A stretch of DNA of 64,000 nucleotides from Salinibacterium sp. ZJ450 (GTDB lineage: Bacteria; Actinomycetota; Actinomycetes; Actinomycetales; Microbacteriaceae), in NCBI RefSeq assembly GCF_011751885.2, contig NZ_CP061771.1:3100001-3164000 (forward strand), in the 5' to 3' direction. Numbering within the stretch: position 1 is the first letter of the stretch; every line of letters begins with the position of its first letter. Made by a program: the position numbers and the translations under genes. The notes beneath the pieces are model-generated. The model saw only the letters and a program-made list of their open reading frames with translations. It searched no databases and had not been told where the DNA came from. Positions 1 to 64,000 of this stretch are shown piece after piece.

Positions 1-2
1 AG

Positions 3-842
3 CGCAGCCACGGGTCCTATGCGGCGCTGCTCGCCGACCCCGGCATCGACGCTGTGTACATCGCCACCCCGATGAGCGAGCACCACGCGAACACACTGCT
101 GGCGATCGAGGCCGGCGTGCCGACGCTGCTGGAGAAGGCGTTCACCCGCACCGCGGCCGAGGCCCGCGACGTCCGCGATCGCAGCCGCTCGGCGGGGGTG
201 TTCGTCATGGAGGCGATGAAGACCCGCTACCTGCCGCACCGGCAGATGATCGACACGCTGATCGCCGACGGAGTGCTCGGCGAGATCGACAGCGTGACGG
301 CGCAGTACGGCTTCCCTATCCCGTATCAGGCCGGCAGTCGGCTGTTCGAGCCGTCGCTCGGCGGCGGGGTGCTGCTCGACATCGGGGTTTACCCACTGTC
401 ATTCGCGGCAGGGCTGCTCGGCGAGATCGCCGAGGTGCGCGGCTTCGGCACCCTTACCGTGTCGGGAGTGGAGGACACCGTGTCAGCGGTGCTGATCACC
501 CCGACTGGCGCCCGGGGCGTAATCGACACGAGCTGGCGCGGCGTCGGCAGCGGACGTGCCGGAATCACCGGCTCGCTGGCACGGATCGATGTGGATGCCG
601 TGTTCAACAACCCGGCGCCCATGAGCCTGGTCTCGGCCGACGGGCGGCAGCGCCTCGGGTTCGACGACCGGCGACATCCGGGCCGGGAGGGGATGGTGTT
701 TCAGGTGGCGGCGATGGCCCGCTATCTGCGCGCCGGGCTGACCGAATCGCCACTGCTCGGGCTCGACGAGAGCGTGCGCGTGATGGAGCTGCTCGATGAG
801 CTGCGGCACCAGGTGGGCGCCCGCTTCGCCGACGAGAACTGA
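3..842 (+). CDS. Gfo/Idh/MocA-family oxidoreductase, 5'-truncated by the window edge
   Basis: The open frame runs from the first bases of the window, so the N-terminal Rossmann nucleotide-binding half-motif is missing. What is visible starts inside the NAD(P)-binding domain (GIDAVYIATPMSEHH, then LLEKAFTRTAAEA, equivalent to the EKP motif of the family). It continues into the C-terminal alpha/beta domain with a GGGVLLDIGVYPL segment. These proteins are NAD(P)-dependent dehydrogenases of sugars, inositols or dihydrodiols; the substrate cannot be read from the sequence. The Pro of the usual EKP motif is Ala here (EKA). The GTG at 54 is only an internal codon. Confidence 0.85.
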   Translation, partial: RSHGSYAALLADPGIDAVYIATPMSEHHANTLLAIEAGVPTLLEKAFTRTAAEARDVRDRSRSAGVFVMEAMKTRYLPHRQMIDTLIADGVLGEIDSVTAQYGFPIPYQAGSRLFEPSLGGGVLLDIGVYPLSFAAGLLGEIAEVRGFGTLTVSGVEDTVSAVLITPTGARGVIDTSWRGVGSGRAGITGSLARIDVDAVFNNPAPMSLVSADGRQRLGFDDRRHPGREGMVFQVAAMARYLRAGLTESPLLGLDESVRVMELLDELRHQVGARFADEN

Positions 843-994
843 GGGTTCGCGAGCAGAAGTCAGCGACATCCTGTAGTCTGGACTCACTTGTAAACGCAGC
901 ATCGCGATTACTGCGTCGTAGAACGCTTCCTCTTCTCACCGGATTCAGCTCACAACTGCTCCGGTTCGTAGATATCTTTCTCACGGCGATCGAT

Positions 995-1010
995 AGTGCC
1001 GGTTGGCACT
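995..1010 (+). promoter_or_regulatory. Hairpin inside the roughly 250-nt region upstream of the DEAD-box helicase
   Basis: AGTGCC and GGCACT form a 6-bp stem around a GGTT loop. It sits in the non-coding stretch 843-1089 between the oxidoreductase and the helicase. A second small repeat, GGGTAACCC at 1078-1086, lies just before the TTG start. I see no clear Shine-Dalgarno sequence in front of that start. A structured leader would fit known autoregulation of cold-shock-type RNA helicase messages, but this is inference. Confidence 0.35.
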
Positions 1011-1089
1011 CTCGCCACTTATCCCAGGGGATTCACGTTCGCCTACGAGCGCGCATTCGCCCAGGGAACCAACGAATGGGTAACCCTTT

Positions 1090-2631
1090 TTGTCTGACAC
1101 AACCTTCGCCGCCCTCGGCGTGCCCGCGCCGATCGTCACCGCCCTCGCGGCCGATGACAAGACCACGGCGTTCCCGATCCAGGTTGACACCCTGCCCGAC
1201 ACCCTGAACGGCCGCGACGTGCTCGGCCGCGGCAAGACCGGCTCCGGCAAGACGCTGGCGTTCTCGATTCCGTTGGTCGCGCGCCTCGGCGGCAAGCTCG
1301 CCGGCGGCAAGCGTCGTCCCGGCCGCCCGCTCGGCCTGGTGCTCGCCCCGACCCGCGAACTGGCCACCCAGATCGCGGCGGCGATGCAGCCGCTCGCCGA
1401 CGCGTACGGCCTGAAGACCACCACCATCTTCGGTGGCGTCTCGCAGAACCGTCAGGTCGCCGCGCTCAAGGCGGGCGTCGACATCGTCGTGGCCTGCCCC
1501 GGGCGCCTCGAAGACCTGATGAAGCAGAACTTCATCAACCTCGACGCCGTCGAGATCACCGTGCTCGACGAGGCCGACCACATGGCCGACCTCGGCTTCC
1601 TGCCCGGCGTCACCCGCATCATGAACGCCACCCCCGACAGCGGGCAGCGCATGCTGTTCAGCGCCACCCTCGACAACGGCGTGGACAAGCTGGTCAAGAA
1701 GTTCCTCCACAACGAGGTGTTGCACGAGGTCGACGAGGCCAACTCCCCCGTCGCCGCGATGACCCACCACGTGTTCGAGGTCGACGGCGGTGCCGACGCC
1801 AAGACCGCGCTGGTGCAGAAGCTGGCCTCCGGCACCGGACGCCGCATCCTGTTCATGCGCACCAAGCACCACGCCAAGAAGCTGGCCAAGCAGCTGACCG
1901 ACGCCGGCATCCCCTCCGTCGACCTGCACGGCAACCTGTCGCAGCCGCAGCGTGACCGCAACCTGGCCGCGTTTAGCGACGGCTCGGCTCGCGTGCTGGT
2001 GGCGACGGATGTCGCGGCCCGCGGCGTGCACGTTGACAACGTCGAACTGGTGATCCACGTCGACCCGCCGATGGAGCACAAGGCATACCTGCACCGCTCC
2101 GGCCGCACCGCTCGTGCGGGCAGCGCCGGCGACGTGGTGACGGTGATGATGGGCTCGCAGTCCAAGGATGTCGCGCAGCTGCTGCGCAAGGCCGGCATCA
2201 GCGTGTCTCCGCAGCGGGTCACCGCTAACTCCCCCGCGGTCGACGCCCTCGTCGGTGACATCGCCGCGTACGTCAAGCCCGCGCCGCGCATGATGCAGAC
2301 CGGCGGCGGGGTGTCGCAGGGCGCCAACGCGCAGCGCAAGCGCGACGCGCGCGCCGGCGGCTCAGGTCGCACCGACCGTTCGGGTCGCCCGGCAGCGGCG
2401 GCATCCGGTCGCTCCGGCGGCGCAAGCGGCGGCGCGGGCTCCGGCTCGGGTCAGCGCCGGTCGTCCGACCAGGCGTCAACCGGTCGCGCCCGTTCCGCTA
2501 GCGCCGAGGGCTCGCACGCGCCGCGCTCGCGTCGCAGCGGTGCCCCGGCTGGCGGCTCGGCTCGCACCTTCAGCACCTCCACCCCGGCCTCGAACGGCGA
2601 ACGCCGTCCGAACCGTCGGGCGCAGGGCTAA
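1090..2631 (+). CDS. DEAD-box ATP-dependent RNA helicase
   Basis: The product is a cytoplasmic RNA helicase of superfamily 2. Motifs appear in order: a Q-motif-like FPIQ, Walker A GKTGSGKT, Ia PTRELA, Ib CPGRL, DEAD in VLDEADHM, SAT, then helicase C with ATDVAARGVH and HRSGRTARAG. After about residue 400 the protein becomes a low-complexity Arg/Ser/Gly/Ala tail, typical of an RNA-binding extension. A stop codon lies three codons upstream of the TTG at 1090, so TTG is the earliest possible start; the sequence SDTTFAALGVPAP after it fits the N-terminus of the family. The long upstream region suggests a regulated leader. A strong hairpin follows the stop. Confidence 0.93.
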   Translation: MSDTTFAALGVPAPIVTALAADDKTTAFPIQVDTLPDTLNGRDVLGRGKTGSGKTLAFSIPLVARLGGKLAGGKRRPGRPLGLVLAPTRELATQIAAAMQPLADAYGLKTTTIFGGVSQNRQVAALKAGVDIVVACPGRLEDLMKQNFINLDAVEITVLDEADHMADLGFLPGVTRIMNATPDSGQRMLFSATLDNGVDKLVKKFLHNEVLHEVDEANSPVAAMTHHVFEVDGGADAKTALVQKLASGTGRRILFMRTKHHAKKLAKQLTDAGIPSVDLHGNLSQPQRDRNLAAFSDGSARVLVATDVAARGVHVDNVELVIHVDPPMEHKAYLHRSGRTARAGSAGDVVTVMMGSQSKDVAQLLRKAGISVSPQRVTANSPAVDALVGDIAAYVKPAPRMMQTGGGVSQGANAQRKRDARAGGSGRTDRSGRPAAAASGRSGGASGGAGSGSGQRRSSDQASTGRARSASAEGSHAPRSRRSGAPAGGSARTFSTSTPASNGERRPNRRAQG

Positions 2632-2639
2632 CCAGCTCC

Positions 2640-2698
2640 CCAAGGGGCGCACACTGCTCGGTCACTCCGGTGGCACGACGCGGTGGGCGCCCCTTTGG
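2640..2698. terminator. Terminator-like hairpin between convergent genes
   Basis: CCAAGGGGCGC (2640-2650) pairs with GCGCCCCTTTGG (2687-2698) with a single bulged base. The roughly 36-nt loop can itself fold. It begins 9 nt after the helicase stop and ends 18 nt before the end of the convergent phosphoribosyltransferase gene, so it could serve both. No clear U-tract is present. Confidence 0.6.
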
Positions 2699-2715
2699 CG
2701 TACCCGCCCGATGCC

Positions 2716-3291
2716 CTAGGACTCGAACAGCGGGATGTGGCCGAGCGCCCGCACGAGTGACGCCCGGTCACCCAAAGTCTCCCGCCACTCGTCGCTCTCG
2801 GTGAGGAACGCGCCGATGCCGACGACCTCTGCCCCGGCCCGGTCGAGCAACCGCAGCGCCGCCATCGTCGAGGCGCCGGTGGAGATCACGTCGTCGACAA
2901 GCACCACGCGCCGGCCGCGCAGCAGCGGTTCGCGTCGTTCGTCGAGGATGAGCTGCTGCTCCCCCTGGGTCGTGATCGACTCCACCGGCTCGCGCATGCT
3001 GTCGCGCAGGTGGTACTTCGGCTGCTTCTGCAGGATCACGTAGCCGTCGAGGTGCAGCTCCCGGCTCACGCCGAGGCCGATCGGAATGCCCATGGTCGCC
3101 ACCGAGACGATCACGTCGGGCGCGAGCGCCCGCACCTCATCGGCGAGGTCTCGGCACGCGACATCCATGAATCGCACGCCCAGATCGACGGTGATCATCA
3201 ACGCCACCGTGATGCTTTCGGTGAGCGCGACCAACGGCAGGTGAACGGTCTGGCTGCCGATGATGGTCGGGTGGGTTCCGCGATCGATCAC
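2716..3291 (-). CDS. Adenine-phosphoribosyltransferase-like PRTase
   Basis: This is a type I phosphoribosyltransferase of about 191 residues. The PRPP-binding signature RVVLVDDVISTGAST is present, and upstream PDVIVSVATMGIPIGLGVSRE and QKQPKYHLRDS resemble the APRT-like fold. Its role would be purine or pyrimidine salvage, or regulation by such a domain, in the cytoplasm. I place the start at the GTG at 3291, which overlaps the stop of the upstream Nudix-like gene (GTGA). The longer frame runs back into that gene and has shadow-type composition. The pair is therefore translationally coupled. The base specificity cannot be assigned. Confidence 0.8.
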   Translation of the reverse strand: MIDRGTHPTIIGSQTVHLPLVALTESITVALMITVDLGVRFMDVACRDLADEVRALAPDVIVSVATMGIPIGLGVSRELHLDGYVILQKQPKYHLRDSMREPVESITTQGEQQLILDERREPLLRGRRVVLVDDVISTGASTMAALRLLDRAGAEVVGIGAFLTESDEWRETLGDRASLVRALGHIPLFES

Positions 3292-3830
3292 GGCAGAACG
3301 CCGACAGAGGCGAGGGCCGCGCGCAGCAGCACGCCGCGGCCGCCTTCCATCTCGGCGGATGTCGCCGCGGATGCCGCTTCGACGGGAGACATCCACGTCA
3401 GTTCGAGGGCATCCGGGCGCGGCTCGCAGGTGCCGGTCACCGGCACGACGTAGGCGAGCGACACGGCGTGCTGCCGTTCGTCGTGGAACGGGCTGCTGCC
3501 CGGCCAGGGAAAGTACTCGGCGACCTGGAACGGCACCGGCGAGGCCGGCAGCAGCGGGAAGGCCATCGGGCCGAGGTCCTTCTCCAGGTGGCGGAACAGC
3601 GCGTCACGCAGGGTCTCGCCGTACATCACCCGGCCGGAGACGATGGTGCGGGTGATCTCTCCCACGGTGTTGGCCCGCAGCAGCACCCCCACCTCGGTGA
3701 CGGTGCCGAGCCCGTCGACGCGCACCGGAACGGCCTCCACGTACAGCAACGGCAGTCGCCTGCGGGTTGCCTCCAACTCCTCATCGGACAGCCACGCGGA
3801 ATTCGGGTCGGGCGTTCCTACCGTGCTCAC
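3288..3830 (-). CDS. Nudix-fold hydrolase-like protein (DUF4916 type)
   Basis: This 180-residue protein has a recognisable but degenerate Nudix box in GRVMYGETLRDALFRHLEKD: the G-x5-E spacing is kept while the REUXEE core is altered (RHLEKD). Metal-dependent hydrolysis of a nucleoside diphosphate derivative is therefore uncertain. Actinobacterial proteins of this kind are annotated as Nudix hydrolase family, DUF4916. The stop overlaps the start of the phosphoribosyltransferase by four bases, implying a two-gene operon, perhaps in nucleotide clean-up or salvage. Confidence 0.75.
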   Translation of the reverse strand: MSTVGTPDPNSAWLSDEELEATRRRLPLLYVEAVPVRVDGLGTVTEVGVLLRANTVGEITRTIVSGRVMYGETLRDALFRHLEKDLGPMAFPLLPASPVPFQVAEYFPWPGSSPFHDERQHAVSLAYVVPVTGTCEPRPDALELTWMSPVEAASAATSAEMEGGRGVLLRAALASVGVLP

Positions 3831-3951
3831 ACTCCCATTCTTACCTGCTCAGCATTCGAATGGGTGCCACACCGTGCTGCGGGCCATCCGGAATGGGCCG
3901 GTACAGTTCGAGGTTGGGGCATGTGAACACGATGAGAACGGATACTTACAT

Positions 3952-4560
3952 ATGAAGATTGACGCTGACGCGGTTGTGTGGTCTGCCCCGGAATCGGAGC
4001 GCGCCGGGCGTCCGTTGCTAGTGCTGCTGCACGGGCTCGGCTCGAACGAGAGCGACTTGTTCGGCCTCTCCTCCTACCTGCCGCTGGAACCGGTGATCGC
4101 CTCGCTGCGCGCCCCGCTCTCCTACGGCGGCGGATACGCCTGGTTCGAGGCCACCGGCGACCGGGAGCCGGCCGCGAACCTCGCCACGGTGTCGGTGCTG
4201 AACTGGCTCGATGAGCAGAGTTTCCAGTCGGTCGGCCTTCTCGGCTTCTCGCAGGGTGGCGCGATGAGCGCGCAGCTGATGCGGCACCGGCCGGCGCAGT
4301 TCAGCTACGCCGTCAACCTGTCCGGCTTCGTGATCCCCGCCGCGCACCCCGGCGACGACAAGCTCGCCGAGCTGAAGCCGCCGGTGTTCTGGGGCTATGG
4401 CACCGCAGACCAGGTGATCAATCCCGAGTTCCGGGCGTACACCGAGACCTGGCTGCCGGAGCACGCCGCGCTCACCCGCCGCATCTACGAGGGCATGCCG
4501 CACTCGGTGTCGCAGCAGGAGATCACCGACGTGGCGGCGTTCATCACGGCGCAGCTGTAA
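3952..4560 (+). CDS. Alpha/beta hydrolase, phospholipase/carboxylesterase family
   Basis: The 202-residue protein has the compact esterase fold: LLVLLHGLGSNESD forms the oxyanion loop and GFSQGGAMS holds the nucleophile Ser. GTADQVI and GMPHSVS supply the likely catalytic Asp and His near the C-terminus. The start ATG at 3952 follows GAGAACGG; the longer in-frame extension overlaps the divergent Nudix-like gene and was rejected. It is probably a cytoplasmic serine esterase of broad specificity. The substrate is unknown. Confidence 0.85.
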   Translation: MKIDADAVVWSAPESERAGRPLLVLLHGLGSNESDLFGLSSYLPLEPVIASLRAPLSYGGGYAWFEATGDREPAANLATVSVLNWLDEQSFQSVGLLGFSQGGAMSAQLMRHRPAQFSYAVNLSGFVIPAAHPGDDKLAELKPPVFWGYGTADQVINPEFRAYTETWLPEHAALTRRIYEGMPHSVSQQEITDVAAFITAQL

Positions 4561-4562
4561 GA

Positions 4563-4643
4563 AATGTCGCGGCACGGATGTCGCAGAAGCGAATGTCGCG
4601 GTGCCGGATGTCGCGGCGCCCGGTTTGCCCCGGCGGGATGTCA
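4563..4643 (+). repeat. Cluster of ATGTCGC words upstream of lhr
   Basis: ATGTCGC occurs four times within 60 bp (near 4564, 4578, 4593 and 4608), and ATGTC once more near 4638. It is the densest patch of a word that recurs on both strands throughout the window. Units are spaced irregularly by about 14-30 bp, so this is neither a CRISPR array nor a perfect tandem repeat. Confidence 0.5.
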
Positions 4644-4666
4644 GCGGCATCCGTGAAGATAGAGCA

Positions 4667-9314
<4,648 letters not shown>

Positions 9315-9322
<8 letters not shown>

Positions 9323-10094
9323 GGGCGACACCGTCTACCGCACCGCGCGGCGCCTGAACGAGGCGCTCTCCGGTTCGGTGCTCACGGTCTGCGACATCCG
9401 GGTGCCGCAGTTCGCCACCGTGGACCTCACCGGGCAGACCGTGCGGAATGTGGTGTCGCGCGGCAAACACCTGCTCACCCGCGTGGGCGAGACGACCATC
9501 CACACGCACCTGAAGATGGAAGGCTCCTGGCGTGTGTTCGCGGCGGGCGAGCGCTGGAGTCGTCCGGGGTGGCAGGCGCGCATCGTGCTCGGCACGGCGG
9601 AGTGGACCGCGGTCGGCTTCCAGCTGGGGCTGGTCGAGGTGCTGCCGACGGTCGAGGAGGACGGCGCCGTCGGATACCTCGGTCCCGACATCCTGAGCCC
9701 GGAGTGGGACGCCGGCGAGGCGATGCGGCGCATGCTTGCCGCCCCCGAGGTGCCGATCGGGGTGGCGCTGATCGACCAGCGCAATATCGCCGGGCTCGGC
9801 ACGGTGTTCCGCAACGAGGTGCTGTTCCTGCGCGGGGTGATGCCGGAGCGTCCGGTCGGCGAGGTCGACGACCTGCCCGCGATGATTGGGCTGGCGCACC
9901 GCCTGATCCTGGCCAACCGCGACCGCGCCGACCGGGTCACCACCGGAAACCTGCGCCGCGGCGAGCGCACCTGGGTAAGCCACCGGGAACGGCAACCCTG
10001 CCGGCGCTGCGGAACCCCGATCCGCAAGGGCTCGCTCGGCCCGGACGTGCTGTCCGAGCGCGATACCTATTTCTGTCCGGCCTGCCAGCGGTAG
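9315..10094 (+). CDS. Fpg/Nei-family DNA glycosylase (endonuclease VIII-like)
   Basis: The mature protein starts PEGDTVYRTA, with the catalytic Pro and Glu of the Nei branch directly after the initiating GTG. It carries the helix-two-turn-helix region (LIDQRNIAGLGTVFRNEVLF) and a C-terminal zinc finger of the CxxC...CxxC type (CRRCG and FCPACQR). It should excise oxidised pyrimidines and cleave abasic sites. The length of 259 residues is normal. It overlaps lhr by 8 bp, so it is probably co-transcribed and translationally coupled with it. The subtype (Nei1 or Nei2) was not resolved. Confidence 0.92.
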
Positions 10095-10237
10095 ACGGGC
10101 CACGCCGGCCCTCCGAGGGTGGCTGTGTCACGCGCACGTGCCACACCCTTCGCGACACGATCGTCGATGGCGTCGCCCGCGAGAAGCGACAGGAACTCGG
10201 TGCCGTTGCTCGCCGCTGCCGGGCCGAGTAACGCCAT
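10067..10237 (-). CDS. Possible small ORF or gene remnant, unknown
   Basis: A 56-codon frame with gene-like codon use lies opposite the end of the glycosylase gene and in the following gap. It reads for example EFLSLLAGDAIDDRVAKGVARAR. It overlaps the glycosylase gene by 28 bp in the convergent orientation, and no good ribosome binding site precedes its ATG. I cannot assign a family; it may be the tail of a decayed gene or a chance frame. Confidence 0.22.
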   Translation of the reverse strand: MALLGPAAASNGTEFLSLLAGDAIDDRVAKGVARARDTATLGGPAWPVYRWQAGQK

Positions 10238-10295
10238 CAGAGTATCTGGCTCAGAACCGGGGAACTACTCTGCCGCGAGGCAGTTGATGCCCCTC

Positions 10296-10757
10296 TCAGT
10301 GGTGTCGATCCTGCTGCTGCGGCGCGGTCGAGTTGAGCTCCGCTTGCGCCCGGTCAAGTGCCGCGCGCAGGTCGTACTGGAAACACACTGTGTCGAGCTC
10401 GGCCAAGTCGGTCCGGACCAGGCCCGCGATGAGGCTCTCCACGATGCTCAACTGTGCGCGTCGCAGCAGCGGATCAGGCGGAAGGTGCGATGGGTCGAGG
10501 AACCCCAGCAGCGAGAACAGTAGAACCTCGGCGTTCATCGTGCGGCACACCGCTCCGTCCGGAGAGAACTGGCGTTCGGCGGCGACCACCGAACGCTCAA
10601 ATGGCGTGAAAACCTTGTCACAGTCAGCCTCGAGATACTCGCGGAGGAGAGCTTCGATCTGCTCGGTGCGTTTCCGTTTGATGCCAGTGGCGCCGTCAAG
10701 GCGCGTGGCAAAGAACGGTCGGAGGACTTCGTCAATGGTAGGTAATGGCTTTTCCAT
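10296..10757 (-). CDS. Hypothetical protein
   Basis: The frame encodes 153 residues from the ATG at 10757; the open frame extends further upstream but with poor, shadow-like composition. The protein is mostly alpha-helical in character (for example TEQIEALLREYLEAD and RRAQLSIVESLIAGLV) and has no signal peptide or membrane segment. I do not recognise a family. It is followed by the short remnant frame and preceded by two small membrane-protein genes on the same strand. Confidence 0.5.
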   Translation of the reverse strand: MEKPLPTIDEVLRPFFATRLDGATGIKRKRTEQIEALLREYLEADCDKVFTPFERSVVAAERQFSPDGAVCRTMNAEVLLFSLLGFLDPSHLPPDPLLRRAQLSIVESLIAGLVRTDLAELDTVCFQYDLRAALDRAQAELNSTAPQQQDRHH

Positions 10758-10840
10758 GCGGACAGTGTGAACCCGGCCACCGACACAGCAGCTCGGCCAT
10801 CCACAGGGCGGGAAAATGCTGGGCGCCGGATGTCGCCGCG

Positions 10841-11101
10841 TCAACCGCGCGGCCGCCAACGCACCGCGTGCGCGAACAGCAAAGCAAGGCTTGCCGCGAT
10901 GACGAGCCCACAGATTGCCGAGTACGGCGGAAGGAATATGGTGCCTCCGCCATTCGAGAAGACATACTCGCCCGATACTCCCCACCCCGTGGATAATCTC
11001 GTTTCCGCCGCGAATTGTTCGACGTTCACGACGAACACGACGGCGGCAACCAGGCTGATGAGGCCGAGAGCAGCCCACATCAGGGCGAACGGCCGCCTCA
11101 C
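10841..11101 (-). CDS. Small membrane protein, two transmembrane segments
   Basis: The product is 86 residues, with a first hydrophobic segment (LMWAALGLISLVAAVVFVV) right after the start and a second (SAICGLVIAASLALLFA) before a short RWRPRG tail. The start GTG at 11101 overlaps the stop of the upstream gene (GTGA), so the two are translationally coupled. Both proteins end in a similar HxxxWRxP-type tail (HAVHWRSPE and HAVRWRPRG), which suggests that they are related paralogues. The function is unknown. Confidence 0.6.
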   Translation of the reverse strand: MRRPFALMWAALGLISLVAAVVFVVNVEQFAAETRLSTGWGVSGEYVFSNGGGTIFLPPYSAICGLVIAASLALLFAHAVRWRPRG

Positions 11102-11619
11102 TCCGGGGATCGCCAGTGCACGGCGTGCAGCACGAGCACGGTCACCAGCGTGGCGACGCCGAGCACCGTGCACCACGGCCCGATGCCGCCCAAGAACTGC
11201 GGCAACAGGAAGTCCTCTGGCCGTGTCGGCCCGCCGTTGAAGCCCGAGAACGCGCTCACCGACTGCCACTGTGCCCACAGCCCGAACGCGGTGAGCACCG
11301 GCCCCACCAGCCACAGCGCGCGCAGGAAGGGGTTGCCGCTCACCACCAGGAACGGGCGGGCCAGGGCGTCCGCAGTGTCGGTCGTTGCGACATCCGGAAC
11401 CTCATCAAGCTGCGGAAGCTCGGTGGACTGCGGCGCCGCAAGCGGGGCCAGCCTGGCGGTCGGCGTGCTCGTCTGCGGTTCCCGCGACAGCACCTTGCGT
11501 ACCGCCTCGACCGGGCGAAGTCGTGCCGGGCTGGCGGGCACCGCATGAATCGCATGGTCATACCCCGGCTGGAACGCGGGGTTGTAGCGGGGATCGATTT
11601 TGGGTTCGGCGTCCTTCAT
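11098..11619 (-). CDS. Membrane protein with a long cytoplasmic N-terminus
   Basis: The 173-residue product starts at the ATG at 11619 behind AGAAGGGG. Roughly the first 100 residues are polar and Pro-rich. Two transmembrane helices follow (FLRALWLVGPVLTAFGLWA and WCTVLGVATLVTVLVLHAV). It is the first gene of a two-gene operon with the 86-residue membrane protein. I do not recognise the family. The arrangement suggests a heteromeric membrane pair, but no function can be inferred. Confidence 0.65.
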   Translation of the reverse strand: MKDAEPKIDPRYNPAFQPGYDHAIHAVPASPARLRPVEAVRKVLSREPQTSTPTARLAPLAAPQSTELPQLDEVPDVATTDTADALARPFLVVSGNPFLRALWLVGPVLTAFGLWAQWQSVSAFSGFNGGPTRPEDFLLPQFLGGIGPWCTVLGVATLVTVLVLHAVHWRSPE

Positions 11620-11696
11620 TGGTACCCCTTCTGTCAGGGGGAGCCTACTGGTCACCTGAGAATCGGTCGAGATGCGGGCTCGGTATGCTCACCTCG

Positions 11697-12257
11697 ATGA
11701 AAACTGTGATCCGGTTCGCGCTGCTACTGGTGGTTGCCGTGGTCGCCCTCGTCGTGGCGTCGCAGCTGATCCACCCTGAGAGCGGCGGCGGCCCGGCCGT
11801 GGCACCCGATCGGCCGCCCGACACGGCACAGGATGTCGCGGAGCCGGCGATGCGACCGGCGGATGCCGCGAGCCTGCGCGTCGACTACGTGCACGACGGC
11901 GACACCCTGTTCCTGACCGACGCGGCCGGCGCGGAACTGAAGGTGCGCCTCATCGGCGTGGACACCCCGGAGCTCGACACCGAGTGCTTCGCAAACGAAG
12001 CCCGCGACCACCTGCGCGCGCTGCTGCCGGAGGGCGCGCAGGTGTGGGCGACCCATGATGACGAACCGCGCGACCAGTACGGACGTGAGCTGCTCTACCT
12101 GTGGACGGCGAGCGGGGAGTTCGTGAATCGCCAGCTGGTGGAGGAGGGGTTTGCCGAGGCGGTGCGGATCGGCGCGAATGACGCGTATTGGCCGCAGCTG
12201 AGCGCCGCCGAGGAGGCCGCGCGCGGCTCAGCGGTTGGGCTGTGGGGAGTTTGCTGA
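11697..12257 (+). CDS. Staphylococcal-nuclease-like (SNase) exported nuclease
   Basis: The protein has an N-terminal hydrophobic anchor or signal (VIRFALLLVVAVVALVVASQL), a Pro-rich linker, and an OB-fold SNase domain from about residue 60. Active-site-like residues are visible in YVHDGDTLFL, VRLIGVDTPEL and DQYGRELLYLW, corresponding to the Asp, Arg and Glu/Arg positions of thermonuclease. It is expected to act outside the membrane as a Ca-dependent nuclease. An in-frame ATG four codons upstream (11685) is an alternative start; neither has a strong ribosome binding site. Confidence 0.83.
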   Translation: MKTVIRFALLLVVAVVALVVASQLIHPESGGGPAVAPDRPPDTAQDVAEPAMRPADAASLRVDYVHDGDTLFLTDAAGAELKVRLIGVDTPELDTECFANEARDHLRALLPEGAQVWATHDDEPRDQYGRELLYLWTASGEFVNRQLVEEGFAEAVRIGANDAYWPQLSAAEEAARGSAVGLWGVC

Positions 12258-12280
12258 ACGTGCGGGGCTGCCAGCTGCCG

Positions 12281-12958
12281 TCAGTGCCGTTTCTTGCGCT
12301 TCGGCGCCCCGGACGACTGCCGCGGTGCCCGGCGCGGCGGCTTCTTCTTCGCCGTCTTGGGCGCGGCCGGTTCCCGCTTCGGCTTCTCGGTGGGCGGTGT
12401 CGGCACGGCCCGCGAGCTGCGGGCGGTGCGGCCGCGCACGATGCCGATGAACTCCTCGATGAGCTCGGGGTCGGCGGCGGTGTCGACCGGCCAGGCGAGC
12501 GCCACTTCGGTGGTCTCGGCATCCGTCACCGGTCGGTATGTAAGGTCTTTGCGGGCGTACAGCCGGGCGATCGACTGCGGCACCACCACGATGCCAGCGC
12601 CGGTGGCGACCACGTCGATGCGCTGTTCGTCGGTGAGCTCGGGGAACTCGAGCCAGGTTTCGTTGGCCAGGTCGGCGAGGGTGACCTCGTCGGACTCGGC
12701 GGCGGCGTGATCCTTCGGCAGCACCACAACGGGGATTTCCTCGTAGAGCGCGATGACGTTGAGTCCCTCGCGGTCGATCGGCAACCGCACCAGCGACATG
12801 TCGGCGCGGCCGTCACGGAGCGCGGACACCTGGCTGGCGACATCCGTCATCAGCAATTCGATCGGAACCTCCGGCTGCCGCTCCTTCCAGATGCGCACCC
12901 ATTTGGTGGGGGTCACCCCGGGCATATAGGCGAGCGAGAAGCGAGGCATGGTGCTCAC
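12281..12958 (-). CDS. LysR-type substrate-binding domain protein lacking the HTH
   Basis: The protein matches the effector domain of LysR regulators (ALRDGRADMSLVRLP, VVLPKDHAAAESD, DVVATGAGIVVVPQSIARLY) but begins directly in that domain. There is no N-terminal winged helix. After about residue 185 it ends in a Lys/Arg/Pro-rich basic tail, which could bind nucleic acid instead. It is divergent from, and 17 bp away from, a DUF5997 gene, an actinobacterial pairing I recognise. Start choice: GTG at 12958 or ATG at 12949. Confidence 0.8.
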   Translation of the reverse strand: MSTMPRFSLAYMPGVTPTKWVRIWKERQPEVPIELLMTDVASQVSALRDGRADMSLVRLPIDREGLNVIALYEEIPVVVLPKDHAAAESDEVTLADLANETWLEFPELTDEQRIDVVATGAGIVVVPQSIARLYARKDLTYRPVTDAETTEVALAWPVDTAADPELIEEFIGIVRGRTARSSRAVPTPPTEKPKREPAAPKTAKKKPPRRAPRQSSGAPKRKKRH

Positions 12959-12961
12959 AGC

Positions 12962-12975
12962 GTACGCTTTCGTAC
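12962..12975. promoter_or_regulatory. Palindrome between the divergent LysR-domain and DUF5997 genes
   Basis: GTACG-CTTT-CGTAC is a perfect 5-bp inverted repeat that fills almost the whole 17-bp gap between the two start codons. With so little space neither gene can have a normal leader, so transcription may start at or near the start codon. The palindrome is a candidate shared operator. Confidence 0.4.
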
Positions 12976-13371
12976 ATGAGTTCCTCGTCGTCGTCCCAGA
13001 ACATGAAGCCCGCCACCGCGGCGAAGAAGCTGGGGATCTACCTGCCGGCCACTCCGCCGGAGTTCCAGGAGGGCGTGGTGACGCGTGAGGAAATGGCCGA
13101 ACTCGAGACCAACCCGCCGGCCTGGCTCGAAGAGCTGCGCAAGAACGGACCGCACCCGCGGCCGGTCGTGGCGCACAAGCTCGGGGTGTCGGCGTCGGGC
13201 CTCGCCCGCGGCGGGATCACCGAGCCGCTGACTTCGGCCGAGATCCAGGCCCTGCTCGAAGACCAGCCGGACTGGCTGCGCGCCGAACGGGGCACGCAGG
13301 CTCAGGTGCACGCCGAGAACGCCCGCGTCAAGGCTCGGGATGCCGAGCGCCGGGCCCGCGCGAAGGGCTAA
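12976..13371 (+). CDS. DUF5997 family protein
   Basis: This 131-residue protein carries the conserved DUF5997 features: TAAKKLGIYLPATPPEFQE, PPAWLEELRKNGPHPRPVVA, KLGVSASGLARGGI and LLEDQPDWL. The biochemical role is unknown; the KLGVS...GLARGG segment looks helix-turn-helix-like. The gene is divergent from the LysR-type substrate-binding protein and two bases upstream of the YjbR-type gene, so it forms a bicistron with the latter. The first ATG (12976) is used; an internal Met nine codons later is possible. Confidence 0.8.
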   Translation: MSSSSSSQNMKPATAAKKLGIYLPATPPEFQEGVVTREEMAELETNPPAWLEELRKNGPHPRPVVAHKLGVSASGLARGGITEPLTSAEIQALLEDQPDWLRAERGTQAQVHAENARVKARDAERRARAKG

Positions 13372-13372
13372 T

Positions 13373-13732
13373 ATGCTGGCGCCAGCGCTCGAGACCGCAC
13401 TCGATGACCTGCCCGGTGCCCAGCCGTCATACCCGTTCGGCCCGGGTACCCGCGTCTACAAGGTGGGTGGCCGCGTCTTCGCGCTGTGCAGCGACCGCGG
13501 CACCTCGATCAGCCTCAAGTGCGACCCGATCGAGAGCGAGGGGCTTCGCCGTGCCTTTTCCGGCATCACCCCCGGTTACCACCTGAACAAGCAGCACTGG
13601 ATCACGGTGGCCCTCGACGGCAGCGTGCCGGAGGACCTCGTGCTGGAGCTGACCGCGAGTTCGTACCGCCTGGTGTTCAACGCGCTGACCCGGTCGCAGC
13701 GCGCCTGGGTGCTGGCGAACCCGCACGACTGA
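13373..13732 (+). CDS. MmcQ/YjbR family protein
   Basis: The small 119-residue protein has the typical pattern YPFGPGTRVYKVGGRVFAL, SLKCDP, PGYHLNKQHWITVALDG and a final SYRLVFNAL. This is the double-stranded-DNA-binding-like CyaY-fold family, and its function is poorly defined. The ATG follows the DUF5997 stop after one base (TAATATG), so translation is probably coupled. Confidence 0.85.
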   Translation: MLAPALETALDDLPGAQPSYPFGPGTRVYKVGGRVFALCSDRGTSISLKCDPIESEGLRRAFSGITPGYHLNKQHWITVALDGSVPEDLVLELTASSYRLVFNALTRSQRAWVLANPHD

Positions 13733-13809
13733 CTAGCACGGGGATTCGCCAGGCGAAGGAAGCTAGTGCCCTGCGCCGGTAGTTTTTGTCCCGTTCTTCT
13801 TCCCATCTT

Positions 13810-13823
13810 CGAACATATGTTCT
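13810..13823. promoter_or_regulatory. LexA (SOS) box
   Basis: CGAACATATGTTCT matches 13 of 14 positions of the Gram-positive LexA consensus CGAACRNRYGTTYC. A -10-like TATACT starts at its last base (13823-13828), so bound LexA would block the promoter of the DUF222/HNH gene. The left half plus spacer (CGAACATATG) recurs at 13856-13865, just before the start codon, without the right arm. Confidence 0.75.
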
Positions 13824-13874
13824 ATACTGGAGGGACAGAATCGCTCGTGCCGAGGCGAACATATGGAGAGTTGG

Positions 13875-15098
13875 ATGCTTTCCCCATCCCCGCACGACAG
13901 CCTGGATCTGATCGTCGGTCGGCTCGATGAGGCCGCCGCCGCGGAGTCCGACGCGAATCGGGCGCACGCCCGGAGCTGGGCCGCACTTGCCGAGTTGATG
14001 CGCTTGGCGCGGGCGAATCCGCACCTCTACCTGCGCCCGGCCGGGCTAGCCCAGAAGGACGTGCTCGAACTGGCAGAGGATGCCGCGGCGTTCGATGCCG
14101 GTCTCCGCTTGCACCTTCCAGCTGGCCAGGTACGGGGGCGCGCCCACCAGGCACAGACCCTCGAAGACCGGCTACCGCGGCTCCGCGCCGTCTTCGCCGC
14201 CGGCGGCACCACTGTCGCGCATGTGGCGGCGGCGTTGGACCTTGTGGTCGGCTGGATGGACGACGCGGCTGTGCAGGTGTTCGACGCTCAGATCGCTCAG
14301 ACCGCGGTGACGCTCACCCCGGTCCAGTTCCGCACCCGGGCGCGCCGGCTGAAGGAGAAGCTGCTGATCGAGCCCGCCGAGGCCCGTCACGCGCGCGCAT
14401 TCGCCGACCGGCGGGTCGTGGTCGAACCGGCCGATGACGGCATGGCCTGGTTGCATGCTCTCGTGTCCGCGCCCGACGCGGTGAGGATCGCCGCCCGGTT
14501 GAACGCGACCGCCCGCGCGGAGCAGAAGAAGACGAAACACGACGAGCCGGGGTGGCGTTCCCGTGACCAGCTCCGCGCCGACCTCGCCGTGGCGTGGCTG
14601 GCCGGCGATGGCACCCCCACCGCCGCCACGGTCCGCCCGGTGCTTCTGGTTCCCATGCTGACCCTCATCGGGCAGGGCACCGAACCCATCGAGTTACGCG
14701 GCTACGGCACCATTGACCGCGCCACCGCTTTGGATCTGTTCACCCGGGCGCCCTCGTTCCGCCGGGTCGGCACCGACCCATTCACCGCTGAGAAGCTCGT
14801 CTTGGACCGCCACCGCTACCGGCCCACACAAGCCCAAAGGGACTGGATCGCGATGAGTTTCGAAGACTGCATCGATCCCACCTGCACCAGGCCCGTCGAC
14901 GACACCGACATCGATCACCTCGAGGAATGGGTCCGTGACCACGGGGCGACCAACGACGAGAACCTCTTCCCCCTCTGCGAAACCAGCAACCGCCGCAAGA
15001 ACCTCAGCTGGTACGACTACCAACGCGATGGCGACGGACGCGTCACCATCACCACCCCCACCGGACTCACCACCACCATCGAACCGCCACCCTTCTAG
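13875..15098 (+). CDS. HNH endonuclease with DUF222 domain (13E12 repeat family)
   Basis: The protein has an N-terminal DUF222 region (LMRLARANPHLYLRPAG and AALDLVVGWMDDAAVQVF) and a C-terminal HNH nuclease domain with CIDPTC, DIDHLEEW and NLFPLCETSNRRKN. These genes are multi-copy and mobile-like in actinobacteria, and their mycobacterial relatives (13E12 repeats) belong to the LexA regulon. ATG at 13875 is chosen because GGAGAG lies four bases upstream; an in-frame ATG at 13863 is the alternative. The LexA box upstream predicts induction by DNA damage. It is probably a nuclease, but its target is unknown. Confidence 0.9.
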   Translation: MLSPSPHDSLDLIVGRLDEAAAAESDANRAHARSWAALAELMRLARANPHLYLRPAGLAQKDVLELAEDAAAFDAGLRLHLPAGQVRGRAHQAQTLEDRLPRLRAVFAAGGTTVAHVAAALDLVVGWMDDAAVQVFDAQIAQTAVTLTPVQFRTRARRLKEKLLIEPAEARHARAFADRRVVVEPADDGMAWLHALVSAPDAVRIAARLNATARAEQKKTKHDEPGWRSRDQLRADLAVAWLAGDGTPTAATVRPVLLVPMLTLIGQGTEPIELRGYGTIDRATALDLFTRAPSFRRVGTDPFTAEKLVLDRHRYRPTQAQRDWIAMSFEDCIDPTCTRPVDDTDIDHLEEWVRDHGATNDENLFPLCETSNRRKNLSWYDYQRDGDGRVTITTPTGLTTTIEPPPF

Positions 15099-15113
15099 CG
15101 TCAAGCACGAGGC

Positions 15114-16283
15114 TCATAGCCAGCGCATCGTGAATGCCTTGGCGAGCAGCTCCCGGGTCGGCGGCGCCGCCAGGGTGCGCATCAGCGCGGTGCGGGCGAC
15201 GAGCGCCACCGCGCCGGCCGGGCGGCCCATCGACATGTTGAACCCGGCCTGCCGCGCGGCGATCCAGGCGGAGCGTCGGCGGCGACGGTCGTAGCCGGCC
15301 AGCATCACGTCGGTGAACAGGGCGGACTGCGGATGTCGCAGCGCCTGCGTCAGCGTGCGTGCCAGGTCCGCGGCATCCAACCAGCCCAGATTCATGCCCT
15401 GCCCGCCGATCGGGCTGATCTCGTGGCCGGCGTCGCCGACGAGCGCCACCCGGCCGCTCACCATCCGGCTGGCCAGGTGCTGCCTGGCCTCGAAGCCGCT
15501 GGCGGTGCCGCCGGGCAGCAGCGTGTCTCCGGTGCGCTCGCGCACCAGTCTCGCCAGCAGTTCGCAGCTCGGGTTCTCGACGGGCGTCGGGGTGAGCGCC
15601 ACCCAGCGCCGCTTCCGGTCAGGCATCGGGAACGACTCCACGACGCCGCCCCGTTCGAACGAGAGCACCGCGGTGGAACCGTACGGGCTGGTGTCGGGCA
15701 GGTCGGCCATCAGGTAATTGAGCCGGCCCCCGAGCGGGACCCAAGCGATGTCCGCCGAATCACGGATCCGGCTGCGGGCACCGTCGGCGGCCACGACGAA
15801 CCGCGCCTCGATGCGCCCGGCACTGGTCTGCACGGTCACCCGGCCACCCCGCTGCTCCGCCGTCGACGCCTCAACCCCCATCCGCAGTGCGTCCGGGTTC
15901 AGCTCCGCCAGCCGGGCACGCAGCATCCGTTCGGTCTGCCACTGCGGCAGCGCGCGAATCGCGGGATCGAACCGCAACCGACCGAGGGTGCGGCCGCCGG
16001 ATCGGGCGACCCCCTGCCGGATCGGCACCGAGCGACGGAGCACCTCGTCGGCGATCCCCGCCTCACCGAGCACCGCGAGTGCGGGCGGGTGAATGCCGAT
16101 CGCCCGGGTTCGAGTGGACGCCTCGGCGCGCCGCTCCAGCACCGCCACGTCGATTCCGCACCCGGCGAGCAGCACGGCGAGCAGCAGGCCCACCGGGCCG
16201 CCGCCGACGATCACAACGTCATGCGGCGGTGTCGATTCAGACGGCCGTGCTGGTTCACGCGGTGGCGTCTCAGACGGGGTCAT
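15114..16283 (-). CDS. FAD-dependent monooxygenase, third gene of the type III PKS operon
   Basis: The N-terminus binds FAD (VVIVGGGPVGLLLAVLLAG). A later VALVGDAGHEISPIGGQGMNLG carries the GD motif of PHBH-type flavoprotein hydroxylases. The ATG at 16283 overlaps the methyltransferase stop (ATGA), and the longer open frame lies within that gene. By order and families it corresponds to SrsC, the flavoprotein hydroxylase that converts methylated alkylresorcinols into alkylquinones in Streptomyces griseus. That function is inference here. The short 15-bp gap to the convergent HNH gene holds no obvious terminator. Confidence 0.85.
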   Translation of the reverse strand: MTPSETPPREPARPSESTPPHDVVIVGGGPVGLLLAVLLAGCGIDVAVLERRAEASTRTRAIGIHPPALAVLGEAGIADEVLRRSVPIRQGVARSGGRTLGRLRFDPAIRALPQWQTERMLRARLAELNPDALRMGVEASTAEQRGGRVTVQTSAGRIEARFVVAADGARSRIRDSADIAWVPLGGRLNYLMADLPDTSPYGSTAVLSFERGGVVESFPMPDRKRRWVALTPTPVENPSCELLARLVRERTGDTLLPGGTASGFEARQHLASRMVSGRVALVGDAGHEISPIGGQGMNLGWLDAADLARTLTQALRHPQSALFTDVMLAGYDRRRRRSAWIAARQAGFNMSMGRPAGAVALVARTALMRTLAAPPTRELLAKAFTMRWL

Positions 16284-17011
16284 CGGTCCGCGACATCCGG
16301 ACTCCACGTCGCCAGCAACCGCGACGGCGACTGCGGGATCACCCTCCACCGCGCCGGCAGCGCGGCCCTCAATTCGGGCACGGTGTAGCTGCGCCGTATC
16401 GAGGCGAGCCCGTCGTGACGGATGTATGAGCCGGCAAAGAACGGCAGCGTCGCCAGCGAGAACCCGGTGTAGGCGAACCGGCTGCGAGCGATGTCGCTGT
16501 GCGCGGCGAACACCGTGCACAGGGTCTCGGTGTCGGCGATCACCCCGCGGAGTTCCTGCTCGCTCAGGTGATGCAGGATGTGGTTCGAGGTGACGAAGTG
16601 GAACTGCGCCCCTTCGGCGACCAGCTCGGCCGAGTACGCGAGCCGGAACCGCACGCCGGGCATGGCTGGCTGGGATGTCGCGTACTCGTACGCTCGCGGG
16701 TTCGGGTCGATCGCGGTGACGTCGAGCAGCAGCCCGTCACGCGTCGCCCAGCGGGCCAGCGACCGCGGCACGTCCCCGCCGCCGGAGCCGATGTCGAGGA
16801 GAGTGCGCGGTTCGCTGGCCGACAGCAGCGGGCGGATCAGCCGCCGGTAGGTGTGCCGCCACCCGGAGACGACCGGGTTCACCACCCGGAACCCGGCGTA
16901 GCTGCGGCGAAGCGCTCGCGGGTCGCAGTTCGGGTCGTCCATGTATTCGGTGAGGGTGCTGGCCCGGCTGGCGAGTGAGACGCGAACCGGTGCGGCGAGG
17001 TGCTGCGGCAT
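16280..17011 (-). CDS. SAM-dependent methyltransferase, second gene of the type III PKS operon
   Basis: This class I methyltransferase has the SAM motif LLDIGSGGGDVPRSLARWA followed by VTAIDPNPRAYEYA, and later SNHILHHLSEQEL, a pattern common in quinone and phenol methyltransferases. The ATG at 17011 starts one base after the PKS stop, and the gene ends within the start of the FAD monooxygenase. By position it corresponds to SrsB, which methylates alkylresorcinols. Substrate assignment is inferred from context. Confidence 0.87.
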   Translation of the reverse strand: MPQHLAAPVRVSLASRASTLTEYMDDPNCDPRALRRSYAGFRVVNPVVSGWRHTYRRLIRPLLSASEPRTLLDIGSGGGDVPRSLARWATRDGLLLDVTAIDPNPRAYEYATSQPAMPGVRFRLAYSAELVAEGAQFHFVTSNHILHHLSEQELRGVIADTETLCTVFAAHSDIARSRFAYTGFSLATLPFFAGSYIRHDGLASIRRSYTVPELRAALPARWRVIPQSPSRLLATWSPDVADR

Positions 17012-17012
17012 G

Positions 17013-18125
17013 TCAGGCCACGGTCAGGAGGCCGGTTTCCACCGTGAGCCCCGGCCCGAACGCCATGGCCAGCACGCGCTCCCCCGACTCGGTGTCGGGC
17101 GCCTCCAGAATCTGCTTCAGCACGAACAGCACGGTGGCGCTCGACATGTTGCCGTAATCGCGCAGCGTCTGCCGCGACGGCACCAACTGCGCCTCGGTGA
17201 GCTCGAGCTTGGCCTCCACCTTGTCCAGGATGCTGCGGCCGCCGGGGTGGATCGCCCAGTGCGCGACATCCTCCTTGCGGCTGCCGTCGCCACTCAACAG
17301 CGGCGCGATCGCGCTCTCGATGTGCTCGTCGATGATGTGCGGCACGTAGGTGCTGAGCACCATTTCGAAGCCCTGATCGCCGATCTTCCAGGCCATGTCT
17401 GCCTCACCGACCGGGGTGATCACCGTCTCGAAGCCGTCCAGGTTGAACGCGCGCTCGCCAGACTGCGGCGGGCGGTGGCTGATGATCGCGGCGCCGGCGC
17501 CGTCGGCGAACAGCGACGCGGCCACGATCTGGTCGGGGTCGGTGGATGAGCGCACGTGCAGGGTGCAGACCTCGACGCTCACCACGAGCACGACGGCATC
17601 CGGGTCGGCCTCGCAGAGCTGCTTGGCCATCCGCAGCGCCGGCATGCTGGCGTAACAGCCCATGAAGCCGAGGTGATAGCGCTGCACGTCGACGCCGAGC
17701 CCGAGCTCGCGCACGATCAGGTAGTCGGGCCCCGGCGCGAAGAACCCGGTGCAGGACACCGTGATCACGTGGGTGATGTCGTGGGCGCCGACATCCGGGC
17801 AAGCGTCGATCGCCTTGCGCGCCGCCTCGACGAACAGCTTGCCGCCGCGATCGATGTATAGCTCGTTGCGCACCCGGGTGCCCGGCGAGAGCAGCAGCCG
17901 CCGGTCGCGGTCGAAGAACTGCGGGTCCTCGGACTGGCGGTCCCAGGTGAATTCGTCGATGACGCTGTGCCGGCGTTCGATGCCGGATGCGTCGAACGAG
18001 GCGCTGACCAGGCGCTGCGCGAGTCGGGTGAGGTCGGGTTGGGTGGCGAAAACGTCGCGCACTTCGGCTTGGATCAGCACGGTCTGCGGAACTGCGGTCT
18101 CAAGAGCTCTCAGCGTCACTGCCAT
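17013..18125 (-). CDS. Type III polyketide synthase
   Basis: This 370-residue chalcone-synthase-fold enzyme has the catalytic triad in place: Cys157 in GFMGCYAS, His293 in WAIHPGGRSILD and Asn326 in YGNMSSAT. Such enzymes condense a starter acyl-CoA with malonyl-CoA units to give resorcinols, pyrones or phloroglucinols. The operon order PKS, methyltransferase, FAD monooxygenase equals srsA-srsB-srsC, so a long-chain alkylresorcinol and its quinone, a membrane phenolic lipid, is the best guess. A flavin reductase gene is divergent from it across a 105-bp promoter region. Confidence 0.93.
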   Translation of the reverse strand: MAVTLRALETAVPQTVLIQAEVRDVFATQPDLTRLAQRLVSASFDASGIERRHSVIDEFTWDRQSEDPQFFDRDRRLLLSPGTRVRNELYIDRGGKLFVEAARKAIDACPDVGAHDITHVITVSCTGFFAPGPDYLIVRELGLGVDVQRYHLGFMGCYASMPALRMAKQLCEADPDAVVLVVSVEVCTLHVRSSTDPDQIVAASLFADGAGAAIISHRPPQSGERAFNLDGFETVITPVGEADMAWKIGDQGFEMVLSTYVPHIIDEHIESAIAPLLSGDGSRKEDVAHWAIHPGGRSILDKVEAKLELTEAQLVPSRQTLRDYGNMSSATVLFVLKQILEAPDTESGERVLAMAFGPGLTVETGLLTVA

Positions 18126-18230
18126 GGCTCAGTCTAGGCACGGCGTGTTGTGCGAACGCGAGCGTTTTGCGGCATCCTGCCAGCCGCCGACGACGTGTTG
18201 CCGATGCGGCGTCGGTGCGATCATGGGGTT

Positions 18231-18776
18231 ATGACGGATGCTGCCAGCCCGCTCGCGAGCGACCCGATCAGCGAGGAGCGCTACCGGCTGCTCAGTTCGT
18301 ATGCGGCATCCGGAGTCGCCGTGGTATCCACTCGCGTGGGCGACCGCGACTACGCGGCCACCGTGAGCGCCTGGTTCTCAGTCTCGTACGACCCGCCGAC
18401 AATGCTGGTGAGCCTGTTCGAGCTGTCCCGGATCGCCGAGGCGGTCGCCGACTCTGGCACCTGGGCGCTCAGCCTGCTGAACCGGGACCAGGAGCAGACC
18501 GCGAAGTGGCTGTCCAGCCCTGGCGCCCCGGTGGAGGGGCTATTCAACCAGGTGCCGCATCACCGCGGGCCGCTGACCGATGCGGCGATCATCGATGGCG
18601 CCATCGCCTGGTTCGAACTGCGCACCGTCGACGTGCACACCGCGGCCACGCACCAGCTGTTCGTCGGCCGGGTACTCAGTCAGGGTCGGTCGCCGAGTCA
18701 GGGACCGGATGTCGCGACCTCCAGCCGTGGTCCGCTGATCCACTACGCGTCGATGTACCGCCGGCTCGAGCGCTGA
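18231..18776 (+). CDS. Flavin reductase-domain protein (FMN-binding split barrel)
   Basis: The 181-residue protein has the pattern of short-chain flavin reductases: SYAASGVAVVSTRVGDRDYAATVSAWFSVSYDPPTMLVSL, read here as two adjacent conserved blocks, then TWALSLLNRDQEQTAKWLS. It would reduce FMN or FAD with NAD(P)H, or bind F420 or haem as some relatives do. It is divergent from the type III PKS operon; whether it supplies that pathway is not shown. The ATG at 18231 is preferred to earlier in-frame codons, which have no coding character. Confidence 0.8.
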   Translation: MTDAASPLASDPISEERYRLLSSYAASGVAVVSTRVGDRDYAATVSAWFSVSYDPPTMLVSLFELSRIAEAVADSGTWALSLLNRDQEQTAKWLSSPGAPVEGLFNQVPHHRGPLTDAAIIDGAIAWFELRTVDVHTAATHQLFVGRVLSQGRSPSQGPDVATSSRGPLIHYASMYRRLER

Positions 18777-18785
18777 GGCCGCGCG

Positions 18786-19445
18786 CTAACCGTTCGCGCG
18801 CAGGAACTCCACCACCGTAGGGGCCAGCGACGCCCCAACCTCGGCGGCTGACCGCTTCACCCCGGCGACCTCGAACGAGTGCCCGCCGCCTTCGGTCCAG
18901 TCGAGCACCGCGTTTGCGCCGATGCGGCTCACCACATTGGTAAGCAGGTCGGGGGTCGCGAACGGGTCGCGGGTTCCCTGCAGGAACAGCATCGGCACGG
19001 TCAACCCGTACAAGTGTTCGTCGCGCAGCTTCTCGGGCTTGCCCGGCGGATGCAGCGGATAGCCGAGAAAGACGAGCCCCGCGACATCCATCCCCTCGGC
19101 GACGGCCATCGACGCCATCCGACCGCCGAACGACTTGCCCGCCGCCCACACCGGCTCGCCGGTGGAACGCTGCCTGGCGACATCCGTCACCGCGTTCCAC
19201 GTGGCGATCGCCGCCGGCGGTCGATCGGGGAAGCGGCGACCGGCGTCGCGGTACGGGAAGTTGAAGCGCAGCGTCGCGACGCCCGCCTCGTTCATGGCGT
19301 GGCTGAATCCGGCCAGGAACGGATGCTCCTTGCCGGCACCGGCACCGTGCGCGATGACGAGCGTGGCGAACGGGTTCTCGGGTCGGGCGTACAGCGCGGA
19401 GACGCTGCCGTCGCCGGTCGGGATCGTCAGGGATTCGTCGGGCAC
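18786..19445 (-). CDS. Alpha/beta hydrolase, dienelactone-hydrolase/KANL3-like
   Basis: The 219-residue protein starts at a GTG behind AGGATGAAG. It shows VIAHGAGAGKEHPFLAG (oxyanion loop), AAGKSFGGRMASMA with the nucleophile Ser, LQGTRDPFATPD with the acid, and GGGHSFE with the catalytic His. It is a cytoplasmic serine hydrolase of unknown substrate. The much longer open frame upstream overlaps the coiled-coil gene on the other strand and is not coding. Confidence 0.85.
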   Translation of the reverse strand: MPDESLTIPTGDGSVSALYARPENPFATLVIAHGAGAGKEHPFLAGFSHAMNEAGVATLRFNFPYRDAGRRFPDRPPAAIATWNAVTDVARQRSTGEPVWAAGKSFGGRMASMAVAEGMDVAGLVFLGYPLHPPGKPEKLRDEHLYGLTVPMLFLQGTRDPFATPDLLTNVVSRIGANAVLDWTEGGGHSFEVAGVKRSAAEVGASLAPTVVEFLRANG

Positions 19446-19577
19446 GTCTTCATCCTGCCCGCAACCGCTCCTCAACACACGCAACTCACCACCAGGACGG
19501 GTTGCGGCCAGCAGATCGGGTGACCTGGCCCTTATGTTTTGATCACGTGGATCGCGCAGAATGGAAGGGTGGCGACC

Positions 19578-19919
19578 TTGACCGAACCGCAAGTATGGGT
19601 GCTCACCGGCGCTTTCTGCGCGGCCATCTTCGGAATGTTGACCATCGTGACGACCAGCTTCAACCGAAACCTGACTACGTCCATCACCTCGTTGCAGGCC
19701 AGCATCGACCGCCGATTCGAAGGAATGGACGGCAAGTTCGAGGGAATAGACGCCAAGTTCGAAGGAATCAACGCCAAGTTCGAGGGGCTGGACGCCAAGT
19801 TCGACGCCCTCCGAGCAGAAGTGCGGGCCGACATCGGCTCCGTCAACACCAAGCTCGACAACCTCGACCGCGACGTGCAAGCCCTCACCCGCCGCGTCTT
19901 CGGGACGGACGGCAGCTGA
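19578..19919 (+). CDS. Membrane-anchored coiled-coil protein with 7-residue repeats
   Basis: One N-terminal transmembrane helix (VWVLTGAFCAAIFGMLTIV) is followed by a long amphipathic coiled coil. Its middle consists of near-identical 7-residue units of the type KFEGIDA, encoded by 21-bp tandem repeats, and it ends with a second heptad stretch (VNTKLDNLDRDVQAL). The TTG at 19578 is chosen because GGAAGGG lies 8 bp upstream; GTG at 19569 and TTG at 19539 are alternatives in the same frame. It is likely oligomeric at the cytoplasmic face of the membrane. The function is unknown. Confidence 0.6.
   Translation: MTEPQVWVLTGAFCAAIFGMLTIVTTSFNRNLTTSITSLQASIDRRFEGMDGKFEGIDAKFEGINAKFEGLDAKFDALRAEVRADIGSVNTKLDNLDRDVQALTRRVFGTDGS
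19710..19814 (+). repeat. Five 21-bp tandem repeats inside the coiled-coil gene
   Basis: Units start at 19710, 19731, 19752, 19773 and 19794. Each reads approximately GCCAAGTTCGAGGGAATNGAC, with the first and last units more diverged. The unit equals one coiled-coil heptad, so gain or loss of a unit changes the rod length by 7 residues without breaking the frame. Confidence 0.85.
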
Positions 19920-19953
19920 GGTCTCGTCATCCTGCCCACGAAGGCGACGGCTG

Positions 19954-20847
19954 TCAGCGTTCGGCGGCGACCAGTTCGCGGACTGCCGGGGCGACCTCGG
20001 CGGCGAAGAGGTTGATTGTCGCGGCGTCGTCGCTGGCGAGGATGAACCCGGAGGTGCCATAGTCCAGCGCGATCTCGGCGGCTTGCTCGGCCCACTGCGC
20101 GGGCGGTCCCGAGAACAGGCCGGTTCCGGATGTCTGGAACCTGCCGTTGATGTTCAGCAGGCGCCGCACCGCCTTGGGGTCCCGGCCGGCGGCCTGCGCG
20201 CCCTCGTCGATCAGGTCGTTCATCCCGGCGAGCTCAGCCGGGCCACCTTTCAGATAGCCGAGCGAGGGCAGCCAACCGTCGCCGGCGCGGCCGGTGAGCC
20301 GCAGCATCCGGGGCTTGTACGCGCCGATCCAGACGCCGATGTCGTGCGCCGGCGCTGGGCCGCGCTTTGCTCCCGCGACCTGGTAATACTTACCGTCGAC
20401 CCGCACCCCACCGCGCTCGTCGGTGTTCCAGACCTCACGGATGATCCGGATCGCTTCCTCAAGCGCGTCGACTCCCTGGCCGGGAGTCAATCGCCGGCCG
20501 CCCATCGCCTCGATCGCGTCCCAGAAGCCGCCCGAGCCGATGCCGAGCTCGATCCGGCCGCCGCTCAGCAGGTCGAGCGACGCCGCGCTGCGTGCGAGCA
20601 TCACCGGGTTCCGCAACGGCAGGTTGGTGACGTTGGCGCTGATCCGGATCCGCTCGGTTCGGGCGGCGATGTAGGACATCAGCGTCCACGTGTCGTGGAA
20701 TCGCGGCTGGTACGGGTGGTCCTGGAAGGTGGCCAGGTCGAGGCCCGCCCGATCAGCGAGAACGGCGAGGTCAACCGCCTGCTGCGCGGGTTGGTTCAGC
20801 GGGGTGATGAATACCCCGAACTGCAGGTCGTGTCCGTAGTCGGTCAT
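19954..20847 (-). CDS. LLM-class flavin or F420-dependent oxidoreductase
   Basis: The 297-residue protein has the luciferase-like TIM barrel: DLATFQDHPYQPRFHDTW near the N-terminus, ASLDLLSGGRIELGIGSG in the middle and TGRAGDGWLPSL late. The SGGRIELGIGSG stretch is typical of F420 or FMN-dependent LLM enzymes. Its start overlaps the stop of the large LLM-BBE fusion gene (ATGA), so the two form an operon under the HxlR regulator. The substrate is unknown. Confidence 0.88.
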   Translation of the reverse strand: MTDYGHDLQFGVFITPLNQPAQQAVDLAVLADRAGLDLATFQDHPYQPRFHDTWTLMSYIAARTERIRISANVTNLPLRNPVMLARSAASLDLLSGGRIELGIGSGGFWDAIEAMGGRRLTPGQGVDALEEAIRIIREVWNTDERGGVRVDGKYYQVAGAKRGPAPAHDIGVWIGAYKPRMLRLTGRAGDGWLPSLGYLKGGPAELAGMNDLIDEGAQAAGRDPKAVRRLLNINGRFQTSGTGLFSGPPAQWAEQAAEIALDYGTSGFILASDDAATINLFAAEVAPAVRELVAAER

Positions 20848-22961
20848 GATGCTGCCTCCTCGGCGAGCGCGGCGGGCGCTGCGGGCGTGATCGGAAAGTT
20901 GTCGATGAACAGGTTGTCCGGGTCGAACTCAGCCTTGAGCTCGCGCAGCCGGGCCAGCGTCCTCGGCGGGAACGCGTCCTCAAGCCGCTCCGGATCGCGC
21001 TCGGTCTCGAAGCTCAGGTAAAGACCGTCCATAAACGGGTAGAGGGTCTCCCATTCGGCATTCAGCCGGGCGCGGTTGGAGCCCATCGCGCTGATCGCGA
21101 AGTTCGCGTCGCGGTGCGCGTAGGCGGTGGCATCCGGATCGATATCGGATGTCGCTCCCCCGGTCGCCCGGATCTGGAAGAAGTGCGTGACGCCGCTCTG
21201 CACGAGCCGGGCGGTCGCCGCGGCGAACTCCGGGCTGATGTGCCGGGTCAGGCCGGAGCGGCTGACCGGCTCGCCCCGGCCCTGGTTCGCGTCATCCTGA
21301 GCCTTCAGCAATGCGGCCGCGTACGGCAGCAGTTGCACGGACTGCTCGTAGAGCGGGGCGATCTGGGCGAACGGTTGCAGCTGCTCGATGATCGTGTCGG
21401 GATCATCCGAGTCGACCATGGCGAACACTTGCGCGATCATCGGCTGGCCGGGGCGCGGTGCCCCCATCAGCAGGAAGCTGGTGGTCTGCCGCGGCGCGGC
21501 CTCCTGGGCGGCGCCCCACTTCACCAGGAAGTCGGCGGCGTCCTCGGCGACGAAGACCAGCTGCGCCCAGCCGACGGCGGGCACCGCGGCGGCCTCGAAC
21601 TCGAACGCGGTGACGACGCCGAAGTTGGCGCCGGCGCCGCGGACTGCCCAGAACAGGTCGGGGTTCTCGGTGTCGCTGGCGCGAATCACCGTGCCGTCGA
21701 CCAGCACCATGTCGACGGCACGCAGGTGGTCGATCGCGAGGCCCCGGTTGCGGCCGAGGAAGCCGATGCCGCCGGTCGTGGCGAGCCCGCCGACGCCGAC
21801 CCCGCCGAAGTCGCCGGAGCTGATCGCCCAGCCGTGCGGCTCGAGCGCGGCCGCGACATCCTGCCACCGAGCTCCGGGGCCGATGCGCACGCGACGGCTG
21901 CTCTCATCGAGCACCTCGATGCGGTTCATCGCGGCGAGGGTGATGACGATGCCGCCGTCGTTGGTGGACCGGCCGCTGATGCCGTGCCCGCCGCTGCGCA
22001 GCGACAGCGGTAGGTGGGCGTGTTCGCGGGCGAACGCCAGCGCCGCGACGACATCGGTGGTGTTCCGGGCTGCTAACACCAGACCCGGCGCGCCACCGCG
22101 CATGTACGTTGACCGCAGCCGCGAGTATGCGGTGTCGCCGGGCTCGACGGCGATCTCGGCTAGCGCGGCGGGCAGTCCGTCGTAGTCGATACCCGGGCGG
22201 CGCTTCGCGCGCGCGGCGGTGCGGCGGGGTGCCCGCTCGGGTTCGGGTGCGGCGGCGCGGAGTGCCGGGATGACCTCACGCGCGAAGGCTTCGATCGCGT
22301 CGGGTTCGTCTGTGCGCAGGATGAACCCTGACACGCCTTCGGCGAGCAAGGAGACCAGGTCGATGGAGGGTTCGGTGACGGTGACCGTCCGGCGGATCTC
22401 GCGCGGGTCGCGGCGCAGGTCGCCGGCGGCGGCGTCGATGGCGGCGTTGGCCGCGCGCAGTTGCTCGGGGGCGGTGAGCGCCGTGTGCCAGCCGTCTGCC
22501 GCGCGGCCGGCGAGCTGCAGCATCCGCGGGTCGTCCCCGACGAGGTGGATGGGCACGTCGTGGGCGGGGGCCGGTCCGCGTTCGGTGCCGTCCAGACGGA
22601 CGTGGTCGCCGCTGTAGCGCAGCAGTCGAGAATCGTCGACACTCCACATCGCGCGCACGATGTCGAGCGTCTCATCGAGCGCATCCGGCTCGTCGCCGCT
22701 GAACGCGAGCTCGAGCCGACCGCCCGAAAGCAGATCGAGGCTGGCGGCCTGGCGGGCAAGCACGGCCGGGAACTCCGGAGTCGGCAGCGAGGCGGACAGA
22801 CGGATGCGCGTCGTGCGCGGGGCGATCCAGGACAGCAGCGTCCACGGCTCCAGCTCGCCGGCTTCGAAGCTGACGCTGTCGAAGCCGAGCCGCTCGCTGA
22901 GCTCGGCCAGATCGGGCATGGTGGTCGAGATGCCGAACTGCAGGGCGTGGCGGTAGGTCAT
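20844..22961 (-). CDS. Fusion of LLM oxidoreductase and FAD-linked (BBE-type) oxidase
   Basis: A 705-residue two-domain flavoprotein. Residues 1 to about 240 form a shortened luciferase-like domain (SLDLLSGGRLELAFSG, LAGRAADGWHTAL). A linker rich in Ala and Arg leads to a PCMH-type FAD-binding domain from about residue 255, with LSLRSGGHGISGRSTNDGG (His for covalent flavin), GVGVGGLATTGGIGFLGR, and a BBE C-terminus ending FDPDNLFIDN. The Cys of bicovalent BBE enzymes is absent (GDFGGVGV), so single His attachment is expected. ATG at 22961 follows GGAGACACC. An HxlR regulator is divergent. Confidence 0.85.
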   Translation of the reverse strand: MTYRHALQFGISTTMPDLAELSERLGFDSVSFEAGELEPWTLLSWIAPRTTRIRLSASLPTPEFPAVLARQAASLDLLSGGRLELAFSGDEPDALDETLDIVRAMWSVDDSRLLRYSGDHVRLDGTERGPAPAHDVPIHLVGDDPRMLQLAGRAADGWHTALTAPEQLRAANAAIDAAAGDLRRDPREIRRTVTVTEPSIDLVSLLAEGVSGFILRTDEPDAIEAFAREVIPALRAAAPEPERAPRRTAARAKRRPGIDYDGLPAALAEIAVEPGDTAYSRLRSTYMRGGAPGLVLAARNTTDVVAALAFAREHAHLPLSLRSGGHGISGRSTNDGGIVITLAAMNRIEVLDESSRRVRIGPGARWQDVAAALEPHGWAISSGDFGGVGVGGLATTGGIGFLGRNRGLAIDHLRAVDMVLVDGTVIRASDTENPDLFWAVRGAGANFGVVTAFEFEAAAVPAVGWAQLVFVAEDAADFLVKWGAAQEAAPRQTTSFLLMGAPRPGQPMIAQVFAMVDSDDPDTIIEQLQPFAQIAPLYEQSVQLLPYAAALLKAQDDANQGRGEPVSRSGLTRHISPEFAAATARLVQSGVTHFFQIRATGGATSDIDPDATAYAHRDANFAISAMGSNRARLNAEWETLYPFMDGLYLSFETERDPERLEDAFPPRTLARLRELKAEFDPDNLFIDNFPITPAAPAALAEEAAS

Positions 22962-23006
22962 GGTGTCTCCACTCTGCCGAACCGTGACGGCATCCGCCAA
23001 TTCACT

Positions 23007-23029
23007 GTAAGCTACTTACTAATAGTTAG
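23007..23029. promoter_or_regulatory. Tandem palindromes, probable HxlR operator
   Basis: GTAAG-CTA-CTTAC (23007-23019) overlaps CTAA-TAG-TTAG (23019-23029). Both are perfect inverted repeats in the 76-bp gap between the LLM-BBE operon and the HxlR gene. Their AT-rich character stands out from the high-GC surroundings, and the second lies 8 bp upstream of the HxlR ATG, consistent with autoregulation. Confidence 0.6.
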
Positions 23030-23037
23030 CGAGGGCA

Positions 23038-23385
23038 ATGATGATGAACGCCGAGTTCGAGCACATCAACGACGAGGAGTGCCGCAGGTTCCAGACATCC
23101 GTCGAACTGGCCGGCCGCAAGTGGGTGGGCGCGATTCTGCTCGCCGGAGCGCGCGGGGCCCGTCGGTTCTCGGAGTACCGGACGCTGGTCGAGGGCATCT
23201 CCGACCGACTACTCGCCGCCCGACTGAAGGAGCTCGAGACCGAGGGGCTCATCCACCGCGACGTGCAGCCGACTACGCCGGTGTCGATCCGGTACTCCCT
23301 GACGCCGTCGGGGCAGCAACTGATCTCGCTGCTGCACCCGCTGGTGACCTGGAGTCGGGAGCGGATGTCGATGACGCCGCACTGA
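23038..23385 (+). CDS. HxlR-family winged-helix transcriptional regulator
   Basis: The 115-residue protein shows the HxlR signature: a Cys near the N-terminus (EECRRFQTSVELAGRKWVGAI, residue about 14, given here as context), FSEYRTLVEGISDRLLAARLKELE for the recognition helices and YSLTPSGQQL for the wing. HxlR/DUF24 proteins bind as dimers and often sense electrophiles, quinones or aldehydes through the conserved Cys. It is divergent from the flavoprotein operon and sits next to tandem palindromes, so control of that operon is likely. Confidence 0.9.
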   Translation: MMMNAEFEHINDEECRRFQTSVELAGRKWVGAILLAGARGARRFSEYRTLVEGISDRLLAARLKELETEGLIHRDVQPTTPVSIRYSLTPSGQQLISLLHPLVTWSRERMSMTPH

Positions 23386-23415
23386 CCGACGGGGTGCCGA
23401 GGTCTTCCAGTCGCG

Positions 23416-24201
23416 TCACGCGGGAGCGTCGATGCCACGCTCCGCGAGCTCGAGGCTGATGTCCTCCCGCGCGCGGAAGGCGAGGTTGAGCACCTCCGTG
23501 GTGAGCAAACCGGGGAAGCGTGACGCGGGTGTGGCGATGGACACCGCCGCGATTCCGCGGCCGGACGCCCCGCGAACGGCCACCCCGATCGCGCAGACGC
23601 CACTCTCGGTCTCCTCCCGGTTGAGCGCGTAGCCCTGCCGTGCGATCCCGCGGAGCTCGCGACGCAACGCCGCGTAGTCGTCATCCGACAGCGCCTCGCC
23701 CGCGATGCTCGCCCCCTGCGATCGGTAGAGCCGCTCGAGCACTCGGTCGTCCACCGTCGCGAGCAGGGCCTTGCCGCCGGAGGCGAAGCGTGCGGGCAGC
23801 ACCTGACCCTGCCGGTTGCTCACCCGAAGCACGCTGGAGGACTCGACCGTGGCGAGGAATCGCACGGTTCCGCCGACGCGGATCATCAGGTTGACCGATT
23901 CATTCAGTCGGCCCGCGAGCATGTCGAGGTACGGATGCGCCACGTCGCGCAGTTCGCGCGTCCACGAGGTGCGCACCGGGCTGAGATCCATGCCCGGACC
24001 GGGCAAATAGGTGTGCGTCTCGTCCTGCACGGCAAAGCCGCGGTACACCAGCATCGACAGCAGCCGGTGCACCGTCGAGGGTGCGATGCCCAACTCAGTG
24101 GCGGCACTCGTCACTCGCAGGCTGCCCTGATCTCGCAGGAGCTGCAGCAGCCATAACGCTTTGTCGACCGAGTCGATCGCGTATGGAGGGCGGTGCTGCA
24201 T
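23416..24201 (-). CDS. IclR-family regulator of the Hpe-like operon
   Basis: The protein has an N-terminal winged HTH (AATELGIAPSTVHRLLSMLVYRGF) and a C-terminal IclR effector domain (LPARFASGGKALLATV, GYALNREETESGVCAIGVAVRG). It is divergent from the eight-gene carboxylase/phosphotransferase operon, so control of that operon by an aromatic ligand is likely. I prefer the ATG at 24201: the ATG five codons earlier at 24216 falls inside a palindrome that is probably its operator. Either start gives a complete family member. Confidence 0.88.
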   Translation of the reverse strand: MQHRPPYAIDSVDKALWLLQLLRDQGSLRVTSAATELGIAPSTVHRLLSMLVYRGFAVQDETHTYLPGPGMDLSPVRTSWTRELRDVAHPYLDMLAGRLNESVNLMIRVGGTVRFLATVESSSVLRVSNRQGQVLPARFASGGKALLATVDDRVLERLYRSQGASIAGEALSDDDYAALRRELRGIARQGYALNREETESGVCAIGVAVRGASGRGIAAVSIATPASRFPGLLTTEVLNLAFRAREDISLELAERGIDAPA

Positions 24202-24204
24202 CGA

Positions 24205-24227
24205 AGCATTCTGCACAAAAGAATGCT
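24205..24227. promoter_or_regulatory. 8-bp inverted repeat, probable IclR operator of the Hpe-like operon
   Basis: AGCATTCT (24205-24212) and AGAATGCT (24220-24227) are perfect reverse complements separated by 7 bp. The site lies between the IclR start and the first gene of the operon, 66 bp upstream of its ATG. Position and symmetry fit the binding site of a dimeric IclR regulator controlling both directions. Confidence 0.65.
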
Positions 24228-24292
24228 ATTGCCAATTCCGTTCTGCGCGCCCACAGTGAACCCAAACGAGCGGCATGTCATCAAGGAGGATG

Positions 24293-24805
24293 ATGGACAT
24301 CGATTTCGAGGAACTCGCGATTTTCGTCGAGACGCTGGAGAACACTGACTTCACCCACTTCTTGTACGAGAAGGGCGATGTGCGCATCGAGGTGCGGCGC
24401 GGCGGCGGCGATGTTCCCGCTATGCCGGCGTCCTCCCCCGCCTCAGCCAGCGCACCCGCGGCCGTTGTGAGTGACCCGCCCGTCCCGGCTACTGCCCCGG
24501 CTGCCGCCCCGGCGTCGGCCGCGCCGAGTCGCGTCGGGGCCGCACCCACCGAGGACGACATCGTGGTCGCCGCTCCCCTACTCGGCACGGTGTACCTGGC
24601 GCCCAAGCCCGGTGAGGCACGCTTCGTCGAGGTCGGCGCCACGGTCGCCCCAGAGTCGTCGCTCTGCATCGTCGAGGTCATGAAGCTGATGAACACCGTG
24701 CACGCCGGCACCGCCGGGATCGTCACCGCCATCCACGTCACCGACGGGCAACTGGTCGAGCACGGGCAGCCTCTGTTCAGCATCCGGGCGGACGCCGCCG
24801 CATGA
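24293..24805 (+). CDS. Biotin carboxyl carrier protein of the Hpe-like carboxylase
   Basis: The 170-residue protein has an AccB-like N-terminus, a long Ala/Pro-rich linker (residues about 45-85) and a biotinyl domain with VEVMKLMN, Lys131 being the biotinylation site. It carries carboxybiotin between the biotin carboxylase encoded next and the carboxyltransferase two genes on. ATG at 24293 follows AAGGAGG; earlier in-frame ATGs at 24275 and 24290 are less well placed. It is the first gene of an eight-gene operon. In context it matches one subunit of HpeCBA, which carboxylates 4-phospho-acetovanillone in Rhodococcus rhodochrous GD02. Confidence 0.88.
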   Translation: MDIDFEELAIFVETLENTDFTHFLYEKGDVRIEVRRGGGDVPAMPASSPASASAPAAVVSDPPVPATAPAAAPASAAPSRVGAAPTEDDIVVAAPLLGTVYLAPKPGEARFVEVGATVAPESSLCIVEVMKLMNTVHAGTAGIVTAIHVTDGQLVEHGQPLFSIRADAAA

Positions 24806-26157
24806 CCGGTCACCGCGTCTTCGTCGCCAACCGCGGTGAGATCGCGGTGCGAATCCTCGACGCCTGCGCGCGCCTCGGGGTGGAAACGGTGCTCGGCGCC
24901 TCGGCCGCCGACACCGACACGCTCGGCGCCCGCCGCGCGGACCGGACCGTGGTGATCGGTCCGGCGCGCTCGACCGACAGCTACCTCTCCATCCCCACCG
25001 TCGTGCACGCCGCCATCGCCACCGGATGCACCGCCCTGCACCCCGGCTACGGATTCCTCTCCGAGCAGCCCGAACTCGCCAGGCTCTGCGCCGAGAACGG
25101 CATCATCTTTATCGGGCCGACGGCCGAACAACTCGAGGCGCTCGGCGACAAACTGCGAGCCCGTGAGCTCGCGGCATCGTTGGGCGTTCCGCTTGCCCAC
25201 GGCGGCGAGGCCGACACCCTCGCCGAGGCAAATGCGCTCGCCGAGCAGATCGGCTACCCGGTGCTGATCAAGGCAGCGCACGGCGGAGGCGGGCGCGGCA
25301 TGAAGCTGGTCGAGGCCGCCGACGAACTCGAACACGCCTGGTCGGTTGCCTCGTCAGAGGCCGAGTCAGCATTCGGCGACGGCACCGTCTTCCTCGAGAG
25401 CTACATCCGCGATGCGAAGCACATCGAAGTGCAGATCCTCGGCGATGCGCACGGGCATCGAGTGCACCTCGGCGAGCGCGAATGCTCGGTGCAGCGCCGC
25501 TACCAGAAAGTGATCGAAGAGGCACCCTGCGCCGCCCTGTCCGCCGAGAACCGGCGACTGCTGCACGAGTCCGCGCTGCGCATCGCCGACGCGCTCGACT
25601 ACGTCAGCCTCGGCACCGTGGAGTTCCTCTACGACGTCGACCGCGAGCGGCTCAGCTTCCTCGAGGTCAACCCGCGGGTGCAGGTCGAGCATCCGGTCAC
25701 CGAGGCCGTCACCGGCGTGGACCTGGTGCGCGAACAGCTGCTCATCGCCTTCGGCGAGCCGCTCTCCTTCGAACAGGCCGACGTCACCGTGTCCGGTCAC
25801 GCCATCGAATGCCGCATCACCGCGCAGGATCCGGATGCCGATTTCCAGCCGTCACCCGGACGCGTGACTCGCTGGCGGCCACCCGCCACCGGCGGCATCC
25901 GGGTCGACTCCCACATCTACGAGGGGTACCTGTTCCCGCCGTACTACGACGCGCTGATGGGCAAGCTGATCGCGTTCGGCGCGGATCGCGCCGCCGCCGT
26001 GGAGCAGGTGCAGCGGGCGCTGGACCGGTTCGAGATCGCCGGGCCGCGCACCAATTTGCCGCTGCTGCAGGCGATCACCGCGCATCCGGATTTCACGGCC
26101 AACACGGTGACCACGCACTGGTTGGAAGGCATGCTCAAGGAGGCCGTCCATGGCTGA
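24802..26157 (+). CDS. Biotin carboxylase subunit of the Hpe-like carboxylase
   Basis: The 451-residue ATP-grasp enzyme is of AccC type. It has an N-terminal preATP-grasp domain (FVANRGEIAVRIL), HPGYGFLSEQPELA, the Gly-rich ATP loop KAAHGGGGRGMKLV, HIEVQILGD, and the catalytic stretch FLEVNPRVQVEHPVTE. It uses ATP and bicarbonate to carboxylate the biotin of the preceding carrier protein, whose stop it overlaps by 4 bp (ATGA). On sequence alone it could serve any acyl-CoA or pyruvate carboxylase; the operon assigns it to a hydroxyphenylethanone carboxylase. Confidence 0.93.
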   Translation: MTGHRVFVANRGEIAVRILDACARLGVETVLGASAADTDTLGARRADRTVVIGPARSTDSYLSIPTVVHAAIATGCTALHPGYGFLSEQPELARLCAENGIIFIGPTAEQLEALGDKLRARELAASLGVPLAHGGEADTLAEANALAEQIGYPVLIKAAHGGGGRGMKLVEAADELEHAWSVASSEAESAFGDGTVFLESYIRDAKHIEVQILGDAHGHRVHLGERECSVQRRYQKVIEEAPCAALSAENRRLLHESALRIADALDYVSLGTVEFLYDVDRERLSFLEVNPRVQVEHPVTEAVTGVDLVREQLLIAFGEPLSFEQADVTVSGHAIECRITAQDPDADFQPSPGRVTRWRPPATGGIRVDSHIYEGYLFPPYYDALMGKLIAFGADRAAAVEQVQRALDRFEIAGPRTNLPLLQAITAHPDFTANTVTTHWLEGMLKEAVHG

Positions 26158-27610
26158 CATCCGTCTGGTCGATGTGTCACTGCGCGACGGCAACCAGAGC
26201 CTCTGGGGCGCAACCGGCGTGACCAACAAGCTCGTCTCGGATGTCGCGCCGGCGCTCGGCCGCGTCGGATACCACGCGGTTGAGCTGATGACGAGCACGA
26301 TGTTCGCCACCGCGGTGCGCTACCACACCGAAGACCCCTGGCAGCGAGTGCGCGACGCGCACGCCGCGATGCCCGACACCACGCTCGGCTTCCTCACCAC
26401 CGGCAAGCGCTTCATCAGCTTCACCCGCACGCCCGACAACCTGTTCGAACTGGCCTTCGACCTGCTGCGGCGCAACGGGATCACCCGGCTCTGGGTGATC
26501 GATCCGATGCACAACATGGCCGACACCATCCGCACCGCCGAGATGGCGAAGCGTATCGGTTTCGACGAGGTGATCGGCGGCATTTGCTACAGCATCAGCC
26601 CGGTGCACACCGATGACTACTACCTCGACAAGATCGCACAGCTCGATGACACCGAGGCCGTCGACGGCCTCTATCTGAAAGACCCGGCCGGGCTGCTCAC
26701 CCCGCAGCGGGTGGCCGACATGGTGCCGCGGCTGAACGCCCGCCTGCGCAACAAGACCCTGAACGAACTGCACTCGCACTGCAACACCGGGCTGGCGCCG
26801 CTCACCCTGCTCGAAGGGGCAGACCAGGGCATGTCGATCCTGCACACCGCACTGCCGCCACTCGCAAACGGCGCGTCGCACACCAATGCGCTCCGCTTGG
26901 TCGAGAACCTCGCGGCCCGCGGCCACACCGTGAACGTCGACGTCGAGGCGATGGCCGAAGCCTCCGCGGTGCTCAGCCGGTTCGCCCGGCTGCACCGCTT
27001 GCCCACCGGGGTGCCCGCCGAATACGACGAGGTGTACTACCGGCACAACATCCCCGGCGGAGTGCTCTCTACCCTGCATCGGCAACTTGTCGAGATCGGT
27101 CAGGAGGCCCTGTTCCCGGCCGTGCTCGATGAGGCGGTGCACGTGCGTGAAGACCTCGGCTGGCCGATCGTGGTCACCCCGTTCGCCCAGTACATCGTCA
27201 CGCAGGCGACCATGAACGTGATGACGGGTGAGCGCTACGCCCGACTGTCCGACGAGATCATCGACCTTCTGCTTGGCGAGTTCGGCGAGATGCCTGGCCC
27301 GGTGAACCAGGACCTGCTCGACCGCGCGAGCAGTTCGCACCGGGCCCGCGAGCGGGAGAACCCGCCAGAGCCGCCGAGCCTCGCGGAACTGCGTCAGCGC
27401 TTCGGGATCGGCATCAGCGATGAAGACCTGCTGCTGCGGGCGCTCATGCCGGGCCAGCAGATGGACGCCATGGTCGAGCGGCGCGACAGCCCGCCCGGAG
27501 GCTCGCTGCGCACCCTGCTCGCCGGGCTCAATGGCGCGCCCGACGTTCGCTCGTTCAGCGTGACGAGTTCGACCAGCACCGTCACGGTGCAGAGAGGAAC
27601 CGGCTCGTGA
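26150..27610 (+). CDS. Carboxyltransferase subunit, OadA/pyruvate-carboxylase type
   Basis: The 486-residue protein has the HMGL-like TIM barrel of oxaloacetate decarboxylase alpha and pyruvate carboxylase (VSLRDGNQSLWG, YLKDPAGLLTP, ELHSHCNTGLAPLTLLEGADQG split around its metal-binding HSH). The PYC_OADA domain follows (YRHNIPGGVLSTL, VVTPFAQYIVTQATMNV). It transfers CO2 from carboxybiotin to an enolisable methyl ketone-like acceptor. That chemistry fits carboxylation of the acetyl side chain of phosphorylated 4-hydroxyacetophenone or acetovanillone. It lacks a fused biotinyl domain, consistent with the separate carrier. It overlaps the preceding gene by 8 bp. Confidence 0.9.
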   Translation: MADIRLVDVSLRDGNQSLWGATGVTNKLVSDVAPALGRVGYHAVELMTSTMFATAVRYHTEDPWQRVRDAHAAMPDTTLGFLTTGKRFISFTRTPDNLFELAFDLLRRNGITRLWVIDPMHNMADTIRTAEMAKRIGFDEVIGGICYSISPVHTDDYYLDKIAQLDDTEAVDGLYLKDPAGLLTPQRVADMVPRLNARLRNKTLNELHSHCNTGLAPLTLLEGADQGMSILHTALPPLANGASHTNALRLVENLAARGHTVNVDVEAMAEASAVLSRFARLHRLPTGVPAEYDEVYYRHNIPGGVLSTLHRQLVEIGQEALFPAVLDEAVHVREDLGWPIVVTPFAQYIVTQATMNVMTGERYARLSDEIIDLLLGEFGEMPGPVNQDLLDRASSSHRARERENPPEPPSLAELRQRFGIGISDEDLLLRALMPGQQMDAMVERRDSPPGGSLRTLLAGLNGAPDVRSFSVTSSTSTVTVQRGTGS

Positions 27611-28467
27611 CCGACTCGACGACTGCCCCCATCGAGCTGGAACGGCTGGCCGAGGCGACCGGCTGGGTGTTGGACGTCGACGGATGCCTCGTCAGCACGA
27701 GCCGCGCCGGCGGGGCAGGCGGCGTGGCAATCCCCGGCGCGATCGAGTTCGTCTCGGCGCTGCGGGACTCTGGCCGCTCGATCCGGGTCTGCACGAACGC
27801 CTCGCAGAAGTCGCCGCGCGAGTACGCCCAGCACCTGCGCGGCCTCGGCTTCGACATCCACGACGACGAATTCCTGACCGCCGGCAGCGCGGCCGCGCTG
27901 TATCTGGCCGACCACCACCCGGACGGGCGCATCTTGGTGCTCGGTGAAAGCGGGCTGCTGGAGCCGATCCGCGAGCTGGGCCTCGAGGTGGTCACCGACC
28001 CGTCGGACGAGGCGGATGTCGTCGTGGTCGGCGCCGACGATCACTACAGCACCCAGGATCTGAACGCCGCCTGCCTGGCCGTCGCCGATCGTGGCAGCCC
28101 GCTGTACGTCACCGTGAACACGCCGTGGTTTCACGGCGGTCAGGGCCGTTCGGTCTGCGTGTCGGCCGCGATCGCGCACGCCATCACCTGGGTGACCGGG
28201 GTGCAGCCGACCGTGCTCGGCAAGCCGTCGCCCGCGCTCGCCGAAACCCTGCGCCGCCAACTCGGCGGCGCCAACAAGACTCTGGCGGTGGTGGGAGACG
28301 CTCCGGCGGAACTCCGACTGGCGCAAGAAATGGACGCCTTCGGGCTCCTGGTGCTGACCGGTGCCACCCGCGACAGCGACGTCGCGGGACTCGGCCCCGA
28401 GCTGCGCCCGCACCTCGTGGCCGACAGCGTTCGCCACATCAACACCCTGCTATCCCCCTATCTGTGA
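27607..28467 (+). CDS. hpeD: HAD-IIA (NagD-like) phosphatase, HpeD-like
   Basis: The HAD nucleophile motif is VLDVDGCLV (Asp23, with Asp25 as general acid), motif II is VCTNAS, motif III is in LGKPSPALAE, and motif IV is VVGDAPAELRLA. The inserted cap is of the IIA type. In the Rhodococcus Hpe pathway HpeD dephosphorylates the carboxylated intermediate, and this is the only phosphatase in the operon. The gene overlaps the carboxyltransferase stop (GTGA), indicating coupled translation. A housekeeping NagD-like role is possible but less likely in this position. Confidence 0.85.
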   Translation: MTDSTTAPIELERLAEATGWVLDVDGCLVSTSRAGGAGGVAIPGAIEFVSALRDSGRSIRVCTNASQKSPREYAQHLRGLGFDIHDDEFLTAGSAAALYLADHHPDGRILVLGESGLLEPIRELGLEVVTDPSDEADVVVVGADDHYSTQDLNAACLAVADRGSPLYVTVNTPWFHGGQGRSVCVSAAIAHAITWVTGVQPTVLGKPSPALAETLRRQLGGANKTLAVVGDAPAELRLAQEMDAFGLLVLTGATRDSDVAGLGPELRPHLVADSVRHINTLLSPYL

Positions 28468-28479
28468 AGGAGCACCACG

Positions 28480-30315
28480 ATGTCCGCTTCCGACCGTTTC
28501 CCGTTCTTCCGTGAGTTCCAGCCGCCCGCCGGGGCCGAGGGGTGGGAGCGGATGTATCCGTACTTCCTCACCTCGCAGCCGGAGGGTGAGCGGCTCGAAG
28601 ACGCCCGCCTCTGGTTCGCCGACACCATGCACTGGTCGCGCGCGGTGTACCCGCTCGACAGCATCGGCGCCGAAGCGGTCTACCTCGGCGCTGGCCAGAA
28701 CAGCGCCCGCATCTTCGCGCTGCCCACCTCCCTCGGCCTGGACATGCGGGTCGTCAACGGATACGTGTACATCTCGCCCACAGGCATCACCGACCCCGAC
28801 TTGATCAATGAACGGCTCGTCCACTTCCAGGAGCGCGCAGGCTACTACTTCGCAAACTGGGAGGAGCTGTACGAGAAGTGGAAGGCGAAGATGAGCGCCG
28901 TCGTCGACACGATGCGGGCCATCGACTTCCCGGCCCTCGCCGAGTACGAGCCGATCGAGGTCGTCACCGAAGCCCGCGGCCGGTCCACCGCCTGGGACCT
29001 GATCGCCGGCTACCACCAGCTCATCGACGACTTCTTCGTCGCCTGGCAGCACCACTTCGAGTTCCTCAACCTGGGCTACGGCGGCTACATCACCTTCTTC
29101 CAAACCTGTAAGCAGTTCTTCCCCGAAATCTCCGACCAGGCGGTTGCGCGAATGGTCGCCGGTGTCGACGTGCTCGCATTCCGCCCAGATGACGAGCTGC
29201 GCGGGCTAGCGCGCAAGGCCGTCGAACTCGGCGTCGACGACATCGTGACCCGTCGCGATGACCCGGCGGCGATCGTCGCCGCGCTGCGCGACACTGAGCA
29301 CGGCCGGGCGTGGATCGACGCGCTCGAGACCGCGAAAGACCCATGGTTCAACTATTTCGCCGAGTACGGCTTCCTGCACGACCAGGACACCTGGCTGTCG
29401 AACCCGTCCATCCCGTTCGCGGGCATCGCCCGCTACATCCAGATGCTGCAGGGCGGTGAGAACATTGCGCGGGATGTCGCGAAGCTGCGTGCCGAGCGCG
29501 ACGAGATCGTCGCCGAGTACCGCGGCCTGCTGTCCGACGACGAGGCGGCGCAGTTCGACGGCATGCTGCAACTCGCGCGCACGGTGTTCCCGTTCATCGA
29601 GGAACACAACATCTACGTCGAGCACTGGACCCATTCGGTGTTCTTCCAGAAGCTCCGCGAACTGGCCGCACGCCTGGTCGAGGCCGGCTTTTTCGAGGAC
29701 GTGGAAGACATGTACCTGCTGAACCGGTTCGAACTGGACGAGGTGCTGTCCGACGTGGTCGCGTCACACGTGATCGGCGTTCCCGCCCGCGGCGTGCAGA
29801 AGTGGCGGGCCGAGGTCGCCGCGCGACGGGACATTATGACCGCGCTGCGCACGCAGCCGGCCGCTCCCGCCCTCGCAACCCCGCCGGACGAGATCACTGA
29901 TCCGTTCGCGATCATGAACTACGGCGTCACGACCGAGCGCATCCGCGGCTGGCTCGGCCAGACCGGCGGCGGCGAGGGCGCACTCGCAGGAGCCGCGGCA
30001 TCCCCCGGAGTCGTCGAGGGCGTCGCCCGCGTCATCCTGACCGAAAAAGACCTGCCGCAGTTGCAACCGGGCGAGATTCTCGTCGCGCCGATCACCGCCC
30101 CGTCGTGGGGTGCGGCGTTCTCGGTGGCATCCGCGGTAGTGACCGACATCGGCGGCATGATGTGCCACGCCGCGATCGTCTGCCGCGAATACGGGTTGAC
30201 CGCCGTGGTCGGCACCGGCTTCGCGACCACCCGCATCGCGACGGGTCAACGGATCAGGGTCAACGGCGACGACGGCACGGTGACCATCATCGGTGAAGCA
30301 GAGAAGGCAGCATGA
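28480..30315 (+). CDS. Phosphotransferase subunit with PEP-utilising mobile (phospho-His) domain, Hpe-like
   Basis: A 611-residue protein. Residues 1 to about 480 form a large helical region of unknown fold specific to this subfamily (SRAVYPLDSIGAEAVYLG, HHFEFLNLGYGGYI). The last 120 residues form the PEP-utilisers mobile domain, with a phosphorylatable His563 in DIGGMMCHAAIVCREYG. The size and C-terminal domain match the alpha subunit of phenylphosphate synthase and the large subunit of HpeHI and CreHI. These take a phosphoryl group from ATP via the partner and place it on a phenolic hydroxyl. ATG follows AAGGAG; the partner gene overlaps its stop by 4 bp. A paralogue lies at 50678. Confidence 0.9.
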   Translation: MSASDRFPFFREFQPPAGAEGWERMYPYFLTSQPEGERLEDARLWFADTMHWSRAVYPLDSIGAEAVYLGAGQNSARIFALPTSLGLDMRVVNGYVYISPTGITDPDLINERLVHFQERAGYYFANWEELYEKWKAKMSAVVDTMRAIDFPALAEYEPIEVVTEARGRSTAWDLIAGYHQLIDDFFVAWQHHFEFLNLGYGGYITFFQTCKQFFPEISDQAVARMVAGVDVLAFRPDDELRGLARKAVELGVDDIVTRRDDPAAIVAALRDTEHGRAWIDALETAKDPWFNYFAEYGFLHDQDTWLSNPSIPFAGIARYIQMLQGGENIARDVAKLRAERDEIVAEYRGLLSDDEAAQFDGMLQLARTVFPFIEEHNIYVEHWTHSVFFQKLRELAARLVEAGFFEDVEDMYLLNRFELDEVLSDVVASHVIGVPARGVQKWRAEVAARRDIMTALRTQPAAPALATPPDEITDPFAIMNYGVTTERIRGWLGQTGGGEGALAGAAASPGVVEGVARVILTEKDLPQLQPGEILVAPITAPSWGAAFSVASAVVTDIGGMMCHAAIVCREYGLTAVVGTGFATTRIATGQRIRVNGDDGTVTIIGEAEKAA

Positions 30316-31409
30316 CAATCCTCACCGATTCCACGGCCCCGGAGGCGTCGGACCTGAGCCTGGTGGGCGGCAAGGCCATCGGGCTTGCCAGAATGACCGC
30401 GGGCGGCATCCCCGTCGCCCCATGGCTGACGGTGTCCACCCGGGTGCACCGCGATTTTCTCGAACAGACACAACTGAACGCTCACATCGAAAGCGTGGTC
30501 GAGGGGATCGACTGGCACTCGCAAGACAGCCTGGCCGAGGCCGAGCAGACGATCGCGGCGGTCTTCGCCGAAACGCCGGTTCCCCCGGCCATCGCGGAGG
30601 ACATCGCCGCCGGCTACCGCGGACTCGCGGAGCGGATCGGGGTGCCAGAGCTCTCGGTCGCGGTTCGCTCCTCGGCGACCGCGGAGGACACCCCAGACTC
30701 GAGCTTCGCCGGCGAGTATGAAACATACGTCGGCATGGTCGGCGCCGAGCAGGTCATCGAGCACGTCAAGCTGTGCTGGGCGAGCGGATTCACCGCGCAC
30801 GCCATGGCCTACGCGCACGACCGGGGCTTCTCTCCGCTCGCGGTGTCGATGGCGGTGGTCGTGCAGAAAACCGTCAAGGCGCGCGCGGCCGGGGTCATGT
30901 TCACCCTCAGCCCGGCCACCGGCGACCGCTCGCGGATCGTGGTCGAGGCCAGCTGGGGAATCGGGCTGGCCGTCGTCGGCGGCGAGGTCACCCCCGACCG
31001 CTACGCGGTGGACAAGGTAAGTCTCAACATCCTCGAGCGCATCCCTGGCGACAAGAGAATCGAGTACCTCGACGGCCAGCGGTCGACCCCGGTCGAGGAA
31101 TCCCGACGGGCAGTGCTCTGCCTGTCCGACAGCGAGGTGCTCGAGCTGGCGCGGCTCGGGAAGACGCTGGAGAAGCAGCAGGGCGTTCCGCAGGACATCG
31201 AGTTCGCGATCGATCGGGAATTGCCAGACGGGGCGAACATCATCCTGCTGCAGTGTCGCCCCGAGACCGTGTGGTCCACGCGCAAGCGGGCGGCGGCCGC
31301 CGCGTTGCCGCTGATCGACCAGGTCGCCGCGAGCGTGTTCGGGCTCGGCAAGCCCGGGTCGGCTGGCAGACGCGACCTCGTCCTGGGGGAGGTGGGCCAT
31401 GCCCGCTGA
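30312..31409 (+). CDS. Phosphotransferase ATP-grasp subunit (PEP/pyruvate-binding domain), Hpe-like
   Basis: The 365-residue protein is the N-terminal PPDK/PEP-synthase ATP-binding domain on its own. It shows VGGKAIGLARMTAGGIPVAP, AVRSSATAEDTPDSSFAGEYETY, KLCWASGFTAHAMAYA, VQKTVKARAAGVMFTLSP and a closing QDIEFAIDREL...LLQCRPETVWS. It binds ATP and phosphorylates the His of the preceding subunit, like the beta subunit of phenylphosphate synthase (about 40 kDa). There is no PEP/pyruvate barrel domain, so it is not a complete PEP synthase. It overlaps the next gene by 11 bp. Confidence 0.9.
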   Translation: MTILTDSTAPEASDLSLVGGKAIGLARMTAGGIPVAPWLTVSTRVHRDFLEQTQLNAHIESVVEGIDWHSQDSLAEAEQTIAAVFAETPVPPAIAEDIAAGYRGLAERIGVPELSVAVRSSATAEDTPDSSFAGEYETYVGMVGAEQVIEHVKLCWASGFTAHAMAYAHDRGFSPLAVSMAVVVQKTVKARAAGVMFTLSPATGDRSRIVVEASWGIGLAVVGGEVTPDRYAVDKVSLNILERIPGDKRIEYLDGQRSTPVEESRRAVLCLSDSEVLELARLGKTLEKQQGVPQDIEFAIDRELPDGANIILLQCRPETVWSTRKRAAAAALPLIDQVAASVFGLGKPGSAGRRDLVLGEVGHAR

Positions 31410-32745
31410 CGCACTCTGGGACGCCGAGAACGACACCCGGCCATGGGCAGACACCCAAGCCGCGCAGGCGCAACAGCTTCCCGGCCTCATCCGGCGGCTG
31501 TCGTCGGCGTCGGACGGGTGGCGGGAACACCTGAAGCGGGCGGATGTCGCGGGCGCGGCATCCCTGGAGAGCCTTGCCAGCATCCCGTTCACCACCAAGG
31601 ACGACCTGCGGGCGAGCCAGGCTGAGACCACGAGTGGCACGCCACTCGGCAGCCTGCAGGCCGCACCCACTGGTGAGCTGGTGCAGATCATCGCGTCCTC
31701 CGGGACGACCGGCACCCCAGTGTTCTTCGGCCTGACCGAGGGCGACTGGGCGCGCTGGAAGTTCAGTATCGGCAATGCCTTCTTCACCGCCGGGGTGCGC
31801 CGCCCGAGCATCGTGGCGTTGACCACCGGCATGCCCATGGTTGCGGGTGGCATCGCCTACGCCGATGCCATTCGGGAAGCCGGCGGAACGCTCGCCTGGG
31901 TCGGCGGACAAACTGTGCCGCGCACCGCGACGATTCTCGAGCGACTGGGCGTCGATGTCTTCGTCGGCACGGCCTCGTACGCGACCTTCTTCGCCGATCG
32001 GATCGCCGAAGAGCTCGGCAGGCCAGCCACCGAACTCTCGGTGCGCACAATCATCGGCGGCGGCGAGCCCGGGCTCGGCGTGCCCGAGATCCGCGAGAAG
32101 GTCGCGGCCGCGTGGGGGGCCACCCGCGTGAGCGAGATCATGGGGCTCGGCGACGTGCTGCCGGCGATGTGGGCGGAGTGCCCGGTGGGCCAGGGCATGC
32201 ACTTCACGGCCGCGCCGAGTGTGCTGGTCGAGCTGATCGACCCGGACAGCGGGGAGCACGTGCCATGGGACTCGGGAGCGACCGGTGAGGCGGTGTACAC
32301 GACCCTCCTGCGCGAGGCGTCGCCCGTGGTGCGGTTCCGCTCGCGGGACCATATGGAGGTCACCGGGATGGACTGCGCCTGCGGGCGTACCTCGCCGACC
32401 GTGCGCTGCATCGGCCGCACCGACGACATGCTCATCTACAAGGCGATGAACGTGTTCCCCTCGGCGATCCGCGAGGTCGTTCTGGGCGCCAGTGAAGGAC
32501 GACTGACAGGAGCAATGCGCATTCGCAAGGAGACCGCCGCTCAGGTGCGGTTCGATGACCCGATTCCGCTGGAGATCGAGGTCAGCGACGCCATGCCTGC
32601 GGCCGAACGGGACAGATTGCTGGCCACCATTGCGGAGCAGGTGCGACAGCAGCTTCGCGTGCGGGTCAGCCCCGAAGCGCTGCAACCCGGCACGATCCCG
32701 GTGGGCGCATACAAGAACGCACTCACCTACGTGGGGGAGCAATGA
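31399..32745 (+). CDS. Phenylacetate-CoA-ligase-like AMP-binding enzyme
   Basis: The 448-residue protein resembles PaaK. The P-loop SSGTTGTPVFF is at residues 100-110, an adenylate-binding motif lies in EIMGLGDVLPA, and the C-terminal hinge and lid include IGRTDDMLIYKAMNVFPSAIREV. A CACGRTSP segment resembles the CxCGR motif of the family. It would activate an aromatic acid as CoA thioester. In Sphingobium SYK-6 VceA acts on vanilloyl acetate at the equivalent step, and here the predicted substrate is 4-hydroxybenzoylacetate or its vanilloyl analogue. It overlaps both neighbours. Confidence 0.85.
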   Translation: MPADALWDAENDTRPWADTQAAQAQQLPGLIRRLSSASDGWREHLKRADVAGAASLESLASIPFTTKDDLRASQAETTSGTPLGSLQAAPTGELVQIIASSGTTGTPVFFGLTEGDWARWKFSIGNAFFTAGVRRPSIVALTTGMPMVAGGIAYADAIREAGGTLAWVGGQTVPRTATILERLGVDVFVGTASYATFFADRIAEELGRPATELSVRTIIGGGEPGLGVPEIREKVAAAWGATRVSEIMGLGDVLPAMWAECPVGQGMHFTAAPSVLVELIDPDSGEHVPWDSGATGEAVYTTLLREASPVVRFRSRDHMEVTGMDCACGRTSPTVRCIGRTDDMLIYKAMNVFPSAIREVVLGASEGRLTGAMRIRKETAAQVRFDDPIPLEIEVSDAMPAAERDRLLATIAEQVRQQLRVRVSPEALQPGTIPVGAYKNALTYVGEQ

Positions 32746-33614
32746 CGACGGTTGACATCAACGCCCTCGAGGCGATCGACATACACGTGCACATCGACAT
32801 GGACGACCATGGCCATGCATCGCTGCCCGACCACCTGATGGAGGGCGCGCAAGCGCACTTCCAGTCCTCGGGAGGCATTCCCAAGCTGGCGGATATCGCT
32901 GCCTTCTACCGCGAGCGAAAGATGGCCGCCGTCGTCTTCACTGTCGACTCGGAGTCCGTAACCGGCCAACGCGCCATCTCGAACGATGAGATCGCCGACG
33001 GCGCCGCGCAACACTCCGATGTGCTCATTCCGTTCGGCAGCATCGACCCCGCCAAGGGTAGTGCCGCAGTGGATGAGGCCCGACGGTTGGTGACGGAACG
33101 CGGCATCCGCGGCTTCAAACTGCATCCGAACCTGCAGGCGTTTTTCCCGAACGAGCGGAGCGTGTATCCGTTCTACGAGCAAATCGAGCAGTTGAACGTG
33201 CCGATCATCTTCCACACCGGACAAAGCGGTGTCGGCTCCGGGCTGCACGGGGCTGGCGGACTGCGGCTGAAGTATTCCAATCCTCTCCATATCGACGACG
33301 TCGCGGTGGACTTTCCGGATCTGCGCATCGTGATGGCGCATCCGTCCTTCCCTTGGCAGGATGAAGCGCTCGCTGTGGCGGCGAAGAACCCGAACGTATA
33401 CATCGACCTGTCGGGGTGGTCACCGAAGTACTTCCCACCCAACCTCGTGCAGTATGCGAACAGCCTCCTGAAGGATCGGGTGCTCTTCGGGTCGGACTAT
33501 CCGCTGCTCACGCCCGACCGCTGGATTGCCGACTTCGACAAGCTCGAGATCAAACCCGAGGTGCGGCCGCTGATCATGAAGCAGAACGCGGTGCGTCTGC
33601 TCAGGCTCGACTAG
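32742..33614 (+). CDS. Amidohydrolase, probable hydroxyaryl-beta-ketoacyl-CoA hydrolase
   Basis: This 290-residue COG2159-type metal hydrolase has the N-terminal HxH (AIDIHVHIDMDDHGH, His15 and His17), GFKLHPNLQAF, IIFHTGQSG, VMAHPSFPWQDEA and LFGSDYPLL with the late Asp. Related amidohydrolases (for example CouO of Rhodococcus jostii RHA1) cleave 4-hydroxyphenyl-beta-ketoacyl-CoA to hydroxybenzoate and acetyl-CoA. That is the C-C bond cleavage expected as the last step of this operon. It is the last gene, overlapping the CoA ligase by 4 bp (ATGA). A possible hairpin (GCGGCC...GGCCGC, 33614-33632) follows. Confidence 0.82.
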   Translation: MTTVDINALEAIDIHVHIDMDDHGHASLPDHLMEGAQAHFQSSGGIPKLADIAAFYRERKMAAVVFTVDSESVTGQRAISNDEIADGAAQHSDVLIPFGSIDPAKGSAAVDEARRLVTERGIRGFKLHPNLQAFFPNERSVYPFYEQIEQLNVPIIFHTGQSGVGSGLHGAGGLRLKYSNPLHIDDVAVDFPDLRIVMAHPSFPWQDEALAVAAKNPNVYIDLSGWSPKYFPPNLVQYANSLLKDRVLFGSDYPLLTPDRWIADFDKLEIKPEVRPLIMKQNAVRLLRLD

Positions 33615-33676
33615 CGGCCCGGGTCAGGCCGCGGCACGTTCCCAGGTGAGGTTAGCGGCTGGCCGCTGCGGCTCCC

Positions 33677-35125
33677 CTACGCCGACTCGCGCGCCGGGAA
33701 CACCTGCGGGTGGCTGCCGGCGATCTGCTCGATCACGCGAACCACCTGGCAGCTGTAGCCGAACTCGTTGTCGTACCAGACGTAGAGCACCAGGTTGCGG
33801 CCGTTCGAGATCGTGGCAAGCCCATCGACGATGCCGGCGCGGCGGGACCCGACGAAGTCGCTGGAGACGACCTCGGGCGAGTCGATGTAGTCGATCTGCT
33901 GGCGCAGCGCTGAGTTCAGCGAGAGTCCGCGCAGGTAGGCGTTGACGTCATCCTTGGTGGCAGCGCGGTCCAGGGTGAGGTTGAGGATGGCCATCGACAC
34001 GTTCGGCGTGGGCACCCGGATGGCGTTGCCGGTCAGCTTGCCCGCAAGCTCGGGCAGCGCCTTGGCGACAGCGCTGGCGGCCCCGGTCTCAGTGATCACC
34101 ATGTTCAGCGCGGCGGCGCGGCCGCGGCGGTCGCCGTTGTGGAAGTTGTCGGTGAGGTTCTGGTCGTTGGTGAACGAGTGCACCGTCTCGACGTGGCCGT
34201 GCTCGATGCCGTATTCGTCGTTGATCGCCTTCAGCACTGGGGTGATGGCGTTGGTGGTGCAGGATGCCGCGGAGAGGATGAGGTCGTCGTCGCCGATCAC
34301 GTCGTGGTTGATGCCGTGCACGATGTTCTTCAGGTCGCCCTTGCCCGGGGCGGTGAGCAGAACCTTGGAGACGCCCTTCGCCTGCAGGTGCTGCGACAGC
34401 CCGTCCCGGTCGCGCCAGCGGCCGGTATTATCGACGACGATCGCGTCGTCGATGCCGTAAGCGGTGTAGTCGACGGTCGTGGGGTTGTCGGAGTAGATCA
34501 CCTGGATCAGGGTGCCGTTGGCGAGGATCGTGTTGTTTTCGGTGTCGACCGTGATGGTGCCCTCGAACGGGCCGTGCACCGAGTCGCGGCGCAGCAGGCT
34601 CGCCCGCTTGATCAGGTCTTTCTCGCCGCCTCTGCGCACCACGATGGCACGCAGCCGCAGGCCCTGGCCGTTGCCGTCGTGCGCGATGAGAATCCGGGCG
34701 AGCAGGCGGCCGATGCGCCCAAAGCCGTACAGCACGACATCCCGACCCTCCTCCGCCTCGCCGCCGCCGAGCACGTCGGAGAGTTCGGTGCGCAGGAAGT
34801 CGTCCAGGCCGCGGCCCTCGCCGATCTCCTTGTAGCGGGTCACCAGCTTGGCCAGGTCAACGGATGCCGCGCCAAGGTCAAGCTCGGACAGCGCCTCGAT
34901 CAGGGGCAGGGTCTCCTGTACGGCAAGCTCGGTGTTGTCGAGCTGCCGCGCGTAGCGGTGCGCCTTGAGGATCCCGATGGCCGACTTGTGAATCAGCCGC
35001 CGCCCGTGGATCGACACCACCACGCCGCGCTCTCGGTACAGCGCACCGATCAGCGGAATCATGCGTTCAGCGATCGCCTCCCGAGTCATCCAGTGTTTCA
35101 GAGCGGTGTCGGAGGCGTTGTTCAT
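33677..35125 (-). CDS. gap: Glyceraldehyde-3-phosphate dehydrogenase, long (about 480-residue) type
   Basis: The 482-residue protein begins with an N-terminal extension of about 120 residues (ALKHWMTREAIAERMIPLIG onward). The GAPDH core follows: NAD domain VVLYGFGRIGRLLARIL, the catalytic Cys in SAASCTTNAITPV, HSFTNDQNL, PTPNVSMAILNL, and WYDNEFGYSCQVVRVI near the end. This long form is known in actinobacteria (GapB/GapX of Corynebacterium) and is usually gluconeogenic rather than glycolytic. ATG at 35125 follows AAAGGAAG; the further open frame upstream is not coding. The direct neighbours are unrelated catabolic genes. Confidence 0.92.
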   Translation of the reverse strand: MNNASDTALKHWMTREAIAERMIPLIGALYRERGVVVSIHGRRLIHKSAIGILKAHRYARQLDNTELAVQETLPLIEALSELDLGAASVDLAKLVTRYKEIGEGRGLDDFLRTELSDVLGGGEAEEGRDVVLYGFGRIGRLLARILIAHDGNGQGLRLRAIVVRRGGEKDLIKRASLLRRDSVHGPFEGTITVDTENNTILANGTLIQVIYSDNPTTVDYTAYGIDDAIVVDNTGRWRDRDGLSQHLQAKGVSKVLLTAPGKGDLKNIVHGINHDVIGDDDLILSAASCTTNAITPVLKAINDEYGIEHGHVETVHSFTNDQNLTDNFHNGDRRGRAAALNMVITETGAASAVAKALPELAGKLTGNAIRVPTPNVSMAILNLTLDRAATKDDVNAYLRGLSLNSALRQQIDYIDSPEVVSSDFVGSRRAGIVDGLATISNGRNLVLYVWYDNEFGYSCQVVRVIEQIAGSHPQVFPARESA

Positions 35126-35373
35126 GACTTCCTTTGGGTCAGGTGGTACTTCCATCCTGACAAGAGTCGCCACTTCTGATGCGCCAGTAGCGCGCGAAAC
35201 CTCGGCAGATCGGTGCCCTGCGTTAAATTTCGCGACTCTTTCGAGCGGTTCGCGAGGACGGCCCCGGTCTGCGGCTGGCCGGCCAGGTTGCCGACTGAGA
35301 TCTGGCATTCGGTCGTTCCCGACCGCGCCGAAGGACCAAACGCCAGACTTCGCGAGCCGCGGCGCGAGGCGAC

Positions 35374-35733
35374 TCAGGAATGCTTACTCTGGTCCATCCA
35401 CCACTCGGTGAACTCGCGCGCCCTGCCGTCGTCGGCCAGCCGGATCACCCACAGGTTGCTGTAGGTGCGGCCGTCCTTGTAGTTCGTGACGCCCTGAACG
35501 ATCGCGACATCCGTGGTGACCGACAGCGGCGACCAATCGAAGGTCGCGGCCCCCGATTCATCGCGGCGCTCGAGCCAGTTCGACACGATCTCGTCGTGCC
35601 CGCGCCAGGGATCCAGCCACGGGTCGGTGCGGTACTCGGCATCCTCGGTGAAGATGGCGCGGATGTCGTCCGGCTCATTGGATTCCCACGCCCGGCGATA
35701 TCCTTCGACCCACGCGGTGACGGTGTCTGCCAT
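35374..35733 (-). CDS. SnoaL-like (NTF2-fold) protein
   Basis: The 119-residue protein has the cone-shaped NTF2-fold pattern WVEGYRRAWESNEPDDIRAIFTEDAEYRTDPW, read as two blocks, then DEIVSNWLERRD and a C-terminal REFTEWWMDQS. Such proteins are small cyclases, isomerases or ligand-binding units; no catalytic assignment is possible. It is a monocistronic gene 248 bp from gap, which is on the same strand. Confidence 0.8.
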   Translation of the reverse strand: MADTVTAWVEGYRRAWESNEPDDIRAIFTEDAEYRTDPWLDPWRGHDEIVSNWLERRDESGAATFDWSPLSVTTDVAIVQGVTNYKDGRTYSNLWVIRLADDGRAREFTEWWMDQSKHS

Positions 35734-35860
35734 GCCTCCGTTTTACTCTCGAACCGCTGGCGGCGGCACCCCTCTGCGGAACATGTGTGTGGATTAGGCT
35801 TCGACCGCGCACACCGCCGCCACGAAACGGCAGGCGCGAACCGACAGAGAGGTCATCCGC

Positions 35861-36742
35861 ATGAACGTCAGCACCGCCCAACGAGACAGCCTCAAGCAGC
35901 AAATCGGCTCGTTCGGAATCTGGCGCACTCACTCAAAGTGCGACACCTCGTTCGTGCAGCAGGTTGAGCGGCTGGGCTTCGGCGCCCTCTGGCTGGGCGG
36001 GTCGCCCGCTGGCGATCTGGTGGAGGTCGAGCGGATGCTCTCCGAAACCTCAACGCTGGTGATCGCCACGGGCATCATCAACATCTGGCGCGCAGATGCC
36101 GAGCAGGTGGCCGAGTCGTTCCACCGGGTGGCCGCCGCGCACCCTGGCCGGTTCATCCTCGGCATCGGCGGTGGCCATCCGGAGCGCGACAACCCGCTGG
36201 CCGGGCGGCCGTACGAGGCAATGCTGCAATACCTCGACGTGCTCGATCGGCAGGACGTGCCATCCGAATCACGGATGCTGGCAGCCCTCGGCCCGCGCAT
36301 GCTGCAGCTCGCCGCCGACCGGTCGCTCGGCGCGCATCCGTACCTGACAACTCCCGGACACACCAGGGAAGCCCGCGAGATCATCGGTGCCGAGCCGCTA
36401 CTGGTGCCGGAGCAGCGCATCGTGATTGAAGCGGACCCCGACCTCGGGCGGGAGCTGGCTCGGCAGACGATCGCGCCGTACCTCAAGCTGACAAACTACC
36501 GCCGCAATTTCGAGCGCTTCGGGTTCGACGAGGAGAGCATGCGGGATGTCGGCAGCGACGCGTTGATCGACGGCCTGGCGGCGCACGGGCCTGCTGAGGT
36601 CGCAGCGTCTCGGCTTCTGGAGCACTTGGATGCCGGTGCGGATCACGTGGCGGTGCAGGTCATTGCGGCGCCCGACGACGAATCGGATGCCTACCGGGCG
36701 CTGGCCGAGCAACTTGAGCTGACGTCTGCGGAGCGCGTCTGA
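35861..36742 (+). CDS. LLM-class F420-dependent oxidoreductase
   Basis: The 293-residue luciferase-like protein has LGFGALWLGGSPAGDL, VIATGIINIWRADAEQVAESFHRVAAAHPGRFILGIGGGHPE (cited as the F420/FMN-site region) and LAALGPRMLQLAADRSLGAHPYL. It belongs to the TIGR03620-like group of putative F420 enzymes. It stands alone between divergent and unrelated genes. The substrate is unknown. ATG follows GAGAGGTCATCCGC. Confidence 0.85.
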   Translation: MNVSTAQRDSLKQQIGSFGIWRTHSKCDTSFVQQVERLGFGALWLGGSPAGDLVEVERMLSETSTLVIATGIINIWRADAEQVAESFHRVAAAHPGRFILGIGGGHPERDNPLAGRPYEAMLQYLDVLDRQDVPSESRMLAALGPRMLQLAADRSLGAHPYLTTPGHTREAREIIGAEPLLVPEQRIVIEADPDLGRELARQTIAPYLKLTNYRRNFERFGFDEESMRDVGSDALIDGLAAHGPAEVAASRLLEHLDAGADHVAVQVIAAPDDESDAYRALAEQLELTSAERV

Positions 36743-36823
36743 GCTCTCGCCTGTGGGCCGGAGCCGGTGAGGGGGGGTCGCTCCGTCGTCACAGGTAAAC
36801 CGCGGACAAGTACGCTGAAGACC

Positions 36824-37666
36824 GTGGATGAGACTACGCGCGTGGCCGAAACCAGGCGACTGCGCGACGCCGTCGCGACGGCTGCCACCTCGAAGACGGT
36901 GCGCGGGTTCTTCTCCGGCATAGCGTTGCTTGGGCGTGGGCTCGGCATGTGGGTCACTTCGCCGAAGCTGATGCTGCTCGGCGCGATCCCCGCCCTCATC
37001 GTCGGAGCCGTTTACGCCGCGCTGATCGTGCTGCTCGCGGTCAACATCGACGGCATCGCGGTGTGGCTCACCCCGTTCGCCGAGGGCTGGGACGAACCGT
37101 GGCGTCTGGGCACGCGGATCGCCGCCGGCGGCGCACTGTTCGGATTCACCGGCCTTGTGCTGGTGTACACGTTCGTGGCGATCACGCTGACCGTCGGCGA
37201 CCCGTTCTACGAGCGGATCTGGCGGAAGGTCGAGCAGCGTCTCGGCGAACCACCCGCCGACCCGGACGAGTCGTTCTGGACGTCGATGTCGCGCGGCATC
37301 GGCAACGGACTGCGCCTGCTGCTGCTCACCGCCACGGTGGGCATCGGGCTGTTCGTGTTGGGCTTCATTCCGGTCGTCGGTCAGACCGTGGTGCCGGTGC
37401 TCGCGGCGTCCCTCGGCGGCTGGTTCCTAACGTTGGAACTCACCGGCTTCGCGTTCGACGCACGGGGGCTGTCGCTGCGCGACCGGCGACGGATGCTCGG
37501 AGCTCGCCGCTCGACCGCGCTCGGCTTCGGCGTCGCCACCTATCTACTGTTCCTTGTCCCGCTGGCTGCGGTGGTGGTGATGCCGGCGGCGGTCGCCGGT
37601 GCGACCCTGCTCAGCCGAAGCGCGTTGGAGAACCCCGCGACGACTACTCCTACCGCTGCGGGGTGA
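36824..37666 (+). CDS. EI24 domain membrane protein
   Basis: The 280-residue protein starts at a GTG (36824). Transmembrane segments include LMLLGAIPALIVGAVYAALIVLL, seen from about residue 47, LFGFTGLVLVYTFVAITLTV, LLLTATVGIGLFVLGFIPVVG and YLLFLVPLAAVVVMPAAVAG. The DPFYERIWRKVEQRLG segment and overall layout match EI24/CysZ-like proteins of actinobacteria, whose transport role is unproven. An in-frame start at 36767 is possible. The gene ends 17 bp inside the convergent alcohol dehydrogenase gene. Confidence 0.8.
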   Translation: MDETTRVAETRRLRDAVATAATSKTVRGFFSGIALLGRGLGMWVTSPKLMLLGAIPALIVGAVYAALIVLLAVNIDGIAVWLTPFAEGWDEPWRLGTRIAAGGALFGFTGLVLVYTFVAITLTVGDPFYERIWRKVEQRLGEPPADPDESFWTSMSRGIGNGLRLLLLTATVGIGLFVLGFIPVVGQTVVPVLAASLGGWFLTLELTGFAFDARGLSLRDRRRMLGARRSTALGFGVATYLLFLVPLAAVVVMPAAVAGATLLSRSALENPATTTPTAAG

Positions 37667-38774
37667 TGATCTGGCGGATCGCCGCGCCGCTGGCGAGTTC
37701 GTCGAGGGCCTCGTTGATCTCGTGCAGCGGACGGTAGCCGCTGATCAGCCGTTCGACCGGCAGGTTGCCGTCGCGCCAGAGGTCGATCATTGCCGGGATG
37801 TCGATCTGCGGCCGGGTCGAGCCCATGTACGAGCCGGTGATGGTCTTGCTCTCTGCCACGATCGGCAGCGCGGGAATGGTGAGGGTGGCCGACGGGTGGG
37901 GCAGGCCGATCGCCACGGTGGTGCCACCGCGGCCGGTGAGCGCCACTGCCTGCGCCAGCACCGCGGCCGAGCCGACGGCCTCGAACACCCAGCGCGCGCC
38001 GCCGGTCACGTCGGCGACCATCTGGGCCGCGTCATCCGGAGTCGCAATGTGGGTGGCGCCCATCTCTCGGGCGCGTTCGCGCTTCTGCTCCACAGGGTCG
38101 ACCGCGACAATGACGGATGCCCCGACCGCGGCGGCCGCCATCACGGCCGACAGCCCGACCCCGCCGAGACCGATCACCACCACGGTGTCGCCGGCCTGCA
38201 CGCCGGCGGTGCGGGTGACCGCGCCGAAGCCGGTGGACATGGCGCAGCCGAACAGCGCCGCCACGTCGAACGGGATGTCGTCGTCGACGCGCACCAGCGA
38301 GGAGCGATCGATCACCGCGTAATCGCTGAAGCCGGAGACACCCAGGTGATGGTTGACCGGCTGGCCCGCGGCATCCGACAGGCGTCGCCCACCGGCCAGC
38401 AGCTCGCCGGCGCCGTTGGCCGCCGCGCCGGGCGTGCAGAGCGCGGGCTGGTCGGCGAGGCAGAACGGGCACTCGCCACAGGAGGGCACATAGGCCATGA
38501 CGACATGGTCGCCGGGCTTCAGATCGCTGACCTCGGAGCCGACCGCTTCCACGACGCCGGCGGCCTCGTGCCCGAGCAGCATCGGCAGCGGGCGAACCCT
38601 ATCGCCGTTGACCACGGAGAGGTCGGAGTGGCAGACGCCCGCGGCCTCGACCCTAACCAGCACTTCACTCGGTCGCGGGTCGTCGATGTGCAACTCGTGG
38701 ATGCCCAGCGGCTGCGAGGTGGCGTACGGTTGTTCGGCGCCGGCGGCGGTGAGCACGGCTCCACGAATCTTCAT
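37650..38774 (-). CDS. Zinc-dependent alcohol dehydrogenase
   Basis: The 374-residue MDR protein has the catalytic zinc ligands in AAGVCHSDLS and LLGHEAAGVVE. The structural zinc loop is shortened: CGECPFC with a further Cys in ALCTPG. NAD binding is by VVVIGLGGVGLSAVMAA. The SSGFGA-like active-site stretch is CAMSTGFGAVTRTAGVQ. It would oxidise a primary alcohol or reduce an aldehyde; an aromatic substrate cannot be excluded. It stands alone on the minus strand with ATG behind TAGGAGATCA. Confidence 0.9.
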   Translation of the reverse strand: MKIRGAVLTAAGAEQPYATSQPLGIHELHIDDPRPSEVLVRVEAAGVCHSDLSVVNGDRVRPLPMLLGHEAAGVVEAVGSEVSDLKPGDHVVMAYVPSCGECPFCLADQPALCTPGAAANGAGELLAGGRRLSDAAGQPVNHHLGVSGFSDYAVIDRSSLVRVDDDIPFDVAALFGCAMSTGFGAVTRTAGVQAGDTVVVIGLGGVGLSAVMAAAAVGASVIVAVDPVEQKRERAREMGATHIATPDDAAQMVADVTGGARWVFEAVGSAAVLAQAVALTGRGGTTVAIGLPHPSATLTIPALPIVAESKTITGSYMGSTRPQIDIPAMIDLWRDGNLPVERLISGYRPLHEINEALDELASGAAIRQIITPQR

Positions 38775-38827
38775 TGATCTCCTATCGGCGGCGACAGCAG
38801 CTTACCGACGGTCTGGTTCGTGGCCGA

Positions 38828-39118
38828 TCAGCCGCTCAGTCCGATCAGCTGAGGCGCGATATCGTCGACGGCCGCATGCCACTCGACTCGCGACATCCGC
38901 GATTCGGCCGACGGCACCGAGTCGGCAAGGAAAGTCAGCAGCTCGACGGCCTGCTCGGGCGCCAGCATCCGGTTCATCGGATCAACGACGTCGACCCAGC
39001 GGTCGCGGGCACGGCGCCAGTGGTCGGCCGAGTCGCGGCCTGCCGGGTCGGCGTCTGCCCGCGCGAGCATGGTGCGGAGCGCCGACGCGAGCCGTGCGGG
39101 TATCTCGATCTCAGCCAC
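38828..39118 (-). CDS. Small hypothetical protein
   Basis: The frame encodes 96 residues from a GTG. The product is acidic and helical (RLASALRTMLARADADP, AVELLTFLADSVPSAESRMS) without membrane segments or a recognised domain. It is located 45 bp from carD on the same strand and may be its downstream partner. GC-rich third positions support coding. Confidence 0.5.
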   Translation of the reverse strand: MAEIEIPARLASALRTMLARADADPAGRDSADHWRRARDRWVDVVDPMNRMLAPEQAVELLTFLADSVPSAESRMSRVEWHAAVDDIAPQLIGLSG

Positions 39119-39163
39119 CTGCTGACCCTAACCGACACGGCAGGGGGCAGGCGGCTCAGCCGG

Positions 39164-39715
39164 TCAGCTGGCGAGCGACTGCTGCGCGCCCGCCTGGATC
39201 TCGCGCAGCAGCTGCTGGTTCGGCTTCGCGGAGTCCGCGGTCAGCACGGAATCGAGCACGGCATTCGCTTCATCGGTGCTGATCCCGAGCGCGAGCGCGA
39301 CCTCGGTCAGCAGCGGCCGCTTGGCGTCGCGGAGCATCTCCTTCTCGGCCGGCGACAGGCCCTTGCCCGTCATCCGCCGAGACAGGTCGCGCACGACCGC
39401 GGCGCCGTTCAGGATGTCGCCGGAGCTCAGCTTCTCGCGGTTCTCCTTGATCCGGCGCGACCAGCGGGTCTCCTCGACGGCGTCGGCGTCACGCAGAACG
39501 TCGAACAGCGCTTCGATCTCGGCGCTGCTCAGCATGTCGCGCAGCCCCACAAGGCCGGCGTTGTCGACCGGCACACTGATGGTGAGGTTCGAGTTCTCGA
39601 CGTCGAGCACCAGGTATGACCTGTCGACGCTGCGCACCGTGCGATGCGTGATGGCACGGATCGTTGCCGGTCCGTGGTGGGGGTGAACGATGGTCTGACC
39701 AGTTGCAAAGTGCAT
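39164..39715 (-). CDS. CarD-family transcriptional regulator
   Basis: The 183-residue protein has the CarD/TRCF RNA-polymerase-interacting Tudor-like domain at the N-terminus (MHFATGQTIVHPHHGPATI, YLVLDVENSNLTISVPVDNAG). A helical DNA-binding C-terminal domain follows (RWSRRIKENREKLSSGD, KEMLRDAKRPLLTEVALALG). Family members bind the RNA polymerase beta subunit and stabilise the open complex at rRNA and other promoters. Start M at 39715 is preferred to an upstream codon. The long non-coding region upstream (469 bp) probably holds its promoter. Confidence 0.9.
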   Translation of the reverse strand: MHFATGQTIVHPHHGPATIRAITHRTVRSVDRSYLVLDVENSNLTISVPVDNAGLVGLRDMLSSAEIEALFDVLRDADAVEETRWSRRIKENREKLSSGDILNGAAVVRDLSRRMTGKGLSPAEKEMLRDAKRPLLTEVALALGISTDEANAVLDSVLTADSAKPNQQLLREIQAGAQQSLAS

Positions 39716-40009
39716 GTGAGATTCCCGGGGTGCGCGTGAGCGCCACACTCGAAATCAACGGCCGGATGGACACGGGGTCATCACACCTAGACGGTCGTCC
39801 CGCCGCCCGACCGACAGAGTCGGCGGGCCCACGGCGGGCGCGCGAACATGCTCACAACCGCATGGGCGGAAGCGCTCGTGCTCGCGAGCTTGGCAGGCTT
39901 CCATTGTCTCACGCAGAGGCGACATGTTCTCGGTTACGGTGCCAGATGAGCTTTGCCCGCGAACCCTAGATTTGTATATGTCATACCTATAGGCTGACCA
40001 CCAGCGCCT

Positions 40010-40024
40010 CCCCCGAAAGGGGGG
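40010..40024. other. C5-GAAA-G5 hairpin
   Basis: Five C (40010-40014) pair with G residues of 40019-40024 around a GAAA tetraloop of the stable GNRA type. It lies 20 bp after the AT-rich patch of the carD upstream region and could stabilise the 5' end of a short RNA or leader. Confidence 0.45.
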
Positions 40025-40077
40025 TAACGGCGTCGGGCACACATCCGCTGCGTTCGGGTCGCATGCGGGTGGGGCCT

Positions 40078-40130
40078 GCTTCACCCCCAGGAGCTGAGCA
40101 TTCGGGTTGCGCATCTGTTGGGGGTGAAGC
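40078..40130. repeat. 12-bp perfect inverted repeat with 29-nt loop
   Basis: GCTTCACCCCCA (40078-40089) and TGGGGGTGAAGC (40119-40130) are exact reverse complements. The sequence TTCGGGT occurs both just before the left arm and in the loop, so part of the element looks duplicated. It ends 54 bp upstream of the acetyltransferase gene. It could be an attenuator, a small RNA hairpin or a remnant of an element end. Confidence 0.6.
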
Positions 40131-40184
40131 CCTCTGTCTTCCCCTTGCCTTGTCCGTGTCGGATGTCGGTGTCAGGGTAGGAGC

Positions 40185-40757
40185 ATGGCGATCGAGGTTC
40201 GGCCGGCGACGCGGTTCGACGACGTGAAGGCGATGATTGGACCGAAGCGGCCCGACGCGAACGTGTGCTGGTGCCTGAGCTACCGCATCCCCTCGAAGCA
40301 GAACCTGGAATTGCGCGGCCCGGCGCGGGGCGATCTTGTGCATCAACTCGTCGGGCAGCATCCGCCGCCCGGAGTCCTCGCGTACGACGGCGACGAGGTC
40401 GTCGGGTGGGCGGGCGTGCATCCGCGCGCCGACACCGGTTTCGCGACCAATCGCCGGATCCCGCACGTCGACGATCTCGATGTGTGGTCGGTGTGGTGCA
40501 TTCGGGTGCGGCCCGGGCATCGAGGCCAGGGAATCTCGCATCACCTGCTGCGCGGCGCGGTCGAGTTCGCCCGTGAGCATGGCGCCCCCGCCATCGAGGG
40601 CTATCCGCTCGATAACCAGGGCAAGAAGATCGATCTCACCATGGCCTATGTGGGTACGCGCTCGCTCTTCGAACAAGCCGGTTTCGTCAAGGCCGCCGAC
40701 ACCGATTCGGTGCTCAATGGGTTCCCGCGCGTGCTCATGCGGCTCGACCTGCGCTGA
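40185..40757 (+). CDS. GNAT-family N-acetyltransferase
   Basis: The 190-residue protein has the acetyl-CoA pyrophosphate loop in WCIRVRPGHRGQGISHHLL. An N-terminal segment with paired aromatic residues and Cys (ANVCWCLSYRIPS) is typical of a subset of actinobacterial GNATs. The acceptor is unknown. ATG follows GTAGGAGC. Confidence 0.85.
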   Translation: MAIEVRPATRFDDVKAMIGPKRPDANVCWCLSYRIPSKQNLELRGPARGDLVHQLVGQHPPPGVLAYDGDEVVGWAGVHPRADTGFATNRRIPHVDDLDVWSVWCIRVRPGHRGQGISHHLLRGAVEFAREHGAPAIEGYPLDNQGKKIDLTMAYVGTRSLFEQAGFVKAADTDSVLNGFPRVLMRLDLR

Positions 40758-41076
40758 CAGGCGCCGGGCGACACTTGGATTTCGAGCTGTGGACAACCCT
40801 GTGCACAACTTGGGTATGACCTCGTCCCGCCTGTGTAGAGCGGCCGGCCCTGCATTCGCATTGAATGACACGCGTGTAATTCGAATCAGGCGATTGATCA
40901 GCGAGTTTCGCATAGAACACTCGTTCGCCATGGATGGAGCGGATGTCGCGCGCCTGTTGACAGCCCCGCCACGGCAAGGTTGTGGATAACCGGCCGCTCC
41001 GACGACCTGATGATCCGCCGCCTCGGCTGCCGCTCATGCGATCATCGGGTGTGCAGATGGAACGGCGGCCCACGGG
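40758..41076. other. Intergenic region with DnaA-box-like sites
   Basis: The 319 bp between the GNAT and DUF2079 genes contain no supported gene. TGTGGACAA (40788-40796), TGTGCACAA (40800-40808) and TGTGGATAA (40981-40989) correspond on the other strand to TTGTCCACA, TTGTGCACA and TTATCCACA. The first and last are perfect DnaA-box sequences for actinobacteria and for the general consensus. A relatively AT-rich part lies between them (40855-40925). Confidence 0.5.
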
Positions 41077-42522
41077 ATGACGACGGTTGCCGAGCGTCAA
41101 GACGAGGAACAGCCACCCCTCCCGCGATCCCGCTGGCGCACCCTGGCCATCCCGGATCGCTATCGCGAGTGGGCGGGCATCGCCGCGGTGACCGTCACCG
41201 TCGCCGCGTCGTACATCGTGTTCGCGGCGTGGCAGTGGTCGCAGTTCACGGTGAAGTCCTGGGACCTCAGCATCTTCGCCCAGCTGCTCAGCCGGTACGC
41301 GGCCCTGCAACCTCCAATTGTGACCGTCAAGGGCGACGGGTTCAATCTTCTCGGCGACCACTTCCACCCGCTGCTGGCACTGCTCGCGCCGATCTACGCG
41401 ATCTTCCCGCACGCTTTCAGCCTGCTGGTGATCCAAGCCGTGTGCTTCGCCGTGGCCGCGGGGATTTTCACGCGTGCCGCGCAGCGCAGGATCGGGCCGG
41501 CCGTCGGTGTTCTGCTCGGTCTGGCGTTCGGGCTCAGCTGGGGGCTGCAGTACGCCGCGGAGGCGCAGTTCCACGAAATCGCCGTCGCCGTGCCGCTGCT
41601 CACCGCCAGCCTAACGGCGGTCCTCGAGAAGCGGTGGCGGGCCGCCGCGCTCTGGGCGGCCCCGCTCGTGTTCGTCAAGGAGGACCTCGGGCTCACGGTC
41701 GTGGCGATCGGCGTGCTCATCGCGTTCCAAGCTCGCAAACCCCTCGGACTGTGGCTGGCCGCCTGGGGGTTCGGCTGGTTCGCCCTCGCCACGCTCGTCA
41801 TCCTCCCCGCCTTGAATCCGAACGGCGCCTGGGCCTACGCCGACAAGGCCAACCCCGGCGCAGTGCTCTCCGACCTGGCCGCCCTGTTCGACCCGGCCAA
41901 AGCGGAGACCCTGCTACTGCTCGCGGTCATCACCGGCGGTCTGATCGTGCGCTCCCCGATCACGCTCGTGCTGATACCGACTCTCGCGTGGCGGTTTCTG
42001 TCCACCAATCACGGCTATTGGGGTCCCGACTGGCACTACAGCGCTGTGCTGATGCCGATCGCGTTCGTCGCGCTCCTTGACGCAATTGAGCGCGGTCGCG
42101 GCAGCCGCTGGGCGTGGCTGCGGCAGTACAGCGGGCACGGCGCCGTCATCGCGATCACGTCCGCTCTGCTGCTGCAACCCGGTTTGCCGCTCGGCACCAT
42201 CCTCTCCCCCGCCTCGTGGGCGGCACCCGACCGTGCGGCCGCCGCGACCAGCGTGCTCGACGCGGTGCCTGCCGGAGCGAGCGTCGAGACGGATGTCGGT
42301 CTGATGAGCTACCTCGTCGACGACCACGACGTGTACTGGATCGGCAACACGAACCCCACCCCCGACTGCATCCTCATCGATCCCGTCGCAGGCGGGACGC
42401 CCGGCGAGTGGGGGGACGTGCTCGCCATCGCCGAGCGACTGCATCCGGGCACGACCTATGCGCTCACCTACCGCGACAGCGGTTATGAACTCGCATGCCG
42501 CAGCGAGGACGGCGCCGACTAG
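41077..42522 (+). CDS. DUF2079 integral membrane protein
   Basis: The 481-residue protein has about eight to ten hydrophobic segments. An early LSIFAQLLSRYA and the loop GDHFHPLLALLAPIYAIFP, with HEIA and KEDLGL motifs, are characteristic of DUF2079 proteins, which resemble GT-C glycosyltransferases in layout. A soluble C-terminal part follows the last helix. Its function is unknown; a polyprenyl-linked sugar transferase is a guess from the fold. No neighbour suggests a pathway. Confidence 0.82.
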   Translation: MTTVAERQDEEQPPLPRSRWRTLAIPDRYREWAGIAAVTVTVAASYIVFAAWQWSQFTVKSWDLSIFAQLLSRYAALQPPIVTVKGDGFNLLGDHFHPLLALLAPIYAIFPHAFSLLVIQAVCFAVAAGIFTRAAQRRIGPAVGVLLGLAFGLSWGLQYAAEAQFHEIAVAVPLLTASLTAVLEKRWRAAALWAAPLVFVKEDLGLTVVAIGVLIAFQARKPLGLWLAAWGFGWFALATLVILPALNPNGAWAYADKANPGAVLSDLAALFDPAKAETLLLLAVITGGLIVRSPITLVLIPTLAWRFLSTNHGYWGPDWHYSAVLMPIAFVALLDAIERGRGSRWAWLRQYSGHGAVIAITSALLLQPGLPLGTILSPASWAAPDRAAAATSVLDAVPAGASVETDVGLMSYLVDDHDVYWIGNTNPTPDCILIDPVAGGTPGEWGDVLAIAERLHPGTTYALTYRDSGYELACRSEDGAD

Positions 42523-42593
42523 ATCGCCTCGTCGGGGGGTGGTGGAATCTCGGATGCCGGCGGGATACTCGGGAGCACCTGAAGGACTGAAGG

Positions 42594-42998
42594 ATGGACA
42601 CCACCATGACCCGTCAACCCACTCCGGTAGACCCTCCGCAGCTGCATCAGAACCCCGCCTTCGCGCAAGGCATGCTCGTTCCCGCCGGGCCGATGCTTTA
42701 CGTCGGCGGGCAGAACGGCACGGACAGTACCGGCGCTCTGCTCGACGGACTCGAAGCGCAGACGGAACAAGCCATGCGCAACGTGCTCGCCGTGCTGGCT
42801 GCCGCCGGAACTGGCCCCGAGCATGTTGCCAAGTTGACGATCTATCTCGCCGCCGGGATCGACCCCGGGGCGGCCTACGCCGCGACGCGCTCGGTATGGG
42901 GTGAGCACCGCACCGCCGTCACCGTGCTTGCCGTCACCCCGGCACGACCGGGTGCGCTCGTCGAGATCGACGCGGTGGCCGCGATTCCGGAGCAGTGA
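42594..42998 (+). CDS. RidA/YjgF-family protein
   Basis: The 134-residue protein shows MLYVGGQNGTDSTGALLDGLEAQTEQAMRNV, cited as the first conserved block, then VAKLTIYLAAGIDPGAAYA and a C-terminal ARPGALVEIDAVAA. The Arg that binds carboxylates in imine deaminases (usually in the RA/VxL region near residue 105) is in PARPGALVEID, so activity is possible. It is a stand-alone gene with the start behind GAAGGA; ATG at 42606 is an alternative. Confidence 0.85.
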   Translation: MDTTMTRQPTPVDPPQLHQNPAFAQGMLVPAGPMLYVGGQNGTDSTGALLDGLEAQTEQAMRNVLAVLAAAGTGPEHVAKLTIYLAAGIDPGAAYAATRSVWGEHRTAVTVLAVTPARPGALVEIDAVAAIPEQ

Positions 42999-43089
42999 CC
43001 TGGAATTCGGGGGCGTCATTTTCCGGCCGGGCGCGAAGCTCTACAGCGACGAAGACGCATCCTCGTGGAGCGGTGATGTCGGGTCTGGC

Positions 43090-43659
43090 TCAGTTGGCCA
43101 GTGAGCGCACCACTCGTGCAGGCGAGCCCACAACAACGGTGTTTTCCGGTACGTCCTTCGTGACCACGGACGCAGCCGCCACGACAGCGTTATCGCCGAT
43201 CGTCACGCCCGGCAGAACGGTCACATTAGCACCGATCCACACATTGCGGCCGATGACGATGGGGGCCGGATGCATGTCCGCGCGGCGGCTCGGCATGAGG
43301 TCGTGGTTGAGCGTGGCCATCACCGTGTTGTGCCCGATTAGGCAGTCATCCCCAATGACGACACCGCCTTGATCCTGGAACTTGCACCCTGAATTGATGA
43401 AGATCCGCTCCCCGAGGGTGATGTTCTTGCCGAAGTCGGAGTAGAAGGGTGGGAAAACTGTCACAGATTCGTCAACTGGCTTGCCGATCAGCTGAGCCAG
43501 CAGCTCCCGCACCCGCGCCGGTTCCTGGTATCCGCCGTTGAGCTCGCCGGTGATGCGCAGGGCATCCTGGCTGACCTGGTGCATGACTTTATGCAACGGC
43601 GAGTCCCCCGTGATGGTCTGGCCTGCGTTCAGCGACTCGAGGAGATCGTCGAGTTCCAT
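43090..43659 (-). CDS. Sugar O-acetyltransferase (left-handed beta-helix)
   Basis: The 189-residue protein belongs to the maltose/galactoside acetyltransferase family. It has PPFYSDFGKNITLGERIFINSGCKFQD (the site region), GHNTVMATLNHDLMPSRRADM with the catalytic His, and GRNVWIGANVTVLPGVTIGDNAVVAAASVVTKD for the hexapeptide repeats. It transfers acetyl from acetyl-CoA to a sugar hydroxyl. ATG follows AAAGGCCACC. Confidence 0.9.
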   Translation of the reverse strand: MELDDLLESLNAGQTITGDSPLHKVMHQVSQDALRITGELNGGYQEPARVRELLAQLIGKPVDESVTVFPPFYSDFGKNITLGERIFINSGCKFQDQGGVVIGDDCLIGHNTVMATLNHDLMPSRRADMHPAPIVIGRNVWIGANVTVLPGVTIGDNAVVAAASVVTKDVPENTVVVGSPARVVRSLAN

Positions 43660-43780
43660 GGTGGCCTTTCATTGCGTCTCGCGTATCTGGCTGCGTGAGT
43701 CGAGGTTCTGAGCTGTAGCACAGCCTAATGTCGCGGATGTCGTCGGCCCTCCTTTGCACCTGCCGCTCTAGGATCGCACT

Positions 43781-45193
43781 ATGGATTTGGTCCTGATGTT
43801 CGTAGCCGCCGTGGCGGTGCTGACCATCGGGGTCGTTTCTATCGTCGTCGTGATCCGGACGCGGACGAAGCGTCGACGGTTGGAGAACGAGCGCAAGATC
43901 GCTGCGCACCTGGCCGAGTTGGAACAGCGTGCAGGGTCATCGCTCGTGCGAGCCGACGAGCGCATCCGCCTGGTTGACGATGAGCTCGGCTTCGCCGTTG
44001 CCGAGTTCGGGGACGCTGCGACGACCGAGTTCCGTGCGGCGCTCCACCGTGCTCGCCAGCGGCTGAGCGAGGCATTCCAGCTGAACCAGCGCCTCAGCGA
44101 CCACGTGCCAGACACTGTCGACCAGCGGCGAGAGTGGAACGAGCGCATCGTCGCTCTCTGCCAGTCGGCGGAGTCATCACTCACGGAGCAGTCCGCAGCC
44201 TTCGCCGCCCGCCGGGCCGCGGCGCACAAGGCGCCATCGGACATCCAGCGGGTGCGGGGCGAGATCGAGCGCATCCGGCAGTCTTTGCCGCCCAGCCGGA
44301 ACGCATTAGCCCAGCTCGCCGAGCGGTACTCGGACGCCGCGCTCGACCCGATCACGGCGAACCCCGTTCAAGCCGAGCGATTGCTCGAGTTCGCCGAGCG
44401 GAGCACTCAGGTCGCCGAGTCCCGGCTCACCCGATCTCGCGACGCGGAGGCGGCCGCCGCGCTGCACGCCGCGGTCGAGTCCATCCGGCGGGCGCAAGCG
44501 CTCCTCGACGCCATCGACAGTTTCGAAGTCGAGGCAATCAAAGCCGAGGCCGCCCTGACCGCGATGGTCGCGGAATCGCATGCCGAACTGGTCGCTGCCA
44601 GGCAGCTTCCGGAATCCGCCCGCCGCGCACGCATCGATCCGGCGATCGCAGACCTCGAGGGCGCGCTCAGAGCCCTGCCGCCCTCCGACTCGCTGCGCGA
44701 CCCGGTCGGTTCGCTCTCGGCTGTGCGTCAGGCGAATACCGCGCTGGATGACGCGGTCGCCGAGCACGCACAGCAGGCAGATCGGCGAGAGCGGATGCGC
44801 GCGCAGCTTGTCACCGCGATCGATGACGCCGAGCAGCAGATCGCGGCAGCGCGCGGCCTCGTTCTCGACTACCAAGTGCCGGTCGGTCCGGATGCGCGCA
44901 CCCGGTTGGCCGAAGCTGAGCGTGAACTCGCCAGCCTCACCGAAGAGCGCGAGCCTGAGTCCGCCATTGCGCGTGCCCGCCGCGCGGCTGGGCTGGGTGC
45001 GGAAGCTGCAGCCATAGCTCGCGCCGATCTCTCGCGCGCGCAGGGATACGGGCACGGCTCGTATGGTTCCCCGCGCACCGGCTACGGTTCGACGGGATCG
45101 CAGGTGCTCGGCGGCGTCCTCGGAGGGCTTGCTATCGGCGGCCTGCTCGACGGCCTGGGCGATCTCGGAGACTTCGGTGACTTCTTCGGCTGA
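43781..45193 (+). CDS. Membrane-anchored coiled-coil protein, C-terminal part like TPM-domain proteins
   Basis: The 470-residue protein has one N-terminal transmembrane helix (VLMFVAAVAVLTIGVVSIVVVI), then about 380 residues of coiled coil with many Ala, Glu and Arg, and a Gly-rich end (VLGGVLGGLAIGGLLDGLGD). The segment ADERIRLVDDELGFAVAEFG closely recalls the region after the TPM domain in actinobacterial TPM-domain membrane proteins. The TPM domain itself is missing, so it may be a truncated paralogue. The function is unknown. Confidence 0.6.
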   Translation: MDLVLMFVAAVAVLTIGVVSIVVVIRTRTKRRRLENERKIAAHLAELEQRAGSSLVRADERIRLVDDELGFAVAEFGDAATTEFRAALHRARQRLSEAFQLNQRLSDHVPDTVDQRREWNERIVALCQSAESSLTEQSAAFAARRAAAHKAPSDIQRVRGEIERIRQSLPPSRNALAQLAERYSDAALDPITANPVQAERLLEFAERSTQVAESRLTRSRDAEAAAALHAAVESIRRAQALLDAIDSFEVEAIKAEAALTAMVAESHAELVAARQLPESARRARIDPAIADLEGALRALPPSDSLRDPVGSLSAVRQANTALDDAVAEHAQQADRRERMRAQLVTAIDDAEQQIAAARGLVLDYQVPVGPDARTRLAEAERELASLTEEREPESAIARARRAAGLGAEAAAIARADLSRAQGYGHGSYGSPRTGYGSTGSQVLGGVLGGLAIGGLLDGLGDLGDFGDFFG

Positions 45194-45252
45194 GAGTCGG
45201 GGCCAGCAAAGAACGAGACGATCTTCGCGACATCCTCGGGGGTCCGTGACAC
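45192..45252 (-). pseudogene. Fragment resembling the C-terminal region of a short-chain dehydrogenase
   Basis: On the minus strand the gap after the coiled-coil gene reads TPEDVAKIVSFFAGPDS, which is how the last third of many SDR enzymes looks (x-P-E-D-V-A-x-x-V-x-F-L-x-x-P-x-S). No start, Rossmann region or C-terminal VDGG follows. It looks like a relic left by deletion at the left border of the aromatic island, but it is short. Confidence 0.35.
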
Positions 45253-45285
45253 ATCCGGGCAGCTACCCCGTGAGACCCTTCTGGA

Positions 45286-46053
45286 ATGGCGAACTCCCAG
45301 TCCGGCGACTCGATGGTTCAGCGCATCGTGCGCATCCTCGAATCCTTCGACGGCGCCCGAACGAACCAGACCCCGTCGGAGATCGCCCGACGAACCGGAC
45401 TCCCGGTGTCGAGCACTCACCGCATCGTGGGCGAACTGGTGACATCCGGTCTCCTGGAACGCGAGGAGCAGGGGTCGGTGCGCATCGGCCTCAAGCTCTG
45501 GGAGCTGACCACGCGCGGCTCACGCGCGCTCGGGCTCCGGCAACTGGCCATGCCGTTCATGGCAGACGTGCAACGGGAGATCCGTGAGCACACCCAGCTC
45601 GCCGTGCTCGACGAGCACGAGGTGCTGTTCATCGAGCGACTGTCCGATCGCGACTCCGGGGCGAACATCACCAAGGTCGCCGGGCGCCTGCCGATTCACG
45701 CGTCCTCATCGGGGCTCGTGTTGCTCGCCCACTCGGATCCGGCGCTGCAAGAGGCGGTCCTGGCCGCGCCGCTGAAACCAGTGTCCGCGGAAACGATCAC
45801 CGACCCCCGACTGCTCCGCGACAAGCTGCACGAGATCCGCAGAATCGGCTACGCCTTCGCGCCCGGATCGATCGAATCGGTCTCGACCGGCATCGCGGTG
45901 CCGGTGAAGGATCCGTTCGGAGGCGTGGTTGCCGCACTCTCGGTCGTGCTGCCGCGGGGCAGCGAGCAGGAGCCAACCACGGTGCGCGTGCTCAAACAGG
46001 CTGCAGCCGGGATCACCCAGGCGATCAGGGACAGCAACTTCATTTCCCATTGA
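45286..46053 (+). CDS. IclR-family regulator, probably of pobA
   Basis: The 255-residue protein has a winged HTH (PSEIARRTGLPVSSTHRIVGELV) and an IclR effector domain (LPIHASSSGLVLLAHSDP, IRRIGYAFAPGSIESVSTGIAVPV). It is 77 bp upstream of pobA on the same strand. A near-perfect palindrome spans its stop codon and the gap. PobR and PcaR-type IclR proteins control 4-hydroxybenzoate and protocatechuate genes, so 4-hydroxybenzoate or protocatechuate is the likely effector; this is inferred from position. Confidence 0.88.
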   Translation: MANSQSGDSMVQRIVRILESFDGARTNQTPSEIARRTGLPVSSTHRIVGELVTSGLLEREEQGSVRIGLKLWELTTRGSRALGLRQLAMPFMADVQREIREHTQLAVLDEHEVLFIERLSDRDSGANITKVAGRLPIHASSSGLVLLAHSDPALQEAVLAAPLKPVSAETITDPRLLRDKLHEIRRIGYAFAPGSIESVSTGIAVPVKDPFGGVVAALSVVLPRGSEQEPTTVRVLKQAAAGITQAIRDSNFISH

Positions 46054-46061
46054 ATAGGAAA
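46043..46061. promoter_or_regulatory. Palindrome upstream of pobA, probable IclR operator
   Basis: TTTCCCATTGAATAGGAAA is symmetric at every pair but one around a central G. It covers the IclR stop codon and lies 70 bp upstream of the pobA start. Its GGAAA arms and length resemble known IclR-family sites. Confidence 0.55.
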
Positions 46062-46130
46062 GCGCGCCTCGGGGCCGAGGAGTGAGCCGAGAATATCGAG
46101 AACAGCCCGTTCGCAGTCAAAGGAGACGTC

Positions 46131-47324
46131 GTGACCAACACCGTTCGCACCCAGGTCGGCATCATCGGCGCGGGACCCGCCGGCTTGATGCTCTCGCACC
46201 TGTTGCACCGCGCGGGCATCGACTCCATCGTGATCGAGAACCGCAGCCGCGAGGAGGTCGAGCAGACCATCCGGGCCGGCATCCTCGAGAACGGCACCGT
46301 CGACCTCCTGGCCGAGACCGGAGCATCCGATCGGGTACTCACCGACGGGCACCGACACGACGGCATCGAGTTCCGCTTCGGCGGCGAGGGACACCGGATC
46401 GACTTCGCCGACCTGGTTGGCCGGGCCGTCTGGCTCTACCCGCAGCATGAGGTCCTAAAAGATCTGATCGCGACCCGGCTGCGCGATGGCGGCGACATCC
46501 GGTTCGGGGTCACGGCGAGCGCGGTTGCGGATGCCGACACCGACGCCCCGCGGATCATCGGCACCGACGCGGATGGCGCGCCGTTCGAGATCGTCGCCGA
46601 TTTCGTGATCGGCGCCGACGGATCGCGCAGCGTCGCCCGCGAGGCGGTGACCGGGTCATCGACCGGCGGCTACTTCCGCGAGTACCCGTTCGCCTGGTTC
46701 GGCATCCTCTGCGAAGCACCGCCGAGCGCCCCGGAGCTGATCTACAGCGCCTCGGAGCACGGGTTCGCCCTGATCAGCCAGCGCAGTGAGACGGTGCAGC
46801 GAATGTACCTGCAGTGCGACCCGGAACTGGATCCGACATCCATGAGCGACGCCGAGATCTGGGACTCGCTGCAGGAGCGAGTCGGCGGCGGCCTCATCGA
46901 AGGGCCGATCTTCCAGCGCGACGTGCTGCGCTTCCGCAGCTTCGTCGCCCATCAGCTGCGCCACGGTCGCGTGTTCCTGGTCGGCGACGCGGCGCACACG
47001 GTGCCACCCACCGGCGCGAAGGGGCTGAACTTGGCGGTTGCCGATGTTCGCCTGCTGGATGGCGCCATTCAGGAGTTCTACCGCACCGGCTCGACTACGC
47101 AGCTCGACGAGTTCCCCGAACGGGCATCGAAGCGCATCTGGCGCGCGCAGCACTTCTCCTGGTGGATGACAAGCATGCTGCACGCTGCACCCGGCGCGAC
47201 CGAGTTTGACGAACGCCGACGACGCGGCGAGCTGGAGTCGGTAGTCTCCTCTCGGGCGGGCCGCCAGTACCTGGCAGAGGCATACACCGGGTGGCCATTT
47301 GTGGGTGGCGAGTCGGCGCTCTAA
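46131..47324 (+). CDS. pobA: 4-hydroxybenzoate 3-monooxygenase (PobA)
   Basis: The 397-residue flavoprotein is of normal PobA length. FAD motifs are GIIGAGPAGLMLSHLLHRAG at the N-terminus and VFLVGDAAHTVPPTGAKGLN late; TIRAGILENGTVDLL is the typical PobA motif after strand two. It hydroxylates 4-hydroxybenzoate to protocatechuate with NAD(P)H and O2. GTG start with AAAGGAG 6 bp upstream. In this window it is the natural sink for 4-hydroxybenzoate made by both phosphorylation-initiated pathways. Protocatechuate ring-cleavage genes are not in the window. Confidence 0.92.
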   Translation: MTNTVRTQVGIIGAGPAGLMLSHLLHRAGIDSIVIENRSREEVEQTIRAGILENGTVDLLAETGASDRVLTDGHRHDGIEFRFGGEGHRIDFADLVGRAVWLYPQHEVLKDLIATRLRDGGDIRFGVTASAVADADTDAPRIIGTDADGAPFEIVADFVIGADGSRSVAREAVTGSSTGGYFREYPFAWFGILCEAPPSAPELIYSASEHGFALISQRSETVQRMYLQCDPELDPTSMSDAEIWDSLQERVGGGLIEGPIFQRDVLRFRSFVAHQLRHGRVFLVGDAAHTVPPTGAKGLNLAVADVRLLDGAIQEFYRTGSTTQLDEFPERASKRIWRAQHFSWWMTSMLHAAPGATEFDERRRRGELESVVSSRAGRQYLAEAYTGWPFVGGESAL

Positions 47325-47347
47325 TCACGACGCAGGAGAGGACCCCG

Positions 47348-48142
47348 ATGGCAGGCGGGAACAGCGAGCCCGGACGAACGGTGACCACGAAGGTCCTGGC
47401 CATTCTCGAGGCGTTCGAGCAGTCGCGCGGCGCGCTTACCCTCACCGAGATCGCCGAGAGCTCGGGCATGCCGCTGAGCACCGCCCATCGACTGGTCACC
47501 GAACTCACCGAGTGGGGCTTGCTCTTCCGCGGAGCGCAGGGTCGCTATCAACTCGGCATCCGCCTGTGGGAGCTGGCTCAGAATGCCTGGCGTCCGCTCC
47601 GGGAGACGGCGCGTCCGTTCATCCAGGATCTGTTCTCGCTCACCGGCGAAACGGCGCACCTTGCCGTGCGGGAAGGCAACGAGGTGCTGTACATCGACCG
47701 GGTGTACGGATCAAAGCGCGTTCCCCGGGCGTCGCGCGTAGGCGGGCGGCTGCCGATGCATGCGACCGCCGTCGGCAAGGTGATCCTCGCGTTTGAGGAG
47801 GAATGGGTGCGAAGCGCGTACCTCGATCGCGGGCTGGAGCATCGCACGGCGCACACGCACGTCGAACCGCGTCTCCTCGCCGAGGAGCTCGCACAGATCC
47901 GGGAGCAGGGGTACGCGACAACGCTGGAGGAGGTACGGCTGGGCTCCTGTTCGATCGCCGTGCCGGTGTTCCACTCCGGACGCGTCGGTGCCGGGCTCGG
48001 CCTGGTCATGCTGTCGACACAGGCGGCGACGATGGTCCGCCATTTGCCCACCCTGCGCGGGGTCTCCGCACAGATCGAGCGCGCCACCGCCCACATCCCC
48101 CTTGAGGCGTTCCTCGCACGCGGCTCCGCCCTCCGCGATTGA
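47348..48142 (+). CDS. IclR-family regulator of the Cre-like operon
   Basis: The 264-residue protein has an HTH (LTEIAESSGMPLSTAHRLVTELTEWG) and effector domain (LPMHATAVGKVILAFEEEW, GYATTLEEVRLGSCSIAVPV). The ATG follows GGAGAGG 23 bp after pobA, so it may be co-transcribed with pobA. It precedes the P450 operon, whose promoter carries an 8-bp inverted repeat. It is likely the specific regulator of 4-alkylphenol degradation, in the place of CreR in Corynebacterium glutamicum. Confidence 0.87.
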   Translation: MAGGNSEPGRTVTTKVLAILEAFEQSRGALTLTEIAESSGMPLSTAHRLVTELTEWGLLFRGAQGRYQLGIRLWELAQNAWRPLRETARPFIQDLFSLTGETAHLAVREGNEVLYIDRVYGSKRVPRASRVGGRLPMHATAVGKVILAFEEEWVRSAYLDRGLEHRTAHTHVEPRLLAEELAQIREQGYATTLEEVRLGSCSIAVPVFHSGRVGAGLGLVMLSTQAATMVRHLPTLRGVSAQIERATAHIPLEAFLARGSALRD

Positions 48143-48159
48143 TGCCATCACACTAAAAT

Positions 48160-48180
48160 CACTTCCGCTGGACGGAAGTG
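48160..48180. promoter_or_regulatory. Inverted repeat upstream of the P450 operon, probable IclR operator
   Basis: CACTTCCG and CGGAAGTG flank a 5-bp spacer (CTGGA) in perfect symmetry. A -10-like TAAAAT (48154-48159) touches its left edge, so binding would block initiation. Its core TTCCGCTGGRCGGAA recurs at 60376-60390 upstream of the phenol hydroxylase operon. Confidence 0.7.
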
Positions 48181-48256
48181 TTGGCAGGCCTCGCGCGCCT
48201 CGGTGAGCCAGACTGTGGGAACCGAACCTGCACCGGGAAAGAACATAGGAGTTCAC

Positions 48257-49537
48257 ATGTCGTCCTCAACGGAAACGATGGGCCGCTGCCCAGTCGCGCA
48301 CGGAGCGGAAGCACCGGCAGGACATCACGGCTACGAACCGTTCCAGCTGAAGGATCCGTTCCCCGCCTATGCAGAGCTTCGCGCCGAGCAGCCGGTCATG
48401 TTCGATGAGCGCACCGGCCTCTACGTGGTCTCTCGTTACGAGGACATCAAGGCCGTGTTCGACGACTGGGAGACCTTCTCCAGCGAGAACGCGCAAGCTC
48501 CAGTTCGTGAGCGTGGCGCTGCGGCGAAGCAGATCATGGAGGACGGCGGATTCACCGCGTACTCCGGGCTCTCCGCCCGCCGCCCACCCGAGCACACCCG
48601 CATCCGTGCCGTCGTGCAGAAGGCATTCACGCCGCGCCGCTACAAGGCACTCGAGCCGGCAATCCGACAGAACGTGATCGAGCTCACCCAGAAGATGCTC
48701 GCGCAGCCCGACCATCACGGTGACGTCTTCCGCGACATCGCATACGACGTGCCGACGATCACGATCCTCGCGCTCATCGGCGCCGATACCTCACAGGTTG
48801 ACACCTTCAAGCGGTGGAGCGACTCTCGCGCGGCAATGACCTGGGGTGACCTCAGCGACGAGGAACAGATCCCGCACGCCCACAACCTGGTCGAGTACTG
48901 GCAGGAATGCCTGCGCCTGGTGCGCGTTGCACACGAGGAGGGCGGCGACAACCTGACCGCTGACCTGGTGCGTGCGCAGGCAGAAGGCGCCGACATCTCC
49001 GACCACGAGATCGCCTCCGTCGCGTACAGCCTCCTCTTCGCCGGCCACGAGACCACCACGACGCTCATCGCCAACTCGCTGCGCGTGCTGCTCGCACACC
49101 AGGAGCAGTGGCAGCAGCTGGTCGAGGACTCCGCCCGCATCCCCGCCGCCATCGACGAGGTGCTGCGCTACTCCGGCTCGATCGTCGCCTGGCGCCGCAA
49201 GGCGCTTAAGACTGCGGATGTCGCCGGCGTGCGGATCCCCGAGGGAGCCGAGCTGCTCTTGCTCATGGGATCGGCCAACCGCGACGCCGAGAAGTTCGAC
49301 GACGGCGAGGCATTCGACATTTCACGACCGAACGCCCGCGAACACTTGTCGTTCGGCTTCGGGATTCACTACTGCCTGGGCAACATGCTGGCCAAATTGC
49401 AGGCGAAGGTCGTGCTCGAGGAAGTCACGCGGCTGGCGCCGAACCTGAGACTGCAGGACCCCGAGCAGATCACCTTCCGCGAGAACATCTCGTTCCGTGT
49501 GCCCGAGGCTGTGCCGGTGAGCTGGGAGGCCGCGTGA
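48257..49537 (+). CDS. creJ: Cytochrome P450, CreJ-like
   Basis: The 426-residue soluble P450 has the I-helix oxygen-binding stretch LLFAGHETTTT, EVLRYSGSIVAWRR for the ExxR region, and the haem loop FGFGIHYCLG with Cys373 as ligand. It is a class I type served by the ferredoxin and reductase encoded downstream. In C. glutamicum CreJ oxidises the methyl group of 4-cresyl phosphate stepwise to alcohol, aldehyde and acid, recognising only phosphorylated substrates. The adjacent phosphotransferase pair makes the same chemistry likely here. ATG follows TAGGAG. Substrate range is inferred. Confidence 0.88.
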   Translation: MSSSTETMGRCPVAHGAEAPAGHHGYEPFQLKDPFPAYAELRAEQPVMFDERTGLYVVSRYEDIKAVFDDWETFSSENAQAPVRERGAAAKQIMEDGGFTAYSGLSARRPPEHTRIRAVVQKAFTPRRYKALEPAIRQNVIELTQKMLAQPDHHGDVFRDIAYDVPTITILALIGADTSQVDTFKRWSDSRAAMTWGDLSDEEQIPHAHNLVEYWQECLRLVRVAHEEGGDNLTADLVRAQAEGADISDHEIASVAYSLLFAGHETTTTLIANSLRVLLAHQEQWQQLVEDSARIPAAIDEVLRYSGSIVAWRRKALKTADVAGVRIPEGAELLLLMGSANRDAEKFDDGEAFDISRPNAREHLSFGFGIHYCLGNMLAKLQAKVVLEEVTRLAPNLRLQDPEQITFRENISFRVPEAVPVSWEAA

Positions 49538-50619
49538 TGCGCAGCACCGAATTCGTCCAGTTCTTCGATGGCGGAATCGAGCCGCGGCTTGACCAGCTCG
49601 GCGGCAAGGGCGCCTCCCTGGTCACCATGACCACCGCGGGGATGCCGGTTCCTCCAGGCTTTATCGTGACAACCGCCCAATTCGACGCCTTCATGCACGC
49701 GGCCGGGATCGCCGAGAAGATCGAGCAGCTGCTCGCCGACCTCGACCCCGAGGACATCGTCCACGTCGACCGCGTGTCCGCCGACATCCGCGATTCAATT
49801 TGCTCGTGTCCGGTGCCCGACGACTTGCGCGCCGAGACCATCGGCGCGTATGAGGCGCTGCAGACTCGCTTCAGCAGCCCCGTCCCGGTCGCGGTGCGCT
49901 CCAGCGCAACCGCGGAGGACCTGCCCGACGCATCCTTCGCCGGCCAGCAGGACACCTACCTGTGGCTGACGGACGTCGCCGCAGTGACCGAGCACATCCG
50001 AAAGTGCTGGGCGTCGCTGTACACCTCGCGCGCCATCATCTACCGACTGCGCAACAACATCCCTGCCGAGGGACTGTCCATGGCGGTGGTCGTGCAGAAG
50101 ATGGTCAACAGTCTGGTTTCCGGCGTCGCGATGACCCTCGACCCGACCAACGGCGACCGCTCCAAGATCACCATCGACTCGTCATACGGCGTCGGCGAGC
50201 TGGTCGTTTCCGGGCTGGTCACGCCTGACAACATCCTGCTCGACAAGGTCACGCTTGCCTTGATCACCGAGCACCTGGGCGACAAGCACATCGAGCTGAT
50301 CCCGGATGCCTCGGCGGGAGCCCTGATCGAACACGAAGTCGAGCCCGCCCGTCGCGCCGTCCGCAGCCTCACCGACGACCAGTTGCTGGCGGTTGCCCAG
50401 ATGGCCAAGCGGGCCGAGAAGCACTACCGCAGCCCGCAGGACATCGAGTGGGCGTTGGATGCCGACCTGCCAGAAGGCGAGAACCTGCTGCTATTGCAGT
50501 CCCGGCCCGAAACCGTGCACTCCAGCAAGCCGGCCACGAAACCGGTGCCGACCCCGCCCGCGACCGGTGGCTACAGCTTCGGCAGCATCACCTCGGCACT
50601 GCTCAAACCGACCACCTGA
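49537..50619 (+). CDS. Phosphotransferase ATP-grasp subunit (PEP/pyruvate-binding domain), Cre-like
   Basis: The 360-residue protein is an isolated PPDK/PEP-synthase ATP-binding domain. It shows LGGKGASLVTMTTAGMPVPPGF, AVRSSATAEDLPDASFAGQQ, KCWASLYTSRAIIYR, VVVQKMVNSLVSGVAMTLDP and QDIEWALDADL near the end. It is paralogous to the protein at 30312. It should autophosphorylate the partner His with ATP as one half of a CreHI-type 4-methylbenzyl phosphate synthase. ATG at 49537 shares one base with the P450 stop; a GTG one codon earlier is possible. Gene order relative to its partner is reversed compared with the Hpe-like operon. Confidence 0.9.
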   Translation: MRSTEFVQFFDGGIEPRLDQLGGKGASLVTMTTAGMPVPPGFIVTTAQFDAFMHAAGIAEKIEQLLADLDPEDIVHVDRVSADIRDSICSCPVPDDLRAETIGAYEALQTRFSSPVPVAVRSSATAEDLPDASFAGQQDTYLWLTDVAAVTEHIRKCWASLYTSRAIIYRLRNNIPAEGLSMAVVVQKMVNSLVSGVAMTLDPTNGDRSKITIDSSYGVGELVVSGLVTPDNILLDKVTLALITEHLGDKHIELIPDASAGALIEHEVEPARRAVRSLTDDQLLAVAQMAKRAEKHYRSPQDIEWALDADLPEGENLLLLQSRPETVHSSKPATKPVPTPPATGGYSFGSITSALLKPTT

Positions 50620-50677
50620 CGTTCCACCCTCTGCTCCATTCACGGCTCACTGTCGAGCCAGACCCGAAAGGATCGCT

Positions 50678-52552
50678 ATGTCACCGAAGTCCTTCCCGAA
50701 ACCTTCTGATCTTGCGGTGCCATCTGGCGCCGAAGGCTGGGAGCAGCTGTACCCGTACTATCTGGTCTTTCAGGACAAGCTGAAGGAGCAGGAGGACGCC
50801 AAGTTCTGGTTCTGCGACAGCCAGCACTGGCCGACGGTGTTCAAGCCGTTCGAAACCATCGGCGGTGAGTTCGCGGTCAAGTGTCTGGGCCAGTACAACT
50901 CCCGCCACCTGATGATCCCGAACGCCAACGGCATCGAGTTCAAGATTCACCTCGGCTACCTCTACATGTCGCCGATCCCGGTGCCGGAGGACCAGATCGC
51001 CGCCCGTGTACCGCTGTTCGAACAGCGCATTGGCCACTACTTCCAGAACTGGGAGACCTTGCTTGACCAGTGGCGCGTCAAGGTGCGCGGCACGATCGAT
51101 GAGATGGAGGGCATTTCGTTCACGAAGCTGCCCGACATGGTGCCCATGGAGGACATCGTTTCGGGCAAGGCCAAGGACGGCTCCGAGGTGCTGCTGGACA
51201 GCTACGACAGGCTGATCCAGTTGGCCTACCAGAACTGGCAGTACCACTTCGAGTTCCTCAACCTCGGCTACATCGCCTACCTGGACTTCTTCAACTTCTG
51301 CAAGGAGGTCTTCCCGAACATCCCCGACCAGTCCATCGCCACCATGGTGCAGGGCGTCGACATGGAGCTCTTCAAGCCCGATGACGAGCTGAAGAAGCTC
51401 GCCACCCTCGCGGTGGAGCTCGGGCTGCAGGGTGAGTTCGGCAACACCGACGACGTCGAGGCAACCCTGGCCACCATCGCCGCCGCCCCCGGCGGCGAGC
51501 GCTGGATCGCCCAGTACGAGTCGGCCCAGGACCCCTGGTTCAACTTCACCGTCGGCAACGGCTTCTACGGGCACGACAAGTACTGGAACGAACACCAGGA
51601 GATCCCGCTCGGCTACATCGCCGACTACATCCGACGCGTCGAGGACGGTCAGGACATCATGCGACCGGTCGCCGCGCTGATCGCCGAGCGTGACCGGATT
51701 ATCGGGGAGTACCGCGACCTGCTCGACGGCGAGACCCAGGCCACCTTCGACGGCAAGCGTGGGCTGGCCGCCATGGCGTACCCGTACGTGGAGAACCACA
51801 ACTTCTACATCGAGCACTGGACGATGGGAGTGTTCTGGCGCAAGATCCGCGAGCTGTCGCGGATGCTGCACGCCGAAGGCTTCTGGAACGAACCCGACGA
51901 CCTGCTCTACCTCGGCCGCAACGAGGTGCGCGATGCGCTGTTCGACCTGGTCACCGGCTGGGGTGTCGGCGCCGAGCCGATCGGCCCGACCTACTGGCCG
52001 GACGAGGTCGAGCGGCGCCGCAAGATCGTTGACGCGTTGAAGACGGCCCGTCCGGCTCCGGCGCTGAACACTCCGCCGTCGGTGATCACCGAACCCTTCA
52101 CCCGAATGCTCTGGGGCATCACCACCGAGCAGGTGCAGTCCTGGCTGGGCGAGGGCGAGGCCGTCGAGGGCGGCGGACTGCGCGGCATGGCGGCATCCCC
52201 CGGTGTGGTCGAGGGCCTGGCGCGCGTCATTCATGACGCCGATCAGCTGTCCGAGGTGCAGCAGGGTGAGATCCTGGTCGCCACGGTCACCGCACCCTCG
52301 TGGGGTCCGATCTTCGGCAAGATCAAGGCCACCGTCACCGACATCGGCGGCATGATGAGCCACGCCGCGATCGTCTGCCGCGAGTACGGCCTGCCCGCCG
52401 TCACTGGAACCGGATCGGCATCCACCACCATCAAGACCGGCCAGCGCCTGCGCGTGGACGGCACGAAGGGCACGGTGCAGATCCTGGACGACGCGGATGC
52501 CGGCGAACTGATCGTGTCCGGTCCTGGAGCACACAGTCACAGCCATGGCTGA
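50678..52552 (+). CDS. Phosphotransferase subunit with PEP-utilising mobile (phospho-His) domain, Cre-like
   Basis: The 624-residue protein is paralogous to that at 28480. It shares a large N-terminal region (GAEGWEQLYPYYLVFQDKL, YHFEFLNLGYIAYLDFFNF, ENHNFYIEHWTMGVF) and the C-terminal mobile domain with His562 in DIGGMMSHAAIVCREYG. A His-rich tail (SHSHG) closes the protein. It should transfer phosphate to the hydroxyl of p-cresol-like phenols; the N-terminal part presumably binds the phenol. ATG follows AAAGGATCGCT. It overlaps the SDR gene by 8 bp. Confidence 0.9.
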   Translation: MSPKSFPKPSDLAVPSGAEGWEQLYPYYLVFQDKLKEQEDAKFWFCDSQHWPTVFKPFETIGGEFAVKCLGQYNSRHLMIPNANGIEFKIHLGYLYMSPIPVPEDQIAARVPLFEQRIGHYFQNWETLLDQWRVKVRGTIDEMEGISFTKLPDMVPMEDIVSGKAKDGSEVLLDSYDRLIQLAYQNWQYHFEFLNLGYIAYLDFFNFCKEVFPNIPDQSIATMVQGVDMELFKPDDELKKLATLAVELGLQGEFGNTDDVEATLATIAAAPGGERWIAQYESAQDPWFNFTVGNGFYGHDKYWNEHQEIPLGYIADYIRRVEDGQDIMRPVAALIAERDRIIGEYRDLLDGETQATFDGKRGLAAMAYPYVENHNFYIEHWTMGVFWRKIRELSRMLHAEGFWNEPDDLLYLGRNEVRDALFDLVTGWGVGAEPIGPTYWPDEVERRRKIVDALKTARPAPALNTPPSVITEPFTRMLWGITTEQVQSWLGEGEAVEGGGLRGMAASPGVVEGLARVIHDADQLSEVQQGEILVATVTAPSWGPIFGKIKATVTDIGGMMSHAAIVCREYGLPAVTGTGSASTTIKTGQRLRVDGTKGTVQILDDADAGELIVSGPGAHSHSHG

Positions 52553-53297
52553 TTTTGCTCCCCGCACCATCCTGATCACCGGCGCGGCCGGCGGGCTGGG
52601 TCGAGCGTTCGCGCTCGGCTTCGCCGGCCGCGGCTACCGGGTCGCGGTCGCCGACCTCAACCTCGAGGGCGCCGAAGAAACCGCTCGTCTGGTTCGGGAG
52701 GCCGGGGCGGATGCCGCGGCCTTCCGGGCCGACGTCACCAGTCTCGACTCCACCGAGGAACTCGCGGCAGGCGTCGCCGAGTTCGGGGACGGACGCATCG
52801 ACGTCGTGCTCAACAACGCCGCCGTGTACGCCACCGTCACCCGCAGCCCCTTCGAGGACATCGACCCGGCCGAATGGGACCTGGTGATGGGCGTGAACCT
52901 GAAGGGACCCTGGCTCGTCACCCGGGCGGCCAGCCCGTTCCTGCCCGAGGGCGGTCGAGTCATCAACATCTCCAGCGCCACCGTGTACAGCGGATCCGAG
53001 CAGTGGCTGCACTACGTGGCATCCAAGGGAGGCGTGGTCGCGCTCACCCGGGTACTGGCCAAAGAGCTGGGGCGACGCGGGATCACGGTCAACGCGATCG
53101 CCCCGGGATTCACCCTCACCGAGGCCAGTTACGGACTCATCGACAATGCCGCGGAGTACGGCGTGGACCGCGGCGCGATCAAGCGGGCCAGCCAGCCCGA
53201 GGACATTGTCGGAGCCGCCGTGTTCCTCGCCGGCCCCGACAGCGCGTATTTCACCGGTCAAACCATGGTCGTCGACGGCGGCCGACAGTTCATCTAG
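52545..53297 (+). CDS. Short-chain dehydrogenase/reductase, Cre-like alcohol dehydrogenase
   Basis: The 250-residue classical SDR has NAD motif TGAAGGLGRAFA, an NNAA motif, catalytic Ser in INISSATVYS, YVASK with Tyr and Lys, and APGFTLTEAS. It would oxidise 4-hydroxybenzyl alcohol (or its phosphate) to the aldehyde, as the dehydrogenase of the C. glutamicum cre cluster does. Overlap with the kinase gene implies coupled translation. On sequence alone many SDR substrates are possible. Confidence 0.87.
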   Translation: MADFAPRTILITGAAGGLGRAFALGFAGRGYRVAVADLNLEGAEETARLVREAGADAAAFRADVTSLDSTEELAAGVAEFGDGRIDVVLNNAAVYATVTRSPFEDIDPAEWDLVMGVNLKGPWLVTRAASPFLPEGGRVINISSATVYSGSEQWLHYVASKGGVVALTRVLAKELGRRGITVNAIAPGFTLTEASYGLIDNAAEYGVDRGAIKRASQPEDIVGAAVFLAGPDSAYFTGQTMVVDGGRQFI

Positions 53298-53320
53298 CAC
53301 CACCACCCCAAGGAGTAGTC

Positions 53321-53638
53321 ATGCCAACGGTCCATTTCACCGACGCGGACGGCACCGTGCGCGACATCGACGGCAACGTCGGCGACTCGGTTATGGAAAC
53401 CGCGGTTCGCAACGGCGTGCCCGGGATCGTCGCCGAGTGCGGCGGGTCACTGTCCTGTGCCACCTGCCACGTGTTCCTTCGGGAGGACTGCGCCGAGCAT
53501 CTGCCCCCGATGAGCGACATGGAAGACGAGATGCTCTATGGCACCGCCGTCGACCGGCAGGACAACTCCCGGCTGTCCTGCCAGCTCAAGCTGGCAGACG
53601 ACGAGGTATTCATCACTACCCCCAGCACGCAGGTCTGA
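53321..53638 (+). CDS. [2Fe-2S] ferredoxin of the P450 system
   Basis: The 105-residue putidaredoxin/adrenodoxin-type ferredoxin has Cys40, Cys46, Cys49 and Cys87 as cluster ligands (ECGGSLSCATC and LSCQL). It passes electrons from the reductase encoded next to the P450. ATG follows AAGGAG. In C. glutamicum the equivalent component is part of CreJEF. Confidence 0.93.
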   Translation: MPTVHFTDADGTVRDIDGNVGDSVMETAVRNGVPGIVAECGGSLSCATCHVFLREDCAEHLPPMSDMEDEMLYGTAVDRQDNSRLSCQLKLADDEVFITTPSTQV

Positions 53639-53640
53639 CC

Positions 53641-54954
53641 ATGAGCACCACCGAAACCATCCAGCCCACCGGCCAGCCGGTGGCGGACAGCACCCGGGCG
53701 ACCCGAACCGGGCTGCTCATCATCGGGGCCAGCCAAGCCGGCGTGCAATTGGCCGTGTCACTGCGCGCCCTCGGCTTCGACGAGCACATCACCCTGCTCG
53801 GCGACGAAGATCACCGGCCATACCAGCGGCCGGCACTGTCGAAGGAGTTCCTGCAGGGAACGATGGAGAGCGAGTCGCTCATTTTCCGCTCGAATGACTA
53901 CTGGGCCGAGCACAACGTGAGCCTGGTCAAAGGCGAGCGGATCGTGCGGATCGATAAGGATGCCGACGGCTCGGGTGTCGCGCACGCGTCATCCGGTGCA
54001 TCCTTCCCGTTCACCCGGCTGGCACTCACCGTCGGCGCCCGCGCCCGGCGCATGGATGTAGAGGGTTCAGACCTCGACCGGGTGCTGTACCTGCGCAACG
54101 CGGATGACGCACTAGAGCTGAAGGCCAGAATCGGCGAAGCCCAGGATGTCGTGATCGTCGGCGGCGGTTTCATCGGGCTCGAGGCCGCATCCAGCCTGCA
54201 GAAGCTCGGCAAGAACGTGACGGTGCTGGAATACGGTCCCCGCCTGGTAGGCCGGGCGGTCGGCGAAGAGACCGCTGACTACTTCCTGCGTGCGCACCGT
54301 GAGCGAGGACTCGACATCCGGCTCTCCACCGCCCTGCGGCGGTTCGTGCCGGATGCCGATGGCCGCACAGTCGCCGGCGTCGAGCTGCCCGACGGCACCG
54401 TGCTGCCGGCCCAGATCGTGATCATCGGCATCGGTGTGATCCCGAACACCGACCTCGCCGAACAGCTCGGGCTCGCGGTCGATAACGGCATCGTGGTCGA
54501 CCGCTACGCGCTCGCGTCGGACGGCACCACGGTGGCGGTCGGCGACTGCGCGAACATGCCGAACCCGGTGCCCGGGTCGGCGCCAGGCGAGCGGATCCGG
54601 CTGGAGAGCGTGAACAACGCGGTCGAGCAGGCAAAGGTCGCCGCGTACTCCCTCACTGGGCGACGCGAGGAGTACGCCGGCATCCCCTGGTTCTGGTCGA
54701 ATCAGGCCGACCTGAAGCTCCAGATCGCAGGCCTCTGCAGCGGGCACGACCAGACCGTCGTGCGCCGCGACGACGAGCGCGGAAAGTTCAGCGTGCTCTA
54801 TTACCGCGCCGGGCAGATCATCGCCGCCGACTGCGTCAATGCGCCGCTCGACTTCATGGCGGTCAAGAACGCGCTCGCGCGCGCCCAGAACATCCCTGCC
54901 GAGGCTGCCAGCGATCCGGCCGCGGCGCTCAAGACCATCACCATCGACAACTGA
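53641..54954 (+). CDS. FAD-dependent ferredoxin reductase of the P450 system
   Basis: The 437-residue protein is of putidaredoxin-reductase type. It has FAD motif LLIIGASQAGVQLAVSLR, NAD motif VVIVGGGFIGLEAASSL, and FAD-binding VAVGDCANMPNP late, with the C-terminal reductase domain (GIPWFWSNQADLKLQIAG). It uses NAD(P)H to reduce the ferredoxin encoded 2 bp upstream. It completes a class I three-component P450 system with the P450 at 48257. Confidence 0.93.
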   Translation: MSTTETIQPTGQPVADSTRATRTGLLIIGASQAGVQLAVSLRALGFDEHITLLGDEDHRPYQRPALSKEFLQGTMESESLIFRSNDYWAEHNVSLVKGERIVRIDKDADGSGVAHASSGASFPFTRLALTVGARARRMDVEGSDLDRVLYLRNADDALELKARIGEAQDVVIVGGGFIGLEAASSLQKLGKNVTVLEYGPRLVGRAVGEETADYFLRAHRERGLDIRLSTALRRFVPDADGRTVAGVELPDGTVLPAQIVIIGIGVIPNTDLAEQLGLAVDNGIVVDRYALASDGTTVAVGDCANMPNPVPGSAPGERIRLESVNNAVEQAKVAAYSLTGRREEYAGIPWFWSNQADLKLQIAGLCSGHDQTVVRRDDERGKFSVLYYRAGQIIAADCVNAPLDFMAVKNALARAQNIPAEAASDPAAALKTITIDN

Positions 54955-54980
54955 TTCACGGCTGACGCCTAAGGAGCATC

Positions 54981-55727
54981 ATGACGAGCGCGAACAACCC
55001 GGCCGCCTCGGCCGGTCACTCAGCCCAGCAGCTCGACGCGGACGCACTGGCCGACGACTTCGTCGCGGGCTATCCGGTTCGTCCTGTCCCGGCCGACGGC
55101 CCGGTGGATTCCTCCCCCATTGCCACGACTCCTGCTGCGCTCGACGACCTCGACGGTCTCTGGCGAGCCGTTGTCCCCGAGACGCGCACTCGCGGAAACG
55201 ACATCCACCTGCCGATCTCCCTGGCCTTCGCCGAGCGGCTCTGCCGCGCCTATCCCTCGGCCGACGCCGAGCTGGTTCGGGTGGCCACGCTGCTGCACGA
55301 CACCGGCTGGGCACACGTCGACGAGTCCCGAATAATGTCGGAGGGCTTCACCGGCAACTGGCGAACCTCCGACATCCGGTACGAACACGAGCGAGAAGGC
55401 TGCGACGTCGCCCGCCGCGTGCTGCCCGGCCTCGGCTACTCCGACGAGTTCATCGAGCGTGTCTGCCTGATCATCGACGGGCATGACACTCGTCCGGTGG
55501 CGTATTCACTCGAGGATGCGATGATGCGCGATGCCGACCGCCTGTGGCGGTTCGACCATGCGGGAATCGCACTGGCCAGCTCCTGGTTCAAGATGGACCC
55601 CGCTATGTACACGGATCGGCTCATCTCCGAGATCCTGCCCGAGCTGATCACGCAGGCTGCCCTCGATATGGCGACCGCGGATATCGCGCGCTCCCGGGCG
55701 CTGCTGAAGACGGCGGTGCTGCGATGA
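54981..55727 (+). CDS. HD-domain protein, candidate aryl-phosphate phosphohydrolase (copy 1)
   Basis: The 248-residue protein has a metal-binding HD motif in VATLLHDTGWAHVDE, an upstream His-containing ISLAFAERL region, IDGHDTRP and a late Asp in MRDADRLWRFDH. This is the HD hydrolase layout found in phosphomonoesterases and phosphodiesterases. It lies between the ferredoxin reductase and aldehyde dehydrogenase, where the C. glutamicum pathway needs phosphohydrolase CreD. No HAD phosphatase is present in this operon. It is paralogous to the protein at 57267. ATG follows AAGGAG, and the stop overlaps the next start (ATGA). Activity is inferred. Confidence 0.78.
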   Translation: MTSANNPAASAGHSAQQLDADALADDFVAGYPVRPVPADGPVDSSPIATTPAALDDLDGLWRAVVPETRTRGNDIHLPISLAFAERLCRAYPSADAELVRVATLLHDTGWAHVDESRIMSEGFTGNWRTSDIRYEHEREGCDVARRVLPGLGYSDEFIERVCLIIDGHDTRPVAYSLEDAMMRDADRLWRFDHAGIALASSWFKMDPAMYTDRLISEILPELITQAALDMATADIARSRALLKTAVLR

Positions 55728-57253
55728 CTTCTCTCCACGACCAGAACTCCGTGACCAGCGCGAGCGCCTCACCGGCATCCATCGCGCGAGGCGTGCTGTC
55801 GCTGCCGTACAGCAACGTGGATGACGTGTTCGTGGATGGCGCGTGGACCCCGGCTATCGGCACCGACCGCAACCCGGTCACCGACCCGGCCACTGGCGAG
55901 GTGTGGGGATCGGTGCCCGATGGATCGGCCGAGGATATCGACGCCGCCGTGGCCTCGGCCCGCCGCGCGTTCGCCGGCGAGTGGCCGCGGCTGACGCCCA
56001 CAGAGCGCGCCGGTTACCTGCTGCGGATCGCCGATGAGGTCGAGAAGCGGGCAACGGAGATCTCCCTGACCAACACTCGCGAGAACGGCTCCCCGGTAGC
56101 GGAGTCGAGTGGCGCTGCGGCGAACGCGGCGGGAATTCTGCGCTACTTCGCCAGCCTCGCCGGGTACCTCGAGCACGAGGATGTGCGCGCCTTCCCGCGA
56201 GGCGGTGGCGAGTCCATCGTGCGGCGTGACCCGGTCGGTGTCTGCGCGCTGATTGCGCCGTGGAACTTCCCGATCAACCTCGTGGTCAGCAAGCTCGCTC
56301 CGGCGCTCCTGGCCGGTTGCACCGTCGTGATCAAGCCGGCCTCGCCGACTCCGCTGTCTATCCGGTTGATCGTCGATGCGGTCGCCGCGGCGGGGGTGCC
56401 GGCCGGGGTGGTGAACCTCATCACCGGGTCGGGTCGTCTCGGTGACGTGTTGGTGCGGCATCCGGATGTCGACAAGGTCGCATTCACCGGATCGACGCCG
56501 GTCGGGCGCCGGATTGCCGCGGCGAGCGGGGAATTGCTGCGGCCGGTCACGCTTGAGCTGGGCGGCAAGTCCAGCGCAATCGTGCTGCCGGACGCCGACC
56601 TGGACGCCATGTCGTCGGTGCTCATCCGGTCGTGCATGCGCAACACCGGTCAGACCTGCTACATCTCGACGCGGATCCTCGCGCCCGCGAGCCGGTATGA
56701 CGAGGTCGTCGACATGGTGACCGCCACCATCGCGGCAGGGCCGCAGGGCGATCCGCTCGACCAGGCAACTGTGTTCGGGCCGACCGCAACCGAGTCGCAG
56801 TTCCGCACCGTGTTGGACTACGTGGAGTCTGGCCGCGCAGAAGGCGCTCGGCCCACCACTGGTGGGCGCGCCGCCAGCCTGGCCGGTGGCCTGGAACGGG
56901 GTTTCTTCGTGGAGCCCACGGTGTTCGCTGACGTCGAGCCCTGGATGCGGATCTCGCGCGAGGAGATTTTCGGGCCGGTGCTCTCCGTTCTGAAGTACGC
57001 GGACGTCGATGAGGCAATCGCGCTTGCGAATAACACCGAGTTCGGTCTGGGTGGTGTGGTGTTCAGCGGGGACGAGTCTGCCGCGTTCGCGGTCGCCGAC
57101 CGGATGGACACCGGATCGGTTGGAATCAACTTCTTCGCCTCGAACCACGCCGCACCGTTCGGCGGCCGCCACGACTCCGGGCTCGGCACCGAGTATGGCA
57201 TCGAGGGGCTCAACGCGTACCTGACCTACAAGTCGATCCACCGCCGGAAGTAG
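55724..57253 (+). CDS. Aldehyde dehydrogenase, Cre-like
   Basis: The 509-residue NAD(P)-dependent aldehyde dehydrogenase has APWNFPINLVVSKLAPALLAGC, GSTPVGRRIAA, the Glu motif LELGGKSSAIV and the catalytic Cys in NTGQTCYISTR. It would oxidise 4-hydroxybenzaldehyde to 4-hydroxybenzoate, the substrate of PobA. It sits between two HD-domain genes in one operon. The N-terminal 30 residues are a little longer than usual. Confidence 0.9.
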   Translation: MTSLHDQNSVTSASASPASIARGVLSLPYSNVDDVFVDGAWTPAIGTDRNPVTDPATGEVWGSVPDGSAEDIDAAVASARRAFAGEWPRLTPTERAGYLLRIADEVEKRATEISLTNTRENGSPVAESSGAAANAAGILRYFASLAGYLEHEDVRAFPRGGGESIVRRDPVGVCALIAPWNFPINLVVSKLAPALLAGCTVVIKPASPTPLSIRLIVDAVAAAGVPAGVVNLITGSGRLGDVLVRHPDVDKVAFTGSTPVGRRIAAASGELLRPVTLELGGKSSAIVLPDADLDAMSSVLIRSCMRNTGQTCYISTRILAPASRYDEVVDMVTATIAAGPQGDPLDQATVFGPTATESQFRTVLDYVESGRAEGARPTTGGRAASLAGGLERGFFVEPTVFADVEPWMRISREEIFGPVLSVLKYADVDEAIALANNTEFGLGGVVFSGDESAAFAVADRMDTGSVGINFFASNHAAPFGGRHDSGLGTEYGIEGLNAYLTYKSIHRRK

Positions 57254-57266
57254 CCAGGAGCTCGCC

Positions 57267-57944
57267 ATGACCTCGCCGACCAGCACGCGCTACGGGCGCG
57301 ACGTTCGCAGTCACATCCCTGACGGCACGACCATCGACGGATACCTATCGCTGAGCGATCGCGACGCCGCCATCTGGGAACGGGCAGCCGCATACCTGCA
57401 TGTTCGCAACAACGACACCCATACGCTGTACGCGTACGGCATTGCCAGGGCGTTGCTGGCGGTGACCCCGGACGCCGACGAAGAGGTGGTTCTGTGCGCG
57501 ATCCTGCTGCACGACACTGGTTGGTCCACGGTCGCCGAACACGAGATCCTCGAGGCGATCGCTCCCGGTGGAGGGCGACCCGACCTGATCCGCAAGCATG
57601 AGATCGAGGGGGCGCGGATCGCCCGCGACATCCTGCACCATCTCGACTATGACGCCGACATGATTGAGCGCGTCGTCGCAATCATCGATGGCCATGACTC
57701 GCGTTTGACCGCGCTGTCCGTCGAGGATGCCATCGTGAAGGATGCCGACAAGCTGTGGCGAGTCACCCCGCACGGGATTGCCACGGTGTGCGGCTGGTTC
57801 GGTCTGACTCGCGATGAGTCGCTACGGATTACCGCCGCGCGGGTGCAGGGCAGCCTGTTCACCGACGCCGCTCGCACAATGGGCCGGGTGCTGACCGCGA
57901 TCGCGTCTCTGGACGGTGCGCCGCAGCGACAGGGTCTGACCTAA
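57267..57944 (+). CDS. HD-domain protein, candidate aryl-phosphate phosphohydrolase (copy 2)
   Basis: The 225-residue paralogue of the protein at 54981 has CAILLHDTGWSTVAEHEIL, KHEIEGARIARDILHHLDYD, IIDGHDSR and VKDADKLWRVTPHG. The same set of metal-binding residues is kept. It is the last gene of the P450 operon, with ATG behind CAGGAG. Two copies may act on different phosphorylated intermediates (alcohol or acid) or form a heteromer. The stop codon lies in a hairpin loop. Confidence 0.77.
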   Translation: MTSPTSTRYGRDVRSHIPDGTTIDGYLSLSDRDAAIWERAAAYLHVRNNDTHTLYAYGIARALLAVTPDADEEVVLCAILLHDTGWSTVAEHEILEAIAPGGGRPDLIRKHEIEGARIARDILHHLDYDADMIERVVAIIDGHDSRLTALSVEDAIVKDADKLWRVTPHGIATVCGWFGLTRDESLRITAARVQGSLFTDAARTMGRVLTAIASLDGAPQRQGLT

Positions 57945-57956
57945 ACGATCAGACCC
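57932..57956 (+). terminator. Hairpin enclosing the last stop codon of the P450 operon
   Basis: GGGTCTGA (57932-57939) pairs perfectly with TCAGACCC (57949-57956); the loop contains the TAA stop. A second, larger hairpin follows directly. No T-run is seen. Confidence 0.5.
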
Positions 57957-57963
57957 CGCCAAC

Positions 57964-58002
57964 GTGGGCCCACATGATCGTCGAGGCGACATGCGGGCCC
58001 AC
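57964..58002. terminator. Large hairpin between convergent operons
   Basis: GTGGGCCC-A-CATG pairs with CATG-C-GGGCCCAC through one mismatch. It occupies the gap between the Cre-like operon and the convergent phenol hydroxylase operon, 10 bp from the latter's stop, so it probably insulates both. Confidence 0.55.
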
Positions 58003-58011
58003 CCGGTGGGC

Positions 58012-59631
58012 TCAGGCGTTATGGATGCTCGTGAAGGTGTTCGTGCGCAACTCGTCGAAGCTCTTGAGGTCGGGAGACGTCCAGCCGTCGAGGTCGTACT
58101 CACTCAGGAAGCGGTCGACGAAGCTCCTCATTCCATCGGCGTTCCCGGTCGCCTCCGCGGCCCCGTATAGCTCGACACGCACACCTTCATGGTTGCCGGC
58201 GTAGTTGCGCTCGTACAGTTCGTGCCGGCCACCGAACTCGGATCCAATGCTGTCCCACAGGGCCTTCATAAGCTTCATACGGGCTTCGGCGTCGAAGCCG
58301 TTGGAGCCGCGCGCGTACTTATCGAGGTACTTGCGGATTTCCGGGTTCTTGAAGTCCGCGGAACTCGAGTTCATGTAGACGAGGGCGCTCGCGACATCCT
58401 GCTCGATGATTTCCTTGACGCGGCTGTACCCGACCTGCATGAACCATCGGTAGATCATCCCGTACTTGGTGCTCGGCAGCAGCGTTCCATTTTCCCACTC
58501 GCGGTGGTCACGGATCGCGGCGTCGGACAGACCTTCGAAGAGATGCTGCCAAGCGATGACTTCGCCGATCCGGCTCTGAACACCGCGGAAGTCCTTCGTG
58601 CCCGTCATCTCCACTGCCTTCAGCAGCAGACCGGCGATGAACTTGAGCTTGACGGCGAGGCGGATCGTCCCCTGGAACGTGAAACGCTCGAGGAAGCCCG
58701 ACAGCGGCACGAAGTTCGAGATCCGATCCGCATCGCCGTATGAGAAGACGTTCTCCCACGGGATGAGCACCTTGTCGAGGATCAGGACCGTGTCGTTCTC
58801 ATCGAGGCGGGAGGAGAGGGGGTAGTCGAACGGTGCGCCCATCGCCGCAGATGTGGCGGTGTACGACGGCCGGCAGATGAGTTTCATGCCGGGCGAACTC
58901 ATCGGCACCGTTGCGATGAGCGCATATTCCTTCTTCTTGAACGGCATACCGTAATAGCCGATGAAGTTGAAGTGCGTCAGCGCGGAGCCCGTCGCCACCA
59001 CTTTCGCGCCGCTCACGACGAGACCGGCATCGGTCTCCTTCTCGACGTGCACAAACACGTCCTCGACCTCGTCCGCCGGACGGTTCCGGTCGACGGGCGG
59101 ATTCACGATGGCGTGGTTCCAGTACAGCACCTTGTTTTGCGACTCCGCATACCAGCGCTTCGCGTTGTCCTCGAACGGCGTGTAGAAGGCGGAATTGGCG
59201 CCGAGTGTACCCAGGAACGCGGCCTTGTAATCCGGGGATCGACCCATCCATCCGTACGTGATCTCGGCCCAGGCCTTGATTGCCCTCTGATCCTGCGTCA
59301 TGTCCTCGACGCTTCGGGCGGCACGGAAGAACGACATTGTCCGTCCGCCGTTGCCTGTATCGGTCGGGCTGGTCAGGGCATCACGTTGTTCGGGATCGTG
59401 CAGCGCATCATAGAGACGCGCGGTCATGCGGATCGGATTATAGAACGCTGGATGCTCCGTCACATCGCGGACGCGTTCACCGTAGATGTAGATCTCGCGA
59501 CCGTCTCGCAGGCTGGCGACGTACTCATCGCCAGTCATCGGGCGGTCAGCGGGCAGGTTACTCAGGACGGGGTTGTTCGAGATGCCGGTCAGGGTGGGGG
59601 TGATGGTGTCTTCGGATTCAGCGATTGACAT
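58012..59631 (-). CDS. FADH2-dependent phenol hydroxylase, HpaB/PheA1-like oxygenase
   Basis: The 539-residue oxygenase belongs to the 4-hydroxyphenylacetate 3-hydroxylase family. It has MTGDEYVASLRDGREIYIYGERV at the N-terminus, YWNHAIVNPPVDRNRP, VSGAKVVATGSALTHFNFIG (flavin/substrate region) and LLLKAVEMTGTKDFRGVQSRIGEVIAW. It uses FADH2 from the flavin reductase encoded upstream to ortho-hydroxylate a phenol. Length and context fit phenol hydroxylase PheA1 or alkylphenol hydroxylase AphA of Rhodococcus as well as HpaB. ATG follows GAAGGAAGTGAAC. Confidence 0.88.
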   Translation of the reverse strand: MSIAESEDTITPTLTGISNNPVLSNLPADRPMTGDEYVASLRDGREIYIYGERVRDVTEHPAFYNPIRMTARLYDALHDPEQRDALTSPTDTGNGGRTMSFFRAARSVEDMTQDQRAIKAWAEITYGWMGRSPDYKAAFLGTLGANSAFYTPFEDNAKRWYAESQNKVLYWNHAIVNPPVDRNRPADEVEDVFVHVEKETDAGLVVSGAKVVATGSALTHFNFIGYYGMPFKKKEYALIATVPMSSPGMKLICRPSYTATSAAMGAPFDYPLSSRLDENDTVLILDKVLIPWENVFSYGDADRISNFVPLSGFLERFTFQGTIRLAVKLKFIAGLLLKAVEMTGTKDFRGVQSRIGEVIAWQHLFEGLSDAAIRDHREWENGTLLPSTKYGMIYRWFMQVGYSRVKEIIEQDVASALVYMNSSSADFKNPEIRKYLDKYARGSNGFDAEARMKLMKALWDSIGSEFGGRHELYERNYAGNHEGVRVELYGAAEATGNADGMRSFVDRFLSEYDLDGWTSPDLKSFDELRTNTFTSIHNA

Positions 59632-59674
59632 AGTTCACTTCCTTCGGTCTCAGTGGTTATAGGTGGGATTGGTG

Positions 59675-60193
59675 TCACAGGGTCGAGTGCAACCCGTGCC
59701 GGATGTTCTCGGCCGTCATGGAAAACATGCCGCTGTGGAACAGGAGCGGATCGCCGTAGGTTCGAGTGAATGCCCGCACCTCACCGATGAATAGTGAGTG
59801 GTCGCCGCCGTCGTACTCGGCCCACGGGCTGCAGCGGAAGGACGCAACCGTCCCCTTGAGTGGCGCGAACGGCGAGTCAGCGTCGACCGCCTCCCACGGG
59901 ATCTCGTGAGGCTCGAACCGGGATCGACCCGCGAAGTGCCAGGCGAGCGACTCCTGATTGTGCGCGAGTACGTTGACGACGAAGGGTCGACCCGCGAGAC
60001 GGGTACAGAGGTTACTGCGGCGGTCGAGCGAGACGAGTACGAGTGGCGGATTCATCGACACGGAGGTGAAGGCGTTGACGGTGGCGCCGTAGGCAACGCC
60101 GTCAATCTTCGTCGTCACGATCGTCACGCCCGTCGCGAAGCCGCCGAGGGCGCTCCGATACTCGGTGGGATCGAGGGTGTCCTGAGTGGTCAT
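59675..60193 (-). CDS. Flavin reductase component of the two-component phenol hydroxylase
   Basis: The 172-residue HpaC/PheA2-type short flavin reductase has YRSALGGFATGVTIVTTKID, SVSMNPPLVLVSLDRRSN, FVVNVLAHNQESLAWHFAG and a late GGDHSLFIGEV. It reduces FAD with NAD(P)H for the oxygenase encoded 43 bp downstream. ATG at 60193 follows GAGGAGA and overlaps the stop of a 24-codon leader frame. Confidence 0.9.
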   Translation of the reverse strand: MTTQDTLDPTEYRSALGGFATGVTIVTTKIDGVAYGATVNAFTSVSMNPPLVLVSLDRRSNLCTRLAGRPFVVNVLAHNQESLAWHFAGRSRFEPHEIPWEAVDADSPFAPLKGTVASFRCSPWAEYDGGDHSLFIGEVRAFTRTYGDPLLFHSGMFSMTAENIRHGLHSTL

Positions 60194-60264
60194 GGTGTCT
60201 CCTCGGAGAGCCCATGACTCAGCAGCTCCGCGTAGGCGGGGAACGGATCCTCGGAAAGCACCAT
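60190..60264 (-). CDS. 24-residue leader peptide resembling a P450 N-terminal segment
   Basis: The frame begins with ATG behind AAAGGAG at good spacing and ends in a TGA that overlaps the flavin reductase ATG (ATGA). It contains EDPFPAYAELL, the same DPFPAYAEL as in the CreJ-like P450 of this window, with nearly identical codons. It may be the remnant of a P450 gene fused by deletion to the reductase, now serving as a translational coupler, or a chance short frame. Confidence 0.5.
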   Translation of the reverse strand: MVLSEDPFPAYAELLSHGLSEETP

Positions 60265-60375
60265 GACGACTCCTTTGTTGTCTGGACCGATCCCCCACCC
60301 ATCGTCACATCCACGGCCGAGAGGAGGCGGCAGCACTCATCTAAGGTCGCCCAACAGAAAGAGCGCAAGGATTTC

Positions 60376-60390
60376 TTCCGCTGGGCGGAA
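60376..60390. promoter_or_regulatory. Inverted repeat upstream of the phenol hydroxylase operon
   Basis: TTCCG-CTGGG-CGGAA matches 14 of 15 bases of the core of the P450-operon site at 48163-48177. It lies 112 bp upstream of the leader-peptide start and 183 bp upstream of the flavin reductase. This suggests a regulon under the same or a paralogous IclR protein. Confidence 0.6.
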
Positions 60391-60504
60391 ACGAGTTCTC
60401 GTACCTCGGCATCTGTCTGGTCCACCGATTTTGGATCCTCGGCTCTTAAAGCAGGCGCCGCCGCGAAGGCTACCGGCCTCTGACGCTGCGCGCAGTCATG
60501 AAAC

Positions 60505-60535
60505 GAGGGGCCTGCGCCGAATGCGCAGGCCCCTC
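60505..60535 (-). terminator. Strong hairpin terminator after the semialdehyde dehydrogenase gene
   Basis: A perfect 13-bp stem (GAGGGGCCTGCGC with GCGCAGGCCCCTC) encloses a 5-nt loop, 16 bp beyond the stop of the dehydrogenase gene. On the minus strand it is followed by GTTTC. It separates that gene from the phenol hydroxylase promoter. Confidence 0.8.
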
Positions 60536-60550
60536 TTTCCACGTCCCCGA

Positions 60551-62035
60551 TTAGGACGGGTTCGGCATCAGGGTGTACTTGGTCTCGAGGTACTCGTGGA
60601 TGCCCTCGGACCCGCCCTCTCGCCCGACTCCGGACTGCTTCACGCCGCCGAACGGTGCCGCGGCGTTGGAGACCACGCCAACGTTCAGGCCCATCATGCC
60701 GGTGTCGATTTGGTCGATCATGCGCTGGCCGCGCTTGAAGTCCTCGGTGAACACGTAGCCGACAAGCCCGTACTCGGAATCGTTCGCGATGCGCACCGCC
60801 TCGGCCTCGTCGGCGAACCGGATGATCGACACCACAGGGGCGAAGATCTCCTCGACCTTGATCGCCATCCCATCCGTCACCCGATCGAGCACGGTTGGTT
60901 CGAAGAAGCTGCCGGCGCCCTCGATCGCGGACCCACCGGCCAACAGGACTGCGCCCTTCGCCACGGCGTCGTCGACCAGCCGCTGCGTGTTGGCAACGGC
61001 CTTGTGATCGATGAGCGGGCCGATCGTCACGCCGTCGTCGGTGCCGCGGCCCACCGTCATCGAGCGAACCCGCTCCGCGAGTCGAGCCGCGAACTCGTCG
61101 GCGATGCTCTCCTGCACGATAAACCTGTTCGCCGCGGTGCACGCCTGCCCGATGTTTCGGAACTTCGCGGCCAGGGCGCCCTCCACCGCCGCGTCGAGGT
61201 TGGCGTCGTCGAAGACGATGAAGGGGGCGTTGCCGCCGAGCTCCATCGAGGTGCGCAGCACGTTCGGCGCGGCCTGCTTCAGCAACGCGACCCCCACCGG
61301 AGTGGATCCGGTGAAGCTCACCTTGCGGAGCCGCGGGTCGGCGAGCAACGTCTCGGACAGCTGCGCGGTGGATGTCGTGGTGATCAGGTTCACGACACCC
61401 TTCGGCAGGCCGGCTTCCTCGAGCAACGCGACGAGAGCGAGGGTCGTCAGCGGCGTGAGCGTCGCCGGCTTGATCACCACCGTGCAGCCGGCCGCGAGAG
61501 CCGGACCGAGCTTGCGGGTGGCCATCGCGAGGGGGAAGTTCCACGGGGTGATCAGATACACCGGACCGACCGGGCGCTGGGTGACAATCATCGTCCCGGT
61601 GCCCTCGGGGGTCGGCCCGTAGCGACCGCTGATTCGCACCGCCTCCTCGCTGAACCAGCGCAGGAACTCGCCGCCGTAGGCGACCTCTCCACGCGCTTCG
61701 GCCAGCGGCTTACCCATCTCCAGGGTCATCAGCAACGCGAACTGCTCTGTGCGCTGCTGCAGCAGGTCGAATGCGCGGCGCAGCATTTCGCCGCGCACTC
61801 GGGCGGGAGTGCGCGCCCAGTCCGCCTGTGCTGCGGCCGCGGCATCCAGCGCCCGCACACCATCAGCGATCGAGGCATCCGCCACCGTTGCGATCCGACG
61901 TCCGGTCGACGGGTCAAGAACGTCGATCGTGGCGCTGCCCTCAGCCTCAACCCATTCCCCTCCGATGAACAGGCGGTCTGGGATGCCGACGAGCACCTCG
62001 GCCTCGTCAAGGGCAGGATTCATCACGATAGTCAT
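60551..62035 (-). CDS. NAD(P)-dependent succinate-semialdehyde dehydrogenase-like aldehyde dehydrogenase
   Basis: The 494-residue enzyme has TPWNFPLAMATRKLGPALAAGC, GSTPVGVALLKQAA, MELGGNAPFIVFDDANLD with the Glu, and the Cys in RNIGQACTAANRF, closest in pattern to GabD. Oxidation of succinate semialdehyde is the usual activity; in an aromatic island it could also act on an aromatic or ring-cleavage aldehyde. ATG follows GAGGAGA. It has its own terminator and 130 bp of upstream sequence. Confidence 0.88.
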   Translation of the reverse strand: MTIVMNPALDEAEVLVGIPDRLFIGGEWVEAEGSATIDVLDPSTGRRIATVADASIADGVRALDAAAAAQADWARTPARVRGEMLRRAFDLLQQRTEQFALLMTLEMGKPLAEARGEVAYGGEFLRWFSEEAVRISGRYGPTPEGTGTMIVTQRPVGPVYLITPWNFPLAMATRKLGPALAAGCTVVIKPATLTPLTTLALVALLEEAGLPKGVVNLITTTSTAQLSETLLADPRLRKVSFTGSTPVGVALLKQAAPNVLRTSMELGGNAPFIVFDDANLDAAVEGALAAKFRNIGQACTAANRFIVQESIADEFAARLAERVRSMTVGRGTDDGVTIGPLIDHKAVANTQRLVDDAVAKGAVLLAGGSAIEGAGSFFEPTVLDRVTDGMAIKVEEIFAPVVSIIRFADEAEAVRIANDSEYGLVGYVFTEDFKRGQRMIDQIDTGMMGLNVGVVSNAAAPFGGVKQSGVGREGGSEGIHEYLETKYTLMPNPS

Positions 62036-62165
62036 TGCAGCCAGGTCTCCTCAGTGTGCGGCGAGCACGTTGGCGACGAATCTGAGGGCTCCCAAGGTTC
62101 GTCGAAAGATCAGGTAGGGCAAAGGAAACAGATTGGAACGGTCGAGCGACGACCCGCGTGACTAG

Positions 62166-63170
62166 TTAGCCGATCGCGCGCAGTCTCGGCGCGAGGTCGC
62201 TGCGGAACAGGTCGAGGAACCGCTTCTGGTCGTGGCCGGGCGAGTGGAACACCAGGTGGTTCAGGCCCGCGTCCAGGTACGGCTGGATCTGCTCCAACGC
62301 CTGGTCGGGGTCGGATGCCACGATCCAGCGTTTCGCGATCTGCTCGATCGGCAGCGCATCGGCCGCCGCCTCCATCTCGATCGGGTCCTCGATCGAGTGC
62401 TTCTGCTCGGCGCTGAGCGACAACGGAGCCCAGAAGCGGGTGTTCTCCAGCGCGGCATCCGGATCGGTGTCGTAGGAGATCTTGATCTCGATCATCCGGT
62501 CGAGGTCCTCGAAGTTGCGGCCCGCCTTCGCGGCGCCTTCCGCGACCGCGGGCAGCAGCTGCTCAGTGTACAGCTCCATGCCCTTACCCGAGGTGCAGAT
62601 GAAGCCGTCACCGGCCCGCCCGGCGTAGCGCGCCACCACCGGGCCGCCGGCGGCGATGTAGATCGGGATGCCGCCCTCCGGCACGTCGTAGATCGAGGCG
62701 CCCTTGGTCGAGTAGTACTCGCCCTCGAAGTCGACCCGGTCACCGGTCCACAGTTGCCGCATCAGGTCCACCGACTCCCGCAGCCGCCCGAGGCGCTCCT
62801 TGAACTCCGGCCACTCACCGCGGAACCCGGTCGCGATCTCGTTCAACGCCTCCCCGGTGCCCACCCCGAGGATGATGCGGCCGGGGTAGAGACAGCCCAT
62901 GGTCGCGAACGCCTGCGCCACCACCGCCGGGTTGTAGCGGAACGTCGGGGTCATCACCGAGGTGCCGATCTGCACCTGCTTGGTGCGCTCGCCGACCGCG
63001 GTCATCCAGGCCAGCGAGAACGGAGCGTGCCCGCCCTTGTGCCGCCACGGCTGGAAGTGGTCGCTGGCGGTGACGCTGTCAAAGCCGTACTCCTCCGCCA
63101 TCACCCCGAGCTCGACCAGCTCACGCGGCGCGAACTGCTCAGCAGACGCCTTCAATCCCAGTTTCAGCAT
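62166..63170 (-). CDS. fgd: F420-dependent glucose-6-phosphate dehydrogenase
   Basis: The 334-residue protein shares long near-identical stretches with mycobacterial FGD as I recall it: [56 protein letters not shown] and [16 protein letters not shown]. Active-site His38 and Trp42 (His40 and Trp44 in the mycobacterial numbering) are present. It oxidises glucose 6-phosphate and reduces cofactor F420, supplying F420H2 to LLM-type reductases, several of which lie in this window. ATG follows AAAGAAGGCACC. Confidence 0.95.
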
Positions 63171-63231
63171 GGTGCCTTCTTTCTTGTAGCCGCGTGCCGC
63201 GCGGTAATCAATACTGGCGTGCGAGCCTTGA

Positions 63232-64000
63232 TCAGCGTGCCGTGACCTTGCCGGTGAGCTTCGCGATTGGGGCGAGCACCAGGGGTCTGGCTGCGATCCA
63301 GCCGCCGACGATGATCAGCAGCGAGACGAAGAAGATCCAGAACCCGGCCCAGTTGACCACGTCGGTGCCGCCGTACATGTGGTTCAGGTTCCGCAGCGCT
63401 CCGGTGGCGAACACCAGGGCGACGTGAATGATGATGAACGCCACGAAGTAGAGCATCACCGGGAAGTGGATCGCGCGCGCCCATTCGACTGGGTAGATCC
63501 GGTTCAGTGTCTTGGCGTTCTTCGGCCACATGCCCGACATCCGCACCCCGGTGATGGCCGCCAGCGGGGCTGCGACGAAGACGGTGAGGAAGTACATGAT
63601 CTGTTGCAGGCTGTTGTAGTTCACCCAGCCGTTCTCGGTCGGCCAGTTCAGCGACGCGTACTGCAGCATCGCCGAGAGGGCGTTGGGGAAGACCTCCCAG
63701 CTGGTCGGCACGATTCGCATCCAGTGCCCGCTGGCGAACAGCAACGCGACGAAGATGACGCCGTTGAGCAGCCACAGGATGTCGAGCGACTGGTGGAACC
63801 ACAGTCCCAGGCTGATCTTGCCCTTGCCGTCCTTGGACCATCGCGGTGTCCAGTACGCGCCCGGTCGTTTCTCGGTGCGCACCTGCAGCCCGGAACGGAT
63901 GATCAGCACCATCAGGAACACGTTGAAGAAGTGCTGCCACTGCACCCACGCCGGGAACCCGGGGGTCGCCGTCTCGGGCAGGTGGTATTCGCCGGGGAAT
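63232..64000 (-). CDS. Membrane cytochrome b/b6-domain protein, N-terminus beyond the window
   Basis: The open frame continues through the right edge (...[19 protein letters not shown]), so the GTG at 63945 is not the real start. At least four transmembrane helices with His residues are visible: [57 protein letters not shown] and [16 protein letters not shown]. Such proteins are diheme membrane anchors for molybdopterin or formate-dehydrogenase-type oxidoreductases. The partner would be outside the window. Confidence 0.8.

Follow-up and report, generated by a model that had tools for sequence, protein, structure and literature searches.

We propose that an eight-gene operon of Salinibacterium sp. 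ZJ450 probably serves aryl-ketone catabolism that depends on phosphorylation and carboxylation, in the form of a meta-branch that would convert 3-hydroxyacetophenone to 3-hydroxybenzoate. The underlying chemistry (phosphorylation, carboxylation, dephosphorylation, CoA activation and hydrolysis) is well supported by gene content. Gene content, motifs, clade membership, gene order, gene co-occurrence and regulator kinship were observed directly, and from them we infer the substrate and the individual catalytic steps.

Operon layout and predicted chemistry

The operon occupies positions 24275–33614 of the window (the whole 64,000-nucleotide stretch analysed), with its eight genes on the plus strand, divergent from a gene for an IclR-family regulator (23416–24216, minus strand; Pfam HTH_IclR and IclR_C) across a 58-base putative promoter/operator region (24217–24274). 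The genes encode a biotin carboxyl carrier protein (C, 24275–24805; Biotin_lipoyl, EVMKLM), which comes close to the curated cut-off of TIGR00531 (112.7 versus 115.2 bits); a biotin carboxylase (A, 24802–26157; Biotin_carb_N/CPSase_L_D2/Biotin_carb_C); an OadA/PycB-like carboxyltransferase (CT; B, 26150–27610; PYC_OADA, HMGL-like; YLKDP, HSHC); a HAD-IIA phosphatase (D, 27607–28467; TIGR01460, 105.6 bits, above the cut-off of 100.15; DVDG); a kinase subunit that combines a substrate-binding part with a swivel (His) part (H, 28480–30315; PEP-utilizers Pfam, TDIGGMMCH), also above the cut-off for NF006153, a family named ‘hypothetical protein’; an ATP-grasp (PPDK_N) kinase subunit (I, 30312–31409; PF01326, 314.7 bits); an AMP-forming CoA ligase of the PaaK type, standing where Hpe has E (31399–32745; NF041878 and TIGR02155 PaaK, both below cut-off; SSGTTG); and an amidohydrolase-2 family protein (F, 32742–33614; Amidohydro_2, PF04909, 178 bits; HVH), predicted to be a beta-ketoacyl-CoA hydrolase of the HpeF type. 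The first-pass annotation had described a one-strand, mostly overlapping operon with a divergent IclR gene, and this description holds: all genes are present and six of the seven junctions overlap (by 4, 8, 4, 4, 11 and 4 bases), the sole exception being a 12-base gap between phosphatase and kinase genes. GC-rich third positions give a coding bias consistent with all eight genes, and every motif that we take to be expected at the catalytic sites (biotinyl EVMKLM, CT YLKDP and HSHC, HAD DVDG, swivel TDIGGMMCH, ligase SSGTTG and amidohydrolase HVH) was found in the products. The assemblage is not a chance one, because close homologues occur in a second genome of the genus (one other of three), where seven of the eight products are 85–93% identical and the BCCP 63%. 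Upstream neighbours are an LLM/FAD fusion and a type III PKS set, and downstream lie GapDH-like and LLM genes; the flanking genes on both sides yielded no clue to the substrate.

In the proposed pathway, 3-hydroxyacetophenone would first receive a phosphate on its phenol hydroxyl from the two-part dikinase H+I, via a phospho-histidine on H. The C-A-B biotin enzyme would add CO2 to the resulting 3-phosphoacetophenone at the methyl of its acetyl group, and phosphatase D would free 3-hydroxybenzoylacetate. The PaaK-type ligase would then form its CoA ester, which amidohydrolase F would cut to 3-hydroxybenzoate and acetyl-CoA; 3-hydroxybenzoate would pass through a 3-hydroxybenzoate 6-hydroxylase to a gentisate 1,2-dioxygenase, both predicted to be encoded elsewhere in the same genome. 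The meta-branch draws support from the characterized kinase HpeHI, since this enzyme itself accepts 3-hydroxyacetophenone, at about 5% of its rate on acetovanillone, while its activity on 2-hydroxyacetophenone was undetectable (PMC12167813 Table 3).

Kinase and carboxylase clades distinct from Hpe

The operon resembles the Hpe system of Rhodococcus rhodochrous GD02 (hpeHICBADEF) in combining a two-part dikinase, a three-part biotin carboxylase, a HAD phosphatase, a CoA ligase and an amidohydrolase, and gene content thus agrees with the earlier suggestion that an Hpe/Acv-type aromatic-ketone pathway occurs in a Microbacteriaceae genome. CTs grouping with the GD02-type CT are found in two other family members (L008 and L009). 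The CT of genome G027, assigned to the same family, is identical to the one on a Cnuibacter physcomitrellae plasmid. Locus L031, on a plasmid of Rhodococcus sp. JS3073, served as our anchor for the GD02 operon: its I subunit and PDB 9goj, presumably the published HpeI crystal structure, are near-identical. The I subunit of the window matches the same entry (E 6e-66). The swivel motif T/SxxGGxxxH (here TDIGGMMCH) together with a PPDK_N subunit (PF01326) places H and I, first annotated as a PEP-synthase-like phosphotransferase pair, in the two-component phenol dikinase family rather than with housekeeping PEP synthase (282 of 598 bits), and the curated scores for PycB (286 of 402), OadA (268 of 757) and AccC (545 of 627) were likewise not reached. 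The identification of the last gene product as an Hpe-like amidohydrolase is also borne out by its 54–55% identity to F of the Hpe-type loci L029 and L031 (55% to the GD02-type protein).

The operon is nevertheless not the Hpe operon that it was first taken to be. Its C, A, B, D, H and I products are only 34–52% identical to those of L029 and L031 and fall in another clade (H is 46% and the CT 41% identical to the Hpe type), the order is C-A-B-D-H-I-E-F whereas Hpe has its kinase genes first (H-I-C-x-x-D), the ligase is PaaK-type where HpeE is acetoacetyl-CoA-synthetase-like, and the regulator is closest to an IclR protein of a gentisate cluster. In the kinase tree, the operon’s clade comprises 24 rows (SH-aLRT 100), set apart from a group of 26 other rows (97) that includes the GD02-like L031, and distinct from the Cre and Pps branches; in the CT tree it comprises 27 rows (SH-aLRT 100), adjoining a group of 44 (92) that contains the Hpe- and MarK-type CTs. 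The clade spans about two dozen species of Actinomycetota and Pseudomonadota, with Nocardioides soli and members of Arthrobacter and Georgenia among them. Biotin carboxylase A is 62–71% identical to the clade members compared and 49–52% to L031 and L029, phosphatase D is 45–58% identical within the clade and 34–36% to L029 and L031, and the PaaK-like ligase shares 57–60% identity with its counterparts in L043, L052 and L054. The order C-A-B-D-H-I recurs in 21 of 25 named clade loci; three of the remaining four end at contig ends, and L058 has no visible kinase genes. That kinase and CT each form a separate clade with its own gene order argues for the meta-branch, as do the last steps, because the interchangeable terminal enzymes (AcsA+F, PaaK+F, CoA-transferase+F, thiolase, or a cleavage enzyme+4HBT) would all fit a beta-keto acid. 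AcsA-type ligases are found in 15 of the 25 other clade loci. A search for published assays of any enzyme of the clade found none, and solved-structure searches with the H subunit, CT and hydrolase returned only distant relatives and no ligand-bound Hpe-type structure.

These comparisons bear on the strongest competing reading, namely that the operon converts 4-hydroxyacetophenone and acetovanillone to 4-hydroxybenzoate or vanillate as Hpe and Acv do, and that the clade differs in history and gene order only. We consider this unlikely. The enzyme set is that of Hpe, down to an F of the same family, and the swivel cysteine before the catalytic histidine is as described for HpeH, although this residue belongs to the window and is not clade-wide: among 23 clade rows with the motif, 13 have Cys and 10 Ser, and we rejected it as a separator of the families. 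By contrast, 19 kinase positions are fixed otherwise than in Hpe-type kinases (for example, W56-S57-R58 versus F/Y-P-E), with L031 sharing the clade’s residue at three of them. Besides a cluster of the operon’s clade, Eoetvoesiella caeni has one of the MarK type (L114), which suggests different jobs for the two.

Other known systems share parts of this enzyme set. The Acv system of Sphingobium lignivorans SYK-6 (acvABCDEF plus VceAB), compared by description, has a reported order equal to that of Hpe. MarK-type clusters, named for the single-component kinase of Novosphingobium aromaticivorans, have carboxylase and HAD phosphatase homologues in L028, L030, L034, L063 and L114, with a Tm-1-like ATP-binding protein next to C-A-B-D, at the site of H and I in Hpe; from this position the protein would be MarK. 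In the CT tree these clusters group with the Hpe types, outside the operon’s clade. Cre (4-cresol) and Pps (phenol) kinases belong to the same two-component dikinase family on separate branches, and the Cre and Pps loci examined are without biotin carboxylase genes. The window itself also holds a Cre-type cluster (48203–57253). The p-ethylphenol cluster of Aromatoleum aromaticum EbN1, again likened by description, includes the biotin carboxylase XccABC for 4-hydroxyacetophenone, with kinase homologues nearby (PMC9618137).

Association with 3-hydroxybenzoate and gentisate genes

The clade tracks the lower pathway expected of the meta-branch, which supports that assignment. Gentisate dioxygenase was found in 24 of 26 clade genomes, 3 of 16 Hpe-type genomes and 28 of 396 genomes of the order, and 3-hydroxybenzoate 6-hydroxylase in 22 of 26, 2 of 16 and, at a stricter E-value, 16 of 396. 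The differences between clade and Hpe-type sets (Fisher P = 1.9e-6 and 9.6e-6, respectively) are to be read with the composition of the sets in mind, as the Hpe genomes represent 16 hand-picked loci of 22 (12 of the 16 being MAGs) and the clade genomes are non-independent, including six Arthrobacter and three Georgenia. Exceptions weigh against the meta-branch: the genomes of L044 and L053 lack both genes (L044 has a lone gentisate dioxygenase match at E 6e-4), and those of L043 and L058 lack the 6-hydroxylase. In ZJ450, the 3-hydroxybenzoate/gentisate genes lie at C1:204693–208994, beside an IclR paralogue; they are unlinked to the operon, which also counts against it, with a distance of about 0.9 Mb should the single contig be circular and 2.9 Mb should it be linear. 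The 6-hydroxylase (C1:204693–205880), 55% identical to its G002 homologue, and the gentisate 1,2-dioxygenase (C1:207975–208994) rank first for their NCBIfam families but below cut-off (368 versus 459 and 263 versus 442); both actinobacterial 6-hydroxylases scored in this way fall short (371 and 368 of 459). A Devosia MAG lends further weight to the meta-branch because C, A, B and the first part of D share a single 25.9-kb contig with gentisate genes, an ABC transporter and a 3-hydroxybenzoate 6-monooxygenase that scores 595 bits against a cut-off of 459.

Regulator kinship argues in the same direction. Among nine IclR paralogues in the genome, the closest to the window’s regulator, at 60% identity, is the one adjoining the genome’s own 3-hydroxybenzoate/gentisate genes (next 47%, the rest 32% or less). 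The 47% paralogue adjoins FAD-binding oxidoreductase-like and transporter-like genes, named by eye. Within the 58-base divergent region, AGAATGCTATTGCC is similar to AGAATTCTAGTGCC, which precedes the IclR gene of the gentisate cluster. The local alignment scores 35, a value that none of 500 single-base shuffles reached; a common operator for the two IclR-controlled promoters is only suggested by this, because the aligned stretch takes in the homologous start codons of both IclR genes.

This association and the regulator kinship make 4-hydroxyacetophenone or acetovanillone, the substrates named in the first-pass annotation, less likely than the 3-hydroxy isomer. In favour of the para substrate, the window contains a PobA-like gene (46131–47324) with matches in 25 of 26 clade genomes, and clade hosts could therefore use 4-hydroxybenzoate as well. 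PobA fails, however, as a substrate discriminator: matches at E < 1e-100 occur in 14 of 16 Hpe-type genomes too, and although the curated cut-off is exceeded in 5 of 26 clade versus 9 of 16 Hpe-type genomes, that difference may reflect phylum only.

Other candidate substrates and wider significance

In Aromatoleum toluclasticum, genes for an SDR, EbdAB, two further products and a thiolase lie immediately before C-A-B-D-H-I, unlike in the p-ethylphenol cluster of A. aromaticum EbN1, and a gene for an XylR_N/V4R regulator lies downstream. The EbdAB-like genes exceed the ethylbenzene-dehydrogenase alpha and beta cut-offs (the alpha subunit being the only one above cut-off in the genome), the genome encodes a 3-hydroxybenzoate 6-monooxygenase above cut-off and a gentisate dioxygenase, and its PobA matches are only weak, which speaks against the 4-hydroxyacetophenone reading; this combination supports the meta-branch. 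More tentatively, and with the balance tilting slightly against it, we suggest a dedicated meta-hydroxyaryl-ketone pathway across Actinomycetota and Pseudomonadota, in which 3-hydroxyacetophenone would be phosphorylated and carboxylated towards 3-hydroxybenzoate and gentisate, and which in A. toluclasticum would extend to anaerobic 3-ethylphenol, with a molybdoenzyme of the ethylbenzene-dehydrogenase type making the alcohol, since a meta-phenol cannot form the quinone methide required by p-ethylphenol hydroxylases.

Another meta-hydroxylated aryl ketone ending in gentisate or 3-hydroxybenzoate, such as 2,5-dihydroxyacetophenone (yielding gentisate directly) or 3-hydroxypropiophenone, would have an identical association with the lower-pathway genes and a meta hydroxyl still open to the kinase. 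We regard such substrates as improbable: the failure of HpeHI to use 2-hydroxyacetophenone detectably (PMC12167813) implies that an ortho hydroxyl may hinder, and 2,5-dihydroxyacetophenone needs no 3-hydroxybenzoate 6-hydroxylase, yet most clade genomes have one. Slightly more improbable still is unsubstituted acetophenone, of which the kinase would make the enol phosphate and the biotin enzyme benzoylacetate. In its favour are the EbdAB-like genes of A. toluclasticum and the phosphoenol-acetophenone proposed for acetophenone carboxylase (Apc; PMC5214803). Against it, the conserved HAD phosphatase would be left without an obvious job, and phenols are the substrates that the characterized two-component relatives phosphorylate (PMC12167813). 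The regulator in A. toluclasticum belongs to the XylR_N/V4R kind, whereas predicted two-component systems accompany the ethylbenzene/acetophenone genes of A. aromaticum (PMC4729919). Benzoate dioxygenase does not follow the clade in its distribution: an alpha subunit above cut-off was found in only 3 of the 26 clade genomes, and the ZJ450 genome gave no match.

The Hpe pathway has been described as rare, with four further complete syntenous clusters (PMC9618137). The operon described here represents another version of it, which has its own gene order, evolves separately and occurs in some two dozen species from two phyla. It comes with a prediction that the substrate is a different regio-isomer, with a related regulator and with an identified candidate lower pathway. 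The literature searched contained no paper that mentions 3-hydroxyacetophenone together with 3-hydroxybenzoate, bacteria and degradation; if correct, the meta-branch would explain how bacteria can degrade this ketone. It would also provide meta-specific dikinases and carboxylases for the valorization of lignin or smoke phenols, and the two related families, side by side, would make kinase regioselectivity directly testable.

The operon and its likeness to Hpe

The eight-gene + strand operon (24275-33614) and its divergent IclR gene (23416-24216) are present as the first-pass annotation described them. Family searches assign the products, in order, to BCCP (gene C), biotin carboxylase (A), PycB/OadA-like carboxyltransferase (CT; B), HAD-IIA phosphatase (D), a PEP-utilizers and a PPDK_N kinase subunit (H and I), PaaK-like ligase and Amidohydro_2 (F); six of the seven junctions overlap and catalytic motifs are in place. 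The non-housekeeping nature of the enzymes also withstood checking, with matches to PEP synthase (282 of 598 bits), pyruvate carboxylase B (286 of 402), OadA (268 of 757) and AccC (545 of 627) all under the curated cut-offs; the BCCP comes near its own (112.7 of 115.2 bits). Four more PPDK_N places occur in the genome, one of them inside the window's Cre-type (4-cresol) cluster. The operon is carried by two of the three genomes of the genus, the second having seven of eight products 85-93% identical and a BCCP 63% identical, and no CT above 41% identity was found outside the genus among the 99 relatives searched. The assignment of the host to Microbacteriaceae held, in that G027, a genome rated 'same family' by the tool, has a CT identical to that of a Cnuibacter physcomitrellae plasmid. 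In two other family members (loci L008 of G047 and L009 of G013) the CTs group with the GD02-type CT; thus, judging from the CTs alone, Hpe-type genes may occur in Microbacteriaceae too.

The Hpe anchor was L031, a plasmid locus of Rhodococcus sp. JS3073 that stands in for Rhodococcus rhodochrous GD02 (gene order H, I, C, A, B, D, acetoacetyl-CoA-synthetase-like E, amidohydrolase F). Its I subunit aligns over its full length and with few differences to PDB 9goj (780 bits), an entry labelled 'phosphoenolpyruvate synthase' that we infer to be the HpeI crystal structure reported at 1.8 Å (PMC12167813). The earlier reading of the operon as the Hpe pathway stands for the set of enzymes, which is Hpe-like, and for F, which is 55% identical to that of L031, but C (79 of 176 residues only), A, B, D, H and I are only 36-49% identical, the ligase has no match in L031, and the operon belongs to a separate clade with another gene order. 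Nineteen kinase positions are fixed differently between 24 clade rows and 19 Hpe-type rows (among them W56-S57-R58 in the clade versus F/Y-P-E), as are nine CT positions between the clade and Hpe types (among them T306, V347 and D378 versus Q, M and R); L031 agrees with the clade at three of these kinase positions and at two of these CT positions.

A separate clade

A CT-alignment scan of 84,980 species genomes gave 473 relatives, and among the best 80, which were analysed, 25 (L035-L058 and L067) share 58-65% identity with the window and the other 55 at most 48%. A kinase tree of 55 rows, built by a quick method with SH-aLRT support only, unites the window and 23 clade loci (support 100), outside which fall a 26-row group with L031 (97), three Cre rows (100) and one row of the phenol kinase type Pps; the deep order among these groups is not fixed, and the tree carries a warning of long branches. 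In the CT tree, drawn from 85 of 109 rows, the 27 clade rows come together (100), beside a 44-row group (92) of Hpe-type and MarK-type (single-component kinase) rows. Gene order is C-A-B-D-H-I in 21 of the 25 clade loci found among the best 80 of 473, in contrast to H-I-C-A-B-D in complete two-part-kinase loci outside the clade (for example, L029, L031, L059, L065 and L066). Three other clade loci (L046, L049 and L051) run into contig ends, and L058 starts inside the CT gene, followed by D and a 4HBT thioesterase gene, with no kinase genes within 10 kb downstream. In Georgenia sp. SYP-B2076 (L048), a second kinase pair, I then H, lies upstream of the C-A-B-D-H-I operon (about 2183-5100).

Clade members are actinobacterial (Micromonospora, Georgenia, Arthrobacter, Microbispora, Nocardioides, Nocardia, Nonomuraea, Streptomyces, Corynebacterium and others) and pseudomonadotan (Aromatoleum, Eoetvoesiella, Hydrogenophaga, Devosia, a Rhodobacteraceae and a Burkholderiales MAG). 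The actinobacterial rows except the window's genus (99) and the pseudomonadotan rows (98) form separate CT subclades, so frequent inter-phylum exchange is not indicated. An earlier survey, as cited in PMC13101465, found kinase and carboxylase genes in one cluster in only 52 of 836 cases, some of which may belong to the clade. Among the matches listed in a literature search on 3-hydroxyacetophenone, 3-ethylphenol, and gentisate with hydroxyacetophenone, covering titles and abstract openings, with most subscription journals and all preprints outside its scope, none describes the clade pathway.

Other carboxylase loci also came to light. Plasmids of Pseudomonas putida YC-AE1 (L028) and Sphingomonas bisphenolicum (pBAR1, L030), both presumably bisphenol A degraders, carry a MarK-type single kinase with carboxylase and HAD genes; 4-hydroxyacetophenone is a product of bisphenol A. 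On plasmid pA of Rhodococcus pyridinivorans P23 (L032, 866-13171), a cluster of a different kind combines carboxylase genes with those for two annotated PEP-synthase-like pieces, a tyrosine-phosphatase-like protein, an OB-fold protein and a thiolase; it may encode one more kinase-carboxylase-phosphatase pathway, acting on a different ketone. In Thermomicrobiota-type loci (L069, L061, L062 and L071), the C, B and D genes are accompanied by a PaaK-type ligase and a kinase H gene, of which L069 has two.

Lower-pathway genes, regulator and predicted substrate

Lower-pathway genes were surveyed in 42 genomes, 26 of the clade and 16 with Hpe-type kinases, the latter a small set that we picked from 22 such loci and that includes 12 MAGs. 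Full-length gentisate dioxygenase matches occur in 24 of 26 clade versus 3 of 16 Hpe-type genomes, although most, like that of the control Corynebacterium glutamicum, lie under the family cut-off, which is reached in only 3 of the 42. The 3-hydroxybenzoate 6-hydroxylase query, a G002 protein, best matches 3-hydroxybenzoate 6-monooxygenase in NCBIfam (371 of 459 bits) and, in the PDB, 4bjy (E 1e-126), deposited as 'probable salicylate monooxygenase', which we take to be the RHA1 3-hydroxybenzoate 6-hydroxylase. At E <= 1e-60 this enzyme is found in 22 of 26 clade versus 2 of 16 Hpe-type genomes (the G506 copy has an inner TGA), and the two genes lie at most 6 kb apart in 20 of 26 clade genomes, counted by eye. 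Two actinobacterial 6-hydroxylases that were checked and the dioxygenase of the window's genome rank top for their own families, below the curated cut-offs. Across the 396 genomes of the window's order, its own included, 28 have the dioxygenase (E <= 1e-50) and 16 the hydroxylase (E <= 1e-85). Fisher tests gave P = 1.9e-6 (dioxygenase) and 9.6e-6 (hydroxylase) for clade versus Hpe-type genomes, and 6.6e-10 for 10 of 12 clade members placed in the order by name versus 27 of 395; we caution that the test assumes independent genomes, which these are not. A PobA-like (4-hydroxybenzoate 3-hydroxylase) control is near-even (25 of 26 clade and 14 of 16 Hpe-type genomes, below E 1e-100), so incompleteness of the genomes does not account for the marker difference. 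PobA exceeds its cut-off in 5 of 26 and 9 of 16, respectively, and benzoate dioxygenase reaches its own in 3 of 26 and 1 of 16.

The regulator was compared with its relatives. Among nine IclR paralogues in the genome, the nearest to that of the operon (60%; next 47%, then at most 32%) is C1:203800-204585, which is divergent from a 3-hydroxybenzoate 6-hydroxylase gene and adjoins gentisate genes. Of eight IclR relatives that neighbour gentisate genes in other genomes, five are 45-55% and three 40-43% identical to the operon IclR; the range is 39-48% for the IclRs beside other clade operons and 26-29% for the two of the window's Cre cluster. We read the operon regulator as one that, judging from these identities, would have been recruited from the gentisate system. 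Physical linkage was seen in a Devosia MAG, where L051 (C, A, B and the start of D) and L143 (gentisate dioxygenase, 270 of 442 bits; isomerase- and hydrolase-like genes; 3-hydroxybenzoate 6-monooxygenase, 595 bits, cut-off 459) are identical across a 5252-base overlap and thus belong to a single contig; the operon and gentisate genes on it are separated by an ABC transporter and a LuxR/MalT-type regulator. The operon of Aromatoleum toluclasticum is preceded by an SDR gene, EbdA (ethylbenzene dehydrogenase; 2149, cut-off 2000), EbdB (749, cut-off 740), two genes given the EbdC and EbdD places by position only, and a thiolase-family gene, and is followed by an XylR_N/V4R/sigma-54 regulator; elsewhere this genome has gentisate dioxygenase (257 of 442), a maleylacetoacetate-type isomerase and 3-hydroxybenzoate 6-monooxygenase (715 bits), and only weak PobA matches.

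We therefore consider 3-hydroxyacetophenone the probable substrate of the clade operon. HpeHI phosphorylates acetovanillone at 0.74, 4-hydroxyacetophenone at 0.69 and 3-hydroxyacetophenone at 0.038 U/mg, with 2-hydroxyacetophenone not detectable (PMC12167813, Table 3); given this low activity, a meta-specialised family would be a small step. Against this reading stand the near-universal PobA-like genes of the clade, one of which lies in the window before the Cre-type cluster (46131-47324), and, among the 26 clade genomes surveyed, two that have neither marker (L044 and L053) and two more that lack the hydroxylase (L043 and L058). The 4-hydroxy substrates proposed in the first-pass annotation (4-hydroxyacetophenone or acetovanillone) would suit the PobA-like genes, but the marker association and the kinship of the regulator make them less likely. 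Other meta-hydroxyketones, acetophenone itself or something unforeseen jointly take what probability remains.

Final steps and genomic setting

The pathway is modular in its last steps. Among the 25 clade loci, 15 show an AcsA-type ligase, 11 show F and 8 show both; a PaaK-type ligase occurs in the window, L043, L052 and L054, a 3-oxoacid CoA-transferase with F in Corynebacterium pollutisoli, a thiolase-family gene in A. toluclasticum, and an SDR, a beta-keto-acid cleavage enzyme (229 bits, cut-off 382) and a 4HBT thioesterase in the Rhodobacteraceae MAG. By gene content, these unrelated modules would all fit one kind of intermediate, a beta-keto acid of the aroyl-acetate type, and this fit speaks for a methyl ketone as the compound that is carboxylated.

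Judged by eye, the right-hand side of the window resembles an aromatic catabolism island. A complete Cre-type cluster (48203-57253) comprises P450, PPDK_N and PEP-utilizers kinase subunits, SDR, 2Fe-2S ferredoxin, reductase, HD protein and aldehyde dehydrogenase genes in the order found on Rhodococcus ruber Y14 and R. oxybenzonivorans plasmids, so the window holds two different phenol-dikinase pathways. The adjoining PobA-like gene (392 bits, cut-off 539) is flanked by two IclR genes, and 4-hydroxyphenylacetate 3-monooxygenase-like, flavin-reductase-like, aldehyde dehydrogenase and luciferase-like (LLM) genes were recognized by eye at 58012-63170 on the - strand. To the left lie a 718-aa fusion of LLM and FAD_binding_4/BBE oxidoreductase domains (20844-23000), with an HxlR regulator before it and a stand-alone LLM gene after it (19954-20847), and a run of three genes, for a type III polyketide synthase, a methyltransferase and an FAD monooxygenase (15114-18125).

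The operon is thus confirmed and its chemistry is of a known kind; the clade, which we have not seen set apart before, is distinct in its gene order and shows a regulator link, and its substrate is most likely a different isomer from that of Hpe.
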